Source of the DNA: Colwellia sp.
GTDB lineage: Bacteria; Pseudomonadota; Gammaproteobacteria; Enterobacterales; Alteromonadaceae
Assembly: GCA_002733765.1 (NCBI GenBank)
Contig: NVWU01000006.1
Coordinates: forward strand, 98,658 to 162,657
Reading direction: 5' to 3'
DNA: 64,000 bases
Both the position numbers and the translations under genes were made by a program. Shown here one piece after another: positions 1-64,000 of this stretch. Position 1 is the stretch's first letter. Each line of letters starts with the position of its first letter. The notes under the pieces are model-generated. The model did not search any database and was not told the DNA's origin. It was given only the letters and a program-made list of their open reading frames with translations.

Positions 1-259
<259 letters not shown>

Positions 260-294
260 CAAAAAAAGCATACTCACCAATTCAGAAAAACGCT

Positions 295-1263
295 ATGACA
301 CATTTTAATAAATTTTATCAAGAAATTGCCACAAACCGTTTAAGCCATTGGTTGAATACCTTGCCGTCACAACTTGATTATTGGCATAAAAACAACCTTC
401 ATGGTGAATATAAACATTGGCAAAAAACATTAGACGCCCTACCAAATGCACAAACATCAACACTTGATTTGGTCAATAGTGTCACTGTTGGCTGTCAAGA
501 AGACTTTAATGCGGGTGAGCATAAACGTTTAGAGAATTTGTTAAAAAAATTCAAACCTTGGCGTAAAGGCCCTTATCACCTTCATGGCTTACATATCGAT
601 ACTGAGTGGCGAAGTGATTTCAAATGGGACAGATTAGCCCCACACATCAGCGATTTATCTGGCAGATATGTGCTTGATATTGGTTGCGGTAGTGGTTATC
701 ACTTATGGCGTATGCGCGGTGCAGGAGCAAAATTTGTTGTTGGTATTGATCCAACCCAATTATTTTTGATGCAATTTAACGCGGTGCAACACTTTGTTAA
801 TGATAATAAGGTCAACTTATTACCATTGGGTGTCGAACAATTACCTGAGCTTAATGCGTTTGATAGTGTATTTGCGATGGGTGTTTTATATCATCGTCGT
901 TCCCCCATTGATTTTATTTATCAATTAAAAGCCCAATTAGTTAAAGGCGGTGAACTAATACTTGAAACGCTAATTGTTGATGGTGATGAGAATACAGTAT
1001 TAGTGCCCGGTGAACGATACGCTAAAATGCGTAATGTTTGGTTTTTACCTAGTGCTAAAGCCATGTGTGGATGGTTAGAACGCTGTGGTTTCACCAAGAT
1101 TCGCGTAGTTAACACCGATATTACCGCACTTGATGAACAAAGAAAAACTGACTGGATTGATACAGAGTCTCTGTCTGACTTTTTAGATCCGCTTGATAAT
1201 AGCAAAACGATTGAAGGTTATCCTGCCCCACAACGTGCTATTTTTATTGCTACCAAACCATAG
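295..1263 (+). CDS. cmoB: CmoB, tRNA U34 carboxymethyltransferase
   Basis: The 322-residue product has the family's usual length. It transfers the carboxymethyl group of carboxy-SAM to 5-hydroxyuridine at tRNA position 34, giving cmo5U, which widens wobble reading. The N-terminal third is the CmoB-specific helical part, including [10 protein letters not shown] at about residues 90-100. It is followed by a Rossmann methyltransferase core with glycine-rich motif [10 protein letters not shown] near 125-135 and the acidic strand end VGIDPTQLF near 150. The gene lies directly after cmoA and is followed by a strong hairpin. The ATG at 295 opens the conserved N terminus. Confidence 0.95.
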
Positions 1264-1282
1264 TCATTAATACCATTACACT

Positions 1283-1318
1283 AATTAATCCCTCGCCGCT
1301 AGCGGCGAGGGATTAATT
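1283..1318. terminator. Perfect 18-bp-arm palindrome after cmoB
   Basis: Arms 1283-1300 and 1301-1318 are exact reverse complements with a GC-rich core (CCCTCGCCGCT/AGCGGCGAGGG) flanked by AATTAAT. The hairpin lies 20 bp after the cmoB stop, between convergent genes, so it probably ends transcription from both sides. The 3' side has only a short T-rich stretch, so it is not a textbook intrinsic terminator. Confidence 0.6.
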
Positions 1319-1433
1319 TATAATAAAAACAGCTAAGCTATTTATTGAAATGATTGCTCTTAACTCTTACTTCAAAATCAAGAGTTAAGAAAAGAATGGT
1401 CTAATCATATCAGGTTAAATAACAATATCATTT

Positions 1434-1874
1434 TTACTGCGCCATATTTGAAGTCCAAATATCACGATGTAGCTTCCATATACCATCGACACGTTTCCAT
1501 ACCACAACATATTTACCCGTATCAATAACCTTTCCCGTTTTATCCTTTAGTTGAACCTTACCTATTTCAGCCGCAGTATCACCCATGGTTGATACTTCTA
1601 GCGTTTCAAGCGTTAAGCCTGTCACTCCAGCATCAAATACACTTTGCCAAAATTTAGCAATCTTTGCATGACCTTCTATTGCTTCAGAGCCTACCGGCAT
1701 GAGTTGTCCATTTTTGGTATACAAGGATGCAATAAATAAAGCATCATGACCAAATGCTTTCATTAATTTAGCATTACCTTCAATAATAGACTGCTTTGCT
1801 GAGCCTCCAGCAAAGGCTGCATTAACAAACAGTAAACTTATTAATACAACTACTATACCTTTCATTTTTCTCAT
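1434..1874 (-). CDS. Secreted SnoaL/DUF4440-like (NTF2-fold) protein
   Basis: The product has about 146 residues. A signal peptide (MRKMKGIVVVLISLLFVNAAFA) runs to about residue 22 and is followed by an NTF2-like alpha+beta domain of the SnoaL/DUF4440 type. Motifs seen are the helix with AFGHDALFIASLYTKNGQLMP and the ending YVVVWKRVDGIWKLHRDIW. These domains bind small hydrophobic ligands or act as isomerases, and no substrate can be named. The ATG at 1874 was chosen over a TTG at 1904 because GAAGAG lies about 10 bases upstream and it begins the signal peptide directly. It is divergent from an AraC regulator 94 bp away, which may control it. Export to the periplasm is inferred. Confidence 0.75.
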   Translation of the reverse strand: MRKMKGIVVVLISLLFVNAAFAGGSAKQSIIEGNAKLMKAFGHDALFIASLYTKNGQLMPVGSEAIEGHAKIAKFWQSVFDAGVTGLTLETLEVSTMGDTAAEIGKVQLKDKTGKVIDTGKYVVVWKRVDGIWKLHRDIWTSNMAQ

Positions 1875-1968
1875 TTTTTTATTCTCTTCATGGGTTATAA
1901 TCAAAGTAAAATATTACTTGAGAAACTTTATAAGTAATTGTATATTTTCGACAAAAAAGTATAAAACT

Positions 1969-2793
1969 ATGCATAATAAAAAACACTCTTTTGCAGATAA
2001 GCTGGCCTATACTGGATTTCGACAAGCTTCTCCCTCCATTAGTTTACAACCCTATATCCAGTGTTATTGGCAAATAAAAACTAAGTTGTCATTTATCTCC
2101 CCGTCTACTGAACTGCTTCATCCTAATGGCGGTTTAGGAGTCATTATAAATTTTGGTAGCCCACTCCTTTATGAAGGAAAAAATATATCTTCCAACGGTT
2201 ACATGGATGGCATTCACACCAAAACTAGACAAATGTCTTTGGCTGGACATGTTGATGCTATCGGTATCCGTTTTAACCCTGGTGGTGCATCCCACTTTTT
2301 TGCCACACCATTATCTGAGATAAACAACTCGAATATAAATCTACATGACTTGGCTATGGGTCAGTTGATAGAGTCATGTCAAGATGAGAAAGAAAAAAAT
2401 CCAACTGGCGACATATTAAAATTTGTCGATACCTTTCTACTAAAAAAACTAACAGAGCCATTAAAGACTGATGCACTTGTTCAACATATTGCTATTAAAA
2501 TAAAGCTTAATAATGGCAAAAACACGATTGCGGAAACAATCAATGATGTGGGTAAAAGTTATCGACAAATTGAACGATTGTTCAAAGCCTCTATTGGTAT
2601 GACGCCAAAACAATACGCTCGAATAGTCCGCATAGAAAACGCAAGAACTTTATTAAAAAACAAAAACCTACAATCATTTACCGAAATAGGGGAAGTAGCT
2701 GGTTTTTATGACCAAGCTCATTTTATAAAAGAGTTTAAGTCTATTATTGGTTTATCACCCACAGCTTATGTGAACTTTAAAAAGAAATATTGA
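1969..2793 (+). CDS. AraC-family transcriptional regulator
   Basis: The product has 274 residues from the ATG at 1969. A TTG at 1918 would add 17 residues with no sign of conservation. The N-terminal part (LQPYIQCYWQIK, then HPNGGLGVIINFG) matches the sensor domain found before AraC helix-turn-helix regions (DUF6597 type). Residues about 175-270 form the double helix-turn-helix DNA-binding domain, with RQIERLFKASIGMTPKQYAR and the second recognition region EVAGFYDQAHFIKEFK. It probably activates or represses a nearby gene in response to a small molecule. The divergent SnoaL-like gene is the best candidate target. The inducer is unknown. Confidence 0.88.
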   Translation: MHNKKHSFADKLAYTGFRQASPSISLQPYIQCYWQIKTKLSFISPSTELLHPNGGLGVIINFGSPLLYEGKNISSNGYMDGIHTKTRQMSLAGHVDAIGIRFNPGGASHFFATPLSEINNSNINLHDLAMGQLIESCQDEKEKNPTGDILKFVDTFLLKKLTEPLKTDALVQHIAIKIKLNNGKNTIAETINDVGKSYRQIERLFKASIGMTPKQYARIVRIENARTLLKNKNLQSFTEIGEVAGFYDQAHFIKEFKSIIGLSPTAYVNFKKKY

Positions 2794-3133
2794 AGAATTT
2801 TTAGCAATATGATGACGCTCTCTGAATGCCACTTATTTACACTGGAAAAACTGCCTGCTAATGGCACATAAATAAAACCGACTTATTTATTTTCTCCCGT
2901 AAAAATTTCGCTCATTAAATCGAATTGTATACCACCGTAATGCTCATTGTTTTTGATAACAAAGGCCAATTTAACAAACCTAGCCATTATTATTCTAGAT
3001 ACTTACTCTTTTTTGATAAACATTTCAACTATATACTTATTTTGATAAGAGCATGTTAAGGTAAATTGAAAACTCATTGATATTTGAATTCTTTTAAAAA
3101 TAGCTGTAAATAAATTTATAGGTTAGTAATCTA
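2794..3133. other. Intergenic stretch without a gene
   Basis: About 340 bp between the AraC gene and the dGTPase gene. I see no open frame with coding character, no hairpin of note and no RNA signature. It should hold the dGTPase promoter, as the T/A-rich part at 3000-3110 looks promoter-like, but I cannot fix a -10/-35 pair with confidence. Confidence 0.5.
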
Positions 3134-4477
3134 ATGGAAAATATTTGGTTAGAACGACGGTTAAAAAAAGTATCGAAGAGACAACAAGATCACCGAGATC
3201 CTTTTCAACGTGATCGGGCTCGAATATTACATTCAGCTGCCTTTAGACGTTTACAATCAAAAACCCAAGTGATGGCCAGTGGACAAAGTGATTTTTATCG
3301 TACTCGCTTAACTCACTCACTTGAAGCAGCCCAAATTGGTTCAGGCATAACCTCACAGCTTCGTTTTAAATACCCCACACTTTGCCAAGTTTTGATTCCA
3401 GCTACTGATAGTTTAATTGAAGCTATTTGTTTAGCGCATGATATTGGTCACCCTCCCTTTGGACACGGCGGTGAAGTCGCCTTACATTATATGATGCGTG
3501 ATCACGGCGGTTTTGAGGGTAATGGGCAAACCTTTAGAATTGTCGCTCGTCTCGAGCCTTTTAGTGAACACCACGGTATGAATTTAAGCCGAAGAACGTT
3601 ACTCGGTTTAATGAAGTATCCACAAGTATTAGAACAACTAAACAAACCAATACGAAATAGTACTATTGATAATTTTAGACAACTCAAAGCCAGTGAATGG
3701 CATCCACCGAAAGGCTTATATAGCGATGACAGCGAGATAATTGATTGGTTACTATCCTCTTTATCAGCAACTGACCGTAAACTTTTTCAACAGATAGAAA
3801 CGATAGAAAATGGTCATAATAAAACAAAATTCAAGTCTCTTGACTGTTCGATAATGGAATTAGCTGATGATATTGCTTACGGTATTCATGATCTTGAAGA
3901 TGCCATTGTTACTGGTATAGTCAATCAGCATGATTTTGAAGCACACGTTATCAATAAACTAAAATTATTAGATGATCAATGGCTTGAGCAATACGCTAAA
4001 ACGTTAACCGCTAAACTGTTTAGTGAGCAACACCACTTGCAAAAAGAAGCGATTGGCGGTTTGGTTAATTACCTGATTACCGCTATTGAGTTAACTGATT
4101 TGAATGCACTAAATGACGATGTTAATTTTGAAGAAAATTTACTGAGATATAATGCAACCTTGCCACAAATCACTATGCAAGCATTACAAATTTTTAAAGA
4201 TTTTGTTTTTAACTTTGTTATTAAACAAACCAGTATTCAACGACTTGAATATAGGGGCCAACAAATAGTGATGGAGCTATTCGAAGCACTATCTTCTGAT
4301 CCTTTAAGATTACTGCCGAGTAATAGCGCCAAGCGTTGGCAACATGCTGTAGATAATGATGAGAATGCTCACCGAGTCATTGCTGACTATGTTGCTGGTA
4401 TGACTGATGAATATGCGAGTCGTTTGCATCAAACATTATTTGTTGCTCGTGCTGCTGGCTCATACCAGTTGATTTAG
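3134..4477 (+). CDS. dgt: dGTP triphosphohydrolase (HD-domain dNTPase)
   Basis: The 447-residue enzyme should cleave dGTP (or other dNTPs) to the nucleoside and tripolyphosphate. The HD metal site is intact: H61 in RLTHSLEAAQ, HD at 102-103 in CLAHDIGHPPFGHGGE, and a later Asp in ELADDIAYGIHD near 240. The start context RDPFQRDRARILHSAAFRRL is typical of the family. It is a single gene with hairpins or repeats around it, not an operon. Relatives of this length in Shewanella and Vibrio are described as anti-phage dGTPases that drain dGTP during infection. A housekeeping role in dNTP balance is equally possible. Confidence 0.9.
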   Translation: MENIWLERRLKKVSKRQQDHRDPFQRDRARILHSAAFRRLQSKTQVMASGQSDFYRTRLTHSLEAAQIGSGITSQLRFKYPTLCQVLIPATDSLIEAICLAHDIGHPPFGHGGEVALHYMMRDHGGFEGNGQTFRIVARLEPFSEHHGMNLSRRTLLGLMKYPQVLEQLNKPIRNSTIDNFRQLKASEWHPPKGLYSDDSEIIDWLLSSLSATDRKLFQQIETIENGHNKTKFKSLDCSIMELADDIAYGIHDLEDAIVTGIVNQHDFEAHVINKLKLLDDQWLEQYAKTLTAKLFSEQHHLQKEAIGGLVNYLITAIELTDLNALNDDVNFEENLLRYNATLPQITMQALQIFKDFVFNFVIKQTSIQRLEYRGQQIVMELFEALSSDPLRLLPSNSAKRWQHAVDNDENAHRVIADYVAGMTDEYASRLHQTLFVARAAGSYQLI

Positions 4478-4500
4478 TCTCAAATTACAAAGAGTACTTA

Positions 4501-4587
4501 TTATACCCATTTCACTTCCAGTTGCAGGATTCAGCGAGAATTCCTCTGTAGTTCTGAAATCGCATCTTGAGGTGGTATGGGTATAGA
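4501..4587. repeat. Imperfect inverted repeat with TATACCCAT ends
   Basis: The segment begins TATACCCATTTCACTTCCAG and ends with the approximate reverse complement, CTTGAGGTGGTATGGGTATA, enclosing about 45 bp. It lies between convergent genes and would fold into a long hairpin. A diverged relative is at 10562-10618, so this looks like a dispersed intergenic repeat (REP/MITE-like) that may also act as a terminator. Confidence 0.6.
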
Positions 4588-4593
4588 ATGGTA

Positions 4594-5619
4594 TTACTTA
4601 GACTCGAGTAACTCACGTAATGGTGCTGGTAATATATTACGAGTTCTCTTTATAATACTCTGTTCGTTTTTTTGCCAAAGAATACCTAAATAAACAACCA
4701 GTAACCCTAAAGCAGTTAACGTTATTGGAAATAACCAACTATCTTTAAATATGTCTGACGCTAAGTGACCAATATAACCACAACAGCCTATTGCACCAAA
4801 AATAACAAAGACTCTCCGAACCAGTATTACTCCAATACCGATCATGAATATATTTATACTAAAGTAAATAAATTTAGATAATTCGCTATCAGAGTATTGC
4901 AGGGACATTCCAATCCAAAAGGCTATCACGCCAAATAAATATATCCAAAAGGCATAGTCAGCTTTGTTTCGTGATCTAATATCAATCCAGAAAGCTAAAG
5001 CAATCATAAGTAGTCCACTATACATAGAAACTAGTTTTCTCAGCTCCCAGTCAAAATCTCCACCAGAAATTATTACTATCACATCCATTGATAAATACCA
5101 GAGTGTTACCGCAATGGGCATCATTAAAAATGGATATTTGTATTTCCAAACAAAAATACCACCAACAGCTAAAGTACTCAGTTCCATATACAACCAATGC
5201 CATTTGATATATCGATGATAATCTCGATAGACACTTTCATCCGGCCAAACACCTAATGCATGTTGTAATCCATAAACGGCCAATGGCGTTAAAGCAATAA
5301 CAAAAGTAGCACATATTCCCGCAGGTATTGCATACCCTTTGGTTTGAAAAATATTGGTAAGTTTAAGGCCAATACCTGCATACAATAAGCAAATTAAAAC
5401 AATACCGGTACCACCGAATGATTCCCAGCCTAAGTTCATAAAAAGTGTCATTGCGCCGATGGCAATCATACCTCCCAGATAATAAAGAACATGAGTAAAA
5501 TCGAATCTAGGCCCAGTATTAGGTTGAGCTTTTATAAATTCAAATAATTGTTCTGATTGCTCAAGGGATAGTATTTGCTCTTTTACCGCGTCTTCAATAT
5601 TCTTCTTGGTAATATGCAT
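4594..5619 (-). CDS. Multi-pass inner-membrane protein (DUF2157-like)
   Basis: The product has 341 residues. A soluble N-terminal helical segment (about residues 1-45, with QILSLEQSEQLFEFIKA) is followed by roughly nine to ten hydrophobic spans that start at VLYYLGGMIAIGAMTLFMNL. This N-terminal helix plus membrane bundle resembles the DUF2157 group, which has no assigned function. The ATG at 5619 was preferred over a TTG at 5670 because AAGGGA lies about 10 bases upstream. It stands alone, convergent with the dGTPase gene and separated from the HIT gene by about 130 bp. No catalytic motif is visible. Confidence 0.7.
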   Translation of the reverse strand: MHITKKNIEDAVKEQILSLEQSEQLFEFIKAQPNTGPRFDFTHVLYYLGGMIAIGAMTLFMNLGWESFGGTGIVLICLLYAGIGLKLTNIFQTKGYAIPAGICATFVIALTPLAVYGLQHALGVWPDESVYRDYHRYIKWHWLYMELSTLAVGGIFVWKYKYPFLMMPIAVTLWYLSMDVIVIISGGDFDWELRKLVSMYSGLLMIALAFWIDIRSRNKADYAFWIYLFGVIAFWIGMSLQYSDSELSKFIYFSINIFMIGIGVILVRRVFVIFGAIGCCGYIGHLASDIFKDSWLFPITLTALGLLVVYLGILWQKNEQSIIKRTRNILPAPLRELLESK

Positions 5620-5747
5620 TACAGAGTATTCCCTTTGATGAGCAGTTAACTCATTGATATGAAACAACAACTATTTACTATATAAAAGATAATTTCTAAC
5701 TACCTCTTGAAAGACTGGTTTAGCATTACTTTCTCTAAAAATAGCCT

Positions 5748-6212
5748 CTAGTTTGAAATAGATTCTAAAATAACGGCTAATTTCGGTAATACTTTATCTT
5801 TTACCGCCGCTAATTCCATTTCGGTATAGGGGGTTAACGGTTGTTGACCCCATATAGGTTTAGGCCAGCTGATGTCATTTTTATAACGCACTACATGATG
5901 TAAATGTAATTGCTCTACTACATTACCAAGCGCCGCGACGTTCATTTTATCACCAGTGAAAACTTGCATAACTAACTCACTAAGCAAGCTTGATTCATTC
6001 AGTAACTGTTGCTGTTGCTGCCAATCTAATTGATAAATATCCGTAATATCATTAACTTTAGGCACTAAAATGAACCAAGGGTATGCACTGTCATTGCATA
6101 GTAATAGCTTACACAAGGGAAAGTCTGCTAATTCAAAACAGTCTTTAACAAGCTGTGGGTGTAAAGTAAATGTTGCGGCTATTGGCTCAGTCGTTGCTAC
6201 GTTCTTAGGCAT
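5748..6212 (-). CDS. HIT-domain protein
   Basis: The 154-residue product is of the histidine-triad superfamily. The active-site strand reads NVVEQLHLHHVVR, where the usual first His of the HxHxH motif is Gln. That Q-L-H-L-H form is common in a gammaproteobacterial HIT subgroup. A conserved stretch ISWPKPIWGQQP follows. HIT proteins hydrolyse or transfer nucleoside phosphates, and the substrate here is unknown. The gene starts 2 bp after the stop of the ylqF-type GTPase gene, so the two are almost certainly cotranscribed. Confidence 0.85.
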   Translation of the reverse strand: MPKNVATTEPIAATFTLHPQLVKDCFELADFPLCKLLLCNDSAYPWFILVPKVNDITDIYQLDWQQQQQLLNESSLLSELVMQVFTGDKMNVAALGNVVEQLHLHHVVRYKNDISWPKPIWGQQPLTPYTEMELAAVKDKVLPKLAVILESISN

Positions 6213-6214
6213 AG

Positions 6215-7150
6215 TTATTTCCTTTTATTTTTCCTACCACGTCCCCTAGCCTTCTGCTTGGCCTCACGAGCCGCAATTCTTTTTTCTTCTAATTCAGCAA
6301 AGTGTTGATTCTCTTGCTCAATAATATCTGGCATTTCAAAGGTAATTGCCCCTAGGGTTTTATCTCTGATTTCATTAATCAAAATGACTGAAGCTTTATG
6401 TAAATCAATACGACCGCCACTACGTACACAACCACGCTTTCTGCCAATAGCTTCAATTAAATCTTCTTCATGCTGAGGCGCTTCATCCAATTTATAACGT
6501 TCGATTAAACGTTCCGGGTAATTAGCTAGCAAATATTCTGCAGCAAAATAAGCAATATCATCATGATCAAAAGCTGTATCTTTAACCGCGCCTGACACCG
6601 CCAAACGATAACCACTATTTTCATTGGCAATTTTTGGCCACAACATGCCTGGCGTATCAAAAAGGTACAGCCCTTCTTCAAGGCGAATACGTTGTTGACC
6701 TTTAGTGACTGCCGGCTCATTACCTACTTTAGCTTTCGCTTTACCTACTAAGGTATTGATCAGGGTTGATTTGCCAACATTAGGAATCCCCATGATCATG
6801 GCATTTATTTGTTTACCTTCTTCATCTTTATTCGGAACAAGTTTACGAATTAATGCTGGAATAGCTTTCGCAATAGCGTTATTTTCTGTCGTTAAAGCTA
6901 TCGCTTTAACATTATGTTGCGACTCTAAATATGCGAGCCAAACCTTGGTTTTTTCAGCGTCCGCTAAATCACTTTTATTAAGGATTTTAATAAGCGGCTT
7001 ATCGCCTCTTATTTCAGTAATCATTGGGTTTTCACTGCTAAAGGGTAAGCGCGCATCACACACTTCAATAACCACATCTATTTGTGGCAATATTTCTTTG
7101 ATTTCTTTTTGTGCTTTATGCATGTGGCCGGGGAACCAATTAATTGCCAT
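6215..7150 (-). CDS. ylqF: YlqF/RbgA-type circularly permuted ribosome-assembly GTPase
   Basis: The 311-residue GTPase has its motifs in permuted order. G4 NKSD is at 58-61, G1 (P-loop) GIPNVGKST at 121-129 and G3 DTPG at 165-168. The N terminus INWFPGHMHKAQ is typical of YlqF/RbgA. The C-terminal part carries the ANTAR-like RNA-binding region and ends in a basic tail rich in K and R. In Bacillus the protein helps mature the 50S subunit, and a similar role is inferred here. A HIT gene follows 2 bp downstream. Confidence 0.92.
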   Translation of the reverse strand: MAINWFPGHMHKAQKEIKEILPQIDVVIEVCDARLPFSSENPMITEIRGDKPLIKILNKSDLADAEKTKVWLAYLESQHNVKAIALTTENNAIAKAIPALIRKLVPNKDEEGKQINAMIMGIPNVGKSTLINTLVGKAKAKVGNEPAVTKGQQRIRLEEGLYLFDTPGMLWPKIANENSGYRLAVSGAVKDTAFDHDDIAYFAAEYLLANYPERLIERYKLDEAPQHEEDLIEAIGRKRGCVRSGGRIDLHKASVILINEIRDKTLGAITFEMPDIIEQENQHFAELEEKRIAAREAKQKARGRGRKNKRK

Positions 7151-7358
7151 GAAAAATCCTAGGGGGTTGATAAATTTTATGGTGTGAATTTTAGCAAGGT
7201 TTACCTTGGGTAAAAAGGTTAATCCGAAACTAAAATAATAATCATCCTCAAAAATTAAACTTTTCTATTTCTCTGCCGATAAATTATACAAGAATTAAAA
7301 CTGTAAAGGATATGTTCAAGTTTAATAAATTATTATCTTGTGTATAAATATAAATTCA

Positions 7359-7649
7359 ATGAAATATATTAATGATTTAACTTATCTCAGTCATATTACG
7401 CAAGCAAAAAAAGTGGCTAAAGATAAAAAACAGCAAAACAAATATTGCGAAATAGCATTATTAAATGATGCTAAATATTCAGATAAAGTACCTGAAGAAG
7501 TATTAGAGGATTTAGCTGTAATAGAAGAAGAAAATGATCGTCGTGATGGTAATGATCGACGAAAAACGCAACAAAACCGTGGGCGCTATATTGAATCACG
7601 GTTAAGAAAAAACCGTCGTTATAAAAAGGAAGTGTTCCTCATAGTATAG
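7359..7649 (+). CDS. Small basic protein with DRRDGNDRRK motif, unknown function
   Basis: The 96-residue protein starts at ATG 7359. A TTG at 7338 would add seven residues. It is very charged, with an acidic middle (PEEVLEDLAVIEEEN) followed by the arginine-rich repeat NDRRDGNDRRK and a basic C terminus. Similar GNDRRxGxDRR stretches occur in small Alteromonadales proteins of unknown role. There are no membrane spans and no enzyme motif. It lies between the divergent ylqF gene and the RNase H gene, with its own upstream spacer of about 200 bp. Confidence 0.6.
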   Translation: MKYINDLTYLSHITQAKKVAKDKKQQNKYCEIALLNDAKYSDKVPEEVLEDLAVIEEENDRRDGNDRRKTQQNRGRYIESRLRKNRRYKKEVFLIV

Positions 7650-7868
7650 GTTATCTGATGTCATGACCTGTTTAATTTTATAGATAAACGTTTATATTAC
7701 TAAATTAGGGTGTTTTATTTCTCCCCTTGCTCCCTGAAAAAAAAGTTTCGATCATGTACTCTAGTGCCATAATAATTCAGGTGTTTGGCTTAATTTTTCT
7801 GGCTAAAAAATGATATTTTATTGATAATAGCATTCAATATTATCAATAAAAATAAAGACAATCTTTTT

Positions 7869-8660
7869 ATGAGTAAAAAATCTTATGTGGTTTGGAAAGG
7901 CGCTAAAACAGGTGTTTTTTCTACTTGGGCAGAAGTTCAAAGCCATACTCAAGGGCGCTCTGATGCGCAGTTTATGGGTTTTGAGTCTAAAGCAGAGGCG
8001 GAAACAGCCTTTGCTTCCACTTATACTAAAGCCTTGATGAAACGCTCATTAGCCAATAAAGGCGGCGCGAATAAAAGTGCGCCAGTGAAAAAGTACAGTA
8101 GCAGTAGCAGTAGTAATAATAGTACTGCTACTAAAGTGACCGCTGAAATACAAATATATTGTGACGGTGCCTGTTCGCCAAACCCAGGTAAGTCGGGTAC
8201 TGGATTAGCTGTTTACCAACAAGGTAAAATAAGTGTGCTTTATTATGGCTTATACCAAGCTAACGGGACCAACAATACGGCAGAATTAAATGGTTTGTTG
8301 TATTCTTTTAAACTAGCCAAAAAATATTTAGATAAGGTTGAACAAGTACAAGTATTGTCTGATTCTAAATATTCAATAGATTGCATCACTAAATGGGCAA
8401 AAGGTTGGCAGGCAAAAGGTTGGACACGGGGTAAAGGCGAGGAAATAAAAAACGTCAACTTGATCAAAGAATGCTTTTCGCTTTATCAGCAAATCAAACA
8501 ACAATTAGTGATCTCTCATGTTAAAGGCCATGCTAATATTGAAGGTAATGAATTGTCAGATCGTATGGCCGTTTTAGCGCGAAAGCAGCAACAAGAATCA
8601 TTCATTAAATATTCAGGTAAACTTGATATTAAAACTATTTTGGCCATGGACTCTGGCTAA
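7869..8660 (+). CDS. rnhA: Ribonuclease HI with N-terminal viroplasmin domain
   Basis: The product has 263 residues. Residues 1-55 form a caulimovirus viroplasmin-like domain (YVVWKGAKTGVFSTWAEV), which binds RNA/DNA hybrids. A Ser/Asn-rich linker (about 76-88, from AGT/AGC codon repeats) connects it to the RNase H fold. The catalytic residues are present: D99 in YCDGACSPNPG, E139 in NTAEL, D165 in LSDSKYS and D231 in ELSDRMA, with His in HVKGHANIEGNE. It should cleave RNA in RNA/DNA hybrids. ATG 7869 starts the conserved MSKKSYVVW. An MFS gene follows 2 bp downstream. Confidence 0.92.
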   Translation: MSKKSYVVWKGAKTGVFSTWAEVQSHTQGRSDAQFMGFESKAEAETAFASTYTKALMKRSLANKGGANKSAPVKKYSSSSSSNNSTATKVTAEIQIYCDGACSPNPGKSGTGLAVYQQGKISVLYYGLYQANGTNNTAELNGLLYSFKLAKKYLDKVEQVQVLSDSKYSIDCITKWAKGWQAKGWTRGKGEEIKNVNLIKECFSLYQQIKQQLVISHVKGHANIEGNELSDRMAVLARKQQQESFIKYSGKLDIKTILAMDSG

Positions 8661-8662
8661 CC

Positions 8663-9943
8663 ATGACTATTATTTTATTGATCATAGTACTGATAGTTAT
8701 TTCTGCTATTTTGCTAACAAAAAAATTTAGTTTACCCCGAAACATCAGTTTACTGCTTATGGCGCAGCCTTTAGTGATGTGCTCTGCTCCTATTATTGTT
8801 TTTATTGGTGGCTTATTATCAAGTGAGCTAACCACTAACCCTTCTCTTGCCACTCTACCAATTAGCTTAATGATTTTAGGTGTTGCTGCGGGCTCCATAC
8901 CCGCCGCAATGATTGCTCGTTCTTACGGTAGAAAGTTAGCTGTATTCACAGGGTTCAGCTGTCTTTTTATTGCCGCATTATTAGCCGTTTTAGCAACTAA
9001 GTTAGCTTTGTTTGAATTATTTACTTTTGCCAGTTTCTTATTTGGTATTGGTGGCGCTTTCACCCAACAGTTACGATTTGCCGCAATAGAGAGTACTGAA
9101 AAAGAAGAAGATATTCCTAAAGTTTTATCACTTTTAATGCTAAGTGGTGTCTTTGCTGCATTCTTAGGTCCTGAAATTGCCGTAACCGCTAAAGAATGGC
9201 TTGACTCTCCTCATGGTTATGCAGGCTCATTTCTTTTGTTAGCATTTTTTATTGGCTTAGCTGCACTTATCATGGTGTTTTTTAAAGAGCCGGAAATCAA
9301 AGAAACTTTAAGTACTGGTGAAGCAAGACCATTATCGATAATAGTACAGCAGCCTATTTTTATTATTTCTGTTTGTACCGCAACGATAGGTTATGCGCTG
9401 ATGAGTTATTTAATGACAGCAACGCCACTGAGTATGCATCACATGCAAGGTCACAGTTTAAACGACACAAAATGGGTAATACAAAGTCATATTGCGGCGA
9501 TGTATATCCCTTCTTTATTAACGCCTTGGTTAATTAAAAAAATAGCATTAAAAGGTTTGTTAAAACTAGGCAGTGTTATTTATATTGCGGTCGCGTTAAT
9601 CGCTTTTTCTGGTCAAGAAGTGATGCATTATTGGTGGGCATTAATTTTATTAGGTATAGGTTGGAACTTTCTCTTTTTAACCGGAACATCACTATTACCA
9701 CAAAGTTATAATGCTAGCGAACGACATAAGGTACAAGCAACTAACGATTTTATTTTATTTGGTTTCCAAGCTTTTGCATCACTCATGGCTGGATGGATTT
9801 TATTTACTGGCGGTTGGAATTATCTGGTATTAAGCAGTCTACCTTTTATGTTTGCTTTATTAATCGTAAATATTGTTTACCATCGCCATGTTTTTGCAAA
9901 GAATAAAGTAAGGTGCTCTGATGAAGTTAATAATGAAAACTGA
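8663..9943 (+). CDS. MFS transporter
   Basis: The product has 426 residues with about 12 hydrophobic spans. The loop ARSYGRKLAVFTG near 90 matches major facilitator motif A. It is an inner-membrane secondary transporter, and the substrate cannot be read from the sequence. It begins 2 bp after the RNase H stop and overlaps the following small gene by 23 bp, which suggests a three-gene transcript. Functional coupling with RNase H is not implied. Confidence 0.88.
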   Translation: MTIILLIIVLIVISAILLTKKFSLPRNISLLLMAQPLVMCSAPIIVFIGGLLSSELTTNPSLATLPISLMILGVAAGSIPAAMIARSYGRKLAVFTGFSCLFIAALLAVLATKLALFELFTFASFLFGIGGAFTQQLRFAAIESTEKEEDIPKVLSLLMLSGVFAAFLGPEIAVTAKEWLDSPHGYAGSFLLLAFFIGLAALIMVFFKEPEIKETLSTGEARPLSIIVQQPIFIISVCTATIGYALMSYLMTATPLSMHHMQGHSLNDTKWVIQSHIAAMYIPSLLTPWLIKKIALKGLLKLGSVIYIAVALIAFSGQEVMHYWWALILLGIGWNFLFLTGTSLLPQSYNASERHKVQATNDFILFGFQAFASLMAGWILFTGGWNYLVLSSLPFMFALLIVNIVYHRHVFAKNKVRCSDEVNNEN

Positions 9944-10121
9944 ATTTGATAATATCCGAGAAAATGATAATTACAGTTATGAAACTGATTCAAATGGTGA
10001 TAAACAGGTAGTCAAAATTTATTGTGGTGAGTTATTAATTGCCAAAAAAGTGAAATTTAAAAAATCACTTCGCTATTTTGGCATTAACAATTATCAAGAA
10101 TACTTAACGATACAAACTTAA
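9921..10121 (+). CDS. Small conserved-looking protein, unknown function
   Basis: The 66-residue protein overlaps the end of the MFS gene by 23 bp. AAGGTG lies about 7 bases before its ATG, typical of translational coupling. It is a soluble beta-rich sequence (GDKQVVKIYCGELLIAKKVKF) ending in a short helix. There are no recognisable motifs. The good ribosome binding site and overlap make it a likely real gene. Confidence 0.6.
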   Translation: MKLIMKTEFDNIRENDNYSYETDSNGDKQVVKIYCGELLIAKKVKFKKSLRYFGINNYQEYLTIQT

Positions 10122-10149
10122 CACAAGAAGAGTCATTTACCGTTACTGA

Positions 10150-10494
10150 TTACTTTTTCAACATTGATTTAAGATCGGCAAAAGGATTGTAGGTTGCAGA
10201 ATCTTGATTAGTATCACCTGCTTTTACCTCCGTTGTATATTGCGCATGATCAGTATATTTGGCATGTTCATTGTCATGGCAATATATGCAAAGTAATTCC
10301 CAGTTACTGCCATCATTTGGATTATTAGTGTGGTCATGATCCATATGATGTACGGTCAACTCTTTAATGTTTGAGTAAACAAATTCTCGCGCACAGCGAC
10401 CACACACCCAAGGAAATAATTTTAATGCGCGGTCACGATAACCTTGTTCTTTTTGTTTATAGTTGGCACTGGTACCAAAACGTTCCGAAGTCAT
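10150..10494 (-). CDS. yajD: YajD-like HNH nuclease family protein
   Basis: The 114-residue protein has the HNH/zinc layout CGRC, then LTVHHMDHDHTNNPNDGSNW, then LLCIYCHDNEH. CxxC pairs flank the histidine-rich catalytic loop. This matches YajD of Escherichia coli, a small HNH protein of unknown biological role. Activity on DNA is inferred only from the fold. It is a single gene, convergent with the RNase H-MFS unit. Confidence 0.85.
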   Translation of the reverse strand: MTSERFGTSANYKQKEQGYRDRALKLFPWVCGRCAREFVYSNIKELTVHHMDHDHTNNPNDGSNWELLCIYCHDNEHAKYTDHAQYTTEVKAGDTNQDSATYNPFADLKSMLKK

Positions 10495-10561
10495 AATAGA
10501 GTCAATAAAAATAATAATGATGAGATTATTGTATTGTCATGCAACGTATATAGCAATACTT

Positions 10562-10618
10562 CAGTGTATATAACCCACTCGACTTGAAGATGCATGATTA
10601 AGCTGGAGTAGGTATAGG
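10562..10618. repeat. Diverged copy of the TATACCCA-type intergenic repeat
   Basis: The text TATAACCCACTCGACTTGAAGATGC at its start resembles the right arm of the element at 4501-4587 read in reverse (TATACCCATACCACCTCAAGATG). The end GGAGTAGGTATAG is a weak inverted match to the start. It appears to be a shorter, decayed member of the same repeat family. Confidence 0.45.
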
Positions 10619-10629
10619 CGTTAATCGTT

Positions 10630-11031
10630 CTAGCCTTTTATTTCTGCTGCTTCTTTTTGGTTCAACTGTTCAAGTGTTTTTCCGTGCGGAATAGGTTTTC
10701 TGCTTTGTGGATCAACTTTGACAAAAACAATATCATCCGCCAAACAAATTGATTTTTTAGTAATTTTATTACGTACTAAACAAGTGACGGTAATGGATGT
10801 TGTACCCACTTTTTTCGTTGCTAAACCAAATTCAACCACATCGCCTTGCAGCGCAGCAGATTCAAAACTAATTGCACCGATATGTTTTGTTACTAAACAA
10901 TTAGTCTCTAGCTGGCAAATAGCATATATAGCAGCTTCTTCATCAATCCATTCTAAAGCTCTACCACCAAATAAAGAATTGGCATAATTTAAATCGCTGG
11001 GCATCACTAAACGTCGTGAAAGAAATTGCAT
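10630..11031 (-). CDS. Acyl-CoA thioesterase, hotdog fold (YciA-like)
   Basis: The 133-residue protein matches the single-hotdog acyl-CoA thioesterase family. Motifs are LVMPSDLNYANSLFGGRALEWIDEEAA near residues 8-35, with the active-site Asn and the GG-E/D helix, and TTSITVTCLVRNK on the long strand. It should hydrolyse acyl-CoAs to free acid and CoA in the cytoplasm. It stands alone, with about 140 bp upstream to the divergent or convergent neighbours. Chain-length preference is unknown. Confidence 0.85.
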   Translation of the reverse strand: MQFLSRRLVMPSDLNYANSLFGGRALEWIDEEAAIYAICQLETNCLVTKHIGAISFESAALQGDVVEFGLATKKVGTTSITVTCLVRNKITKKSICLADDIVFVKVDPQSRKPIPHGKTLEQLNQKEAAEIKG

Positions 11032-11115
11032 ATAAAACCTTATCGGTTAATTAATAATAGTAAGTAATAACTATAACGACTTATGCGAGTTTACCCTAGA
11101 GAATTACGTAAAATG

Positions 11116-11682
11116 TTATTCTAAAGTTCTAACTTTTCGGGCAGGATTACCCGCATAAAAGCTTTGTTTATCTACATTTTTAGTGACGACACTGCCCGCG
11201 CCAATAACGGCATTATCACCAATAATAATCCCAGCTAATATAATAACACCGCCCCCCAGCCAAACATTATTACCAATAATAATATCATCAACATAGTTAT
11301 GTTTTGCTAATCGACACTGTGGGTCTACGTCATGAGAAACTGCCAAAAATTGCACATTAGGACCAATTAAACAGTCATTACCTATGCTAATTTTACCGTG
11401 TGTTAAGCGCTCATTATCAGCTATTTTAGTCTCTGCCCGCTTACCATCAACAATAGTGCAGTTAACATTAATAAAAACACGATCACCTAGAGTAATGTTA
11501 TCGCCATAATCCATATGAAAGCCAGATTCAATAAACACGTCTTCACCACAAGAATGAAACAGTGCTTTTAATCGTTTTAAGTTTCCTTTACTTGGACTAC
11601 GACTAAATTGCCGACAAAGTTCTTGAACCGATTTTCGATGACGAATAAGCTCAGGCGATAAACTATTGAAACATGTTTTCAT
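11116..11682 (-). CDS. Maltose/galactoside O-acetyltransferase-like hexapeptide enzyme
   Basis: The 188-residue protein has the left-handed beta-helix of the LacA/Maa group. An N-terminal helix (SPSKGNLKRLKALFHSCG) is followed by hexapeptide repeats (ITLGDRVFINVNCTIVD, ISIGNDCLIGPNVQ). The catalytic His is in FLAVSHDVD, and the end is typical (GAGSVVTKNV...YAGNPARKVR). It should transfer acetyl from acetyl-CoA to a sugar or similar acceptor. The gene follows miaE by 18 bp and is probably cotranscribed, though no pathway link is evident. Confidence 0.87.
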   Translation of the reverse strand: MKTCFNSLSPELIRHRKSVQELCRQFSRSPSKGNLKRLKALFHSCGEDVFIESGFHMDYGDNITLGDRVFINVNCTIVDGKRAETKIADNERLTHGKISIGNDCLIGPNVQFLAVSHDVDPQCRLAKHNYVDDIIIGNNVWLGGGVIILAGIIIGDNAVIGAGSVVTKNVDKQSFYAGNPARKVRTLE

Positions 11683-11700
11683 GATTTATTATTGCACTCC

Positions 11701-12273
11701 TTAGTGAAGCACAGCTCGAATAGCTAATCCTTTACAAATCTCTGCTTCAGCAATTAAAATTTCTTCTAAGCGTTGATCAACCTCACTTTTGTCAAAGTAT
11801 TCATAAGAGAGTTCAACAAACAAATTTTTATGTTTTTCTTCCGAATTGGCAATTGCTACATAAAGCTCTTTATCTTTACCTTCTGGCAGTGCTTGTGAAA
11901 CCAACCAAAACTTTTCAAAACCTCGGGCTTCAATAACAGCCGCAACAAGTAATCTGTCGAGTAAAAACAAGCTTGTGCCATTACGAAATAATTTACGTAT
12001 TTGAGTAATGTAAGGATCTTTTTTATCTTGACCTAAAGTCACATCACGAGCGACAAGCAACTTTAACACTTGTTTAAAGTGAATTAGCTCTTCAATAGCA
12101 AGGTCTGTCATCGCACGTACTAGCTTAGCTTTATCCGGATAATGGGATAACATGGCCATCGCCATACCTGATGCTTTTTTCTCCGCCGCGGCATGATCTT
12201 GTAAAAAGTGAGGAAAATCAGCCATTACCGCATCAACCCAGTCTTGGCCTGTGTGGTGTTTTAATTCAAACAT
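11701..12273 (-). CDS. miaE: MiaE, tRNA 2-methylthio-N6-isopentenyladenosine hydroxylase
   Basis: The 190-residue di-iron enzyme has ferritin-like helices carrying E31, EELIH at 61-65, E115 and the ExxH pair E145/H148 (SEEKHKN). It hydroxylates ms2i6A at tRNA position 37 to ms2io6A, using oxygen. Length and motifs match the MiaE family. It is the first gene of a likely two-gene unit with the acetyltransferase gene. Confidence 0.93.
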   Translation of the reverse strand: MFELKHHTGQDWVDAVMADFPHFLQDHAAAEKKASGMAMAMLSHYPDKAKLVRAMTDLAIEELIHFKQVLKLLVARDVTLGQDKKDPYITQIRKLFRNGTSLFLLDRLLVAAVIEARGFEKFWLVSQALPEGKDKELYVAIANSEEKHKNLFVELSYEYFDKSEVDQRLEEILIAEAEICKGLAIRAVLH

Positions 12274-12395
12274 AAATACTACTCTCTAAAGAAAAGTGTG
12301 AGGAAAAATTCATCGTGATTTTACCTGCGTGAAGGTTTATCTACAATAATAAAATCAATAAAAATCTTATTAAAAGCGCAGTAACGACAGAAAAA

Positions 12396-13025
12396 TTAAT
12401 AAAGAATTTTATCAATTTTTCCTTTATTCGTTGACTCAATTTTTAACTGGTTATTAATTGCCTGCCACGCTTTTACCTTGCCGCCAATATTAATAGGTTT
12501 AAACCCTTTTTTATTCTCATCCAACTGTTCAACATTTAAAAAAGTTAACAGCGCTTGATAACTCTGCTCATTACTCACATCAAGGGTAAGTAAATCCTGT
12601 TCTCTCTGATCGAAATAATCAAAAATACCTTGTTGATGGCGTTGATAACAGCTAAGTAAAAATTCATCTTGTTCTATATTATCGGCGGTTAAGGGGAAAA
12701 ACACGTCGCTATAACAACGCTTTAAATGGGGGTTAAAACCACCATCACTTCGTTGTAAATTTACCATCATACGCTGTAATAGTTGCTTAATAGAAGGTAA
12801 CCATAATGATGGTTCGCGCGTTAGATATATAAATTTACTGTTAGGAAAGTCTTTATCAAGCGTTTGATAATCACAAAATATTGGCGTATCTGCCAGTACT
12901 TTTGCTTCGCTGAAAGCATGTTGCGTATAAGCATTATGTGCTGTTTTAAAACCAAGCCCAAGTAACGCTACACACACACTCGTAGTAGCGGTTCTTGGTA
13001 AACCAATGATAAATATTTTATTCAT
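12396..13025 (-). CDS. Sulfotransferase-family P-loop protein
   Basis: The product has about 209 residues from ATG 13025 (GTG 13031 would add two). The N-terminal loop IGLPRTATTS is the PAPS-binding 5' phosphosulfate loop of sulfotransferases. A later strand SKFIYLTREPSLWLPS carries the Arg and Ser expected for the 3' phosphate contact. Acceptor and role are unknown. It is a single gene between miaE and the acetyl-CoA hydrolase fusion, which runs the other way. Confidence 0.75.
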   Translation of the reverse strand: MNKIFIIGLPRTATTSVCVALLGLGFKTAHNAYTQHAFSEAKVLADTPIFCDYQTLDKDFPNSKFIYLTREPSLWLPSIKQLLQRMMVNLQRSDGGFNPHLKRCYSDVFFPLTADNIEQDEFLLSCYQRHQQGIFDYFDQREQDLLTLDVSNEQSYQALLTFLNVEQLDENKKGFKPINIGGKVKAWQAINNQLKIESTNKGKIDKILY

Positions 13026-13203
13026 TGTCACTCAGTATTATTAATGAAAAAAAAGTATTGTAGCATTGACTGTGATCAATGAATATTCTATTAATTAGGT
13101 CATACTTATAGCTAATATCTTATGTATACGTTAAGTGCTTTAATCAAAGTCAAGATGGAATACATAACACAACTAATCCATTAGACAAATAACAGGAACT
13201 TTA

Positions 13204-15078
13204 ATGTCAGCAAAAAATGAAGTAGACGATATTGAAAATAACGGTATCAATTGGGATGATTATTTAAAATCAGGTAATCGTATTTTTATTGGCTCAAATG
13301 CCGCTGTACCCAATGCATTAATTGACGATCTTATTGCTAATTCAAATAAATTGCACGACATTGAAACGGTACACATTTTAACACTCTCTGAGAATGTTTG
13401 GGCCAAACCTGAGCATAAAGATTTATTTAAAGTGAATAGCTTATTTATTGGTGGTAAAAATATTAGAGAAGCAATTGCCGAAGGCCGAGGTGATTACACC
13501 CCTTGTTTTGTTTCTGATATTCCCCGTTTATTTGCTGAAAATAGTTTGCCGCTTGATGCCGCATTAATTATGGTTAGTCCACCAGATGAATACGGTTACT
13601 GTTCATTAGGTGTGAGTGTTGATATTGTTTCAGGTGCCGTAAAAGCAGCAAAATATGTTATTGCACAAGTAAACCCGAAAATGCCACGAACCAATGGCCA
13701 TAGTTTTGTTCATGTAAATCAAATTCATGCTTGGATGCATGCTGAACAAGATTTACCCCAAGTATTTCCACCTGAGGTTGACAAACGCACAGAGCAAATT
13801 GGACAATATGTTGCTATGTTGATCGAAAATGGCGCCACCTTACAAATTGGCATAGGTAAAATTCCCCAGGCCGTATTGCGCTATTTAGGTAACCATAAAG
13901 ACTTAGGCATTCATTCTGAAATGATTTCGGATGGTGTGATTGATTTAATGCTAAAAGGTGTTATCAATAACCGTAAAAAAACCTATCATAAAGGAAAAGC
14001 GGTAGTCACCTTTTGTATTGGTAGCCAAAAAGTGTATGACTTTGTTGACGGTAACCCTCACATAGAGTTTTATCCTTCAGAACATGTTAACTCGCCAGAC
14101 AAAATTGCTAAAAACGATAACATGGTGTCAATCAATAGCGCCATTGAAGTCGATTTAACCGGACAAGTAGTGGCTGATTCTATTGGTTATCAATTCTATA
14201 GTGGCATTGGCGGGCAAGTAGATTTTGTTCGTGGTGCTTCCTTGAGTAAAGGGGGTAAAGCTATTATAGCCCTACCTTCCACCACTCAAGATGGTAACAC
14301 TTCTCGAATTGTTGCTCATATAACGGAAGGTGGTGGTGTCGTTACTTCGCGTGGTCATGTCGCATTTGTAATTACCGAGTTTGGCATTGCCTCATTACAA
14401 GGTAAAAGCATTAGAGAGCGCACACTAGAGCTAATTCGTATTGCTCACCCTAAATTTAGAGATAAATTACTTAGCGAAGTGCGTAAACATTACTGGGTGC
14501 CTGAATATCAAGAAAGCACGCCAAGTTCAGTACCTGAATTGGGCGATATAGAAATGAAGCGCTTTAATTTCGCTTATACTAATTACATCCTAAGACCTTT
14601 AAGACCTGCAGATGAACGTAAACTGCAAGAGTTTTTTTATTCTCATAATAAAGAAACACTGATCATGCGCTATAACCACCATATCACCCAAATGACCAGA
14701 GAAAAATCATGTAACTTGGTGAGTGTTGATCAATCTACTGATTTAGCACTCTGCTTTACCGTAACCGATCATATGGGTGAAGTAATACAAGCGGTAGCGC
14801 GTTATTACTTTATTGAGAGCATCAATAGCGGTGAAGTTGCTTTTGTTATTAAAGAAAGCCTCCGTGGCCGTGGTATGGCAACTACTTTATTAAATGAAAT
14901 GATTGCCATCGCTAAAATTCGTAAACTTGATAGCTTAGTTGCTTGTGTTCGTAGAGACAATGCGTCAATGCTAAAAGTATTTGAAAAGATAGGCTTTGTC
15001 CGTCAACCAAGTGAAGACTTTGATGAAGTGAGTTTAACGCTAACCTTAACCCAGCCTGAAACGGTTGATATGGATTAA
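13204..15078 (+). CDS. Acetyl-CoA hydrolase/CoA-transferase fused to GNAT acetyltransferase
   Basis: The 624-residue protein has two parts. Residues ~15-440 match the acetyl-CoA hydrolase/4-hydroxybutyrate CoA-transferase family, with GIGKIPQAVLRYLG, LGIHSEMISDGV carrying the expected catalytic Glu, and GIGGQVDFVRGA. Residues ~460-615 are a GNAT domain whose acetyl-CoA loop is RGRGMATTLL near 553. The combination is a known bifunctional architecture. It may move acyl groups between CoA, carboxylic acids and amines. Upstream is AGGAAC before the ATG, and 20 bp downstream is an HDAC-like deacetylase, giving an acetyl-transfer and deacetylation pair. Substrates are not known. Confidence 0.9.
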   Translation: MSAKNEVDDIENNGINWDDYLKSGNRIFIGSNAAVPNALIDDLIANSNKLHDIETVHILTLSENVWAKPEHKDLFKVNSLFIGGKNIREAIAEGRGDYTPCFVSDIPRLFAENSLPLDAALIMVSPPDEYGYCSLGVSVDIVSGAVKAAKYVIAQVNPKMPRTNGHSFVHVNQIHAWMHAEQDLPQVFPPEVDKRTEQIGQYVAMLIENGATLQIGIGKIPQAVLRYLGNHKDLGIHSEMISDGVIDLMLKGVINNRKKTYHKGKAVVTFCIGSQKVYDFVDGNPHIEFYPSEHVNSPDKIAKNDNMVSINSAIEVDLTGQVVADSIGYQFYSGIGGQVDFVRGASLSKGGKAIIALPSTTQDGNTSRIVAHITEGGGVVTSRGHVAFVITEFGIASLQGKSIRERTLELIRIAHPKFRDKLLSEVRKHYWVPEYQESTPSSVPELGDIEMKRFNFAYTNYILRPLRPADERKLQEFFYSHNKETLIMRYNHHITQMTREKSCNLVSVDQSTDLALCFTVTDHMGEVIQAVARYYFIESINSGEVAFVIKESLRGRGMATTLLNEMIAIAKIRKLDSLVACVRRDNASMLKVFEKIGFVRQPSEDFDEVSLTLTLTQPETVDMD

Positions 15079-15098
15079 CAACAAAAATATAAGGAGTA

Positions 15099-16055
15099 AT
15101 GATGACAGTTGGAATTATTGGCCACTATCGTTGTGGTGAACATGATATGGGTGAGCATCACCCTGAGAACGGTAAACGCTTAACCGCTATTTCAGATCAA
15201 TTAATTCGTAGTGGTTTGGATTATGTTGTGCGTCAGTTTGATTCAAAACCTATCGATAAAAGCTTGTTATCGTTAGCGCATACACAAGAGCACATCGATT
15301 TTGTTTTTGATAATGCCCCCAGTGAAGGTGAAGAAAACTTTACCGTGGGCCCAGATTCAGTGATGAATGCAAAAACACTCACCTCTATTTTGTATTCAGC
15401 TGGGGCTGCTGTTGATGCCGTTGATTTAGTCATGGATGGTACGTTAAGCGCTGTATTTTGTACTACCAGACCACCAGGGCACCACGCTGAACACGATAAA
15501 GGCATGGGGTTTTGTTTTTTCAATAATGCTGCTTTAGCAGCGGCTTATGCTAAACAAAAATATGGTTTAAAACGTGTAGCAATAGTAGATTTTGATGTCC
15601 ATCATGGCAACGGCACTGAAGACATTGTAAGAAATCACTTCAATGCTACGCCCGAAGATGACAAAGGTTATCTTTTTTGTTCAAGTTATGAATATCCACT
15701 GTATCCATTTGAAATTACAGAGAGTGACACGCCACCTGTTATCAATACGCCTTTAAAAGCGACGACAAAAGGTCCTGATTTTCGAAAAGCAATTACTGAA
15801 CATTGGCTACCCGCATTAAATAAATTCAAACCAGAACTGATTATAATTTCAGCAGGTTTTGATGCTCACATTGAAGATGACATGTCACAGGTTAGCTTAA
15901 CTGAAGGCGATTACCGTTGGATTACTGATGAATTAAAAACTATTGTAAAAGAACACGGACAAGGACGAATAGTGTCAATGCTTGAAGGTGGTTATCATTT
16001 AGGCGCTTTAGGCAGAAGTGTTGTTGCCCATATCAATGGTTTAATTGGTAACTAA
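15099..16055 (+). CDS. Histone-deacetylase-family amidohydrolase (acetylpolyamine/lysine deacetylase type)
   Basis: The 318-residue enzyme has all class I/II HDAC motifs. RPPGHHAEHDKGMGFCFFNN carries H128/H129, VDFDVHHGNGT the zinc ligands D166 and H168, and SAGFDAHIEDD the ligand D255. A C-terminal LEGGYH loop is also present. It should remove acetyl or other acyl groups from lysine, polyamines or small amides. AAGGAG precedes two adjacent ATGs, and the second (15102) is the better spaced. It lies in an operon with the acetyl-CoA hydrolase/GNAT fusion and is followed by a terminator. Confidence 0.93.
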   Translation: MMTVGIIGHYRCGEHDMGEHHPENGKRLTAISDQLIRSGLDYVVRQFDSKPIDKSLLSLAHTQEHIDFVFDNAPSEGEENFTVGPDSVMNAKTLTSILYSAGAAVDAVDLVMDGTLSAVFCTTRPPGHHAEHDKGMGFCFFNNAALAAAYAKQKYGLKRVAIVDFDVHHGNGTEDIVRNHFNATPEDDKGYLFCSSYEYPLYPFEITESDTPPVINTPLKATTKGPDFRKAITEHWLPALNKFKPELIIISAGFDAHIEDDMSQVSLTEGDYRWITDELKTIVKEHGQGRIVSMLEGGYHLGALGRSVVAHINGLIGN

Positions 16056-16120
16056 TGACAAACCTATTAAGTTAAGCATGGCAATAAGTAAGACTATTTA
16101 GCATTTAATATTAAATACAT

Positions 16121-16150
16121 AAAACCAGTGAATAGCTTTCACTGGTTTTT
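16121..16150. terminator. Rho-independent terminator, bidirectional
   Basis: AAAACCAGTGAA (16121-16132) pairs with TTCACTGGTTTT (16138-16149) around a 5-base loop. A T run follows on the plus strand and an A run precedes it. It sits between the convergent HDAC-like gene and the envelope operon and serves both. Confidence 0.88.
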
Positions 16151-16167
16151 AAGTTTTCGTGCTTTAC

Positions 16168-17412
16168 TTAAAAATACCAAGCTAAAGATAACTGTGCATG
16201 ATCATCATTGCTTAAGGCATTGAGCAAATCATCTTCTTCGTTACTTTGTAGTAATCTGAGATCAAAACTAACAATAAAACTATCACCAAAGCGACGACTG
16301 GCTTCCACTAAAACACTAAAAGCATGGTGATCTAAGTCACTGCCAATACCCATCAATAATTCACTACTTTGCATGTCATTAAAAGCTAACCTTGCCCCTA
16401 AAAACAAGTCATTTTGCATTAATGAACCTTGCGCGCCAAGCTCAACTTCACCTCGAGAATCCCAGCTATGTTCCATTAATAAGCCTAAGTCTAAGTTTGA
16501 GTCAAAAACACCAACAAAGCTGTATTCAAAACCAGCTTGCGTCGCCCAAAAATCTTCAAGGCGAGTAGTACGGTATATCCCTTCAAATTTCCATAACCAG
16601 TCACCTAAAGTTGCTTGTACATCAACACCTAGTTGCTCCATTTGAGAGTAATATTGTTGTAGAGAAGAAGGCGTAGAATCTTGAAGTGATGGCGTTAGAT
16701 AAGCCTCTCTGTTGGTACCATGAAACCAGTAAGCGCCGAGATCATAATCACCGATGCTATGTGCCCAACGTAAGGAAAAATCGAGGTGTTGTTGACCCGC
16801 TGAAGATTCATAACTGACATTATTTTCGTCAACGACTAAAGGACCACGTAAACGCCCGTCTTCACCGGCATAAGTTCTTTCTCGAAAGCCCGGTAGTAAA
16901 AACACATCAACAATGCCCCAATCATTTACGACTGATAAGTTGATCATTTGCTGACCTAGTTTATCTTCACCATCAAAATCTTCAACACCATCCGTTTGGT
17001 TAATAACATCAACAAGGTGTTGAAATTCAGTAACGCCCCAAAACTCTTTACGAATACCAACACGAAGTTCCCAATCATCACTTGCATGAATATAAGCCAG
17101 TTCACGAATATCGCCATGGGTTCTATTGTCATCTTGGCTATCAATGCGATAAAAAGGCGTAAAAATAATGCTATCGTTGCCATCATTCCACTGCCAGTAA
17201 AGCTCCATCTCTACAGATAACGATGATTGATGATGGTTTAACTGCTCTGGATAAAGTGCCTCTTCAAAAAAATAACGTTGCTCTATGCCAATATCCCCTG
17301 AGATATCAAATTCAACGTCACTCGCCACTTCACCCGCAAGCTCCCTAGCTGATAAGGGCTGAATTAACAGTACACTACATATTGCTAGCGTCATTATTGT
17401 ACGTGCAACCAT
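16168..17412 (-). CDS. Outer-membrane beta-barrel protein of an RND/LolA-like export operon
   Basis: The product has about 414 residues from ATG 17412, which has CAGGT eight bases upstream. ATG 17457 would give 429. A signal peptide (VARTIMTLAICSVLLIQPLSA) is followed by alternating beta-strand sequence rich in aromatic residues (MELYWQWNDGNDSIIFTPFYR, WELRVGIRKEFWG) and ending in the barrel terminator pattern SLAWYF with a final Phe. It is probably an outer-membrane pore or receptor working with the LolA-like gene product 4 bp upstream and the MMPL transporter. It resembles DUF1302-type barrels in layout, but that assignment is tentative. Confidence 0.75.
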   Translation of the reverse strand: MVARTIMTLAICSVLLIQPLSARELAGEVASDVEFDISGDIGIEQRYFFEEALYPEQLNHHQSSLSVEMELYWQWNDGNDSIIFTPFYRIDSQDDNRTHGDIRELAYIHASDDWELRVGIRKEFWGVTEFQHLVDVINQTDGVEDFDGEDKLGQQMINLSVVNDWGIVDVFLLPGFRERTYAGEDGRLRGPLVVDENNVSYESSAGQQHLDFSLRWAHSIGDYDLGAYWFHGTNREAYLTPSLQDSTPSSLQQYYSQMEQLGVDVQATLGDWLWKFEGIYRTTRLEDFWATQAGFEYSFVGVFDSNLDLGLLMEHSWDSRGEVELGAQGSLMQNDLFLGARLAFNDMQSSELLMGIGSDLDHHAFSVLVEASRRFGDSFIVSFDLRLLQSNEEDDLLNALSNDDHAQLSLAWYF

Positions 17413-17461
17413 GGTGTCAAACCTGCAACTTAATCTTGTAGGTAACAAAAGTTTCATTAGA

Positions 17462-18262
17462 TTAACGTGCTCGTTTTAATGAATTACGGTTAAAGTCACT
17501 GTCACTTAGGCCTGTTTTAAAGTCATAATTACTCCATTTAAGCTCGGTACTTTTACCGTTTTGGTGATTGATCATTTCTTGTTTATCTGCACGCCAATAT
17601 TTAGCTAAATATTGCTTATAACCACTAAAGGTTAACGTTTTAAGTAGTGAATCTTTACGGTCATAGAAATCAACTTTTTGCACTCGGTATTCTTGGATAT
17701 CTAACCAAACAATACGGCGTGTGTATCCTGAATTTTCATCTACAGGGTATTGCTCTACTTTGAACGTTTCTATTCCATTAAGCGCTTCTTCGGCTAAAAA
17801 TTTATAGGTATATTTTTCAACTTCAAATGAACTCAAATCTTCAAACGCAAATTCAGATCCCATAAACGGGCCTGATTTATTACGAGATGAAATACGTTTT
17901 ACTCGCTTTAATGCAGGTAAAAATAACCATTGATCATCTGCTGCAACAGGATGAGAAAAACTCAAAAATGCAGTGCCTTTCACATCGCGTGGTTTATTAA
18001 AAATAGTTAAACTTTTATCTCCATCATTTTGAACTTCTAATGATTTCATCTTAATTTCGCGAATACTTTCTTGACCTTGTTTATTACGTAACAACATCGT
18101 CATATCGGCAGTGTTGTCTTGCCAGCCTAAATCTCGTTTCTTTGCTTCTATTGAGATGTCTAAGCCCTTTTGTTCATCTGCTGTTAAAGCAAATGACACA
18201 TTAGCGACTAGCGTTAAACTTAATGCGGAAACCACACTTAGGAATATTTTCTTAGTTAACAT
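17462..18262 (-). CDS. Periplasmic LolA-like protein (outer membrane lipoprotein-sorting family)
   Basis: The 266-residue product has a signal peptide (FLSVVSALSLTLVANVSFA) and the LolA-like domain found next to MMPL transporters. Conserved parts are DMTMLLRNKQGQ, DQWLFLPALKRVKRIS, SGPFMGSEFAFEDLS and RIVWLDIQEYRVQKVDFYD. These domains form an open half-barrel that carries a lipid or lipoprotein across the periplasm. AAGGA precedes the ATG. Its place between the RND gene and the barrel gene fits a shuttle from inner to outer membrane. The cargo is unknown. Confidence 0.88.
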   Translation of the reverse strand: MLTKKIFLSVVSALSLTLVANVSFALTADEQKGLDISIEAKKRDLGWQDNTADMTMLLRNKQGQESIREIKMKSLEVQNDGDKSLTIFNKPRDVKGTAFLSFSHPVAADDQWLFLPALKRVKRISSRNKSGPFMGSEFAFEDLSSFEVEKYTYKFLAEEALNGIETFKVEQYPVDENSGYTRRIVWLDIQEYRVQKVDFYDRKDSLLKTLTFSGYKQYLAKYWRADKQEMINHQNGKSTELKWSNYDFKTGLSDSDFNRNSLKRAR

Positions 18263-18326
18263 AGTTAATCCTTATAAATTTTTTATCAACTTATTTAATA
18301 AATCTTCTTGAACAAAACCGGTCTAT

Positions 18327-20663
18327 TTACGCCACTTCCACCGGTGTTTCAATAATTTCGTCTGTACTTTTTACTGATTCATTTTTATTCTTATCTAATA
18401 ACATTAATAACGGTGGTAAGAATAAAAAATCGACCACAAGTGCTACAAAAATGGTTAGTGCTGTAAGAAAGCCCATATCAGCATTCATTTTAAATGATGA
18501 TTCTGCTAATACTGTAAAACCAGCAACTAAAACAAAAGTAGTTATCCAAAGTGCTCGGCCAACGTTATCAAAGGCGTAATGAACCGCTTCTTTAGCACTG
18601 GCGTTTTTATCACGGCGGGCATGTAGGTACTTACTTAAAAAATGCACGGTATCATCAACAACAATTCCTAAGGTCATACCTATAACAACTGACAAACCTA
18701 AGCCAACTTGTCCGCTATATAATCCCCAAATACCAAAAGCAATACCTGCAGGTGCTAAGTTAGGTAATAGACTAATTAAGCCAAAGCGCCAACTTTTTAA
18801 AGCAACACCAAGTAAGATTGAAATTAACACCAATGCTATCGTTGTCCCAATAAGCATACTGATGATATTACGTTGTCCAATGTGAGAAAACATTAAGCTT
18901 GGGCTAGCAAAATCAACTTCATATTGTGGTGCGTGTTCAGCAAACCAACGAATCATGTCTTGTTCAATATTGATTAATTCATTACTGGTCATATTCTTAA
19001 AGGTGACCACAATTCTTGAAGAAGATTTATCTACATCTAATTGGTTATTTAAGTCTAAACCATAAGGCAATGACATTTCATACAACAATAAATACTGTGC
19101 TGACATTTCTTGGCTATCCGGTAATTTATACCAGTTAGGATCATCGCCATGCATATTTTTATTGAGCCTTTTTAGCGTATCGGTAATGGTATTTACATGA
19201 TCTGTTTCAGGGCGTTCGCGAAGCCAGTCGCTAAAGTCACTAATACTATTCAAATATATTGGATTATTAATACCACTGGATTTACCTGTTTTTACCGAGA
19301 TTTCAACCATCATCATGCCAGATAAGTTTTCCTGCATATAATCAGTTGCCGTGCGATAAGGTACCGTTTCATCAAAGTATTTAACGAAATCATCATTGAG
19401 TTCGTTGTTAGGAATAAAGACAACAGAAGCAATAATTAATATGCTGGTTAACGGTAATAATATTTTTCTTTTACCAATAACAAAGTCAGCTAACTTAGCC
19501 ATAATATCTTTTTTATCTTCATTTTGTTTCTTAACATTTACGGGTAAAACCGTCAATAATGCTGGGAAAATGGTAATAGAAAAAACAAATGCTAGCATGA
19601 CACCAATAGCGACTAAATTACCTAAGTCTCTAAACGGTGGTGAATCGGAGAAATTCATACTTAAAAAGCCAATCGCTGTTGTCACACTCGTTAAGAAAAT
19701 GGGTTGTAAATTAATACGAATACTTCTGGCAATGGCTGTGCGTTTATCTGCACCTTGGCGCATTTCATAAAACATAGAGGTTAAAATATGAATACAGTCA
19801 GCAACTGCTAGCGTCATTATCATCGTAGGTGCTGACGAAGATGGGCCCGTTAAATAAAAGCCTAGCCAACCCGCAAGTCCCATAGTGGTAACGATACTCA
19901 TGATAATAATAAGCACAGTAGAAATAGTTCCGGTGATGGTTCTTAGTAATAACCCTATAGTGACAATAACGACAAGAAACATTAATGGCACAAGCGTAGA
20001 ACTATCGCTAATTGATGATTCACCAAATGAAGTATTCATCATAATCATACCGGATAGGTAAACTTCAACGTCAGGATTTTCAGCTAAAAATTTCGCTTGG
20101 ATAGCCCGTACGCTAGCAGCAACCTCAGGTGTTTCAACCATAGGGTTTACGCCAGGTAACTGAACGGTGACATTAACGATAGAAACATGACCTGTTTGTG
20201 AAATGATTTTATTAACAAGTAAAGGTTCACTAATCGCGATTTTTTTAATCTTATCAAGTTTTTCTGGCGTTAAGTTCTTGGTCGACATGACTAAGTCTTC
20301 GACGATCATGTCATCTTCTTCGGCAAAGGTGTATTGAAAATTAGTCACGGAATCAACACGTGTCGAATAAGGCACTTGCCAGCTTGCTTTGGTTAATACT
20401 TTCAATGCACTTAAATGCTCTGCAGTAAAAACATTACCATCTTTTGGGGCAACAATAAAAGCAACGTTATCACTTTTACTGTAGACTTTTTGCATTGATT
20501 CAAATGCGGTTAATTGAGGATTTTCTTCACTAAAAAAAACACGATAGTCATTTTTAAATTCAAGTTTTCCAGCTCCCATACCAGCTATCACGGCAAAGGT
20601 AATACATACTAATATTACCCAAAATGGATGTTTCCCTATAAAACCATAGAGTTTATCTCTCAT
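18327..20663 (-). CDS. RND-superfamily (MMPL) exporter
   Basis: The 778-residue inner-membrane transporter has a duplicated layout. One span near the N terminus is followed by a large periplasmic loop (about residues 35-210) and five spans. The second half repeats the pattern with a loop around 430-600. The sterol-sensing/RND core shows TMTLAVADCIHIL and GMTLGIVVDDTVHFLSKYLHARRD. Such proteins export lipids, hopanoids or related hydrophobic molecules using proton flow. GGAGAGG stands before the ATG. It is the first gene of the operon with the LolA-like and barrel genes, and a TetR operator lies in its promoter. Confidence 0.92.
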   Translation of the reverse strand: MRDKLYGFIGKHPFWVILVCITFAVIAGMGAGKLEFKNDYRVFFSEENPQLTAFESMQKVYSKSDNVAFIVAPKDGNVFTAEHLSALKVLTKASWQVPYSTRVDSVTNFQYTFAEEDDMIVEDLVMSTKNLTPEKLDKIKKIAISEPLLVNKIISQTGHVSIVNVTVQLPGVNPMVETPEVAASVRAIQAKFLAENPDVEVYLSGMIMMNTSFGESSISDSSTLVPLMFLVVIVTIGLLLRTITGTISTVLIIIMSIVTTMGLAGWLGFYLTGPSSSAPTMIMTLAVADCIHILTSMFYEMRQGADKRTAIARSIRINLQPIFLTSVTTAIGFLSMNFSDSPPFRDLGNLVAIGVMLAFVFSITIFPALLTVLPVNVKKQNEDKKDIMAKLADFVIGKRKILLPLTSILIIASVVFIPNNELNDDFVKYFDETVPYRTATDYMQENLSGMMMVEISVKTGKSSGINNPIYLNSISDFSDWLRERPETDHVNTITDTLKRLNKNMHGDDPNWYKLPDSQEMSAQYLLLYEMSLPYGLDLNNQLDVDKSSSRIVVTFKNMTSNELINIEQDMIRWFAEHAPQYEVDFASPSLMFSHIGQRNIISMLIGTTIALVLISILLGVALKSWRFGLISLLPNLAPAGIAFGIWGLYSGQVGLGLSVVIGMTLGIVVDDTVHFLSKYLHARRDKNASAKEAVHYAFDNVGRALWITTFVLVAGFTVLAESSFKMNADMGFLTALTIFVALVVDFLFLPPLLMLLDKNKNESVKSTDEIIETPVEVA

Positions 20664-20700
20664 GAGCTTTTACCTCTCCTATTAAGTTTAGATACAAAAA

Positions 20701-20713
20701 TGACGAATCGTTA
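20701..20713. promoter_or_regulatory. Probable TetR operator in the exporter promoter
   Basis: TGACGAATCGTTA lies about 38 bp before the exporter start codon. It differs by one base from a perfect palindrome (TGACGAATCGTCA). The same palindrome, twice, precedes the adjacent TetR gene, which ties the regulator to this operon. Confidence 0.72.
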
Positions 20714-20772
20714 CCTTTTTTTTTGTAAAAACACCCGTAACTTACGAGGTTTTTAGTAATGTATTCATTACA

Positions 20773-21531
20773 TTAGCTGAAATTTAGTTGTCTGCCCTTT
20801 TCTTTCATCAATGCTAACTCTTGTGGAAATAGACTTTGTAACGCGATGGTCAATTCAGTGCAGTGTTTTTTATCTTTGGTCAATGGCTTCCAGCCCATTC
20901 CATCAAATAGCAGGTTACTGTGATTAAATAATTCACGTTCAACAATTAAATCAGTCCGACCACTACAAGATTCAACTTCACCAGATAGTAAAGCTATTGC
21001 GCCATAGGCTATTGACCAATTAGCAAAGCTTAACTGTTGAACATTCATATACTCAGGTAAAGTTAAACTATCATCAGCTAATCCATCGTTAACAATGCCG
21101 TGAATCGCCGTTAACAATTCCACTCCAAGTTCATCATTTTCATTCAAACGTTGTTCACTCGCTTTACCAATCACACTTTGAGATTTAGCACATATCACAC
21201 TTTGAAAAAGCTCCGGATATAAAATGGCATAAATGAGGTAGGAGAAGTTAAGCAACAACATACGTTCACGCGAACAGCCTTTGAATAAATAAGCGCGAGA
21301 GAATAAATCAGATAACACCTTAATAGCATGATTACTAATAGCCAGTAATAGATCTTCTTTACCAATAAAATGTTTATAAACAGTACCTTTAGAAAAAGGA
21401 ACTTGCGCGACAACTTTATCCATCGTTAGGTTCTCAATACCTAAACGTTGTATTAAGGTGATAGCTACAGTAATAATTGTTTGCTCTCGCTCTTGTAAAG
21501 CATTTTCATCAAGTAATCTAGGAGGAGTCAT
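20773..21531 (-). CDS. TetR-family repressor of the envelope export operon
   Basis: The product has 252 residues. Residues ~15-65 are the TetR helix-turn-helix domain (IIVAITLIQRLGIENLTMDKV, then FSKGTVYKHFIGKEDLL). The C-terminal ligand-binding part is helical and unassigned. It is read in the same direction as the exporter operon, 110 bp upstream, with near-identical palindromes in both promoters, so autoregulation and control of the exporter are likely. The inducer may be the exported hydrophobic compound, which is inference. Confidence 0.9.
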   Translation of the reverse strand: MTPPRLLDENALQEREQTIITVAITLIQRLGIENLTMDKVVAQVPFSKGTVYKHFIGKEDLLLAISNHAIKVLSDLFSRAYLFKGCSRERMLLLNFSYLIYAILYPELFQSVICAKSQSVIGKASEQRLNENDELGVELLTAIHGIVNDGLADDSLTLPEYMNVQQLSFANWSIAYGAIALLSGEVESCSGRTDLIVERELFNHSNLLFDGMGWKPLTKDKKHCTELTIALQSLFPQELALMKEKGRQLNFS

Positions 21532-21550
21532 AATGTCTCTTTAATAATAG

Positions 21551-21577
21551 TGACGAAGCGTCACTGACGATTCGTCA
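21551..21577. promoter_or_regulatory. Tandem TetR operator before the TetR gene
   Basis: Two 13-bp palindromes stand one base apart: TGACGAAGCGTCA (21551-21563) and TGACGATTCGTCA (21565-21577). Together they form a larger inverted repeat. They lie 20-46 bp before the TetR start codon and match the site at 20701-20713. Confidence 0.82.
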
Positions 21578-21692
21578 ATAATAGACTGATTGTAACTTTT
21601 GTCAATAATAATGTAGCCATCTACAGCTATTTTTACACCGTAATATATACAAAGAGAATAATTGACAGTCTGTTCAATTTGGGATTAGAACA

Positions 21693-22628
21693 TTAAAGTT
21701 CGGCACTCTGAACTTTATTTAATTTAGCTTCTGAAAGTTTTATTTTATATGCGTTGCCACCAATACCGTTAAATTCTTCGTCAGTAAATACAATTAAATC
21801 ATTATCAACAAAAGTTACTGACTCTTTTTGAGTAATAATACCTAAGTCAATAATGTAGACGTCACCGGTAAAAAAGTTATCTTCATGCCAGTTTTCATAT
21901 AACCACAACCGGTTGGAATCAAGTAAAACAAGCTTTGTTCTATCGGGGCTCATTGCTGCAGAAGTAATCCAGCATGACATTTTAAACGTAGTACAAGTTG
22001 TAAATGAATTAATATACTCTGCTTCAAAATTAGCGGCATAACCTCCAACGCGAAACAAATTAGTTTTACCATCAAACGGTTCTTCTCTATTTTTAGTAAA
22101 AAGATAAAGTTGATTTTTAAAGTAAACAAAAGCTTCTAAATCATAATTGACCGCTATATTTTCATGTTCAATATTATTAATAATTTCATCAACATTTCCT
22201 GACGAACTATCAAGCTTAGGGATTGCCTTTTTAGGGAATGAAAACTTAATAATTTCAGCTGTAGTTTCGTTCGATTTAATATCGATAGGGTTTTCTATTT
22301 TATATATCGTGAGCCAATTTCTATTACGATCATTATTACCAAAATCACCAATAAAAAAATGGCCGAAATCATCTTGAGTCATATCCTCCCAATCGATATT
22401 TTTCCCATTCGATATTAAGATTTTACGTTTTATTTCTCCATTATTTTGAACTTGATACAAGTATGCGCCATCCCCTCCATCATTAATGGCCCACAAACGT
22501 TGATATTTATCAAATTCAACACCTGAAACCTCCTTCAATTTAGAATCTATTTCAATGTATTTTAAACGATAAAGTTTTTCAATTTCAAAAGAAAAATATA
22601 AAACTACAACCAGTAAAAAACAGCCCAA
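21693..22628 (-). CDS. Membrane-anchored or secreted beta-propeller-like protein, unknown function
   Basis: The product has about 311 residues. A hydrophobic N-terminal segment (LLVVVLYFSF) is followed by repeats of the kind seen in SdiA-regulated/YjiK-like propellers: EVSGVEFDKYQRLWAINDGGDGAYLY, DWEDMTQDDFGHFFIGDFGNN and SVTFVDNDLIVFTDEEF. It probably faces the periplasm. The start is unclear. The first usual start codon is TTG 22628, which has no ribosome binding site. The frame stays open upstream, and GAGGGT stands 8 bases before an in-frame ATT at 22673. No operon partner. Confidence 0.65.
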   Translation of the reverse strand: MGCFLLVVVLYFSFEIEKLYRLKYIEIDSKLKEVSGVEFDKYQRLWAINDGGDGAYLYQVQNNGEIKRKILISNGKNIDWEDMTQDDFGHFFIGDFGNNDRNRNWLTIYKIENPIDIKSNETTAEIIKFSFPKKAIPKLDSSSGNVDEIINNIEHENIAVNYDLEAFVYFKNQLYLFTKNREEPFDGKTNLFRVGGYAANFEAEYINSFTTCTTFKMSCWITSAAMSPDRTKLVLLDSNRLWLYENWHEDNFFTGDVYIIDLGIITQKESVTFVDNDLIVFTDEEFNGIGGNAYKIKLSEAKLNKVQSAEL

Positions 22629-23291
22629 TAAAGCAATTAATTTATTGTTTTTTATAATATTGATAAAAAAAATTGAGTAACCCTCTTTAATAACGTTTAC
22701 TGGAAGTAGAGATTTAGCAGCCTATATGACCCAGTCAAAGTCATTATTAAGTCCCTTCTTTAATGCGCGGGATTATACAGGAATGTGAGCAAAGGATGAA
22801 TAAAACCAATAAATATATGATCACTAGCCGACGGGAATAACTATTTTTAGGATGCTCCCCGGATTAAAGTACAAAAACTAATGACTAAAGATCGTCCACT
22901 AATGGTAGCTATTTTTTCACTGTAGTCGTGATATTAATGTTATTTATGTAAAGTCACAATATTCACTGAGAGTTAGTACACTCTAAATCAATAGCGAATT
23001 TATTGTTTTTATCATAGCACTTTAAATTGAAATGGCTCAAACACTCAAAAACATGCACAGCTGAATTAACAAACGTTAATAATACATTAAATCGGGTCGA
23101 CTGAATTTCAGGGTAGGCAGCATCAATATCATTCTGTATTATATTTGTAATATTCACGGGAATTTGTCACTACCTAAGCCGTGTCAATATCTAGAGTCCA
23201 GCGAAAATTACATTTTTATCGGCAAGATGTTGATATTTTAAGATAATAATTATTAGTTATGATAAAAAATGAAAAGTATTAAGGAAGTATA
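22629..23291. other. Intergenic stretch, no firm gene
   Basis: About 660 bp between the propeller-like gene and the methyltransferase gene. A 64-codon frame on the minus strand (22963-23157, GTG start) is open, but it has no ribosome binding site or recognisable motif, and I do not call it. No hairpin with a T run and no repeat is obvious. The methyltransferase promoter should lie near 23200-23285. Confidence 0.45.
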
Positions 23292-23894
23292 ATGTCAGAT
23301 TTATTTAATGAAAAAGCTAAAGATTGGGATGCTAGTGAGATGAAAATATTGATTTCATCAGCAGTAGGCGCATCTATATTAAAGCATGTTCCTTTACACC
23401 CGCAAATGGATGTTATGGATTTCGGTGCAGGAACAGGATTGATTTGTTCTCATATTGTGCCGTTGGTGCATAAAATTGTTGCGGTCGATATATCGACCGC
23501 AATGCTTAAAAAATTGACTTCGAAACCAGAATTACAGGGTAAAGTAGAAGCGATCTGTCAGGATATTATTGATATTCCCATCAATGCACAGTTTGATTTA
23601 ATTATGAGTGCAATGGCGCTACATCATGTCAAAGATACACAGAAACTCATTAATACCTTTTGCGAACATTTAAAGCCAGGGGCAAAGGTAGCGCTGGCAG
23701 ATCTTGATAAAGAGGATGGCAGTTTCCACCCCAAAGGGACTGAAGGCGTATTTCATCCCGGTTTCGAGCGTGATGAACTGCAAATATTATTAAAAAATAA
23801 TGGCTTTAATAATGTTCAGTTTTTTACCGCCCACACCATAAATAAAAAGGAAAAACAATATCCGGTGTTTTTGGTTATTGCCACTAAATGTTAA
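23292..23894 (+). CDS. Class I SAM-dependent methyltransferase
   Basis: The product has 200 residues. The Rossmann SAM site is clear: MDFGAGTGLICSHI near 41-53, VAVDISTAML near 65 and the later ALADLDKEDGSFHPKG. The helical opening LFNEKAKDWD resembles small-molecule methyltransferases of the UbiE/Methyltransf_11 kind. AAGGAAG stands before the ATG. It is a single gene and the acceptor cannot be read. Confidence 0.85.
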   Translation: MSDLFNEKAKDWDASEMKILISSAVGASILKHVPLHPQMDVMDFGAGTGLICSHIVPLVHKIVAVDISTAMLKKLTSKPELQGKVEAICQDIIDIPINAQFDLIMSAMALHHVKDTQKLINTFCEHLKPGAKVALADLDKEDGSFHPKGTEGVFHPGFERDELQILLKNNGFNNVQFFTAHTINKKEKQYPVFLVIATKC

Positions 23895-24110
23895 TTACTC
23901 TGGATGAATAAAAAAGAAGCAAAGTAGTTTATAAAGTGAAAACACCCAAACATAATTTGAAGCTCAACAAAAAAACTGACTAACCAAACACCTTTATTTA
24001 GTCTTATTTAATTGGTAACCTTTACTTTGCTGAGGCATTTAATACTTAAATTTAAGTATTAAAATCATAAAAACAATCAATTACAACGAAGACCCACTAA
24101 CGAAGTTAAA

Positions 24111-25904
24111 ATGAAAATAAAACGTAAAACTCTTTTTTGGAAGTTATACCCTTCTTTTTTAATTATTTCATTTATTTCATTACTTGCCATTGTAATGATT
24201 GCGCTTTGGTCATTTAAATCATTCTATTATCAAGAGCGAGCTATCGATTTAGAAGTAAGAGCAAAAATATTAACTCCTGAATTTTCTCGGCTTATTCAAT
24301 CTCAACGTTATCAGGAAATTCAAAAAAAAGCTCAAAAGCTAGGTGATGAATCATCAACACGAATTACCATTATGTTACCTTCAGGAAAAATAATTGGAGA
24401 TAATAAAAAAGACCCCGCGACCATGGACAATCATAAAAATCGCCCTGAAATTGCACAAGCAATACTTTCTGGCAAAGGTTTATCGATAAGATATGGTTAC
24501 ACACTCGCAATAGACTCAATGTATTTTGCAATGCCTATAATCGCACAAGATAAAATTATTGGTATAATGAGAACATCAACCCCATTATATACGCTACAAA
24601 ATGCCTTATGGAGCATTTATTATAAGGTATCGTTAGGCTTTTTTATTCTCATTATAATTACAGCCTTTACTAGCTGGTGGATGTCGAAAGCATTAGTTAG
24701 GCCACTAGAGATAATAAAAACACAAGCACAAAGATTAGCCAAAGGTGACTTTTCTAGCCGTGTCGAATTAAGGTTAAACGACTCGCTTGAATCTGAAGAG
24801 TTAGGCCAAGCATTCAATGAAATTGCCATTCAGTTAAATCAACGTATTGAAATTATTCTTAATCAGAGGAATGAGCAAGAAGCCGTATTTTCTAGCATGG
24901 TTGAAGGGGTTATTGCCGTTGACAGTAACGAAAATATTATTCGTATTAATCAAGCGGCCTATAATATTTTAAAAATTTCAGAAAAAAATATTGAAGGTAT
25001 AAAGTTAAAGAGTGTTATTGATAATGTTGAATTACACAACCTTATTTTATTTGCCCTGCAACAAAACACACCTGTAGGACAAGAAATAATTATTCATAAT
25101 GACCTTGAATATGAACAAGTGTTATTTGCCCAATCAGCGCCTTTACTTGATATACATAAAAACAAATGTGGCACCCTAGTCGTATTTAATGACATCACCA
25201 AACTAAAAGAGTTTGAATTACAAAGAAAAGAATTTGTTGCTAATGTATCGCATGAACTGAGAACGCCTCTTACCGCTATTCAGGGTTTGTCTGAAACATT
25301 AATAGAGTTTCCTGACTTAGCTCAAGATAAAAGGGCTTATTTTATTGATGTCATACATACACATTCTATTCGTTTAGAAAGCATTATTGAAAATTTATTA
25401 ACCTTATCTAAAATAGAAAAAGAAACCGAAATTGATGAAATTAACCTTGTCGATGAGTCAATTACTTTAGCGTTAAGTAACGCAATATTTCTTTGTAAAG
25501 ATAAAGCGTTAAAAAGAAATATCAACATCATATTAAATAACGCCGAAGAGATAACATTTAAACATAACTCTTCATTAATAGAACAAGCAATTATCAACCT
25601 TCTCAACAACGCAATTAAATACAGTAATGGCAACAGTGAAATAAAAATTACGGTTGTTAAGCAAAACCATGATATTAAAATAAGCGTGGCAGACAAAGGT
25701 AGTGGTATTCCAGAAGAACATTTAACACGGTTATTTGAGCGATTTTATCGCGTAGATAAAGCCCGTAGTCGACAGTTAGGTGGGACAGGGTTAGGTTTAT
25801 CTATTGTTAAACATATTGCATTAGCTCACCGAGGTACGGTAACGGTAAGCAGTGAAATAGATAAGGGCAGTATTTTCTCATTAATCTTGCCATTAGAAAA
25901 TTAG
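24111..25904 (+). CDS. PhoR-like sensor histidine kinase (orphan)
   Basis: The 597-residue kinase has a transmembrane segment at ~12-33, a periplasmic sensor region (~34-168) and a second span at ~172-192. A HAMP linker (~193-245), a PAS domain (~255-365; VFSSMVEGVIAVDSNENII) and HisKA follow, with phospho-His near 381 in VSHELRTPLTAIQG. HATPase_c motifs are NLLNNAIKYS, DKGSGIPEEH and GGTGLGLSIVKH. The layout matches PhoR/PnpS kinases of phosphate sensing. No response regulator gene is adjacent, so the partner is elsewhere and the signal is uncertain. A carbonic anhydrase gene follows by 74 bp. Confidence 0.9.
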   Translation: MKIKRKTLFWKLYPSFLIISFISLLAIVMIALWSFKSFYYQERAIDLEVRAKILTPEFSRLIQSQRYQEIQKKAQKLGDESSTRITIMLPSGKIIGDNKKDPATMDNHKNRPEIAQAILSGKGLSIRYGYTLAIDSMYFAMPIIAQDKIIGIMRTSTPLYTLQNALWSIYYKVSLGFFILIIITAFTSWWMSKALVRPLEIIKTQAQRLAKGDFSSRVELRLNDSLESEELGQAFNEIAIQLNQRIEIILNQRNEQEAVFSSMVEGVIAVDSNENIIRINQAAYNILKISEKNIEGIKLKSVIDNVELHNLILFALQQNTPVGQEIIIHNDLEYEQVLFAQSAPLLDIHKNKCGTLVVFNDITKLKEFELQRKEFVANVSHELRTPLTAIQGLSETLIEFPDLAQDKRAYFIDVIHTHSIRLESIIENLLTLSKIEKETEIDEINLVDESITLALSNAIFLCKDKALKRNINIILNNAEEITFKHNSSLIEQAIINLLNNAIKYSNGNSEIKITVVKQNHDIKISVADKGSGIPEEHLTRLFERFYRVDKARSRQLGGTGLGLSIVKHIALAHRGTVTVSSEIDKGSIFSLILPLEN

Positions 25905-25978
25905 AAAAAGTTACATTAAGTAAAGTGAAAACTTGGTACATTAATTCAATTAAGACATAAACATTAAGGTGTAAATAT

Positions 25979-26500
25979 ATGCTCTATCAGTTAGGTAAAC
26001 TTTCTCCCGATATTTCAAAAAGCAGTTTTATCGCACCAAACGCCTGTGTCATTGGAAATGTTGTGTTAGATGACAATGCCAGCGTTTGGTTTAATGTAGT
26101 AATCCGTGCCGATACAGCACAAGTCAAAATAGGGAAAAATTCAAACATTCAAGACGGGAGTATTTTGCATGTTGATGAAGGTTTTCCCATCACTATAGCT
26201 CAAAATGTCACTATAGGTCATAAAGTGATGTTACACGGATGCTCTATTGATGAAGGCAGCTTAATTGGAATGAATGCGGTGGTGTTAAATGGTGCTAAAA
26301 TTGGCAAAAATTGTTTAGTTGGTGCCAATACTTTAGTGACAGAAAACATGATCATTCCTGACGGTAGTTTAGTCTTAGGCTCTCCAGCAAAAGTGATTAA
26401 GCAACTCGATGACAAAGCCAAGGTAATTATCGCAAAAGGCGCTGCTCATTATGTTAAGAATAATCTTCGATATAAGAAAGAGTTAAAACAAATAGCCTAA
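25979..26500 (+). CDS. Gamma-class carbonic anhydrase family protein (YrdA/PaaY-like)
   Basis: The 173-residue left-handed beta-helix protein has hexapeptide repeats (CVIGNVVLDDNASVWFNVVI, SNIQDGSILHVD). The three His zinc ligands of gamma carbonic anhydrases are at H64, H81 and H86. The end GSPAKVIKQLDDKAK is typical of YrdA. Family members are trimeric, and many have weak or no carbonic anhydrase activity. It stands after the kinase gene, with an AAGGTG ribosome binding site. Confidence 0.9.
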   Translation: MLYQLGKLSPDISKSSFIAPNACVIGNVVLDDNASVWFNVVIRADTAQVKIGKNSNIQDGSILHVDEGFPITIAQNVTIGHKVMLHGCSIDEGSLIGMNAVVLNGAKIGKNCLVGANTLVTENMIIPDGSLVLGSPAKVIKQLDDKAKVIIAKGAAHYVKNNLRYKKELKQIA

Positions 26501-26588
26501 TTGATTGCGCTAAATTTTATTATGACTTTGCCTCAATTAAAACAGCAATAAACAATATCGAAAAGATAGTTATCTTAAAGTGGTAGCT

Positions 26589-26891
26589 TTATTGATTGAA
26601 CAAAAAAATAAATACTACCCAACTCAGTGCTAATAGTATCCAGGGTAATTGATTACTTTTCGGTTTAATCACTTCAATAATGTCAGTTTTATTTACTGTG
26701 ACTTTTAATTTAGCTTTACGTATTTTATCTCTTTCACGAGACTTTTTATTTTGTTGTTTTTTATATTCGGCTATGCCCTTTTCTATCCCTTGGGATATTA
26801 ATTTAGTCTGCTCTTTAGTTTGATTTTGGCGTTGAGTGCCCTTCGCAACTTTCATCGCTTGTTCTTGCATTTCTTTTGATATTTTATTCAT
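26589..26891 (-). CDS. DUF2956 family protein
   Basis: The 100-residue product matches DUF2956. A helical charged N-terminal part (QEQAMKVAKGTQ, NQTKEQTKLISQGIEKGIAEYKKQQNKK) is followed by a basic linker and a single C-terminal membrane span (WILLALSWVVFIFLF). It is therefore a tail-anchored type protein facing the cytoplasm. The family is found in marine gammaproteobacteria and has no known function. Convergent with the carbonic anhydrase gene. Confidence 0.85.
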   Translation of the reverse strand: MNKISKEMQEQAMKVAKGTQRQNQTKEQTKLISQGIEKGIAEYKKQQNKKSRERDKIRKAKLKVTVNKTDIIEVIKPKSNQLPWILLALSWVVFIFLFNQ

Positions 26892-27568
26892 AGTGTTTAC
26901 AGTGTTAACTTTCCTGATATAGAGTATGGGTCACTCAATGGTCTACTTAGCTTTTTAAGGTACTTATCATCGAATACTAACTGACTAAACGAATCCATCA
27001 CATACTTTTTTATTTTAAGATTAATATTCTCAAAAAATTATTTAGAACCCCTCTCTTACATCTTTATTAAAAAAGTACTTTATGTACTCATCCTTCTATC
27101 ATCAAAAAAAGAATAGCCAATAAAGATCAAATTTAACCTTTTTCTCCACTTCATTATACTGGCCATAGATGATTCTTACAGGGAAAACAACGCACAAATT
27201 AGCCGCTGATATTGACTAACGTTGAGAAATCACCACAGTGGTACTGTGTTTATCTATCACTCCAACTTAATAATGAATTCACGGGATAACCCGAATAAGG
27301 TAAATAGTATGAAATAATCGACTTTAGTCTAATTTGAACCATTGAAATTACTAGCTACAGTGGTCAATTAGGATTATAACTTTCTCCGAAAAGGGTTGTT
27401 CAATAAAAAGAACATTAAGATAACACTTAAACGATACATTTCGTCTCAATTTTCTATCAACATATTTTTTAGAGTAAAAATTTAGCCTCACTTTATCATA
27501 GTGGTTCATTTCTGATGTTTAAAAAAACATTATTATCGAGTAGGCTAAAACACTGTCGCGATTGCAGT
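26892..27568. other. Long leader/promoter region of icd
   Basis: About 680 bp without a gene. It contains a CCAAT at 27117-27121. CCAAT upstream of the promoter has been reported to matter for cold induction of the monomeric isocitrate dehydrogenase gene in a psychrophile, but the position relative to a promoter cannot be checked here. No RNA fold was recognised. It ends at the hexanucleotide repeat before icd. Confidence 0.4.
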
Positions 27569-27602
27569 TAAATATAAATATAAATATAAATATAAATATA
27601 AA
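27569..27602 (+). repeat. TAAATA hexanucleotide microsatellite touching the icd ribosome binding site
   Basis: Five full TAAATA units plus TAAA run without a mismatch from 27569 to 27602. The last AAA forms the first bases of the AAAGGA ribosome binding site (27600-27605), 10 bases before ATG 27616. Copy-number change by slippage would shift spacing and A/T content upstream of the site but not the reading frame. Confidence 0.9.
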
Positions 27603-27615
27603 GGATGCTATAAAA

Positions 27616-29841
27616 ATGAGTTCAAAAATAATTTACACTTATACCGATGAGGCACCATTACTAGCGACTTGCTCACTACTGCCGATTATCAAAACTTTTG
27701 CAGCATCAGCAGACATAGATATAGAACTAAAAGATATATCTCTCGCGTCTAGGGTTTTATCTGCCTTCTCTGATATATTACCCGCAGATCAACAAGTACC
27801 AGATACATTAGCTGAATTAGGTGCATTAACCCAGAACCCTGATACTAATATCATCAAATTACCCAATATCAGTGCTTCAATTCCTCAACTGAAAGACGTA
27901 ATTAGTGAATTACAAGCACAAGGTTACGCTATTCCTAATTATCCAGAAGCGCCAAAAACAGACGAAGAGAGAGAAAACGAACTAAGATATTCAAAAACTT
28001 TAGGTAGCGCAGTAAACCCAATACTTCGTGAGGGCAACTCTGACCGTCGTGCGCCACCAGCAGTTAAAGCTTATGCTAAGAAAAATCCACATTCAATGGG
28101 TAAATGGAGTCAAGCATCAAGAACTCACGTTTCACATATGCATTCAGGCGATTTTTATGCCAGTGAAAAATGTATGACGATGGATAAAGCATGTGATGTG
28201 AAAATTGAATTTGTTGCTAAAGAAGATGGTGCCGTAACCGTATTAAAAGAAAAAACCTCACTTCAGGCCGGGGAAATCATCGACAGTATGTTTATGAGTA
28301 AAAAGGCCCTGTGTGAATACTTAGAAGAAGAAATGGAAGATGCTAGAGCAACTGGGGTAATGTTTTCATTCCATGTAAAAGCTACCATGATGAAAGTATC
28401 GCATCCCATTGTTTTTGGCCACGCGGTAAAAGTTTATTATAAAGATCTGTTTGCTAAGCACGCTGAAACTTTTGAAAAACTAGGAGTTAATGCTAATGAT
28501 GGTGTTAGTAGTATTTATGAAAAAATAAAACAACTGCCTGAATCTTGGCGTGAAGAAATATTGGCCGACTTACATGCCTGTTATGAAACACGCCCTGAAT
28601 TAGCCATGGTCGACTCCGCTAAAGGTATTTCAAATTTCCATACCCCAAATGAAGTTATTGTTGATGCCTCAATGCCCGCTATGATTAGATCTGGCGGTAA
28701 AATGTGGGGACCTGATGGCAAATTAAAAGATACCAAAGCGGTTATGCCTGAAAGTACTTTTGCCAGAATTTACCAAGAAATAATTAACTTCTGTAAAACT
28801 CATGGGGCATTTGATCCAACAACCATGGGCACAGTGCCAAATGTCGGTTTAATGGCGCAAAAAGCAGAAGAGTATGGTTCACATGATAAAACGTTTGAAT
28901 CACAGGGCGATGGCTGTATTCGCATTGTTGATGATGAAGGAAAAGTTTTATTAGAAATGGATGTTGAAGAAGGTGATATTTGGAGAATGTGTCAAGTTAA
29001 AGATGCACCAATACAAGATTGGGTAAAATTAGCCGTTACCCGTGCAAGATTGTCTGATACGCCTGCAGTGTTCTGGTTAGACGATTACCGTCCGCATGAA
29101 GCTGAGTTAATTAAAAAAGTTAACCTTTACCTCAAAGATCATGATTTAACCGGGTTAGATGTTAAAATAATGTCACAAACAAGAGCGATGCGTTATACGC
29201 TAGAGCGCATTTTGCGAGGCGGTGACACTATTTCTGTAACAGGAAATATTCTACGCGACTACTTAACCGATTTATTTCCAATTCTAGAACTAGGCACTAG
29301 TGCTAAAATGCTATCCATAGTGCCGTTAATGGCAGGTGGCGGTTTATTTGAAACAGGTGCTGGCGGGTCAGCACCTAAGCATGTTAAACAGCTAATCGAA
29401 GAGAATCATTTACGTTGGGACTCTCTTGGTGAATTCCTTGCGATAAGTGCTTCTCTTGAAGACTTAGGTATCAAACAAGACAGCGCTAAGGCTAAGCTGC
29501 TGGCAAAAACATTAGATCAAGCAACGTCAGAGTTATTGGCAAATGGTAAATCTCCATCACGTAAAACGGGTGAGCTTGATAATCGCGGCAGTCACTTCTA
29601 CTTAGCACTTTATTGGGCAAAAGCATTAGCTGAGCAAACCGAAGATACTGAGCTTCAAAGTCATTTTGCGCCATTAGCGAAATCATTAAGCGACAATGAA
29701 AAATCTATTGTCAGTGATTTAACAACTGATCAATGGCATTCTGTTGATATTGGTGGTTACTACAAAGCAGATACGAAGAAAGTTATTGATATAATGCGAC
29801 CTTCAAAATGCTTTAATGACATATTAGCCGCATTTAAATAA
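27616..29841 (+). CDS. icd: Monomeric NADP-dependent isocitrate dehydrogenase
   Basis: The 741-residue enzyme has the length of the monomeric (IDH-II) type, not the ~415-residue dimeric enzyme. It oxidises isocitrate to 2-oxoglutarate and CO2 with NADP in the TCA cycle. Typical stretches are ITYTDEAP-like at the start ([14 protein letters not shown]), [22 protein letters not shown] near residues 114-135, [30 protein letters not shown] and [17 protein letters not shown]. The true start is ATG 27616 with AAAGGA, and an upstream in-frame extension would be encoded by the TAAATA repeat. This isozyme is known as thermolabile and cold-induced in psychrophilic relatives. A terminator follows. Confidence 0.97.
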
Positions 29842-29874
29842 GTTTAATGTCTATAAACTAAGCCGAAAACTATT

Positions 29875-29909
29875 AAGCCTGAAATCAATAATAATTTCAG
29901 GCTTTTTTT
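29875..29909 (+). terminator. Rho-independent terminator of icd
   Basis: AAGCCTGAAAT (29875-29885) pairs with ATTTCAGGCTT (29894-29904), followed by a run of T to 29909. Confidence 0.93.
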
Positions 29910-30032
29910 ATCGATAAAATTTAAATAAGATTACTCGCAGCATTGATGAAACTAACAATACAATGACAACTACGATATATTGGCGTTAATCCGTTTATTA
30001 TCTTTGACAAATAGGTTGTATAAATTAGTGTA

Positions 30033-31157
30033 ATGAAAATTGAATTTGTAAACTCTATCAATAAAATTAATGAATTAACTTGGCAATCATTAGCTGACTC
30101 TAGCTCGCCATTTATAAACTATCAATTTTTTAAAGCATTAGAACACAGCCAATCAGTGTGCAGTAAAACCGGTTGGCAACCACACCATTTGGTATGTTCA
30201 AACGCCAACAATGTCAATGCAATACTCCCTATGTATCTCAAAGAACATTCATGGGGAGAATACGTATTTGACTGGGCTTGGGCTGATGCCTACCAAAAAC
30301 ATAACGAACCATACTATCCAAAATTAGTGGCAACAATTCCTTTTACACCGATAACGACAACTAAACTAATGGCAAGTGACATAGCGCTATCTCAGGTGTT
30401 CTCTGTGCTAACTGAACATTGCCTAGCGCAGAACATTAATAGTTGGCATATTTTGTATACACAAGAAAGCCAGCAGCAACCACTGAGGTTAAACAATGTA
30501 TTTCAGCGTAACACTGTACAGTTTCATTGGTTTAATCGTCAATATCACGACTTTAATGAATTTTTATCTACCTTTACTGCGCGAAAAAGAAAGAACGTTA
30601 AAAAAGAACGTTTGTCTATTTCACAACAAAATATAAAAACACGGCGAATTTTAGGTAAAGATATCAGCCCTGAAGAGCTGTCTTTTTTTTACATAACCTA
30701 CCAACTCACCTATTTAAAGCGCGGACATTCACCCCACCTAACCATTGATTTTTTTACTAATATATTAAAGTCTCTTCCCAATAATATTTTATTGGTAATT
30801 GCGAGTATTGACGACTGCGATATTGCCTGTGCTTGGTTTTTCTTTGACGAGCACCAGCTTTATGGTCGCTATTGGGGATGTACAAAAACGTACAACAATC
30901 TTCATTTTGAAGTTTGTTACTATCAAGGTATTGAATTTTGTATTGAGCATCAGCTAGACCTATTCAATCCAGGAGCTCAAGGAGAACATAAAATTCAACG
31001 TGGCTTTGAGCCAGTACTAACCCACTCCTATCATTGGATAAAGCATTTAGGTTTTAGACCAGCTATTCAACAATTTTGCCAACAAGAACAACAGAAAATG
31101 CAGCATTATCTTAAACACTGCCAACAATTTTTGCCGTTTAAAGCAGAAACAAGTTAA
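30033..31157 (+). CDS. GNAT/FemAB-like protein (DUF482, COG3146 family)
   Basis: The 374-residue protein matches the peptidogalycan-biosynthesis/DUF482 family. It opens with SSPFINYQFFKALEHSQSV, then GWQPHHLVCSN and LPMYLKEHSWGEYVFDWAWADAY. The second half shows RKRKNVKKER and YYQGIEFCIEHQLDLFNPGAQGEHKIQRGFEP. The fold is a double GNAT as in aminoacyl-transferases, and the acceptor has not been defined for the family. A methyltransferase gene follows by 31 bp, likely in the same transcript. Confidence 0.85.
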   Translation: MKIEFVNSINKINELTWQSLADSSSPFINYQFFKALEHSQSVCSKTGWQPHHLVCSNANNVNAILPMYLKEHSWGEYVFDWAWADAYQKHNEPYYPKLVATIPFTPITTTKLMASDIALSQVFSVLTEHCLAQNINSWHILYTQESQQQPLRLNNVFQRNTVQFHWFNRQYHDFNEFLSTFTARKRKNVKKERLSISQQNIKTRRILGKDISPEELSFFYITYQLTYLKRGHSPHLTIDFFTNILKSLPNNILLVIASIDDCDIACAWFFFDEHQLYGRYWGCTKTYNNLHFEVCYYQGIEFCIEHQLDLFNPGAQGEHKIQRGFEPVLTHSYHWIKHLGFRPAIQQFCQQEQQKMQHYLKHCQQFLPFKAETS

Positions 31158-31188
31158 TCTATCGAAAATTTAAAAGGTTTAGAAAATA

Positions 31189-31785
31189 ATGACAAAGCCC
31201 TTTTCACAAGCATGTGAGAACAACAAAAAACCAATACTTAACGTATTAAGTCGCGTATTTACAAAACAAAAGCAGGTTTTAGAAATAGGCTCAGGCACAG
31301 GGCAACATGCGGTTTATTTTGCTAAAAACTTGCCCTTTCTTACTTGGCAAACCAGTGATTTAGTGATTAACCACCCGGGTATTAACCAATGGATAGCTGA
31401 CTTTCCCGCAGCTAACATTAGACCACCATTAACCTTAGACTTAGCAAGAGTTCAATCATTAACTGACAACATTGATGCCATGTACTCGGCTAATACCTTA
31501 CATATTATCAGTTGGTCACTGGTTCAAAACTTGTTCGATATGGTAAATAAACAATTAGCACAAAATGGGGTTTTATGCGTTTACGGACCCTTTAACTACC
31601 AAGGGAAATATACTAGCACAAGCAATGCTAACTTTGATCTTTGGTTAAAAGCGCGAGATGAACACAGTGGTATTCGTGATTTTGAAGCAGTTTGTCAATT
31701 GGCGACCAAGGCCGGTTTATCTTTAACAGAAGATGTTGCAATGCCAGCCAACAACCGAATGTTAATATTTCAAAAAGTAGACTAA
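31189..31785 (+). CDS. DUF938 SAM-dependent methyltransferase family protein
   Basis: The 198-residue protein has the DUF938 pattern: KPFSQACENNKKPIL at the start, glycine loop VLEIGSGTGQHAVYFA near 31-45, WQTSDL, and YSANTLHIISW. It should bind SAM, but the family's reaction is unknown. It is cotranscribed in all likelihood with the DUF482 gene upstream. Confidence 0.88.
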   Translation: MTKPFSQACENNKKPILNVLSRVFTKQKQVLEIGSGTGQHAVYFAKNLPFLTWQTSDLVINHPGINQWIADFPAANIRPPLTLDLARVQSLTDNIDAMYSANTLHIISWSLVQNLFDMVNKQLAQNGVLCVYGPFNYQGKYTSTSNANFDLWLKARDEHSGIRDFEAVCQLATKAGLSLTEDVAMPANNRMLIFQKVD

Positions 31786-31882
31786 CAAGCTAATCTCTTA
31801 GCTGACAGGCACCTATAAGCTGTCTGTGTTATTTCATTTTTGGACGCTAACTTATGCCACTTTGCAGACGTTTAGCAAAAAA

Positions 31883-32170
31883 TCATAATTGAGACATTAA
31901 CACTTTAACTTTTTCATCTTGTTTTAGCATTAAAATAATAGTCTTATTAACTTCACGACGTGTCGTTGACTTATGCCAACGATTCCAGCAGCCAACATTA
32001 TCCCAGTTGGTGATAATCGTTCTAATATTGGGGTTATCAACGTTGATATATGATGCGCCAGAAATATAACCTTTTGCCGTCATTATTGCTTTTAAACTTT
32101 TACGAATTTCAGAGTCGTATGTTCTTTCCATATCGTCAGCGAGTACACGCTCAATAATTACTTTTATCAT
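31883..32170 (-). CDS. ABM-like (antibiotic biosynthesis monooxygenase fold) small protein
   Basis: The 95-residue product is a single dimeric alpha/beta ferredoxin-like domain. KVIIERVLADDME is the first strand and KAIMTAKGYISGASYIN the helix-strand. WDNVGCWNRWHKSTTRREV matches the conserved W...W region of ABM proteins. These bind heme or aromatic compounds, or act as small monooxygenases. It is a single gene, convergent with the DUF938 gene. Function is otherwise unknown. Confidence 0.7.
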   Translation of the reverse strand: MIKVIIERVLADDMERTYDSEIRKSLKAIMTAKGYISGASYINVDNPNIRTIITNWDNVGCWNRWHKSTTRREVNKTIILMLKQDEKVKVLMSQL

Positions 32171-32661
32171 TTTTAATTCAGTTACCTAATAATATAAATT
32201 TACACACATCACATGCCGTCATGGCTAGCCTATAGATATAACGCATTTTATCAATCATTGTAAAGCAGTATAATAGATGATGTTGGCTGTTTATTATCCT
32301 GTTCAAAGACTGGGTTAAATAATCTATTACGTAACAAGGTTAAGTGGGGTTTATATAACCAAAGAGCACTCAGCAATATTTTTGGTGGATTCTGTGATTA
32401 AGAACAAAATTGATCCCTGCTAAGAGTCTATGTAGATACGGAGTTTACCTTAATTCTCCATCAAATGTTGTCAGTTTGAGCGATTCATGATCAAGGTACA
32501 TATATTAATGAATTAGCCAATTTACTGGGATAATCGATAAATGCCAAAATGCCACTCACTTTTTGCACAAGCATTCGCATTTTGCAATACCGTTGCGATA
32601 CACTTTATTAATAGTCAGCATAAAAAACAATAAGTCATTGTTTTATTTTGATAATTTAAAG

Positions 32662-32677
32662 TGGCATGGTCTCTGCA
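32662..32677 (+). promoter_or_regulatory. Orphan sigma54 (-24/-12) promoter
   Basis: TGGCATGGTCTCTGCA fits the RpoN consensus TGGCAC-N5-TTGCA, with GG and GC exactly 10 bases apart. A TTGCAA box lies 75 bp upstream, the same spacing as before the wza-type gene at 54.3 kb. The expected start of transcription is near 32689, just before the small frame at 32715. Confidence 0.65.
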
Positions 32678-32714
32678 ATATTGAGAACTCACATAAATGA
32701 AAAAGGTTATCCGC

Positions 32715-32927
32715 ATGTATTCAGTAATTTTTGCAAATAATAGAATAATGGCGATGTATATTAATAGAGCAATTTTTTTAAACCAAAAAGTGATGGTATC
32801 TAGCCTTGAAAACCTATGTCTCATTAATCATAAGATTATTGAGTCTAAAGCCAAGGGCGTATTTCCCTCTAACGTATCGGTTATGGAAAACACGATGAAT
32901 CACCCCACGCCAAAGCTTTTCGCTTAG
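32715..32927 (+). CDS. Possible small protein behind a sigma54 promoter (doubtful)
   Basis: A 70-codon frame starts at ATG 32715 with AAGG eight bases upstream. A start at 32697 would add six codons. The sequence (YSVIFANNRIMAMYINRAIF at the start) has no known motif, signal peptide or clear membrane span. The only support is its position directly after the sigma54 promoter and a workable ribosome binding site. It could equally be the decayed beginning of a former target gene. Confidence 0.3.
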   Translation: MYSVIFANNRIMAMYINRAIFLNQKVMVSSLENLCLINHKIIESKAKGVFPSNVSVMENTMNHPTPKLFA

Positions 32928-32977
32928 GCTAAAATGACAAAGAGGGGTATCTATGGCGTTAAGTTCAAAAGACTTTA

Positions 32978-33015
32978 CGTCGCAATGATAAATATGGTGG
33001 CAGTAGTGAAAAAAT
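32978..33015 (+). pseudogene. Fragment of an old yellow enzyme gene
   Basis: 36 of 38 bases match 38672-38709 inside the OYE gene, the part encoding the conserved RRNDEYGGSSEN motif. A further short stretch (INRLPF) resembles the protein but not the DNA downstream. No flanking gene structure remains, so this is a remnant and not a functional gene. Confidence 0.6.
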
Positions 33016-33357
33016 AAACAGGCTTCCTTTCATCTTCCAACATTTTTTAGCAACCTCTCTTATTGTAGCAATGTATAGGTTTGTTAGTCACCAGCTGCTA
33101 ATCTCAAGCCAAAGAATCACCCTCCTTCTTAGCCAGGCTGATGTCGAACAAAGATCCATGGTGGAAACCGTGAAAAAATCAGCCAAAATACCTATCGTTA
33201 ATTTTATCTATCACCGACCTAAAACATTGGAAGTAATCCCAAAACTTCTGGCTGCCTCAACTTTAGTCTAATTTTGCTCAAGAACTAAATTAACAGCATC
33301 AAGTTTAAATTTTTTTGAGTATTTCATTTTATCGAATTGAAAATTGATTGATGTGGG

Positions 33358-34938
33358 TTACCAAGCGAAAGTGGAGACATCACCGTCTGTCACCAGTGGG
33401 CCTGATACCTTGCTATTGTTGGTGCCATCGGGGTTAACGCTATAGAGCTCTACATCTCTATAGAAGTCTTGGTCTGCTGTATAAGCAATTCGATTGCTGT
33501 CGGGTGACCATATAAAGCGTTGAGTGCTGCCATTTGTTATTAACGACCCAGAAACCTTGGTATTGCCACCGCCAAGGGCCAACACCGTATATATCTCTAC
33601 CACATTATTGGTCTCTTGATCGGCTCGATAGGCAATCCTATGGCCGTCTGGTGCCCATTGAAAAGACAAGACATCACCCTCAGGTTGCATTGGGCTGGAT
33701 AGCCTCATATTGTCCATACCATTAGCGAGCACATTATAAAGCTCTAGTACATTGTCATTATCTTGATCGGCGAGATAGGCGATATAAGTGTTTTTTGGAG
33801 ACCATTGAAAGCCAGCCTGTACGGTTCTGCCAGCAACTAACGTGCCGGATACCTTAACATTCAGTGTGCCATCGGCAAAAACACTATAAAGTTCTGTAAC
33901 ACCATTAGTGCTTTGATCCGCTCGATAGGCAACTTGGAGACTATCAGGTGACCATTGAAAGCCAGAGAAAACATCTCCGCCAGAGATTAGCGGCCCAGAA
34001 ATTTTGGTATTGTTTGAGCCATCACCCAAAACACTGTAAAGCTCAAATACATTGGAGCTATTCTTTTCAGCAATATAGGCAATTTTCGTACTATCAGGTG
34101 ACCATTGATAAGTCTCTCCATCAGAGGCCATCTCACCCGGTAACTTTAGAGGACTTGTTGTATTGCCCGTAAGAACGATATAAAGGTTAAAATCATCAAG
34201 AACATCTTTGTTTGTTTTATAGGCGATTAGTCTGCTATTGGGTGACCATTGAAACGATCTTATTCCTCCGCCAAATGGCAGCGTACCAGATACATTTAAA
34301 TTTTCTGTGCCATCAATAAGTACGGTATAGAGCGCATATTTGTTAAGTTCATCCCTTGCTGCTCGATAGGCAATTCTCATACTGTCTGGTGACCATTTAA
34401 AACGAGATACATCTCCATCTGGGGCTAATGTCCCTGATAATTTTTGATTGCCCGTCCCATTTGAAAAAACGCGATAAAGCTCAGAAAGACCATCAGTATC
34501 TTGGTCGGCTAGGTAAGCAATTAGGTTACTGTCGGGTGACCATCGATAATTGGACTCAATGCTCCCCCCTGCAAACACTAGGTTAGATACTTTGACGGGA
34601 GCTGTCCCATCGAGCAGGCTCACTACAAACAACTCTATAAAACCGCTGGAAACAACTCCAGCTCTAAATGCTACATATTTTTTATCAGGTGAAACTCTAA
34701 AGTCTTGAATTTCACCGTTAGGTAAGTCGGCTTCTGCTAGTTTATTTAAGTTACTTCCATTTTTTTCTGCTTGATATAACTCACGTCTTCCATCTACTTC
34801 AGCATCAGCTAAAAAGACTAAGCCACTAAAGGTTGGTTCGTCAACAGATGACCCCTCTCCATCACAGGCACTTAAAAAAGTGAGAGAAACAGTAAGAACT
34901 GTAATCGATAATAAATTTGTTATTTTAATAATTTTCAT
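33358..34938 (-). CDS. Lipoprotein with nine WD40/PD40-like propeller repeats
   Basis: The 526-residue product has a lipoprotein signal (LTVSLTFLSAC), with the lipidated Cys near residue 25, and a short linker. About nine copies of a ~49-residue repeat follow, with core WSPDSxxIAYxADQ and ELYxVxxDGTxNxKxSG. These are TolB/PD40-type beta-propeller blades. The protein should be anchored in the outer or inner membrane and face the periplasm or surface. It ends at a Trp that would begin the next WSPDS, and the following DNA resembles that repeat with a stop codon in it. The divergent wHTH-TPR gene 195 bp away may regulate it. Ligand unknown. Confidence 0.85.
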   Translation of the reverse strand: MKIIKITNLLSITVLTVSLTFLSACDGEGSSVDEPTFSGLVFLADAEVDGRRELYQAEKNGSNLNKLAEADLPNGEIQDFRVSPDKKYVAFRAGVVSSGFIELFVVSLLDGTAPVKVSNLVFAGGSIESNYRWSPDSNLIAYLADQDTDGLSELYRVFSNGTGNQKLSGTLAPDGDVSRFKWSPDSMRIAYRAARDELNKYALYTVLIDGTENLNVSGTLPFGGGIRSFQWSPNSRLIAYKTNKDVLDDFNLYIVLTGNTTSPLKLPGEMASDGETYQWSPDSTKIAYIAEKNSSNVFELYSVLGDGSNNTKISGPLISGGDVFSGFQWSPDSLQVAYRADQSTNGVTELYSVFADGTLNVKVSGTLVAGRTVQAGFQWSPKNTYIAYLADQDNDNVLELYNVLANGMDNMRLSSPMQPEGDVLSFQWAPDGHRIAYRADQETNNVVEIYTVLALGGGNTKVSGSLITNGSTQRFIWSPDSNRIAYTADQDFYRDVELYSVNPDGTNNSKVSGPLVTDGDVSTFAW

Positions 34939-35133
34939 AAGTGTATTCCTTATGACGTCTTGGGTGCATGGTTAATTACTGAATACAATTATTGTTCATT
35001 ATGAAAATTCAAACATGAAGAAATTATGAAGTTTTTATGAAATGAGAACGGTTTCATATATGAAATCATAATGCTTTCACTTATAGTTAATTAGCTAATT
35101 GCGGAGTAGTCACTAAAAAATTTAAGGATGGAT

Positions 35134-36762
35134 ATGATTTATCAAATAAAAAATATAAAAATTGATACATTAAAATTTAATCTTTGTATTGATGAAAAAG
35201 CAATTACAATTGAACCTCAGGCCTTTGATGTTCTTATTCATTTAATCATTCATCGTAATAGGTTGGTTTCTCGGCAAGAGATATTTGATACTATTTGGGG
35301 TGATAAAATTGTTTCTGATACGTCATTAAGTACGTATATTAAAAAGTTACGTCAAATTTTGGGTGATGATGGCAAGCAACAACGAGTCATTAAAACCATT
35401 CATAGTCGAGGGTTTCAGTTTGTAGCGAATGTTGATGAGCTAAAGTCACCTGACATTATATCCGAACCTCATGACGTTAAAATAAATGATGACACTTATC
35501 AAAAACTTTGTTTAAAGCCTCTTGTTCTTCCAGATAAACCCTCGTTGGCTATTATGAATTTTGTTGATTTAGGCTCTAGTGAAGCGGGTGTTTTTTTTGC
35601 TTATGGATTAATGACCGATATTAATGCCACCTTATCTCGACTGCCTAATTTATTTATTTCGGCAAGGGCTTCGGCATCTATTGTATATCGCTTAAGCTTA
35701 ACACCTGCAGAAACAGCTAAAAGATTGGGTGTGCATTATCTCGTTTATGGACAAACTCAATATCAAGATAAACGGATAAAAGTCACTTTAACGGTTGTGG
35801 ATGCCATCAATAATACTGAAATATGGGCTGAGCATTTTGACCGCTCTTTTGATGACCTTTTTCAAGTGCAAATTGATATTGCTAACGCGATTGCGGTGGC
35901 AATAGATTCTGCCATTGAGCAAAAAGAAATCGAGCGTGCTTTTTTAATTCCAACCGAAGACCTGAGTGCATGGGAAAATTATCATCGAGGCATTTGGTAT
36001 ATCAATAAAACAACGGTAAAAGATCAACAACAAACACAGTTCTTTTTGAATAAAGCGATATCGTTAGATGCACGATTCTCTCGAGCTTATGCAGGTTTGT
36101 CTTATGTTTCAATGAGCCTTAAGTTGCTCGGTATGTCGATAGATAATAAAGAAGATACAAAAAAAGCATATGATTATGCCAAGCGAAGTATTGATTATTG
36201 TCAATCTGAATCAATGGGTTATATGTCATTGGGGCGAGTGTCATTTTTTTCACATGAACCTGAAAGAGCATTAAAGTATTTGGATCAGGGCTTACAATTA
36301 AATCCAAATTATTCGCATTGCCATGCGATTAAAGGGATTGTTTCTGCCCATGCAGGTTACACCAATCAATCTTTACATCATTTAGAAGTCGCTGAGCGAT
36401 TAAGCCCATTTGATACTTTATTATTTGCGATAAAAATGGCTCAGGCAACCTCTTTGATTAGACAAAAAAAGTTTACAGAGGCAGTCGAGGTAAGTTTACA
36501 GGCCAGCAGTTATCCTAATGCATTTTTTTCAACCTATGCCATAACAGCCGCTTGTCTTCAATTAAAAGGAGATACCACTAAAGCACGTGAATTTGTCACA
36601 AAAGCATTGCAAATGAACCCAGCTTATTCGGTTGAAGCGTATATGCAATTTCTTCCTTTTTCAGAAGAACCAACAAAGCTTTTAATTTCTAATGCCATGC
36701 AAGAAGCTGGAATGCCATTAATGAAAAAAAGTTTTTTGGATGAAGTACAAACAACGTTATAA
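35134..36762 (+). CDS. Winged-helix regulator with TolB-N-like and TPR domains
   Basis: The product has 542 residues. Residues ~5-100 are an OmpR/CadC-type winged helix (LVSRQEIFDTIWGDKIVSDTSL, then YIKKLRQILGDDG). Residues ~135-260 resemble the TolB/FlgO N-terminal domain found in CadC-like regulators (LAIMNFVDLG, RLGVHYLVYGQTQ). TPR helices run from about 270 to the end. No membrane span is visible, so it is probably cytoplasmic. ATG 35134 was chosen because AAGGA is five bases upstream, and ATG 35128 overlaps that site. It shares a transcript with the NTF2-like gene 14 bp downstream and is divergent from the propeller lipoprotein. Confidence 0.85.
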   Translation: MIYQIKNIKIDTLKFNLCIDEKAITIEPQAFDVLIHLIIHRNRLVSRQEIFDTIWGDKIVSDTSLSTYIKKLRQILGDDGKQQRVIKTIHSRGFQFVANVDELKSPDIISEPHDVKINDDTYQKLCLKPLVLPDKPSLAIMNFVDLGSSEAGVFFAYGLMTDINATLSRLPNLFISARASASIVYRLSLTPAETAKRLGVHYLVYGQTQYQDKRIKVTLTVVDAINNTEIWAEHFDRSFDDLFQVQIDIANAIAVAIDSAIEQKEIERAFLIPTEDLSAWENYHRGIWYINKTTVKDQQQTQFFLNKAISLDARFSRAYAGLSYVSMSLKLLGMSIDNKEDTKKAYDYAKRSIDYCQSESMGYMSLGRVSFFSHEPERALKYLDQGLQLNPNYSHCHAIKGIVSAHAGYTNQSLHHLEVAERLSPFDTLLFAIKMAQATSLIRQKKFTEAVEVSLQASSYPNAFFSTYAITAACLQLKGDTTKAREFVTKALQMNPAYSVEAYMQFLPFSEEPTKLLISNAMQEAGMPLMKKSFLDEVQTTL

Positions 36763-36776
36763 AGGTTAAATTTTTT

Positions 36777-37205
36777 ATGGATACACACTTATTTACATTA
36801 GTGCATGAGCATTTTAAGGCAGTAGAAGAAAAAGATTTAGATGCGATTTTAAAATTTTATCATGATGATATTAATTTTATTGACCCTCATTATCCTAAAG
36901 TTCATATGAAAGGAAAAAAAGATGTTTTTAAAGGATTAACATGGAGCTTCAAAATGATAAAAAAATTTAGTTTTAATCCCATTAATTATTTTGAAAATAA
37001 AGAAGGTACAAGTGCTTCAGTTGAATATGATTCAATCATTGAATTATATAATGGCAAGTCATTCCAGTTTCCACAAGTATTTATCATTGAAACCATCAAT
37101 AATAAAATTAGTCGTTTGCAGGCTTATGAACCTTATGGCCCACATGGTGGGCATAAGATTTTTTTAACAATCACACGGCTTATTCATAAAATAATGAGTT
37201 ATTAA
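36777..37205 (+). CDS. NTF2-like/SnoaL-like protein
   Basis: The 142-residue protein has the NTF2 fold pattern: HEHFKAVEEKDLDAILKFYHDD at the start, then MKGKKDVFKGL and the strand YDSIIELYNG. The C terminus is RLQAYEPYGPHGGHKIF. It has no signal peptide. The start is 14 bp after the wHTH-TPR stop, so the two are probably cotranscribed. Such domains bind small ligands or act as isomerases, and nothing more specific is visible. Confidence 0.75.
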   Translation: MDTHLFTLVHEHFKAVEEKDLDAILKFYHDDINFIDPHYPKVHMKGKKDVFKGLTWSFKMIKKFSFNPINYFENKEGTSASVEYDSIIELYNGKSFQFPQVFIIETINNKISRLQAYEPYGPHGGHKIFLTITRLIHKIMSY

Positions 37206-37273
37206 TGATACTTTTTAACGACTATTATTTTCAACTATACTGTTGTCTAATAATAATCGATGAGCTGTAGTAA

Positions 37274-37296
37274 AAAGGTGTATCTCATACACCTTT
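37274..37296. terminator. Hairpin between convergent genes
   Basis: AAAGGTGTAT (37274-37283) and ATACACCTTT (37287-37296) pair around a 3-base loop, between the NTF2-like gene and the convergent TetR gene. T runs are short, so this is a moderate terminator call. Confidence 0.5.
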
Positions 37297-37378
37297 AGTC
37301 AGGTTTGATTGTAACTTATAAATCAAAAGTACCAGTTTAAGTTTGAACTACGATAAATAAGCTGATTAAAAAATAAAT

Positions 37379-37960
37379 TCACCTTAAAACATCTTGATAA
37401 AGCTGCTCAGCAAGTTGTTTTAATACTGTCGGCTCAGGGTGAGTTTGCGCAAACGTTCTTAAGCCATACAAGCCCATCAAAAAATATCTGGCTAAATGTT
37501 CACTCTCTTTTTCTGCGCTAATATCCCCTTCTTGTTTAGCTTGCTCAAACTTTTCAGCGAATGCTTGTTGTAACATAGATAAATTATTACTAATTACCTG
37601 TTGCATTTCAATATCTTGCTCTGCAGCTTCGTTCAAGGTTTTGGTCAATAAGCAAGCTTGAGTATTATCACAACTAATACATTCGATTACGACATTATCA
37701 AGATATGCTTTTAAGTTATCTGTTGTTCGCTCTGATGCCGAAAAAAAACGCTCAAATTCAGCTTTTCTGTCTAAGCGGTATTGTTCAAGTGCTGCTAGCA
37801 ATAAACCCCGTTTATTTTCAAAAGCACAGTAAATAGAACCAGGGTGGAGACCTGTTGCTTTTTTTAGATCTTGCATGCTGGTATTGGCAAAACCTTTGCT
37901 CATAAAAGCATTCATTGCAGATCTCAATACTTTTTCTTTATCAAACTCAGCATTACGCAT
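37379..37960 (-). CDS. TetR/AcrR-family regulator divergent from NemA-like reductase (NemR-like)
   Basis: The product has 193 residues. The N-terminal helix-turn-helix reads AMNAFMSKGFANTSMQDLKKATGLHPGSIYCAFENKRGLL. The C-terminal ligand domain contains ECISCDNTQACLL, a Cys-rich segment. NemR of E. coli senses electrophiles and bleach through Cys. The divergent partner is an old yellow enzyme gene, as in nemRA, but sequence identity to NemR proper cannot be measured here. Three matching palindromes fill the shared promoter region. Confidence 0.88.
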   Translation of the reverse strand: MRNAEFDKEKVLRSAMNAFMSKGFANTSMQDLKKATGLHPGSIYCAFENKRGLLLAALEQYRLDRKAEFERFFSASERTTDNLKAYLDNVVIECISCDNTQACLLTKTLNEAAEQDIEMQQVISNNLSMLQQAFAEKFEQAKQEGDISAEKESEHLARYFLMGLYGLRTFAQTHPEPTVLKQLAEQLYQDVLR

Positions 37961-38006
37961 TTAGTTACTGCCTTTGTTACATTATATTTGTCGATTATAC
38001 TCTTTT

Positions 38007-38074
38007 TTGAATAAGCATTCAAAAACAATACTTGAACGTTTGTTCAAATAAGAGTATCTTGAACGAACATTCAA
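38007..38074. promoter_or_regulatory. Three 16-bp palindromic operators in the TetR/OYE promoter region
   Basis: TTGAATAAGCATTCAA (38007-38022), TTGAACGTTTGTTCAA (38032-38047) and TTGAACGAACATTCAA (38059-38074) share the frame TTGAA(N6)TTCAA. Starts are 25 and 27 bp apart. The third ends 15 bp before the OYE start codon. They are the natural binding sites of the divergent TetR protein. Confidence 0.82.
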
Positions 38075-38089
38075 AAAAGGAGCTTCTCC

Positions 38090-39145
38090 ATGACAGCAAA
38101 TTTATTTAAGCCTTATGCATTAAACAACACGATTAATTTAAGCAACCGAATATTAATGGCACCATTAACACGCTGCATGGCAGATGATAATTTAGTGCCT
38201 ACACAAGCAATGGCACAATATTACGCTAGAAGAGCTGAGGCTGGTTTAATCATTTCTGAAGCGATAATTATTCGCCCTGACGGTCAAGGCTACCCCAATA
38301 CACCTGGTTTGTTCAGCCAAGCGCAAATTGAAGGTTGGAAAGCAGTCACTAATGCAGTACATCGCAATGGCGGTAAAATTTTTGCTCAACTTTGGCATAC
38401 TGGCCGTGTCGCCCATCCTTTTTTTTACGGCAAGGATAACGCTGATGCACCAGTGTTAGCACCTTCTGCTATCGGCGTTGAAGGTAGCGTACCTAGAATG
38501 CGAGAGTTAACTTATAAAATTCCTAAGGCAGTGACTACTGAAGAAATAAAAACATTAGTAACAGATTATGGCCAAGCCGCTGAAAATGCGCTTGAAGCGG
38601 GTTTTGATGGTGTTGAAATTCATGGGGCTAATGGTTACCTCATTGATCAGTTTTTACATCATGATAGTAACCGTCGCAATGATGAATATGGTGGCAGTAG
38701 TGAAAATATGGTTCGTTTTCCATTAGCAGTTATTGATGAAATAATTAATAGAATTGGTGCTGACAGAACGGGATTAAGAGTGTCACCTGGTGCTTATTTC
38801 AACATCAATGGCGATAGCCAAGATCGCGCAGTATTCGATCACTTATTACCTGCGTTAGAGCAACGTAATTTAGCTTTTCTTCATATTGGCATATTTGACG
38901 ATAGTATGGAGTTTGATTATTTAGGTGGTAGCGCATCAAGTTATGTTAGAGCGAATTATAATAAAACGCTAGTTGGCGTAGGAAGTTACAGTGCTGAAAC
39001 AGCAAGTAATGCTATAAATGATGATAAATTTGATCTGATAGCTATTGGTCGACCTTTTATCGCTAACCCTGATTATATCGCTAAAATACGAAACAATGAA
39101 CCGTTAACAAGTTACTCAGAAGACATGTTAACAAGTTTAATTTAA
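38090..39145 (+). CDS. nemA: Old yellow enzyme family alkene reductase (NemA-like)
   Basis: The 351-residue FMN enzyme of the NemA group uses NAD(P)H to reduce activated C=C bonds of enals, maleimides, nitro-esters and similar electrophiles. Clear motifs are RILMAPLTRCMADDNLVPT near residues 21-40, FAQLWHTGRVAHP near 100, EIHGANGYLIDQFLH with the His/Asn pair for substrate binding, NRRNDEYGGSSENMVRFPL, and GRPFIANPD for phosphate binding. GGAG precedes the ATG. It is controlled by the divergent TetR through three operators and ends at a terminator. Confidence 0.93.
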   Translation: MTANLFKPYALNNTINLSNRILMAPLTRCMADDNLVPTQAMAQYYARRAEAGLIISEAIIIRPDGQGYPNTPGLFSQAQIEGWKAVTNAVHRNGGKIFAQLWHTGRVAHPFFYGKDNADAPVLAPSAIGVEGSVPRMRELTYKIPKAVTTEEIKTLVTDYGQAAENALEAGFDGVEIHGANGYLIDQFLHHDSNRRNDEYGGSSENMVRFPLAVIDEIINRIGADRTGLRVSPGAYFNINGDSQDRAVFDHLLPALEQRNLAFLHIGIFDDSMEFDYLGGSASSYVRANYNKTLVGVGSYSAETASNAINDDKFDLIAIGRPFIANPDYIAKIRNNEPLTSYSEDMLTSLI

Positions 39146-39166
39146 CAATAATAATACCGTCATAAA

Positions 39167-39200
39167 CAACAAAACGCCTACTAGCTAAAGCGTTTTGTTG
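39167..39200. terminator. Terminator between OYE and glycosyltransferase genes
   Basis: CAACAAAACGC (39167-39177) pairs with GCGTTTTGTTG (39190-39200) around a 12-base loop. It serves convergent genes from both sides. Confidence 0.7.
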
Positions 39201-39220
39201 CTCTATTCGTTAACTAACTA

Positions 39221-40231
39221 TTAACTTATTTTCTTGTGCCCCAAATATGCCATTGCAGACTCTTCAATAGATGCATAAAGCTTCACAGGCAGTAGCTTTA
39301 ACCATGCACTACAGAAAGTAAGACTTGTTCTACTTGGTTCTTGAAATAATATCCGTAGGTCGCAATACAGTGCTTGGTGAATCAGCTTTAACCCCGCGAG
39401 ACGACTACTGCTTTGAATTGCTCTTCGTGCTAAGTAACGAAGTTGAAAAGCTTTTGCCAACGTATAGTACTTTTTGAAAAAATCAGGATCTCTAAAATTA
39501 TTTTGGCACACTGCATGCTTCCAGCTCGCTAATTGTTTTTCTATATTTGCTGACAAGCCTCCCTCATTAACTCGATAATAGGTTAACGCATCACTGATAC
39601 CTTCAAACTTCCATGGTGTAGTAAGCACAATTCTCGTCCATAATTCTATATCTTCTGATTGCCGTAAACTTTCATCAAAATACATTTTTCGATATCTATC
39701 ATGATTAATGCCAAAGTATCCAATATCGTTTAGCAACGACCGCCTTATGACTGCCGCAGATCCATTTCCAACAGGATTACGACAAAAAACATGCTGTTTA
39801 CTAATATTCGTCAGTTTAGGAAATTGTCCAATACCAAGCAGTTTATTTTTTTCATCGACAAACAATGAAGAACAATAACTTACGCCAACTTCTGGATGAG
39901 TATTTAAATGATGCAGGTGTTTTGCTAGCTTCTCTGGATCCCAAAAATCATCGGCATCAAGTAAGGCAATATAAAAACCTCGAGACGCAGCTATGCCAGT
40001 ATTTCTGGCTCCGGATAATCCTCTATTTTTTTGTTGGATCATGCGTATGCGCTTATCATCAAATTGTTCTACTAATTTCAAAGTATCATCGCTACAACCA
40101 TCATCAATTAAAATCAATTCAAAATTATGATAAGTTTGCATTAAAACAGATTGAATACTTTGTTCAATATATTTTTCAACGTTAAACATAGGCAAAACTA
40201 CTGAAATCATAGGGATAGGATTAACATTCAT
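39221..40231 (-). CDS. Family 2 glycosyltransferase
   Basis: The 336-residue GT-A enzyme has ISVVLPMFNVEKYIEQSIQSV at the start, then LILIDDGCSDDTL and RNRGLSGARNTGIAASRG. The metal-binding DADDFWDPEKL is near residue 92. It transfers a sugar from a nucleotide sugar to a growing polysaccharide repeat on the cytoplasmic side. GGAG precedes the ATG, and the gene overlaps the end of the flippase gene by 11 bp, so the two are translationally coupled. Confidence 0.93.
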   Translation of the reverse strand: MNVNPIPMISVVLPMFNVEKYIEQSIQSVLMQTYHNFELILIDDGCSDDTLKLVEQFDDKRIRMIQQKNRGLSGARNTGIAASRGFYIALLDADDFWDPEKLAKHLHHLNTHPEVGVSYCSSLFVDEKNKLLGIGQFPKLTNISKQHVFCRNPVGNGSAAVIRRSLLNDIGYFGINHDRYRKMYFDESLRQSEDIELWTRIVLTTPWKFEGISDALTYYRVNEGGLSANIEKQLASWKHAVCQNNFRDPDFFKKYYTLAKAFQLRYLARRAIQSSSRLAGLKLIHQALYCDLRILFQEPSRTSLTFCSAWLKLLPVKLYASIEESAMAYLGHKKIS

Positions 40232-41507
40232 GAGACTTTCTCCAATTAAGTAATGACATTAAAATAAAAATTCGAGTTTTTATCGCCTCACTAAAATAAA
40301 GCGACAAACACCATAGAAGGCTGCTAAAAAGTAAAACAATAGCAAAATCCATAGGTTGCTCCGGTGCTAAAATAACAAGCATTGATACCGTAATAAGTAA
40401 ACAAATTAAACGTATGATGGTTTCATTGATGTAGTCGCCTTTTGCTCGCTCAAACAGACAGTAGGTATTAACGATAACGCTAGGTAATGCGACTAAACAC
40501 ATGATGGTGGCGACAGGTACAGTGGTATGCCATTTAGCATCAAAAATTATGGGCATATATAGGGGAACAAGTAACGCCTGCCCAACAAACAATAAACCTA
40601 CGCCAATAGCAATTAAATAAACTAAATGTTGTTGTGCTAGCAAAGTACCTTGGCGCTGTAATTTACAAAGAAAAGGAAATAATGCACTCGTAAAGACATT
40701 GCCAATTGATTGGCTTAAACCAATGCCAGCATTTTTTGCGAAGATGTAAAAGCCAAAAATTTCCGGTGTCATTAGTTTTCCGGCAATAAATATATCGGCA
40801 TTCATTCTTAATGATAGTAAAAACTCACTACTAGTTAACTGGCCTGAAGTACGAAGTAACGTCTTAAATACATTAAAGTTAAAGCCTACTCCATAAGCTT
40901 TTATCGGAGAGAAAGAAAATAATAACAACCACAATAACGAAAAAATCACTTTGCCGTACGCTACCGCCATTATATCTGCGCCTAATAAGGCGAATAGTGC
41001 GATGGAAAGGTTCTCAATGATAGTACACAGACCACTGCGTAAACTGAACCAACGCATACAATTTGCTCTATGTAACAAAAACACCCTAATACTTACCCAA
41101 GGGTAGAGTAGGTAAATTACAGCCATCACTTTTAGTAAGTTAGCCAGTTCAGAGGTCGAATATAATTCAGCAATAAAATCAGCTAAACAAAATTGTAAGG
41201 TTGCAAGCGTTAGGCAAATTATCCATTGGATAGTGGCACCATTTTTTGCATAGTTAGCTAAATCATTAGGTTTACACTGGATAATTTGAGTGCCAGTTCC
41301 GGCACGTAGTAAAAAAGATAGCATGTCATGAACAGCCAAAGATAACATGGCCGTACCATACGATATTGGTGTCAGCGATGCAGCAAGTACAACAATGGTT
41401 ATTATTCTAGATAATTTGGCAAATATTTCAGAACTCAACAACCAAGCTGCATTAGATAAAAGTTGAAAGCAGGGTTGTAAACTTTGTTTTAAGCGACTGA
41501 GCCCCAT
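40221..41507 (-). CDS. Polysaccharide/oligosaccharide flippase (Wzx-like)
   Basis: The 428-residue protein has about 12-14 hydrophobic spans of the MOP/polysaccharide-synthase class. The opening LLSNAAWLLSSEIFAKLSRII and the middle FGFYIFAKNAGIGLSQSIGNV are typical. It should flip lipid-linked repeat units across the inner membrane. AGG stands 10 bases before the ATG, directly at the foot of a 44-bp hairpin (41519-41562). It is the first gene of a two-gene operon with the GT2. It is probably the flippase for the polysaccharide made by the 50-60 kb genes, which have none of their own. Confidence 0.9.
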   Translation of the reverse strand: MGLSRLKQSLQPCFQLLSNAAWLLSSEIFAKLSRIITIVVLAASLTPISYGTAMLSLAVHDMLSFLLRAGTGTQIIQCKPNDLANYAKNGATIQWIICLTLATLQFCLADFIAELYSTSELANLLKVMAVIYLLYPWVSIRVFLLHRANCMRWFSLRSGLCTIIENLSIALFALLGADIMAVAYGKVIFSLLWLLLFSFSPIKAYGVGFNFNVFKTLLRTSGQLTSSEFLLSLRMNADIFIAGKLMTPEIFGFYIFAKNAGIGLSQSIGNVFTSALFPFLCKLQRQGTLLAQQHLVYLIAIGVGLLFVGQALLVPLYMPIIFDAKWHTTVPVATIMCLVALPSVIVNTYCLFERAKGDYINETIIRLICLLITVSMLVILAPEQPMDFAIVLLFSSLLWCLSLYFSEAIKTRIFILMSLLNWRKSHEC

Positions 41508-41518
41508 AAGAATCTACC

Positions 41519-41562
41519 TGAAATAGTTAACGTTAATGATGCGATTAACGTTAACTATTTCA
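41519..41562. promoter_or_regulatory. Perfect 19-bp inverted repeat just before the flippase ribosome binding site
   Basis: TGAAATAGTTAACGTTAAT (41519-41537) and its exact reverse complement (41544-41562) flank a 6-base loop. On the minus strand the stem ends where the AGG ribosome binding site begins. It can act as an operator, or as an mRNA hairpin that limits ribosome access. It has no T run, so it is not a normal terminator. Confidence 0.7.
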
Positions 41563-41620
41563 AGAACTATTCCAACTTCACCACCTAGTTTAAGTTATTG
41601 TATTTATTGCAAATAAATAA

Positions 41621-41656
41621 AAACAATTCATAAACTATTTTGTTTATGAATTGTTT
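41621..41656 (-). terminator. Terminator after the sigma54 activator gene
   Basis: AAACAATTCATAAAC (41621-41635) pairs with GTTTATGAATTGTTT (41642-41656). Read on the minus strand the stem is followed by TTTTTATTTATT. It separates the regulator gene (41778) from the flippase operon. Confidence 0.8.
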
Positions 41657-41777
41657 TTTCGCATTGTGCTATTTAGATGCTAATGAATTTGCAATTTAAA
41701 AAACCAGACCAAGTCTATTAATATAAAACAGTATCACTTAGAGCAGCATAGGTGACGCTTTAATAGAATTGGCCTAA

Positions 41778-43232
41778 CTATTCAGTAGGTTCAGTTTGCC
41801 ATTGTTGAATTTTTCTATACAAGGTTGAAGGACTCACCCCGAGTTCGCTGGCCGCTTTTACAATATTATCCTGACAAACGAGAATAGCTTGTTCTATCGC
41901 ATGGCGCTCAACTTTTTCAAGAGAAATAATTTCGATATCCGTTTGGCTAATATTATTTGCTTGAACACGAACGTCAGCATGAACATCGTAAGGTGATGTT
42001 TTTTTAGGTAAAACAGAAAGTGAACTGGCTGAATGAAAGGGATCTGTGAGCTGTTGTTTCAAAATAACATCTGAAATCAATGGCCCCTCAGACATAACCA
42101 CCGCACTGTGAATAATATTTTGTAATTGACGTACATTACCAGGCCAAGGATGATCACTTATCAATTTTTCGCCCATGGAAGAAAACCCAGCAAAATCTTT
42201 CCCTTCAATTTGACTATAATGGCTCAAAAAATGCTCGGCAAGCTGTATAGAATCATGACCTCGCTCACATAGAGGCGGTAAAAATATTGAGATTACATTG
42301 AGTCGATAAAACAAATCTTCTCGTAATTTATGTTCTGCTATTGCGGTGTGTGGATTTCTATTTGTTGCACTAATAAATCGTATATCTACTTGCTCTACTT
42401 TGCCACTACCAACTCGTTGAAACTGTCCTGTTTGAATAAAACGCAATAATTTAGCTTGTAGATTAATATCCATTTCACCAATTTCATCTAGAAATAAACT
42501 TCCGCCATCGGCAAGTGTCGCTGCACCTTCTCTATTAGAGACGGCACCAGAAAAAGCACCTTTTATATGGCCAAAAACTTCTGATTCCATTAACTCTGAT
42601 GGAATTGCTGCGCAGTTAAGTGCAATAAAATTCTCTTTATTTCTTTTACTTAAACGATGGATTGCTTGCGCGGCAACTTCTTTACCTGAACCGCTAGGGC
42701 CGGTAATAAAAACAGAGGCATTACTCGAGGAGCATTGTTCAATACAAGAATAAACAAACTGCATGGGGACTGAGTCACCAATAAACCCTTCAAAATTTGT
42801 TTTACGATACTGTTGAAATTGATCAATCGTTCGGCGCATTAATGTTCGCTCAGCCAATATTTGCTGTAACTCTAACGCTTGTTTTAAGGTGATAATTAAC
42901 TCGTTATTATCCCAAGGTTTTTGAAGATACCCCCATACTCTGCCTTGATTTATTGCCGATAAAACCATACTCATATCATCGCATCCGGTTAAGACAATAC
43001 GTACAGTTTCAGGGTATAATTTAGCCACTTGTTCAAAAAGTTGAATGCCGTCCATTTCAGGCATTTTCATGTCAGATACGATTACATCAACTGGCTGCTT
43101 AGCAAGTATCTCAAGCGCCAAAGCTCCGCTTTCTGCGGTAACAATATCTACATCTAATTTACTCGTAATACGTTTTAGTGAACTTAGTATTAATCGTTCA
43201 TCATCAACAAATAAAATTCTCGATTTATTCAT
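41778..43232 (-). CDS. NtrC-family sigma54-activating response regulator
   Basis: The 484-residue protein starts at ATG 43232, the first Met before RILFVDDE; an earlier in-frame start would add 20 non-conserved residues. The receiver (1-125) has phospho-acceptor D54 and K105. The AAA+ domain has Walker A GPSGSGKE at 178-185, the sigma54 contact loop GAFSGA at 225-230 (usually GAFTGA) and Walker B FLDE at 247-250. A Fis-type helix-turn-helix (NIVKAASELGVSPSTLYRKI) closes the protein. It should bind enhancers and open RpoN promoters when phosphorylated. Four such promoters stand 7-11 kb away before the LruC and exopolysaccharide genes, making it their likely activator. The neighbouring kinase at 46.2 kb is the likely partner. 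Confidence 0.93.
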   Translation of the reverse strand: MNKSRILFVDDERLILSSLKRITSKLDVDIVTAESGALALEILAKQPVDVIVSDMKMPEMDGIQLFEQVAKLYPETVRIVLTGCDDMSMVLSAINQGRVWGYLQKPWDNNELIITLKQALELQQILAERTLMRRTIDQFQQYRKTNFEGFIGDSVPMQFVYSCIEQCSSSNASVFITGPSGSGKEVAAQAIHRLSKRNKENFIALNCAAIPSELMESEVFGHIKGAFSGAVSNREGAATLADGGSLFLDEIGEMDINLQAKLLRFIQTGQFQRVGSGKVEQVDIRFISATNRNPHTAIAEHKLREDLFYRLNVISIFLPPLCERGHDSIQLAEHFLSHYSQIEGKDFAGFSSMGEKLISDHPWPGNVRQLQNIIHSAVVMSEGPLISDVILKQQLTDPFHSASSLSVLPKKTSPYDVHADVRVQANNISQTDIEIISLEKVERHAIEQAILVCQDNIVKAASELGVSPSTLYRKIQQWQTEPTE

Positions 43233-43601
43233 CTGTGCATACCACTCCCTTAGTAAAGTCAATATTACATAATATTGTTGAAAATAAATCATATCCCTAT
43301 TTAGGTAAATAAAGTCACTTTACCCGCATTTATTCTGATATATTTATTACTTATTTCAACATATCATATTTTAGCTCACTGTTTATATTATCGTGATAAA
43401 TTTAAAAAGAAAAATAGAAGGACAAACTTAACACTCATTTATGTAAGCTTACTCACTTTCTCATCACTTCATAACTATGTTAATGAGATTATAGAATAAA
43501 TTGGCACTTTGCAGTCTAGTGTTTTATTTTATAATAAAGCGATAAATAAAAGGTATCCTATAAAAATTATAGTATTAAGTGAAATAAATAGGGAATAATA
43601 A
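43233..43601. other. Divergent promoter region of two response regulators
   Basis: About 370 bp between the sigma54 activator gene and the REC/HD-like gene. TGGCACTTTGCAG at 43502-43514 looks like a sigma54 site, but GG and GC are too close together. No other structure or frame was seen. Confidence 0.45.
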
Positions 43602-44879
43602 ATGTTAGAAAAAGAACATGAACTTGATGTATATTCAGACATGACCATTTTATGTGTGGATGATGAAACCAGTATATTAAAATCATTACAGCGTTTATTT
43701 CACCGTAAAACTTACCGAGTTTTAATCGCTCAAAGCGCTGAGCAGGCATTGTTAATAATGCAAAGTGAATCGGTAAACCTTATCATTTCTGATATGCGCA
43801 TGCCTCAAATGAATGGAGCCGAACTTTTACAGCAGGTGGCTAAATTACACCCTGAAATTTATCGTATTATTTTAAGTGGCTATACCGATTTTGAATCTAC
43901 AGTAGCCGCAATAAACCTAGGTAAAACACATAGGTTTATTAACAAACCTTGGAATAATAATGAATTATTAAGTGCCGTTGAAGAAGGCTTAGAAAAGGTA
44001 TTGTTAACGCAAGAAAATGTACGTCTAAAGTTAATTGTTGAACAAAAAAACGCACAACTTAAAGTTTGGAATCAAGAGCTTGAAGATAAAGTATCGTTAC
44101 GAACAAAACAAATTCATAAGTCATTAAGAATTAATGAGAGAAATAATAAAGCTTCCGATAAAATGCTTTTTAATTTCATTGCGATCAACCCTAACTTGAA
44201 CGGTAACTTTGCTAGAAATGTTGCTCGATTAGCGGGTCGGTTGGCAGATAAATTAGGTTTAGATAAACAAGAAATAAATGATATTCGCCTTGCTGGTCTA
44301 TTAATTGAAATAGGGATGTTAGCTTTAGAGTCATCAATATGCTCTACCCCTTATACTTTATTAAATTATGAACAAAAAAAAGAGTTTTTACTACAATCTG
44401 CCGTAGCGAAACAAATACTTTCACCCGCACAACATCTTAATAATGTCCGTAATATGATTGTGCACCAATATCAACTAATTAATGAATTATCATTACCAGA
44501 AGAACTAAAAAAGAGTGTTAAAATATTAATGGTTGCCCGTGATTATTGTCGCTTTGCTAGTGGTCGAATTTTGCCAGAAAATTTAGATCACATCCATATT
44601 CGTATTGAGTTAAGTAAAGGAAATGGCACTAAATATGCTGAAGAAGTACTCAATGTATTGAAAGATCATCCTGAATTAGCCGATGACGTTATTCTTGAGC
44701 GCGGTATAACCACACAACAACTTAAACCCGACATGTTGCTTAAGTATAATTTATATACTAGCAATCATTTATTAATATTGGCTGAAGGTCATGAGTTTAC
44801 CCAATCTTCCATTGATAACTTAATAGAATATGAGAAAAACCAAAAGCAAGTACTCTCTGTTGTTATAGAAATCCCTTAA
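43602..44879 (+). CDS. Response regulator with decayed HD-GYP-like output domain
   Basis: The 425-residue product has a receiver at 14-135, with DD at 20-21, D64 in SDMRMPQMNG and K in NKPWNNNEL, very like the receiver of the sigma54 regulator. A coiled-coil linker (~140-185) precedes a helical domain aligned with RpfG-type HD-GYP. In that domain the metal-binding HD is replaced (LLIEIGM near 238) and the GYP motif is missing, although VHQYQLINE keeps one His. Cyclic-di-GMP cleavage is therefore unlikely. A binding or phosphate-sink role is inferred. The binding-protein and kinase genes follow in the same direction. Confidence 0.85.
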   Translation: MLEKEHELDVYSDMTILCVDDETSILKSLQRLFHRKTYRVLIAQSAEQALLIMQSESVNLIISDMRMPQMNGAELLQQVAKLHPEIYRIILSGYTDFESTVAAINLGKTHRFINKPWNNNELLSAVEEGLEKVLLTQENVRLKLIVEQKNAQLKVWNQELEDKVSLRTKQIHKSLRINERNNKASDKMLFNFIAINPNLNGNFARNVARLAGRLADKLGLDKQEINDIRLAGLLIEIGMLALESSICSTPYTLLNYEQKKEFLLQSAVAKQILSPAQHLNNVRNMIVHQYQLINELSLPEELKKSVKILMVARDYCRFASGRILPENLDHIHIRIELSKGNGTKYAEEVLNVLKDHPELADDVILERGITTQQLKPDMLLKYNLYTSNHLLILAEGHEFTQSSIDNLIEYEKNQKQVLSVVIEIP

Positions 44880-44980
44880 ACAAACACCTTTAAATGGAGC
44901 GAGTATACATTGTTAAGCTACCCTAAATAAATATTTTAAAGACGATTAGTACAACCCTATTAATAAGGATATTTTAGACT

Positions 44981-46210
44981 ATGTTACCAATAAAAATTAT
45001 CAGTATGAATAAAATTTTTATTACTTTTATTACGTTATTTTGTTTATCTTTTCCTATCGCTGCAGAGCCGCTTTATAAAATTTATATTGACGCTGACTTT
45101 TCTAGTACTAAAGCGTCGAGTAACGCAATAAAACAAGGTATTGACGTTGCTTTGGCTGAAGAAAAATTTCAAATAGAAAGTTTTAATTTTGAATTAGTGA
45201 TTAAAAATCACCGTGGTAACTCTTTACGAAGCAAACGTAATTTAGAAACATTTCTTGCCGATCAACAAGGTTTAATTGTTTTTTCAGGTTTACACTCACC
45301 ACCATTACTGGCCAATAAAAATTTTATTAATAATAACAAAATATTAATGCTTGACCCTTGGGCTGCTGCTGGGCCGATAACCCGTAGTGACAGTCAAGAA
45401 AATTGGATATTCAGGCTATCCATTGATGACAGTAATGCTGGCACTTTCATTACCAAACAAGCGTTAAAAGAAGGATTTAAAAAGCCCTTGCTTTTATTAG
45501 AAGACACTGGTTGGGGACGCTCGAATAAGCGCACAATGACACAAGCATTACAGCAAAGTAATATAAAACCTAGTGATATTAAGTGGTTTAATTGGGGCTT
45601 AGGTATTAACCATGCAAAATTACTTTTACGAGAAGCAAAGCTAGCGGGTAGCGATGTGATATTTTTTGTTGGTAATGCTAACGAGGGTAAAGTTTTTTTT
45701 AAAGCCATGGCTGAATTAGAAAACGAGATACGACTTCCCATTAGAAGTCATTGGGGCATTACAGGAGGGAATTTTGCAGAAACAATTAATGCAGAGCAAA
45801 GAAAAGAATTGGATTTGCTGTTTATTCAAACACGATTTTCATTTTTAACACAGCCTCAAACAGCCTTAGCAAAAAATGTTTTCGAACAGGCATCTTCACG
45901 AAACCCAATGATCCAAAAAGTTTCTGATATAAAAGCCCAAACCGGCTTTATTCATGCGTATGATTTAACCAAAATATTAATTTCAGCAATAAAACAAGCT
46001 GGCTTAAGTGGCGATATAAATCGAGATAGACAGGCAATTAAAGTCGCATTAGAAAATTTAAAAAAACCGGTTGCAGGATTAATTAAAAATTATGAAAAAC
46101 CATTTTCTCGATACTCAAAAAGTAATGTAAATGCACATGAGGCACTATCTATTAACGATTATGTTATGGCATATTATGACGAAAACAATAACATCGTATT
46201 ATTAAAATAA
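44981..46210 (+). CDS. Periplasmic type-1 solute-binding protein (Peripla_BP_6-like)
   Basis: The 409-residue product has a signal peptide (NKIFITFITLFCLSFPIAA, cleaved near AEP). It then has the two-lobed fold of amino-acid/urea-type binding proteins: QGIDVALAEEKF, GLIVFSGLHSPPLLAN, FRLSIDDSNAGTFITKQAL, ITGGNFAETI and a C-terminal AYDLTKILISAI. No ABC transporter genes are nearby. It is 30 bp before a sensor kinase gene, so it probably works as the ligand sensor of that kinase, as LuxP does for LuxQ. AAGGA lies 11 bases before ATG 44981. Ligand unknown. Confidence 0.87.
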   Translation: MLPIKIISMNKIFITFITLFCLSFPIAAEPLYKIYIDADFSSTKASSNAIKQGIDVALAEEKFQIESFNFELVIKNHRGNSLRSKRNLETFLADQQGLIVFSGLHSPPLLANKNFINNNKILMLDPWAAAGPITRSDSQENWIFRLSIDDSNAGTFITKQALKEGFKKPLLLLEDTGWGRSNKRTMTQALQQSNIKPSDIKWFNWGLGINHAKLLLREAKLAGSDVIFFVGNANEGKVFFKAMAELENEIRLPIRSHWGITGGNFAETINAEQRKELDLLFIQTRFSFLTQPQTALAKNVFEQASSRNPMIQKVSDIKAQTGFIHAYDLTKILISAIKQAGLSGDINRDRQAIKVALENLKKPVAGLIKNYEKPFSRYSKSNVNAHEALSINDYVMAYYDENNNIVLLK

Positions 46211-46240
46211 CTCCAATATATAACAACATTTAATGACCAA

Positions 46241-48049
46241 ATGAAAAAAATTAGTATCTCATTCGCCCTTGCCCGTTTCGTTTTTTTTAGCGGTTTTGCG
46301 CTTGCTGTGTTTTCCACCATATTAGTAATTAACCATATGGTGGATACAGTCAATAAACAGCAAGCACAGCTTATTAAAAGACAAACTACTACTATTAATA
46401 ATAGTTATAATTTGTTTTTACAGCACCGATTAACATTATTAAGAGAGCAAGCGAACTTCCCTATAATAGTACAAACCGTCATGCAGCCAGATACCAACCT
46501 AGGTAGACTAAAAGATTTTATGGCTGATATTACTCTTCTGGGTGAACGATACCAACAAACACTTTTAGATTTTGAAGGAAACCCGCTTTATTCAAACATA
46601 AATAGTGTTATTCCTAAGTATAAAACTAAACCTTGGTTAAAAAAGTTGTTCTTACAGGAAGAAGGTGATTATTTAGGTATAGAGGAATTCAATGGGCAAA
46701 GTTTTTGGTGTATCGCCGTTGCTATTCGTTATAACAATGTTATTGAAGGGCTGTTAGTCACTTTAATCCCAATAGAAGCCATAAAAGAAGACAGTCAGAT
46801 AACGGAGCACGCTAACGGCTTAATGATTGATATACGTAATAAAGGTAAATTAATCACTCGTTTTGGTGAAGATGTGAGTGGTCAGAGCTATATAATTACT
46901 TGGCCAAAAATGTCAGTTACTTTTGAATTTACCTTTGACAATACGGTAATGAATCAAGAGCTTTATAACGCGGCTTTAAAGTTTAGCTCTTTAATAATAA
47001 TCGCACTTATTTTTATCAGTTTATTGGCCTATCGATATGGCTATCGATACTTTGTTCAACCACTATTACTGTTATCTGATGTTACAGGAGAACTTGATAA
47101 AGGAAGTGACTATACCAAGCTACAAGAAAATTTAAAAATTAGAGAGTTAGATGAATTATTTATCAAGTTTAATCAAATGGCCCAAAAAGTTCACCATAGA
47201 GAGTATGCGTTAAAGAAAAGCTATGATGAGCTATCTAAAGCGAATGAGGAATTAATACTGAGCGAATCTCAGTTAATACAATCTGAAAAAATGGCCAGTA
47301 TTGGTATATTGGCCGCTGGAGTAGCTCATGAAATAAATAACCCCATTGGTTACATTAAAAGTAACTTAGATATACTCCAAGATTACCTTAATAGCATTAA
47401 TGCTTACTGCCAAGAGATTGAAGAGCAATTTACTTCCCAAGTGCAAAAAGATTTACAGCAAATAATTGCAAAAAAACATGACCTTCAATATATTTTGGAC
47501 GATAGTAAGCCTCTTTTAGAAAACAGTATTGACGGTGTTAAAAAAGTAGCAGAAATAGTGCGTAATTTAAAAACTTTTGCCCGAGCAGAAGAAGAAGTTA
47601 AAACATTAACTGATATTAACGAAGGACTTACTGCCACCATAAATATGGTGTCAAATGAGCTTAAATATAATTGTCAATTGCATATTGATTTATCGCCATT
47701 ACCAAATATATTTGCATTTCCAGGTAAGTTGAATCAAGTGTTTATGAACTTATTAATTAATGCAGGGCAATCAATCGTTGATAAAGGTGATATTTTTATT
47801 CGTACTTATGAAGAAAATAACTATTTGGTTGTAGAAATTAAAGATACAGGCACGGGGATATCACCTGACATTTTACCGCAAATATTTACGCCTTTCTTTA
47901 CATCAAAGCCTGTTGGGCAAGGTACTGGATTAGGTTTATCGATTAGTCATAGTATTGTAGAGCAACATGATGGAAAAATACTCATTTCATCTAAGGTAGG
48001 CAAAGGGAGTTGCTTTTCAGTATACATTCCATTTACAGCACAGGCGTAA
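46241..48049 (+). CDS. Membrane sensor histidine kinase paired with a binding protein
   Basis: The 602-residue kinase has spans at ~10-32 and ~247-267 enclosing a ~215-residue periplasmic sensor of the dCache/Cache type. A HAMP-like linker (~270-320) and a coiled coil follow. The His box is EKMASIGILAAGVAHEINNPIG, with phospho-His near 362. HATPase_c motifs are NQVFMNLLINAGQSI, DTGTGISPDIL and TGLGLSISHSIVEQHDG. It has no receiver domain of its own. The two nearby response regulators share near-identical receivers and are the natural partners. The periplasmic binding protein gene directly upstream likely supplies the ligand signal. Confidence 0.92.
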   Translation: MKKISISFALARFVFFSGFALAVFSTILVINHMVDTVNKQQAQLIKRQTTTINNSYNLFLQHRLTLLREQANFPIIVQTVMQPDTNLGRLKDFMADITLLGERYQQTLLDFEGNPLYSNINSVIPKYKTKPWLKKLFLQEEGDYLGIEEFNGQSFWCIAVAIRYNNVIEGLLVTLIPIEAIKEDSQITEHANGLMIDIRNKGKLITRFGEDVSGQSYIITWPKMSVTFEFTFDNTVMNQELYNAALKFSSLIIIALIFISLLAYRYGYRYFVQPLLLLSDVTGELDKGSDYTKLQENLKIRELDELFIKFNQMAQKVHHREYALKKSYDELSKANEELILSESQLIQSEKMASIGILAAGVAHEINNPIGYIKSNLDILQDYLNSINAYCQEIEEQFTSQVQKDLQQIIAKKHDLQYILDDSKPLLENSIDGVKKVAEIVRNLKTFARAEEEVKTLTDINEGLTATINMVSNELKYNCQLHIDLSPLPNIFAFPGKLNQVFMNLLINAGQSIVDKGDIFIRTYEENNYLVVEIKDTGTGISPDILPQIFTPFFTSKPVGQGTGLGLSISHSIVEQHDGKILISSKVGKGSCFSVYIPFTAQA

Positions 48050-48140
48050 AGAGAAAAAACTCTCAATAAACTGACTATCTTTCATTTTCTAACGAGGGGG
48101 CGTCCCTGCCCATTAGTTTGATGACATAACCATTTATAAA

Positions 48141-48707
48141 TTACTGACTTGGTTTAAAGTGATATATAACAGCCGCAGAGTCATCGATGAACCGAATAAC
48201 ATCGTTTTCAATGCCAACAACATTTAATTCTAATAATATATTATCAACCTTTTTAGGTATTTCTAAGATTAAATCTATTTGACCATCAATATCCGTTTTT
48301 GCCGTTGCTAATAATGATTTTTCTTGCAACCGAGGATCATCATACTCCTCTATTTCACTAAGAATTGAAGATATCGATAAAACCTTATTTGCCATAGGAT
48401 TACCTTCACTATCGCTCACATTGATATTAAAAATAATCTTTTGATAACTAGTAAAATTAAAACTTGATTCAACATACAAGTCAGCCGATGATTGTGCTAT
48501 TAGCGTCAGTTTTACCGTATCTGGCGTGTAATCTTTTTTTAGTTGCTCCAAATAAGCTATATCAGTATTTGTATTTACCGTTACAGGCGTTACAGGCGTT
48601 ACTTTACTACCCTCCTCGCCTCCACCACAACTTACCATCAATATCATAAAAACAATTATCGTTAATGGCTTTACTGCGTTTTTACGTCTCTTCAATATCC
48701 CGTTCAT
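48141..48707 (-). CDS. Small lipoprotein downstream of the LruC-domain gene
   Basis: The 188-residue product has a lipoprotein signal (PLTIIVFMILMVSC), lipidated at the Cys of MVSCGGG. A low-complexity VTPVTPVTV segment and a beta-rich domain resembling an Ig-like/Big fold (FNINVSDSEGNPMANKVLSIS, AKTDIDGQIDLILE) follow. GGAG precedes the ATG by seven bases. It begins 16 bp after the LruC gene, so the same sigma54 transcript should express both. It may anchor or assist the LruC protein at the cell surface. Function is not known. Confidence 0.75.
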   Translation of the reverse strand: MNGILKRRKNAVKPLTIIVFMILMVSCGGGEEGSKVTPVTPVTVNTNTDIAYLEQLKKDYTPDTVKLTLIAQSSADLYVESSFNFTSYQKIIFNINVSDSEGNPMANKVLSISSILSEIEEYDDPRLQEKSLLATAKTDIDGQIDLILEIPKKVDNILLELNVVGIENDVIRFIDDSAAVIYHFKPSQ

Positions 48708-48722
48708 AAGATTTCTCCGGCA

Positions 48723-50336
48723 TTAATAAATATGGTGAATACGCTCGTTAAAAACATGCCAATTTTGTTCTTCAACGCCAGCACTCTCAACCCACAATTC
48801 ATAGGTAGGATATGCCCAAACCACATCAATATATTCTTGAGGATAACGCCATTGTGTGTTGATTTGTAGTGCCCAAGGCAAATTTTGTTGATTTTTAAAA
48901 TAACGATTATTTTCTGGTTCTGAAGTGTCATCGAAACGGCCGAACCGTGTAGTATCAAATAAATCTGTTGGGGCATAGTTAGCAAAATGTATTTCTAAAC
49001 TTCTATCATTTGTTCTGAAGATAAAAAAGTCTAAACTGGAATGATTTAATGTCGAAAGTAAAACATTAAATCTTACATCCAGTAAAAAAGGAACAGGATC
49101 AAAACGAGTGCATTCAATTACCGTGTTGAAATGTGCACATTTACCACTCTCATTAGTTTGCGTATAGATATGGCTATCTTGCCAAAACACTAAAACGGCA
49201 TCGGTTTGATAATCTTCTGGTACCTTTTGAAATATTTGATTATTAATGGTTAACGATGCTTCCTCAATCAAATTTGGGTCTTGTCCCATAAGGCGTATAG
49301 CAAAGCCATTGTGATGCGCTGCACCGCGTGCATCAATGAAGCCGGAAATAGTAAACCCAGTGATATCACCATTTGCATTATAAATAGTTCTAAATTGTTC
49401 TCTTATCACTAAGTCATTGAGATCATAATCACCTACTTTGGGCCAATTATCTTCAAATGCCAGAGTAACAAAGTCATTGTTACTTGGATAATAGCTACTA
49501 AAGGCACGTTTATAATCATTTGGAAACTCATCTGATTCATCAAAAACACCGTCAGCATCGCTATCATTAACATTAGGAATAATAACTAAATCAGCCGTAT
49601 TTAATGCCGTTTCTGGTGTTGCTTTCACACTAAAAACTGCGTCATTAAAATCATTATCTCCCCAAGTACGAGGAAGGTCTTCAAAACCTAAAATCACCTC
49701 AGAAACTTCCTCATCATAGAGTAAAACTAGATGTTGACGTAATGCAGGATCAGTTTCAGGATTCAAGTTTTTTAATGAATAATAATAAGGTACCTTATAA
49801 TCTTTAACACCGGTGTAATAAGAAAAACCATTTGCCGCAATAAAAAAACCAATATGTGTACCCGCAGGAAAAATACCTAAACTTAAGCGGTGACCATTCG
49901 TTAAATGTGGATATGATAAGTTAGGAAAAACGATAATCTCACTAACATCAGATGAATTTTGTGGCGGGTTATTGGGATCAAAAGTGAAATAACCAAAAGA
50001 ATTTCGATAACCTGCCCCTTCATGGATAAAAGTAACAAATACCTCGGCACTTTCTGAAAGGCTAATAGTTGACCCTAGATCATCGGTCATAAATGCTTCA
50101 TTTATTTCACTTTCAGGCAATGCATTATTAATACGCGCAAAAAAATCATCACTATATTCATTATAGCGCCACACTAAATTATCTGGTTTACCTGTACTTT
50201 GTTGATATCCGATAGACCAAGATTCACCACTTAGAAAAGTCCAGACATACTTTCCATTATCAATATCAGTTGCACTGGTAGTACTCAAAAACCCAGTTAA
50301 AAAAATGGCTAAAGTGAAACAACGTAAGATAGACAT
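48723..50336 (-). CDS. Secreted LruC-domain protein (DUF4114 + DUF4842)
   Basis: The 537-residue protein has a signal peptide (CFTLAIFLTGFLSTTSATD). A DUF4114-like segment near 215-240 (VILGFEDLPRTWGDNDFNDAVFSV) is followed by an acidic repeat like calcium-binding thrombospondin type 3 (DSDADGVFDESDEFPND). The LruC/DUF4842 domain then runs to the end, starting FEDNWPKVGDYDLNDLVI. The two GDxDxND motifs suggest calcium sites. GAGGA lies six bases before the ATG. It is expressed from a sigma54 promoter whose upstream region is shared with the glycosyltransferase gene at 50.6 kb. It has no PEP-CTERM tail. A matrix or surface protein role is inferred. Confidence 0.85.
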   Translation of the reverse strand: MSILRCFTLAIFLTGFLSTTSATDIDNGKYVWTFLSGESWSIGYQQSTGKPDNLVWRYNEYSDDFFARINNALPESEINEAFMTDDLGSTISLSESAEVFVTFIHEGAGYRNSFGYFTFDPNNPPQNSSDVSEIIVFPNLSYPHLTNGHRLSLGIFPAGTHIGFFIAANGFSYYTGVKDYKVPYYYSLKNLNPETDPALRQHLVLLYDEEVSEVILGFEDLPRTWGDNDFNDAVFSVKATPETALNTADLVIIPNVNDSDADGVFDESDEFPNDYKRAFSSYYPSNNDFVTLAFEDNWPKVGDYDLNDLVIREQFRTIYNANGDITGFTISGFIDARGAAHHNGFAIRLMGQDPNLIEEASLTINNQIFQKVPEDYQTDAVLVFWQDSHIYTQTNESGKCAHFNTVIECTRFDPVPFLLDVRFNVLLSTLNHSSLDFFIFRTNDRSLEIHFANYAPTDLFDTTRFGRFDDTSEPENNRYFKNQQNLPWALQINTQWRYPQEYIDVVWAYPTYELWVESAGVEEQNWHVFNERIHHIY

Positions 50337-50393
50337 GTTAGTTCCTCAACACTTATGATTAGCTCTACAATTTATATAACTCATTAATTGTAG

Positions 50394-50409
50394 AGCTAAT
50401 AACATGCCA
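50394..50409 (-). promoter_or_regulatory. Sigma54 promoter of the LruC/lipoprotein operon
   Basis: Read on the minus strand, TGGCATGTTATTAGCT has GG and GC 10 bases apart, as RpoN requires. Transcription should start near 50383, giving a ~47-base leader. A perfect 14-bp inverted repeat (50359-50372 / 50386-50399) overlaps the -12 element and may be an operator or leader hairpin. Confidence 0.72.
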
Positions 50410-50463
50410 ATAATCTAATCACTTGTTTATTAAAGCATTAAAATAAAAAACATCTAATGGTCA

Positions 50464-50517
50464 TTAATAAATTGCATCTTGCAATGCAATTTATTAAGAC
50501 AGTTTTTAAATTTGCAA
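50464..50517. promoter_or_regulatory. Shared enhancer region between two divergent sigma54 promoters
   Basis: A perfect inverted repeat TTAATAAATTGCAT (50464-50477) / ATGCAATTTATTAA (50484-50497) encloses a further TTGCAA (50479-50484). Another TTGCAA is at 50512-50517. The block lies ~55-110 bp from the LruC promoter and ~71-124 bp from the glycosyltransferase promoter, the usual range for enhancer sites of NtrC-type activators. Confidence 0.68.
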
Positions 50518-50587
50518 AAAATGCCCTGTTTTTACGTTAAATCATAAGTAAATTAATGAAATTATTGATTAGTCTTGTATTAAATAA

Positions 50588-50603
50588 TGGAGTACATCTT
50601 GCT
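50588..50603 (+). promoter_or_regulatory. Sigma54 promoter of the 50.6-kb glycosyltransferase unit
   Basis: TGGAGTACATCTTGCT keeps GG at -24 and TTGC at -12 with correct spacing. Transcription should start near 50614, 26 bases before the ATG at 50640. TTGCAA boxes are 71-109 bp upstream. Confidence 0.68.
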
Positions 50604-50639
50604 TAACATGCAGTACCGATCAAAAAACGGTGAATAAAT

Positions 50640-51380
50640 ATGGCGAACAAAACCTTAATCTTCAGCATTGCCTTAAACGGCTATCAATGGATATATAAAA
50701 AAGAACTCGATTCACATAAAAACTATGCCAATAAAAATGGTTATGATTATCAAGCAATCACTCGCCCCTACTTTTCGTCATTGGGTGTAGAGTGTTGTTG
50801 GTTGAAATTAACACTTATGCGTACGGCATTATTAGCGGGTTATCAGCATGTGGTGTTTATAGATGCCGATGCAATGGTTAAACATAACTGCCCAGCTATT
50901 GAAACGCTTTTTATCGACAACAAGTATATTTATATGGCAAAAGGATATTCAAACCGATTTAACTCCGGTGTGCTCATTGTGCGAAATAAAACAGAAGTTA
51001 TTGACTGGTTAACCCGTGTTATTGACAGCAGAATATTAACTGTTGCGAACAAAAATAGTGTGGGCTGGGGGGAGAACGGCCATATTATTGAATTAAGCCA
51101 AAACTGTCCATTTATTCAAGAAATAGATCAGAGATGGAATAACACTTATGATAATAATATGGCGGACTTCATTCACCACAAAAATTGTGGCCCATTGAGA
51201 ACAAACTTAATTGACAATTTTCTTCATAAATTAATTTTTTGTCTTTCCTATCGAATATTAACATTAACAAAGAGTTTTAAATTATTAAATAAAAAGAACA
51301 TTTTTGATAATAAACTCGATAATGAAACAGACAAAATAATCACTATCTACCCCCACTTCACCTCAAATAAATATGATTAA
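50640..51380 (+). CDS. Glycosyltransferase with GT-A fold (GT34/GMA12-like)
   Basis: The product has 246 residues. KTLIFSIALNGYQWIYKKELDSHKNYANKNGYDYQ opens the nucleotide-sugar fold. VECCWLKLTLMRTALLAGYQHVVFIDADAMVKH contains the DxD metal site near 82-84, and RFNSGVLIVRN follows. This pattern is that of galactosyl/mannosyl transferases of the GMA12/MNN10 type. It is probably a sugar transferase for the exopolysaccharide. It is followed by a small membrane protein gene by 38 bp and expressed from a sigma54 promoter. Confidence 0.78.
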   Translation: MANKTLIFSIALNGYQWIYKKELDSHKNYANKNGYDYQAITRPYFSSLGVECCWLKLTLMRTALLAGYQHVVFIDADAMVKHNCPAIETLFIDNKYIYMAKGYSNRFNSGVLIVRNKTEVIDWLTRVIDSRILTVANKNSVGWGENGHIIELSQNCPFIQEIDQRWNNTYDNNMADFIHHKNCGPLRTNLIDNFLHKLIFCLSYRILTLTKSFKLLNKKNIFDNKLDNETDKIITIYPHFTSNKYD

Positions 51381-51418
51381 AACTTATTAGATAATTTAAT
51401 TTATTTTTTGGAAAAAAC

Positions 51419-51856
51419 ATGAGACAACTTAATACATCAAAAAATCGTAAAAGAGCCTCCCTAAAAGAAAGTGAAGTTTTTAATAACTTACTTAAAAGCA
51501 TGGATAACACTGTTGTTAAAAGCTTTACTCCTCAACAATTAAAGGCAATTAGAGGCGCGATAAATATAAGAGAATGGCGAACACATAGCGTAGATTTTAG
51601 ACCAACCTTAGCATTACCCTTTATACCCTGGAATTTTTATGTTGTATTTCTCTTCGGTGTAAATCAAAGAGCTTTATCAACGACCGAAAAGTGCATAGCC
51701 GCAGCAATGTTTTTATTGATTATATTTATTACGGGTATGACTCTATTTGGATTGGTTTTTCTTACTTTATACCTATTCAAATCATGGTTAGGAATAGATA
51801 TTTTTCCTGAGAATTCATTAGGTTTATGGGACGAATTCAAACGTTTTTTTGATTGA
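51419..51856 (+). CDS. Small membrane protein of exopolysaccharide loci, unknown function
   Basis: The 145-residue product has a cytoplasmic N-terminal part (ESEVFNNLLKSMDNTVVKSFTPQQLKAIRGAI), then the motif WRTHSVDFRPTLALPFIPWNFYVVFLFG. Two hydrophobic spans near ~60-80 and ~92-123 follow. Proteins with the same R.HxVDxRxxLPLPxxxFYxV pattern occur near polysaccharide genes in cyanobacteria and marine bacteria, often with a misleading enzyme name. I cannot assign a function. It is cotranscribed with the upstream glycosyltransferase gene. Confidence 0.7.
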   Translation: MRQLNTSKNRKRASLKESEVFNNLLKSMDNTVVKSFTPQQLKAIRGAINIREWRTHSVDFRPTLALPFIPWNFYVVFLFGVNQRALSTTEKCIAAAMFLLIIFITGMTLFGLVFLTLYLFKSWLGIDIFPENSLGLWDEFKRFFD

Positions 51857-51893
51857 TTATTAATGATTAACTAATTTTTATGTTGATTGAAAA

Positions 51894-51934
51894 TTTAGTT
51901 GCAAAATAGAAAAGTTTTTTATTATGCAACTAAA
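51894..51934. promoter_or_regulatory. Probable enhancer of the WecG/sugar-transferase unit
   Basis: TTTAGTTGCA (51894-51903) and TGCAACTAAA (51925-51934) are exact inverted copies 21 bases apart. They contain the TTGCAA/TGCAA boxes seen before the other sigma54 promoters and lie 83-123 bp before the promoter at 52017. Confidence 0.62.
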
Positions 51935-52016
51935 AGCTACTCTAAAATAAATAGACACTCTTTAACAATAAAAATAAAAAATATATTTATCAATGAATTA
52001 AAATATAAATTCATAT

Positions 52017-52032
52017 TGGCATAGCTTAAGCA
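52017..52032 (+). promoter_or_regulatory. Sigma54 promoter of the WecG/sugar-transferase unit
   Basis: TGGCATAGCTTAAGCA keeps TGGCA at -24 and GC at -12 with correct 10-base spacing. Transcription should start near 52044, 28 bases before ATG 52072. Confidence 0.68.
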
Positions 52033-52071
52033 GTAACTAGATATCTTTGAATAGATATTAAGCTAACAAAT

Positions 52072-53418
52072 ATGAAAAATCTACTTACAGACTTATCACA
52101 ACTTACAACACACAGTAAAGATTGTACTAAACATGTATTTGATAAAATATTGTCAACGCTTATGGTAATTACACTAAGCCCTGTGATGATGATTAATATC
52201 TTATGCTCATTGATAACTCGTCAGCCCATTTATACTTATGTGGTTAAAAAAGATGCGTTAGGGCATTCAGTCATTACAAACCACTTTACTTGTGGCATTT
52301 TAAAAAGTAGTGCACTGCTGATCAATATCTTTATGGGGCAACTAAGTTTTTGTGGTGTGCCATCTACACACCGTTTAGCACCACAAGTACAAGCTAGAAT
52401 TAAGCTCCGTTATAGCTGTAAGCCAGGCATATTTAGTTTGTTTGATTTACATCGTCGCACCGGACTTGTTATTCAAGATCCAGAAACCTTATTATTAAAA
52501 CAGCTTAACTCGAGCTCATTTGATAATGCTTTACTATTACTTAAAAATTTAGTCTGCTATTGCCTGTATACGACTCCCAGTAAAGGGCTTATTGATACAA
52601 AAAAAATCTCTCTTTTTGGACTAAATCTAGAGAACTTATCAATGCAAGAAGCCGTCAATTGGGTTACAACGACTCCTAAGAAAACATCAACAAAGTCGAG
52701 CACTAAGATTTCCATAAAGAATACTGTCATCAACAAATCAACTTCAGACAATATAAATACTGTGACAAATATAGGTTTTTTTATTAACGTCAACTCAATT
52801 AATCTTTGCCTAAAACAACCTGACTTTCATCACACATTACAACAAGCAGATAAACTTCTAGCGGATGGTTCAGGTATGAGGCTCGCGGCTAAATCCGCGG
52901 GCTATTTACTTAAAGACAATACTAATGGTACCGATATGTTACCTCATTTATGTCTTAGCTGTATTGAACAATCTAAATCAATCTATTTTCTTGGTTCAAA
53001 ACTGGGAGTTGCAGCCAAAGCGGCATCAAATTTAAAAAAACAGTTCCCTGGCCTGCTTATTGCTGGCACAGAACATGGTTTTATTGGGTCAAGTCAACTT
53101 AACAAACAAATAGAAAAAATAAATAAAAGCGGTTGCGATATTTTATTAGTCGCCATGGGATCCCCCTTTCAAGAAAAGTGGTTACTTGAACACAAAGAGC
53201 AATTGCAATGTCAAACTGCCTTGGCTGTCGGAGGTCTATTTGATTTCTACTCTGGTGAAATAGCACGTGCACCACTGTGGTTACGAGAATTAGGATTAGA
53301 ATGGGGGTGGCGCTTATGGCAAGAACCTATGGTTAAATTTAAACGCTATGTCATCGGAACACCACTATTCTTATTTCGTATATATGTACTTGGCTTAGCC
53401 CGTAAAGGAGATAAATAA
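52072..53418 (+). CDS. WecG/TagA/CpsF glycosyltransferase with decayed sugar-transferase N-terminal domain
   Basis: The 448-residue product is a fusion. Residues ~20-130 resemble an initiating (WbaP/ExoY-type) sugar transferase: FDKILSTLMVITLSPVMMIN, then QLSFCGVPSTHRLAPQVQAR and YSCKPGIFSLFDL, which echo its SLVGPRP and KPGxTG regions. The catalytic residues have changed, so it is probably inactive. After a Lys/Thr/Ser-rich linker (~200-222), residues ~175-440 form a WecG-type domain with LADGSGMRLAAKSAGY, NGTDMLP, GSPFQEKWL and VGGLFDFYSGEIARAPLWL. It should add the second sugar to undecaprenyl-PP-sugar. Its stop overlaps the next start by one base. Confidence 0.88.
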   Translation: MKNLLTDLSQLTTHSKDCTKHVFDKILSTLMVITLSPVMMINILCSLITRQPIYTYVVKKDALGHSVITNHFTCGILKSSALLINIFMGQLSFCGVPSTHRLAPQVQARIKLRYSCKPGIFSLFDLHRRTGLVIQDPETLLLKQLNSSSFDNALLLLKNLVCYCLYTTPSKGLIDTKKISLFGLNLENLSMQEAVNWVTTTPKKTSTKSSTKISIKNTVINKSTSDNINTVTNIGFFINVNSINLCLKQPDFHHTLQQADKLLADGSGMRLAAKSAGYLLKDNTNGTDMLPHLCLSCIEQSKSIYFLGSKLGVAAKAASNLKKQFPGLLIAGTEHGFIGSSQLNKQIEKINKSGCDILLVAMGSPFQEKWLLEHKEQLQCQTALAVGGLFDFYSGEIARAPLWLRELGLEWGWRLWQEPMVKFKRYVIGTPLFLFRIYVLGLARKGDK

Positions 53419-54095
53419 TGATTATTCAAACAATTAATAATATCATTCATCCACTGAGTATTACGCAACCAATAGGCCATAAACATAAATTTGGGCACCG
53501 TGGTATTCCTCTACTCTTACAACAAATAGTGTCAGTATTAGTCTTGATAACAATCAGCCCTTTACTAATATTAGTTATGTTATTCATTACTATAGAAAGC
53601 CCAGGCAGGATATTATTTTCTCAAGTTAGAGTAGGTGAAAATGGCAGACACTTTAAAATGTATAAATTTCGTTCAATGTATTTAAAATCTGATCCTCATT
53701 TTCAAGAGCCAGATCCAAGTAAATCGTCACGAGAAGGTGTTTGTAAAAAATACATTAATGATCCAAGAATCACTAAGATAGGTAAATTTATTAGAAAGTA
53801 TTCTATCGATGAATTGCCTCAGCTATTTAATGTTGTCACTGGTGATATGTGTTTAGTCGGCCCTCGCCCTGCATTAGCAATTGAAACATATGAATATGAA
53901 CATGCAGACCAAGCTCGATTATTTTCAAAACCTGGTTTAACTGGTCTGTGGCAAATATCTGGTCGAGCCGATACAAGTTTTTCTGAACAACTACAATTAG
54001 ACAAAGATTACATTAAGCAACAAAGTATTTGGACTGATTGTAAAATTATTCTACTTACTGTTCCTGCCGTATTAAGTGCAAAAGGCGCTTATTAA
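53418..54095 (+). CDS. Undecaprenyl-phosphate sugar phosphotransferase (initiating, ExoY/WcaJ-like)
   Basis: The 225-residue enzyme has a membrane segment at ~30-56 and the bacterial sugar transferase domain: RILFSQVRVGENGRHFKMYKFRSM, DPRITKIGKFIRKYSIDELPQLFNV with the catalytic DE, and GDMCLVGPRPALAIE, KPGLTGLWQISGR and LDKDYIKQQSIW. It transfers a sugar-1-phosphate to undecaprenyl phosphate to start the repeat unit. ATG overlaps the WecG stop (TAATG). A terminator follows at 54129. Confidence 0.94.
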   Translation: MIIQTINNIIHPLSITQPIGHKHKFGHRGIPLLLQQIVSVLVLITISPLLILVMLFITIESPGRILFSQVRVGENGRHFKMYKFRSMYLKSDPHFQEPDPSKSSREGVCKKYINDPRITKIGKFIRKYSIDELPQLFNVVTGDMCLVGPRPALAIETYEYEHADQARLFSKPGLTGLWQISGRADTSFSEQLQLDKDYIKQQSIWTDCKIILLTVPAVLSAKGAY

Positions 54096-54128
54096 TTAAA
54101 TAGTCATTTATATCAATAAAAAACTATT

Positions 54129-54157
54129 AAAATCCACTATCCCTTAGTGGATTTTTT
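54129..54157 (+). terminator. Rho-independent terminator
   Basis: AAAATCCACTA (54129-54139) pairs with TAGTGGATTTT (54145-54155), followed by T to 54157. It ends the two-gene unit before the next sigma54 promoter. Confidence 0.92.
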
Positions 54158-54214
54158 ACTATCAATTCGCTAAACAGTGTTAGATAAACTCTTAGTATTT
54201 AGCATTTATCTATT

Positions 54215-54247
54215 TTGCAATGTCATTTTTCACGTTGCAAATTGCAA
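54215..54247. promoter_or_regulatory. Three TTGCAA boxes: probable enhancer of the export operon
   Basis: TTGCAA stands at 54215-54220, 54235-54240 and 54242-54247, that is 75-107 bp before the sigma54 promoter at 54322. The first two are 20 bp apart, about two helix turns. Confidence 0.65.
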
Positions 54248-54321
54248 AAAAAACAATAAAACCACGACTAAACAATACAGTAAGCCGTTATAAAATAACA
54301 AGTTTAAATTAAATTATTTAT

Positions 54322-54337
54322 TGGTACATTTTCTGCA
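54322..54337 (+). promoter_or_regulatory. Sigma54 promoter of the export/polymerase operon
   Basis: TGGTACATTTTCTGCA matches the RpoN consensus with GG and GC 10 bases apart. The start of transcription is expected near 54348, downstream of a TTG at 54344. This supports ATG 54374 as the true start of the export gene. Confidence 0.76.
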
Positions 54338-54373
54338 CTTCTATTGTTTATGGAAACGATGATGGAGCAAAAA

Positions 54374-55654
54374 ATGACAACATATAAATTGATCCCTCAC
54401 AATATGAGAGTCTTTCTACTGTCATTAACCTGCTTGATACTAAGTTCAGGTTGTGCCCAACATTATGCTTTACAAAATGAACTAAAAGATGAAGCTCGGT
54501 TTTATGGTATGCCCGGCAATAAAGGGGACAATTTTATTCATGAACAAGCGCCAAAAAATGTTTTTACACAAGGGATAAACTGTATTGATTTTAATAACAT
54601 GGCTGCCGCATTAAATTATCGCATCGATAAACCGCTAAACCTACCTATGGCCAATAAAGTCAACAATAGCACTATCGATTCAATGTTAACGCAAGGGCTA
54701 TTATTAAGTCCTGGTGACTTACTCGAAATGCAGCTAGAAAATGGTGAAGGTTTTAATGGTCATTATATTATCGACAACGGTGGCTTAGTTAAAATACCAT
54801 TAATTGGCCAAATTGAAGCCGCTGGCACGACGACTAATGCCTTAGAAATAAAAATTGAATTGGCGCTAGTTCGTGCAGAAATATTTCAGCCTGCCAGTGC
54901 AACTGTCACCATACAAGTATTAGATTGGTCTTCAATTAAAGTAGGGGTTTCCGGTGCAGTATTTGAACCGGGTACTGTGTTAATTAATAAAAAATTACCG
55001 AATATGATAACTGATGAACGCATTAATGCTTTTGGCGACTATTCAACAACACGTCTATTATCAGAAGCAATTAGAGCCGCTTCAGGTATCCGTCCTGACG
55101 CTAAATTAGATCAAATAATTTTATTACGTAAAGGTTGGCAAATTCAGGTTGATTTAACCGGCATGTTAACCGGTGACCCCGTTAAAGATTACCCTTTAGT
55201 GGCCGGTGATAGAGTTATTGTACCCAGTACAGGTTGTTTTCAAGCACACTTGGTTAGACCGAGTCGTATAACACCGAAAGGTTTTCGTGTTTTTATGTCA
55301 AATCTTATCGACTCGTCTGGTGACAACAGCAGTGCCGCAGTAGGTCGTTATTCCACTAACCTTCCTTATGGCACTCGACTTTTACAAGGTGCAATATCAG
55401 CAAACTGTGTTGGTGGAAAAGACTGGACTAATGCATCTCGTCGAGTTGTTCTTGCCAGTAAAAACCCTATTACAGGTGAAACTCAAGTGATAGAGCGGTC
55501 AATAGAAGAGTTAATCACTATGCCAAATAAAAATGACCGTAATCCTTATCTTATGCCAAACGATGGTATTGCCTGTTACGACTCAACCATTACCAATTTT
55601 CGCGATATTGCTAGGACCTTGGTAGATATTATTATTCCGCTAAAATTATTGTAG
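54374..55654 (+). CDS. Outer-membrane polysaccharide export lipoprotein (Wza-like)
   Basis: The 426-residue product starts at ATG 54374 with GGAG six bases upstream. A lipoprotein signal (VFLLSLTCLILSSGC) is followed by the Poly_export/SLBB domain: LLLSPGDLLEMQLENGEGFNG, GGLVKIPLIGQIEAAGTTT, IKVGVSGAVFEPGT and AGDRVIVPST. It forms the outer-membrane channel for polysaccharide. It is the first gene of an operon with chain-length, polymerase, pyruvyl transferase and glycosyltransferase genes, under a sigma54 promoter. Confidence 0.92.
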   Translation: MTTYKLIPHNMRVFLLSLTCLILSSGCAQHYALQNELKDEARFYGMPGNKGDNFIHEQAPKNVFTQGINCIDFNNMAAALNYRIDKPLNLPMANKVNNSTIDSMLTQGLLLSPGDLLEMQLENGEGFNGHYIIDNGGLVKIPLIGQIEAAGTTTNALEIKIELALVRAEIFQPASATVTIQVLDWSSIKVGVSGAVFEPGTVLINKKLPNMITDERINAFGDYSTTRLLSEAIRAASGIRPDAKLDQIILLRKGWQIQVDLTGMLTGDPVKDYPLVAGDRVIVPSTGCFQAHLVRPSRITPKGFRVFMSNLIDSSGDNSSAAVGRYSTNLPYGTRLLQGAISANCVGGKDWTNASRRVVLASKNPITGETQVIERSIEELITMPNKNDRNPYLMPNDGIACYDSTITNFRDIARTLVDIIIPLKLL

Positions 55655-55661
55655 GTGAGCT

Positions 55662-57053
55662 ATGAAGTACCCTATAAAAACGCTGACAAAATATGAGCTT
55701 TTTCGCTCTACTGTTTATCTACGGCTAAAACGTCCGTATTTAGTCACAGGTATTATGGCGTATTCAATTGTGACCCTGATGATATTACTTTATTTAGCAA
55801 AGGAACCTCAGTTTACCAGTCAAATGGAGTTGGTTTTACCCGGTACAGGCAGTAGTAGCAGTGTAACACTGGACAACATAGGGCAAATAGTATCACAAAC
55901 TAATGCACCCTTTTCTGGTGCTGGTTTTAACCCCCGAGTAAACTACAAAGAAATGTTATCAAGTAGAGGCGTACGTCAACGCGCGGCAAAAACCTTACAC
56001 ATGACATTAAAAGTTTTTGGTGAAGCTAAAGTTAAACTGACAGAGCAAACATCAATTATTACTTTATCAATTAGTCATAACTCGCCCGTACTTGCTGAAG
56101 CAAAAGCTTTAGCGCTATATCAGTCCTTACAAAAAGAGCTCGATATTTTACGGGCAGATGAAGTAGCACGCCGAGATCAAAGTATTAAGCATGTACTTGA
56201 TCAATACCGTGTGAAAATGAATATAACACGTAATGCTATCGTTGATTTTCAACAACGCTCTATGTTGGTATCAGTCGACCAGATGGAACAGCTCATTAAA
56301 ACACTGTCAGGCGTTAAAGAGCGTCAAATGTATATTCACGCTGAGTCACAAAAATTAAAACAATATATCACTCATTTAAGTCATGAATTAGGTGTATCAC
56401 CAAAACTTGCTGGACAAGCATTTGCTCTGCAATCTGATGTGGAGTTTCGAGCGTATATAAGTGAATTACAATTGAGTATTACTCTATTGTCTGAAAACAG
56501 CTCTCGCTGGGGAGTGAATCACCCAAAAGTTATCGCTCAACAGAAGCGGTTAGACTTCACTCGCACCGCAATAAATAATCGCAGTACTGAAGTATTCGGT
56601 ATTGAAGCGAACCAAATATTTAATACCTTAAATATGGATTTAACTCCAAAACGCTCACAACTATTTGCTGATTTAATTGAAGCTTATGCCTCTCAAAAAG
56701 GGCAAGAATCAATGTTGCTAGACCTTCATCGTTCTGAAAATCATTTAAGTGATCAACTTAAAATATATTCTCGAGAAGTGGTTGAGTTAGAAAGATTACA
56801 GCGAGAATTTAATATGGCTGAAGCAATTTTTACCTCCGCTGCAGCAAGGCTGGAAGCGGGCAAAGCCGACATCTTCGCCTCTTATCCAGTATTACAAATG
56901 TTAACGACACCTTCTTATCCAGATAAACAGAGTAGTCCTAAAAATTTACTCGCAGCAATTGCAGCTGTGTCTGGTTTTATATTTATTACTTTTGGACTTT
57001 TTATTCTATGCCAACGCAAACACATAATCCAAGTTCTTTTGAAGAAAAATTAA
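55662..57053 (+). CDS. Chain-length determinant / co-polymerase (Wzz/GumC-like)
   Basis: The 463-residue inner-membrane protein has spans near ~28-46 and ~427-448 and a large periplasmic part. This is mostly helical coiled coil between ~120 and 400 (QEKELDILRADE-like and FQQRSMLVSVDQMEQLIKTL). The Wzz domain lies at the N terminus (FTSQMELVLPG). It lacks a cytoplasmic kinase part, so control of its partner kinase is not visible here. It sets polysaccharide length and links to the Wza channel. It is 7 bp after the Wza-like gene. Confidence 0.88.
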   Translation: MKYPIKTLTKYELFRSTVYLRLKRPYLVTGIMAYSIVTLMILLYLAKEPQFTSQMELVLPGTGSSSSVTLDNIGQIVSQTNAPFSGAGFNPRVNYKEMLSSRGVRQRAAKTLHMTLKVFGEAKVKLTEQTSIITLSISHNSPVLAEAKALALYQSLQKELDILRADEVARRDQSIKHVLDQYRVKMNITRNAIVDFQQRSMLVSVDQMEQLIKTLSGVKERQMYIHAESQKLKQYITHLSHELGVSPKLAGQAFALQSDVEFRAYISELQLSITLLSENSSRWGVNHPKVIAQQKRLDFTRTAINNRSTEVFGIEANQIFNTLNMDLTPKRSQLFADLIEAYASQKGQESMLLDLHRSENHLSDQLKIYSREVVELERLQREFNMAEAIFTSAAARLEAGKADIFASYPVLQMLTTPSYPDKQSSPKNLLAAIAAVSGFIFITFGLFILCQRKHIIQVLLKKN

Positions 57054-58276
57054 TCTGGTACGGTTTGATCTTAACTTATCCATTATTTGCTATTGGTGGA
57101 TTATACGTGACGGGATCATTACTAGGTTGGTTAATTTTCTTTACCGCCATGTTGCGCTGGTACGTCAACGGCAAAGAACCATTAACAGTCATTCCCACCC
57201 TTGTGTGGCTATGGATAGCAGGAGGCATAATCATGCTAATTGCCTTGTTAATTGCTCATTCAAATTGGGAGTTAGGCTTAATAAAAACCATAAAGTCATC
57301 GATAGGTTGGGCTAAAGGATGGGCTTTAATGCCGCTATTTTTATTATTGGGTGCCGTGGTTAACGTAAAGCCTGCATTAATTATTAGAGCCGTTTGTGTG
57401 GTTTCTTTTCATTCACTAATATTTGCTGTTTTAACTTTTTTCTTCTATGTCATGGGGTTAGAAGGTGATCTGTTTATTTCTCCACTGCAAGTTGTAGGAG
57501 GCCCCGGCCCTGATTTTTTTGCCGTAAGCCTTTATGGTTTTAACCCTGAATTGAATATAGGTCGCTGGCGTTTTTTTGCACCCTGGGCACCTGCAGCAGG
57601 GTTTATGTCATGTCTATTTTTAATATTTTGTTTACAAGAAAAAGATAAATTTTGGCGTAACTGGGGAGTAACAGGAAGTTTGGTCATGTGTTTATTAGCG
57701 CAATCTCGTGCTGGCTGGGTAATATTTGTCATGCTAATTCCGTTAATGTTATTTTCAGGGAAATTTAAAAAACCCCTGTGGTTAGTTGGTTTCGGCGTTT
57801 TAATGCCAATAATCCTCATTATAGGTGAACCTATATTTGACTGGGTTAACAGTTATTATCTTGATATTAAAGCTTCTCGCCCTAATTCCACCCGGGTGCG
57901 TTCAATATTAGAGGAACTTGCTCTACAACGTTGGGAGTCAGAAGCACCTATTTGGGGACATGGCATTGTTGAGCAAGGACCAAAAATTGTCGAAGGTATG
58001 CCAATAGGATCTCACCATAGTTGGTACGGCTTACTCTTTGTCAAAGGCTTAGTCGGTTTATTTGCATTGGCTATACCATTGTTTTTTACCAGCATTTATT
58101 TATTTTGGCAAAGCCAAGAAAGCCAAATAGCCCGCTCGGCTTTGTGCATGATTATCGTCTTTATTTGCTACTCTTTTTTCGAAAACCTCGAAATACTTGC
58201 CTATATATATTGGCCCGCCATTTTATGGATAGGCATTGCTCTAAATCCTCTAAAATCAGGAGATAAAAATGTTTAA
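57008..58276 (+). CDS. O-antigen ligase/polymerase-like membrane protein (Wzy/WaaL type)
   Basis: The 422-residue protein has about 11-12 hydrophobic spans. A long periplasmic loop near 280-330 contains the Wzy_C-type pattern (ARPNSTRVRSILEELALQRW, GHGIVEQGP, SHHSWYGLLFVKGLVG). Wzy enzymes polymerise repeat units in the periplasm. It begins 46 bp inside the end of the Wzz gene and overlaps the next gene by 8 bp, so the operon is tightly packed. Polymerase is more likely than ligase because the locus otherwise lacks one. Confidence 0.88.
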   Translation: MPTQTHNPSSFEEKLIWYGLILTYPLFAIGGLYVTGSLLGWLIFFTAMLRWYVNGKEPLTVIPTLVWLWIAGGIIMLIALLIAHSNWELGLIKTIKSSIGWAKGWALMPLFLLLGAVVNVKPALIIRAVCVVSFHSLIFAVLTFFFYVMGLEGDLFISPLQVVGGPGPDFFAVSLYGFNPELNIGRWRFFAPWAPAAGFMSCLFLIFCLQEKDKFWRNWGVTGSLVMCLLAQSRAGWVIFVMLIPLMLFSGKFKKPLWLVGFGVLMPIILIIGEPIFDWVNSYYLDIKASRPNSTRVRSILEELALQRWESEAPIWGHGIVEQGPKIVEGMPIGSHHSWYGLLFVKGLVGLFALAIPLFFTSIYLFWQSQESQIARSALCMIIVFICYSFFENLEILAYIYWPAILWIGIALNPLKSGDKNV

Positions 58277-59420
58277 AAAAATTGATGCATATCTTGTTGG
58301 ATATTATGGCATGCGTAATAGTGGTGATGATGCGCTAATGTATGCCACCGCATGGGGAGCCAAAATTTTACTTAAATACAAAACCATTACTTTAGGTTTG
58401 TATGGTGACCATGCTCGAGATATCCCTGCTGATAACCAGTTAGATTTACATTTCAACCAAAAATTTCTTGGTCAAAATAGATTAGCGCATTATAAAGCCG
58501 CTTTACAAAGCAAATGTATCATCTTTGGTGGCGGTGCTGTTTTACATAGCAAAAGAGATCTTAACTTGAAACGCCAATTAATCGCTCTTGCGGGTACTAA
58601 AAATAGTATTGCTGTAGGAGTTAGTATTGGCCCATTTCAGTCAATTGCTGCAGAAAAGTCATGTGCTAAATTTTTAAATGAATGCAGTTATGTTGGCGTT
58701 AGAGATAAACAAAGTTTAATAATAGCACAGAGCATTTCTCCCAATGCAACAGTAGAAAAAACGTTTGATTTAGCACCTTTATTATTATGTTCAAAAAAAT
58801 ATAAACCCGTAGTAAGTCAGCGTAGGGGAATTGCTTTATCCTTATGCTCTGTTGCTATTGATCCTATGGGTAAAACACACAAGCAATCGGAAAAAAAACG
58901 TATCAAAGAGGTTTGCCAATTGATTACCTCAATCTACAATAATACCGGCGAAATGATAACGCTATTAACATTTAATGGTCATCCTACGCTAGGGGATTGG
59001 CTGATAAACAATCAAATACTGGCGCGTTTACATTCAACAGTTTCTTTAACAATTAAGCCTTATAATCCTAATCCCTTTGCAGTTCTTCAAGATCTATCTA
59101 ACTACAAAGCACTGATCAGCATGCGCTTACATGGCTCAATTTTAGGCTACTTAGCAAATACCCCAGTATTATCTTTAAATTATCATGAAAAATGTATTGG
59201 TTGGTGCCAACAAATAGGTTTATCAACAGGCTATCAGCTAAATTTAGCAGAACAAAATATAACAGAAATTTTAACCCCACTTGAACAAGGTTTAGCGTAC
59301 GGTTTTTTAAAGCCTACGTTACCAGTATCAAATGCATTACAAATGGCTTTATCAAATTGGAGTATTAATCATGAACAAACCAAATTTTACAGTCGTTATA
59401 CCGCTTTACAACAAAGCTAG
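58269..59420 (+). CDS. Polysaccharide pyruvyl transferase (CsaB/WcaK-like)
   Basis: The 383-residue enzyme has GYYGMRNSGDDALMYA at the start, IIFGGGAVLHSK near 95, GVSIGPFQSI, and the later conserved ALISMRLHGSILGYLANTPVLSLNYHEKC. This family adds pyruvyl ketals to sugar residues using phosphoenolpyruvate, which gives the polymer negative charge. It overlaps the polymerase gene by 8 bp and the following glycosyltransferase gene by 50 bp. Confidence 0.9.
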   Translation: MFKKIDAYLVGYYGMRNSGDDALMYATAWGAKILLKYKTITLGLYGDHARDIPADNQLDLHFNQKFLGQNRLAHYKAALQSKCIIFGGGAVLHSKRDLNLKRQLIALAGTKNSIAVGVSIGPFQSIAAEKSCAKFLNECSYVGVRDKQSLIIAQSISPNATVEKTFDLAPLLLCSKKYKPVVSQRRGIALSLCSVAIDPMGKTHKQSEKKRIKEVCQLITSIYNNTGEMITLLTFNGHPTLGDWLINNQILARLHSTVSLTIKPYNPNPFAVLQDLSNYKALISMRLHGSILGYLANTPVLSLNYHEKCIGWCQQIGLSTGYQLNLAEQNITEILTPLEQGLAYGFLKPTLPVSNALQMALSNWSINHEQTKFYSRYTALQQS

Positions 59421-60306
59421 TCATATACTACGTACATTAAGCAGTATTACATGGCAAAAATATCCCGCAATAGAAATTATTGTTGTTGATGATGGTTCAA
59501 CAGATAATAGTGCATTGTTAGTAGAAAAATCAGGCATTTCAAGTTTGCGGTTAATTAAGCAGAAAAATCAAGGGGTCTCAGCAGCAAGAAACAGAGGCAT
59601 CGCAGAAGCTCGTTATGAGTACATTGCCTTTTTAGACGCTGATGATGAATGGCTCCCTTTATATTTGGATGAAATAGCCGGATTGATTAATAAATTTCCT
59701 GAAGCGAGTTTTTATGGCACAAGTTATCAAATAGTTGAAGCGGGCAACAAATATGTTGATGCTAAAATTTATAAGCCAACAGATAATCCAAAAGGCATAT
59801 TACTTGATGACTATTTTGATATTGCTTCTCGGGGTGATTTACCGTTTACAATGTCCTCTATTTCAATAAAACGGTGTTTATTTACTATAATAGGCGGTTT
59901 TCCTGAAGGTGAGCCTATCGGTGAAGATCAGGATTTATTTTGTCGGGCAGCTTTGGCTACTCGCATGGCGTATTCAATTAATATTCACTCGCTATATCAT
60001 AAAGATGCAAAAAACCAGGCCAGCAAAGAAAATGTTCCTGAAGTTGAATGCGCTTTTAGTGTCCGAGTGACCGCTAGTGCCATCAAAAATGAAGTGAACA
60101 ACAAGGCAAGAACAAATATGTTACGTTATAGTGCAGCACATTTGTGCCATATAGCTAAGCTCAATATTATATCCAACCGCTTTACTCAAGCGAGAAAATT
60201 ATTAGCTGACCCACGTTGTAAACTAAAGCCTAAACACTTACTCAGTTTATATATTTTATCTTGGATTAAACAGATGCAGAAATGGAGCACTACTTATATA
60301 AATTGA
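59371..60306 (+). CDS. Family 2 glycosyltransferase
   Basis: The product has 311 residues from ATG 59371, chosen because GGAG stands eight bases upstream and FTVVIPLYNKASHILRTLSSI follows directly. An earlier in-frame start at 59332 lacks such a site. GT2 motifs are EIIVVDDGSTDNSALL, QKNQGVSAARNRGIAEA and FLDADDEWLPLYLDEI with the DxD site. Then come GGFPEGEPIGEDQDLFCRAAL. It ends the export operon and is followed by a strong terminator. Confidence 0.92.
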   Translation: MNKPNFTVVIPLYNKASHILRTLSSITWQKYPAIEIIVVDDGSTDNSALLVEKSGISSLRLIKQKNQGVSAARNRGIAEARYEYIAFLDADDEWLPLYLDEIAGLINKFPEASFYGTSYQIVEAGNKYVDAKIYKPTDNPKGILLDDYFDIASRGDLPFTMSSISIKRCLFTIIGGFPEGEPIGEDQDLFCRAALATRMAYSINIHSLYHKDAKNQASKENVPEVECAFSVRVTASAIKNEVNNKARTNMLRYSAAHLCHIAKLNIISNRFTQARKLLADPRCKLKPKHLLSLYILSWIKQMQKWSTTYIN

Positions 60307-60329
60307 TATTTATACCCGTTACTTATACC

Positions 60330-60374
60330 AATAATATTAGCTCTTATTACTGAGTAGTAAGAGCTAATATTATT
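60330..60374. terminator. Strong bidirectional terminator
   Basis: AATAATATTAGCTCTTA (60330-60346) pairs exactly with TAAGAGCTAATATTATT (60358-60374), an 11-base loop between. It stands between the exopolysaccharide operon and the convergent GST gene, overlapping the latter's stop codon. Confidence 0.85.
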
Positions 60375-61056
60375 ATTTACTTACGCCACCAAATAAAACT
60401 ATTTCATCAGTAGCTAACCATAAGGGATACTTGGTCATCACCTTAGTAAACATTGGGCTTTGTAAGTAATTGTTCAGCCATTGTCTTGTTTTTGGGTATG
60501 GTGATTGTAAGTACCATTGACGCTCTATTCGTGCAAACTGACGAATAAACGGAAGTAAGGCAATATCGGCGAGGCTTTCTTTATTCGACATAAAAAACGC
60601 GTGACAATTTAAACGATTTTCTAATGTTTGAATAAACTGCTCACACGCGACTCTGCATTCAATAAGATTACTTTCTCGGTAACGCTTAGCGCATTTATAT
60701 TGCTCTAAACAGACCTTAAAATCGCGATCAAAGCGATTAATTAAAATGAGCATATCTGATAACACATGCTCATTTTCACTGTGTAATAAATCATTAGGAT
60801 CTGTCTCATTTAGCGCCCATAGCATGATGGCTAAACTTTCCTCTAATATCATGCCGTTAGTGAACACTAAAACAGGCACGGTCGCTTTAGGCGATGCGGC
60901 TATCATTTCTTTCGGTTTATTACTTAGCACAATGTCGCGTAGTATGACGGTTTGTTTTGCTTTAAAAATAGCAATTCGCGCCCGCATAGCGTAAGGACAA
61001 TTTCTTAGTGAATAAAGAACCGGTAAAGGCTTAGTATTATTTATCATTAGATTCAT
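60373..61056 (-). CDS. Glutathione S-transferase family protein
   Basis: The 227-residue protein has a thioredoxin-like N-terminal domain (LYSLRNCPYAMRARIAIF, then ASPKATVPVLVFTNGMILEESLAIM with the glutathione-contact ES) and an all-helical C-terminal domain (DIALLPFIRQFARIERQW). The N-terminal Cys in NCPYAMR resembles omega-class and stringent-starvation-type GSTs. The role is probably redox or thiol transfer. The C terminus lies in the terminator stem. Not linked to the exopolysaccharide genes. Confidence 0.88.
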   Translation of the reverse strand: MNLMINNTKPLPVLYSLRNCPYAMRARIAIFKAKQTVILRDIVLSNKPKEMIAASPKATVPVLVFTNGMILEESLAIMLWALNETDPNDLLHSENEHVLSDMLILINRFDRDFKVCLEQYKCAKRYRESNLIECRVACEQFIQTLENRLNCHAFFMSNKESLADIALLPFIRQFARIERQWYLQSPYPKTRQWLNNYLQSPMFTKVMTKYPLWLATDEIVLFGGVSK

Positions 61057-61193
61057 TATTCATTGGGCTTATACTACTTAAATTTAAAAGATTGTGTACT
61101 TAGAATACTTTAACTGTATTCATCTGCTAAATATATGCGTAAAATCCCACCTTTGAAATTTAACTGCCATCATAAATGGCTAAAGTTGACTAA

Positions 61194-63533
61194 ATGAGTT
61201 CTAAAATTGAATTATTAGCCCCCGGTGGCGATATAGATGCAATAAAAGCAGCAATCATTGCGGGTGCAGATGCAGTTTATTGTGGTTTAGACACCTTTAA
61301 TGCGCGAAATCGTGCCGCTAATATTTCTTTTGATGAGCTGGTAGGCATTATTCGACTTGCGCATCAGTACGACTGCCAAATATTTTTAACCTTAAATATT
61401 ATAATATTAGAGCGTGAGTTTAAATCACTGGCTAAATTATTAAGCAAATTGGTCAATACCACACTCGACGGGGTTATCGTTCAAGATATAGGGCTGCTCT
61501 ATATTTTAAATAAGCACTTCCCTACATTAGATATTCACGCTTCTACGCAATTAACCACACATAACATTGGCCAAATCCCCTTTCTAAAAAGGTTGGGCGC
61601 TTCGCGTGTTAATTTATCAAGAGAAATGAATTTAAGAGAAATTACCGCAGTAACCAAAGTTGCTCATGAGCAAAACGTGCTGACCGAAGTATTTGTACAT
61701 GGTTCATTATGTGTCGCTTTTTCAGGATTATGCTATTCAACCTCAGCCAGTGTCGGTAACTCAGGCAACCGTGGCCGATGTAGCCAAGCTTGTCGAGAAG
61801 AATACGAAACAACGCCGACAGGAAATAACTTCCCGTTAAACATCAAAGACAACTCAGCATTTTTTGATTTGCCCGAATTAATAGATGCCGGTGTTCACTC
61901 ATTTAAAGTAGAAGGCCGTATTAAAGGCGCTAGTTATGTGCATACGGTCATTGATAGCTTCCGTAAACAAATTGATGGCTTTATTGCAACAGGAGAGTTA
62001 GTTGAAGATGGCGAGCGACTTTATAAAGTCTTTAATCGTGATTTAACCAATGCTTTTTTACGTGGCGATTTAAACCAATCAATGTTTATTGAAAACCCAC
62101 GCGATAATTCAAAATACCACGCAATTAATCAAAGTGATGCTATTTCTGTTGTACAAATTCAGGAAGTTGAACAACACCTTAGCGCTGAAAAAACACAAAT
62201 AAATGTTAGCGTAAATGAAAAAATAAAACATTTAAGTATAAAAAAACGTCCTTTAGCCTTAACATTTACCGGTGAAATTGGTAGTCCATTAACACTGACA
62301 GCGATAACTGAAGATTATGCCGCCAGTAAAACAACTGCTGAAGAAAAAACAATTGTTATACATTCACATAATTTATTAGTGGCGAGTGATAAAAATTGTA
62401 TTGATAAAGAGGCCATTAAAAAACGTTTTAAGGGTTTTAATAATGCACATTTCAATTTAACTGAACTAAACCTTGATGGCATACCTGAGGGTGTGAACAT
62501 TCCATTTAAAAACCTTACGGCTCTCAAAAATGAGTTATCGTCATTATTAAATGACAATGCGCCTATTCATCCTGAAGTAATATTACCTAAGTTAGTACGT
62601 CACCCTAAAAAGTTAATAGATGAAGAAGCTAACAATAAGCCTGAAACTAAAACCAAAGCAAAATTATCAATTTTAATTTGTGATGAGTCCGACATAGCAC
62701 TTAGTCAAATTACCGATGCTGACATTTACTTTAAACTACCTGACGCCTATAAACGTGACTGCACTAAATATGTGGATTTTTTAAATGATAACCCTCGGCT
62801 TATTCCGTGGTTTCCTTCGGTGTTAATTGGCAAAGATTTTGACGTTGCATTGAATATTTTAGAACAGGTGCAGCCTAAATTAATTGTCACTAACAATACC
62901 GGCATTGCGAATCGCGCTTTTGAACTGGGTATTAAATGGATAGCAGGACCGTTCTTAAATACCACCAATTCCTATGCACTTTTAGCCATGAAAGAAGCGT
63001 TTAATTGTGAAGGTGCGTTTATTTCAAATGAAATAAACCATCAGCAAATGAAAACCATTGCGCGTCCTGAAAATTTTAAATTGTTCTACAGTATTTATCA
63101 CCCTATTTTATTAATGACCAGTAGACAGTGCTTTTTCCAACAAAGTGTTGGTTGTGAAAAACCCCGTATAGATAATGGCTGTATGCTCTCTTGCGATAAA
63201 TCGACTAGCATCACCAACCTTAAAGGTGTTTCATTTTCAATTGATAAACAAAAAGCCGGTTACCCAAGCATTTATAATAATGACCAGTTTTTAAATATAG
63301 AAATTATCAACGATTTAGCCCCATTATATGATGGCTTTATGATCGACTTAACCAATATAGGCTCAGGTGATAAAACATCACCTGATAAAGCGGTATTAAT
63401 TAAACAATTTGAACAATTACTAAAGCTAGACAAAAAGACAGATGACGGTTCAGATAAACAACTCAGTATTCAAACAACGCTGAACGAATTGGTGCCTGAG
63501 TCGACCAATGTTCAATACCATAATGGGCTGTAA
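61194..63533 (+). CDS. U32-family protein (RlhA/TrhP-like) with long C-terminal region
   Basis: The product has 779 residues. The N-terminal U32 domain runs SKIELLAPGGDIDAIKAAIIAGADAVYCGL. A Cys cluster near 173-206 (GSLCVAFSGLC, RCSQACREEY) and NIKDNSAFFDLPELIDAGVHSFKVEGRIK follow. Related proteins hydroxylate RNA (RlhA on 23S rRNA, TrhP on tRNA), and the Cys cluster probably binds an Fe-S cluster. The remaining ~400 residues carry a second Cys-rich patch (RQCFFQQSVGCEKPRI, DNGCMLSCDKS). This exceeds the ~650 residues of E. coli RlhA, so exact substrate assignment is open. Confidence 0.85.
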   Translation: MSSKIELLAPGGDIDAIKAAIIAGADAVYCGLDTFNARNRAANISFDELVGIIRLAHQYDCQIFLTLNIIILEREFKSLAKLLSKLVNTTLDGVIVQDIGLLYILNKHFPTLDIHASTQLTTHNIGQIPFLKRLGASRVNLSREMNLREITAVTKVAHEQNVLTEVFVHGSLCVAFSGLCYSTSASVGNSGNRGRCSQACREEYETTPTGNNFPLNIKDNSAFFDLPELIDAGVHSFKVEGRIKGASYVHTVIDSFRKQIDGFIATGELVEDGERLYKVFNRDLTNAFLRGDLNQSMFIENPRDNSKYHAINQSDAISVVQIQEVEQHLSAEKTQINVSVNEKIKHLSIKKRPLALTFTGEIGSPLTLTAITEDYAASKTTAEEKTIVIHSHNLLVASDKNCIDKEAIKKRFKGFNNAHFNLTELNLDGIPEGVNIPFKNLTALKNELSSLLNDNAPIHPEVILPKLVRHPKKLIDEEANNKPETKTKAKLSILICDESDIALSQITDADIYFKLPDAYKRDCTKYVDFLNDNPRLIPWFPSVLIGKDFDVALNILEQVQPKLIVTNNTGIANRAFELGIKWIAGPFLNTTNSYALLAMKEAFNCEGAFISNEINHQQMKTIARPENFKLFYSIYHPILLMTSRQCFFQQSVGCEKPRIDNGCMLSCDKSTSITNLKGVSFSIDKQKAGYPSIYNNDQFLNIEIINDLAPLYDGFMIDLTNIGSGDKTSPDKAVLIKQFEQLLKLDKKTDDGSDKQLSIQTTLNELVPESTNVQYHNGL

Positions 63534-63549
63534 CCTATCGTTAACTTGA

Positions 63550-63585
63550 TACAAGCCTGTGCTAGATAAGCTAGCTAGGCTTGTA
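63550..63585. terminator. Hairpin between convergent genes
   Basis: TACAAGCCT (63550-63558) pairs with AGGCTTGTA (63577-63585), with an inner GCTAG/CTAGC stem. It lies between the U32 and EAL genes. T runs are short, so the terminator call is moderate. Confidence 0.5.
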
Positions 63586-63603
63586 CGATTAAACCTATTC
63601 TCT

Positions 63604-64000
63604 TTAGATCAAGCGTAAAAAGTGCTCTAAAGGTAAAGGTTTACTGAAATAAAAGCCCTGATAAATATCACAACCAAGCGATATTAAAATGTCGAGTTGA
63701 GTTTTACTTTCAACCCCTTCTGAAACCACATCTAAACCAAAGTTTTTTCCTAAATCAATAATAGTTTTCACCATAATTAAATCAGACTTATCATCAATAA
63801 TGTCTTGAACAAACGACTGATCAATTTTTATTTCACTTATGGGTAAACTTTTCAAGTAGCCTAATGAAGAAAATCCTGTTCCAAAATCATCTAAAGAAAA
63901 GCTCAAACCGAAAAGTTGTAACTCCCGTAATTTATCAACGGTATCTTCCATGTCTTTTAATAGTACGGATTCGGTAAGTTCTAACGTTAATTTAGATTTA
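63604..64000 (-). CDS. EAL-domain cyclic-di-GMP phosphodiesterase (C-terminal part, 5' end outside window)
   Basis: The frame is open to the window edge on the minus strand. The visible ~132 residues are the second half of an EAL domain. It includes LELTES with a metal-binding Glu, DDFGTGFSSLGYLKSLPISEIKIDQSFV with the DDFGTG loop and catalytic Lys, EGVES, and GCDIYQGFYFSKPLP. All metal and catalytic residues in this half are intact, so cleavage of c-di-GMP to pGpG is likely. Upstream sensor or GGDEF parts cannot be seen. Confidence 0.92.
   Translation of the reverse strand, partial: KSKLTLELTESVLLKDMEDTVDKLRELQLFGLSFSLDDFGTGFSSLGYLKSLPISEIKIDQSFVQDIIDDKSDLIMVKTIIDLGKNFGLDVVSEGVESKTQLDILISLGCDIYQGFYFSKPLPLEHFLRLI

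Follow-up and report, generated by a model that had tools for sequence, protein, structure and literature searches.

LuxO (NF041946), a quorum-sensing regulator, is the sigma54 activator of the qrr genes in the Vibrionaceae. Its operator has a published consensus, TTGCA-N3-TGCAA, according to the available text of two reports (PMC3352281, PMC10162802), the second of which also describes SypG of Vibrio fischeri, a sigma54 activator resembling LuxO that serves several promoters of the syp exopolysaccharide locus and whose site overlaps that of LuxO at qrr1 (PMC10162802). In the PrsK/PrsR-PEP-CTERM system an exopolysaccharide-linked sigma54 response regulator is found together with a two-part motif ahead of secreted-protein genes (PMC1569441, available text). 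A further report (PMC8919034) has, in the part available, cellulose and flagella as its subject, which is other than the locus considered here.

We analysed a 64-kb stretch of Colwellia DNA (the window), in which an earlier note had proposed a sigma54 regulon of four surface-matrix units. The reading that we prefer, at a probability of about 0.85, is that an activator from a sister clade of LuxO drives a sigma54 regulon of exopolysaccharide and LruC genes through the operator TTGCA-N3-TGCRA, as one surface-matrix programme. The genes of the locus are as follows.

41778-43292, minus strand: activator of sigma54 type with receiver, AAA+ and Fis-type HTH parts, a sister of LuxO in the tree; recognition helix VSPSTLYRK, loop GAFSGA
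43602-44879, plus strand: response regulator with HD domain (profile match), possibly a second output of a common signal
44981-46210, plus strand: periplasmic binding protein (profile match), possible signal receptor
46241-48049, plus strand: sensor histidine kinase (profile match), candidate kinase of the 41778-43292 activator
48141-48707, minus strand: putative lipoprotein, cysteine box near the N-terminus (sequence), second gene of the LruC unit
48723-50336, minus strand: secreted LruC-domain protein (DUF4114 + DUF4842; profile matches)
50640-51380, plus strand: 246-aa protein, putative transferase, kept in the cluster (conservation)
51419-51856, plus strand: 145-aa membrane-type protein (sequence)
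52072-53418, plus strand: WecG/TagA-family glycosyltransferase, 448 aa (profile match)
53418-54095, plus strand: initiating sugar-phosphate transferase (profile match)
54129-54155: hairpin resembling a terminator, in the gap that separates the WecG unit from the Wza unit (minus strand in the scan; consensus only, 2 such hairpins being found against 1.8 expected)
54344-60306, plus strand: Wza - Wzz-like - Wzy - pyruvyl transferase - GT2 operon (profile matches)

These contents agree with the earlier note as regards LruC with its putative lipoprotein, the WecG-type enzyme with the initiating transferase, and the Wza operon. However, no Pfam family reaches its cut-off for the 246-aa protein, which had been called a glycosyltransferase, and the Wzy match (29.2 bits) falls slightly below its cut-off of 31.7 bits. 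No Pfam family rises above cut-off for the putative lipoprotein, and profile searches found no family for the 145-aa protein. The best PDB match of the LruC model (mean pLDDT 71.4, pTM 0.48) is 3oqq, a putative Bacteroides lipoprotein, at a TM of only 0.30/0.38, so that no function can be deduced from it; the matrix role of LruC is a putative one.

All four -24/-12 elements claimed for these units are present, in the form GG-N10-GC with flanking consensus, and the genome carries rpoN (506 bits, cut-off 277).

50394-50409, minus strand: sigma54 promoter of the LruC unit, TGGCATGTTATTAGCT (sequence)
50588-50603, plus strand: sigma54 promoter of the 246-aa unit, TGGAGTACATCTTGCT, weaker (10 of 43 loci are arranged alike at the homologue)
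52017-52032, plus strand: sigma54 promoter of the WecG unit, TGGCATAGCTTAAGCA (sequence and alignment with relatives)
54322-54337, plus strand: sigma54 promoter of the Wza unit, TGGTACATTTTCTGCA (sequence)

When both strands of the window were scored with simple consensus weights, 34 sites reached at least 3.7; four are the promoters listed, the lowest being that at 50588 (3.74), and three more lie in other intergenic DNA.

The TTGCAA and TGCAA boxes reported upstream of the four promoters are likewise present. The three intergenic regions concerned, 766 bp in all, have six copies of TTGCAA, against four in the other intergenic DNA (7,847 bp; Fisher p = 7.5e-5) and ten in the coding DNA of the window, while shuffling of the three regions leaves a mean of 0.9 copies (p = 0.0005); the possibility, raised in the earlier note, that such boxes are equally common in random AT-rich intergenic DNA is thus contradicted. 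The true unit, however, is the palindrome TTGCA-N3-TGCRA, of which the box is one half, and the WecG promoter has spaced half-sites only.

50472-50484: LuxO-type operator TTGCATCTTGCAA, common to the divergent LruC and 246-aa units (palindrome, matrix match)
50512-50517: extra TTGCAA half-site (sequence)
51899-51929: spaced inverted half-sites, TTGCAA ... ATGCAA, of the WecG promoter (similar pair aligned in relatives)
54215-54220: upstream TTGCAA half-site of the Wza unit (kept in aligned relatives)
54235-54247: LuxO-type operator TTGCAAATTGCAA of the Wza unit (palindrome, matrix match)
32575-32587: operator TCGCATTTTGCAA (palindrome, matrix match)
32662-32677, plus strand: sigma54 site TGGCATGGTCTCTGCA, ahead of a 76-aa ORF at 32697-32927 (sequence)

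No full palindrome is found at the 52017 promoter, with half-sites at 51899 and 51924, and its best operator-matrix score is 7.8, against 18.4 and 18.7 at the other promoters. The three best matrix matches in the window each lie upstream of a sigma54 site. The matrix by itself shows no enrichment in the window (14 matches of at least 11 bits against 10.9 in shuffles, with shuffled-window maxima averaging 16.1 and reaching 20.5), and we have therefore relied on the composite of operator and promoter and on its conservation. The last two lines give a pair which, together with one further pair elsewhere in the genome, was missing from the original list of four units; a clear homologue of the 76-aa ORF was looked for in the loci of relatives and none was found, and the pair may be either an active unit or a relic.

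A de novo motif search in 33 relatives, from which the window was left out (L034, L042 and L043 having been dropped first, and then 7 of 40 as near-duplicates), returned TTGCA-N3-TGCRA, which is the LuxO operator, with a log-likelihood ratio of 219.7 against 61.5-66.6 in three shuffles. The 53 sequences scanned contain 103 composites of palindrome and sigma54 site, where six shuffles gave 1-11. The composites lie mostly ahead of recurring genes, namely LruC, WecG, Wza, the 246-aa gene and, when it heads a unit, the pyruvyl transferase; their position tracks operon heads across relatives. The matrix was trained on the LruC sites of L001-L041, whose operator also serves the 246-aa gene; outside this training set the composite precedes WecG 20 times, Wza 19 times (once in the window), PyrT nine times (in L006 weakly, 3.9 and 12.1), Wzy twice and PGT once. 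Held-out stretches gave 16 and 15 composites, where ten shuffles apiece gave 0-1 and 0-2 respectively; there was no match in L083, L085 and L086, which come from genomes bearing the regulator orthologue. A sigma54 site matching at least 9 of 12 positions is missing upstream of LruC in 9 of 43 loci, and the composite is missing at every window-gene homologue in 3 of 43. In four genomes of the same genus a composite stands ahead of an LruC-type gene that is not linked to that of the regulator, and besides such unlinked LruC the further candidate clients in relatives are glmS-like, STAS-like, PEP-CTERM-like and choice-of-anchor proteins. Across the genome, the pattern TTGCA-N51..109-TGGNA-N8-GCW proved too loose, with 40 + 40 matches against 20 + 18 for the reversed control. 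The spacing between operator and promoter is phased at about 11 bp, as analysed in a stricter test, with 11 near-duplicate loci and sites below 15 bits dropped, and in a second analysis restricted to sites of at least 13 bits that had an assigned target and lay in loci with a genus label. Sigma70-like consensus is also frequent in the region, and one might suppose that ordinary sigma70 promoters run these units, the GG-N10-GC elements being chance occurrences in AT-rich DNA; but the 21 sigma70-like sites found compare with 19.8 expected by chance, whereas the sigma54/operator composites stand about tenfold or more above shuffles, ahead of recurring genes across genera, and we regard this explanation as very improbable.

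Behind the LruC promoter lies an inverted repeat of 14 bp, which led us to consider leader hairpins as a feature of the regulon; the idea was rejected. For segments that began 8 bases beyond the promoter the mean z was 0.01 (113 promoters), not above 200 control starts, and from the -12 element it was -0.42 (116 promoters) against -0.24 (130 upstream control segments). Strong leader repeats do occur at a few promoters, that of LruC in the window included.

Of the 14 AAA+ activator homologues in the genome, only the 41778-43292 protein has the LuxO recognition helix: it reads VSPSTLYRK, and the 12 LuxO proteins over the cut-off have VSPST[IL]YRK. LuxO-like proteins and L081 have the helix too, and so it is not exclusive to LuxO. 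In a tree built without L076, L078, L095 and L103 (fragments, a wrong match and a duplicate) the regulator clade is sister to LuxO and outside its clade (0.989 against 0.997). An orthologue (at least 51 %) was found in 28 of the 31 LruC genomes searched, and the gene lies inside the cluster in many relatives. Within the genus, the promoter pattern occurs 16 times in the 8 genomes that have the orthologue, 35 times in the 15 that have a relative of about 40 % and 7 times in the 16 that have neither, overlapping matches being counted (two pairs in G023) and G035 being scored as neither although its cluster meets a contig end (L129), where the regulator may lie. With so many activators in the genome, and with L038 and L043 having a composite but no orthologue found, the palindromes beside genuine sigma54 promoters might be read by another activator, the 41778 regulator controlling something else. 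We consider this unlikely, given the helix confined to the 41778 protein, its gene's place inside the cluster in many relatives and promoter counts that track its presence in the genus.

Our working hypothesis remains that the 41778-43292 response regulator would be phosphorylated, probably by the nearby kinase, and in this form would bind the TTGCA-N3-TGCRA palindromes. Bound some 60-125 bp upstream, with one face of the helix preferred, it would act on sigma54 RNA polymerase at the -24/-12 promoters, so that the exopolysaccharide assembly genes, the putative transferase and secreted LruC would be co-expressed as a single surface-matrix programme. Points that weigh against this reading are the regulator's loop, GAFSGA in place of GAFTGA, the degenerate WecG operator, the lack of enrichment of the matrix by itself, and the loci noted above that have no composite or that have one but no orthologue. 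Conservation, rpoN, the LuxO helix and genus-wide co-occurrence of regulator and promoter favour, at the level of sequence, the coordinated matrix regulon with a defined enhancer that had been proposed, now with a LuxO-type palindrome as enhancer, a degenerate version at WecG, two more sites and a sister of LuxO as regulator.

Co-regulation of slime-making genes with a secreted matrix protein appears, from its genomic signature, to recur in many related marine bacteria; tractable relatives such as Pseudoalteromonas rubra and P. luteoviolacea (loci L011-L024) have the locus. No description of this cis-code and regulator for an LruC-exopolysaccharide matrix is apparent in the available text of the literature searched, and we lean, with slightly better than even confidence, towards the view that the clade is a master sigma54 switch of that matrix in marine gammaproteobacteria, reading its operator at helically phased positions; that the 'LuxO' operator code predates Vibrio quorum sensing and extends beyond it, its origin perhaps lying, as in the case of SypG, in the control of matrix; and that further clients were gained in relatives. 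LuxO would then be recast, an identical operator and helix appearing to serve a matrix regulon beyond the Vibrionaceae, which bears on how biofilm control and quorum sensing became linked. The result is a precise, testable cis-code for matrix production in marine bacteria, together with a candidate regulator, the code being specific enough for nominating client genes, LruC proteins included, in unannotated genomes.

Compared with the described systems, the window shares with PrsK/PrsR-PEP-CTERM, as far as the available text of that report goes, an exopolysaccharide-linked sigma54 response regulator and a two-part motif ahead of genes for secreted proteins. The regulator, however, scores 361.4 bits, below the PrsR cut-off of 502.6, the operator is of the LuxO type, and LruC, whose sole NCBIfam match is TIGR04456, matches no PEP-CTERM model. 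The likeness to LuxO lies in the published operator upstream of the window targets, the recognition helix and the receiver-AAA+-Fis layout (the best PDB sequence match is 5ep0); the GAFSGA loop and the predicted targets, which are matrix genes, set the regulator apart. That operator and helix are identical to those of LuxO might suggest that another host has here the LuxO-Qrr quorum system of Vibrio, with some promoters making small regulatory RNAs. We find this hardly credible: the regulator reaches 473 bits against the curated LuxO cut-off of 800 and lies in the sister clade, protein genes follow most promoters, and an Rfam scan of the window, L044 and L051, run without a Qrr positive control, gave no match. 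With SypG the common ground would be a LuxO-like sigma54 activator of an exopolysaccharide locus. The published SypG motif, TTCTCANNNTGMDWN in the available text, is unlike the window operator, and the window units are annotated without a STAS (SypA-like) gene, LruC being there instead, although the relative G034 has a STAS-like gene with a composite promoter. Two SypG-like proteins, so labelled by score and family alone, group with LuxO and apart from the window regulator in a tree without a confirmed SypG. Sigma54 promoters with operators stand ahead of exopolysaccharide genes in the window, and we predict that these are activated by the 41778-43292 regulator.

The proposal of the earlier note, that a sigma54 regulon comprises LruC and exopolysaccharide genes, is right in substance on sequence evidence. 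All four of the GG-N10-GC elements that it described are present at the positions given, and its TTGCAA boxes are enriched there, with six in the 766 bp of the three intergenic regions (shuffles of which average 0.9), whereas the other 7,847 bp of intergenic sequence contain four; a further ten lie in coding DNA. The gene identities stand for LruC, WecG, the sugar transferase, the Poly_export protein, the pyruvyl transferase and GT2, and are weaker for Wzy, for which the Wzy_C match lies slightly below cut-off, for Wzz, for which all NCBIfam matches are sub-cut-off, and for the 246-aa protein, for which family profile searches gave no family above cut-off. The window LruC protein matches TIGR04456 at 242.6 bits, together with DUF4114 and DUF4842, and its closest matches come from Colwellia (75%) and Thalassotalea (76%, partial) MAGs. 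Among 39 genus genomes searched, only the window's own has this 537-aa LruC type at high identity; in 20 others the matches are partial and do not exceed 41%, and this restricted occurrence suggests exchange of the matrix protein.

Unsupervised expectation-maximization on LruC upstream regions (40 of 43 loci, reduced to 33 non-redundant sequences, the window left out) yielded GCATTGCAATTTGCAA, with a log-likelihood ratio of 219.7 compared with 61.5, 66.6 and 65.7 in three shuffled sets. This motif includes TTGCA-N3-TGCAA, the LuxO site credited to Lenz 2004 in PMC3352281 and given as TTGCAWWWTGCAA in PMC10162802. The top three matrix positions in the window, which was unseen in training, are 54232, 50472 and 32575, each followed downstream by a sigma54 site; the first two are boxes of the earlier note, from which the third is absent. 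By itself the matrix is not enriched in the window (14 matches of at least 11 bits; shuffles give 10.9, and their highest scores average 16.1). At 32575–32927 the operator and sigma54 site match the others in quality and precede an ORF of 76 aa, for which the fetched loci offered no clear homologue; this may be either a small client or a relic promoter.

Composite promoters were defined as a matrix match of at least 12 bits lying 30–135 bp upstream of a sigma54 site scoring at least 3.9. There were 103 in 53 sequences (1.01 Mb), as against 11, 7, 1, 7, 7 and 6 in six shuffles, and the adjacent genes were LruC (30), WecG (20), Wza (19), the 246-aa gene (10), pyruvyl transferase (9), Wzy (2), the initiating transferase (1) and a response regulator (1, given the label EBP because of its receiver), with 11 unassigned. 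Homologues of window genes have at least one composite in 40 of the 43 loci scanned and at least two in 28; in L009, L034 and L042 they have none. In a separate count, a sigma54 site (at least 9 of 12 positions) was found upstream of LruC in 34 of 43 loci and was lacking in nine. The cluster is rearranged in Pseudoalteromonas, where the pyruvyl transferase gene heads its own unit and the promoter precedes it.

With the matrix fixed, 12 held-out stretches from same-genus genomes (regulator at 70–85% identity) gave 16 composite matches vs 0–1 in ten shuffles, at Wza, Wzy and LruC (four each), WecG (two), the 246-aa gene and a STAS-like/lipoprotein pair (one each). The LruC matches (L088, L090, L092, L094) precede a different LruC protein of ~700 aa, encoded ~100 kb from the regulator or on a separate contig. 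No composite match was found in L083, L085 or L086. At 9241–12009 of L083 (regulator 85% identical), the flippase and receiver-HD genes resemble short remnants of 128 and 142 aa; close to them is an LruC-type gene of ~704 aa, for which no composite match was obtained. Eight stretches from genomes with the regulator's ~40% relative gave 15 matches vs 0–2 in shuffles, six with LruC downstream. Across genomes, exact matches to the operator-plus-promoter pattern number 16 in eight with an orthologue, 35 in 15 of the 40% class and seven in 16 with neither (Mann-Whitney, both classes vs neither, p = 2.4e-5; orthologue holders minus the window's own genome, p = 0.0016), the reversed pattern giving 2, 3 and 5.

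The palindrome centre lies 70 bp from GG at LruC, 82 bp at Wza and at the 32662 site, and 124 bp at a three-gene unit elsewhere in the genome (contig C34). Fifty such distances, one per gene and genus, group near 60, 71, 82, 93, 104, 115 and 126 bp; the best period (10–11 bp scanned) is 11.0 bp, with a Rayleigh nR2 of 22.7, reached by none of 10,000 uniform and none of 10,000 jittered sets, the 50 values being partly dependent through shared descent. The window WecG half-sites align to TTGCAAAATGATAA...ATTTTGCAA of relatives. A perfect 14-bp inverted repeat at 50359–50399 shares bases with the -12 element of the LruC promoter; some promoters of relatives likewise have strong repeats behind them, yet not regulon-wide.

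Further features in the window, its genome and relatives
Window 54129–54155: terminator-like hairpin between the WecG and Wza units (2 found vs 1.8 expected)
L044 2775–5484: three-gene unit on C34, operator and sigma54 site ahead
L138: STAS-like gene, client in a relative, with operator and promoter
L136: PEP-CTERM-like protein, client in a relative, under cut-off
L137: choice-of-anchor A protein, client in a relative

All 12 places of TYGCANNNTGCRA in the 4.05-Mb genome were examined. A good intergenic sigma54 site stands beside four, three in the window and one at C34:79774; the site at C26:267189 is weak (8 of 12 positions), those at C33:15357 are weak and lie within an ORF, and the other six places have none. 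The C34 unit begins with a receiver protein having a degenerate GGDEF match, its other two proteins having no Pfam family, and the same genes and promoter layout recur in G037 at 64–67% identity (L131). The C26 promoter and the first codons behind it (L051 ~2800–3020) align with the promoter and start of a glycosyltransferase-like gene of G024 (L130 2080–2300), whereas in the window's genome they precede an AraC-type gene; the promoter is apparently left over from an exopolysaccharide unit that has been lost. In L132, L133 and L134, from relatives, an operator and sigma54 site stand ahead of a 598-aa gene that we take, from its N-terminus, to be glmS-like; it may be a copy devoted to supplying amino sugars.

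The sigma54 activator placed 7 kb away was borne out, the product of 41778–43292 (minus strand) consisting of receiver, sigma54 AAA+ and Fis-type HTH domains. Among NCBIfam models LuxO fits it best, at 473 bits (cut-off 800, not reached). In a FastTree phylogeny of 65 proteins, 34 orthologues and five 40%-class proteins form a clade (0.989) sister to a group (0.997) of LuxO, LuxO-like and two SypG-like proteins, the last so labelled from score only; the orthologues' own support is 0.74, and the sixth 40%-class protein, L096, groups with LuxO-like proteins. The helix VSPSTLYRK is shared by the window protein and orthologues with a readable C-terminus (ISPSTLYRK in L071), and VSPST[IL]YRK by the 12 LuxO proteins that pass the cut-off and by the 40% class; all 13 other AAA+ activator homologues of the window's genome lack this type of helix. 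Close versions occur also in LuxO-like proteins of other families and in L081, outside the regulator clade. The linker FEGFIG of the window protein resembles YQGFIG of LuxO, which does not hold for every orthologue. The sigma54-contact loop is GAFSGA in the window protein, L053–L075, L083–L093 and L126 (every readable orthologue except L080), and GAFTGA in LuxO and the 40% class. An orthologue of at least 51% identity was found in 28 of 31 LruC genomes searched and in none of L038, L042 and L043; L038 and L043 nevertheless have a composite promoter, which counts against a strict regulator–promoter link.

The sequence comparisons strongly support a sister of LuxO that would recognize the operator of LuxO and through it control a sigma54 matrix regulon. 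Searches of mostly open literature on LruC/DUF4842/DUF4114, on LruC with exopolysaccharide or biofilm matrix, and on LuxO/sigma54 in Alteromonas or Pseudoalteromonas (PMC8919034 included) brought up no apparent description of this regulon. SypG is the nearest functional analogue of the window regulator (PMC10162802), and PrsR the nearest with regard to secreted matrix proteins (PMC1569441).
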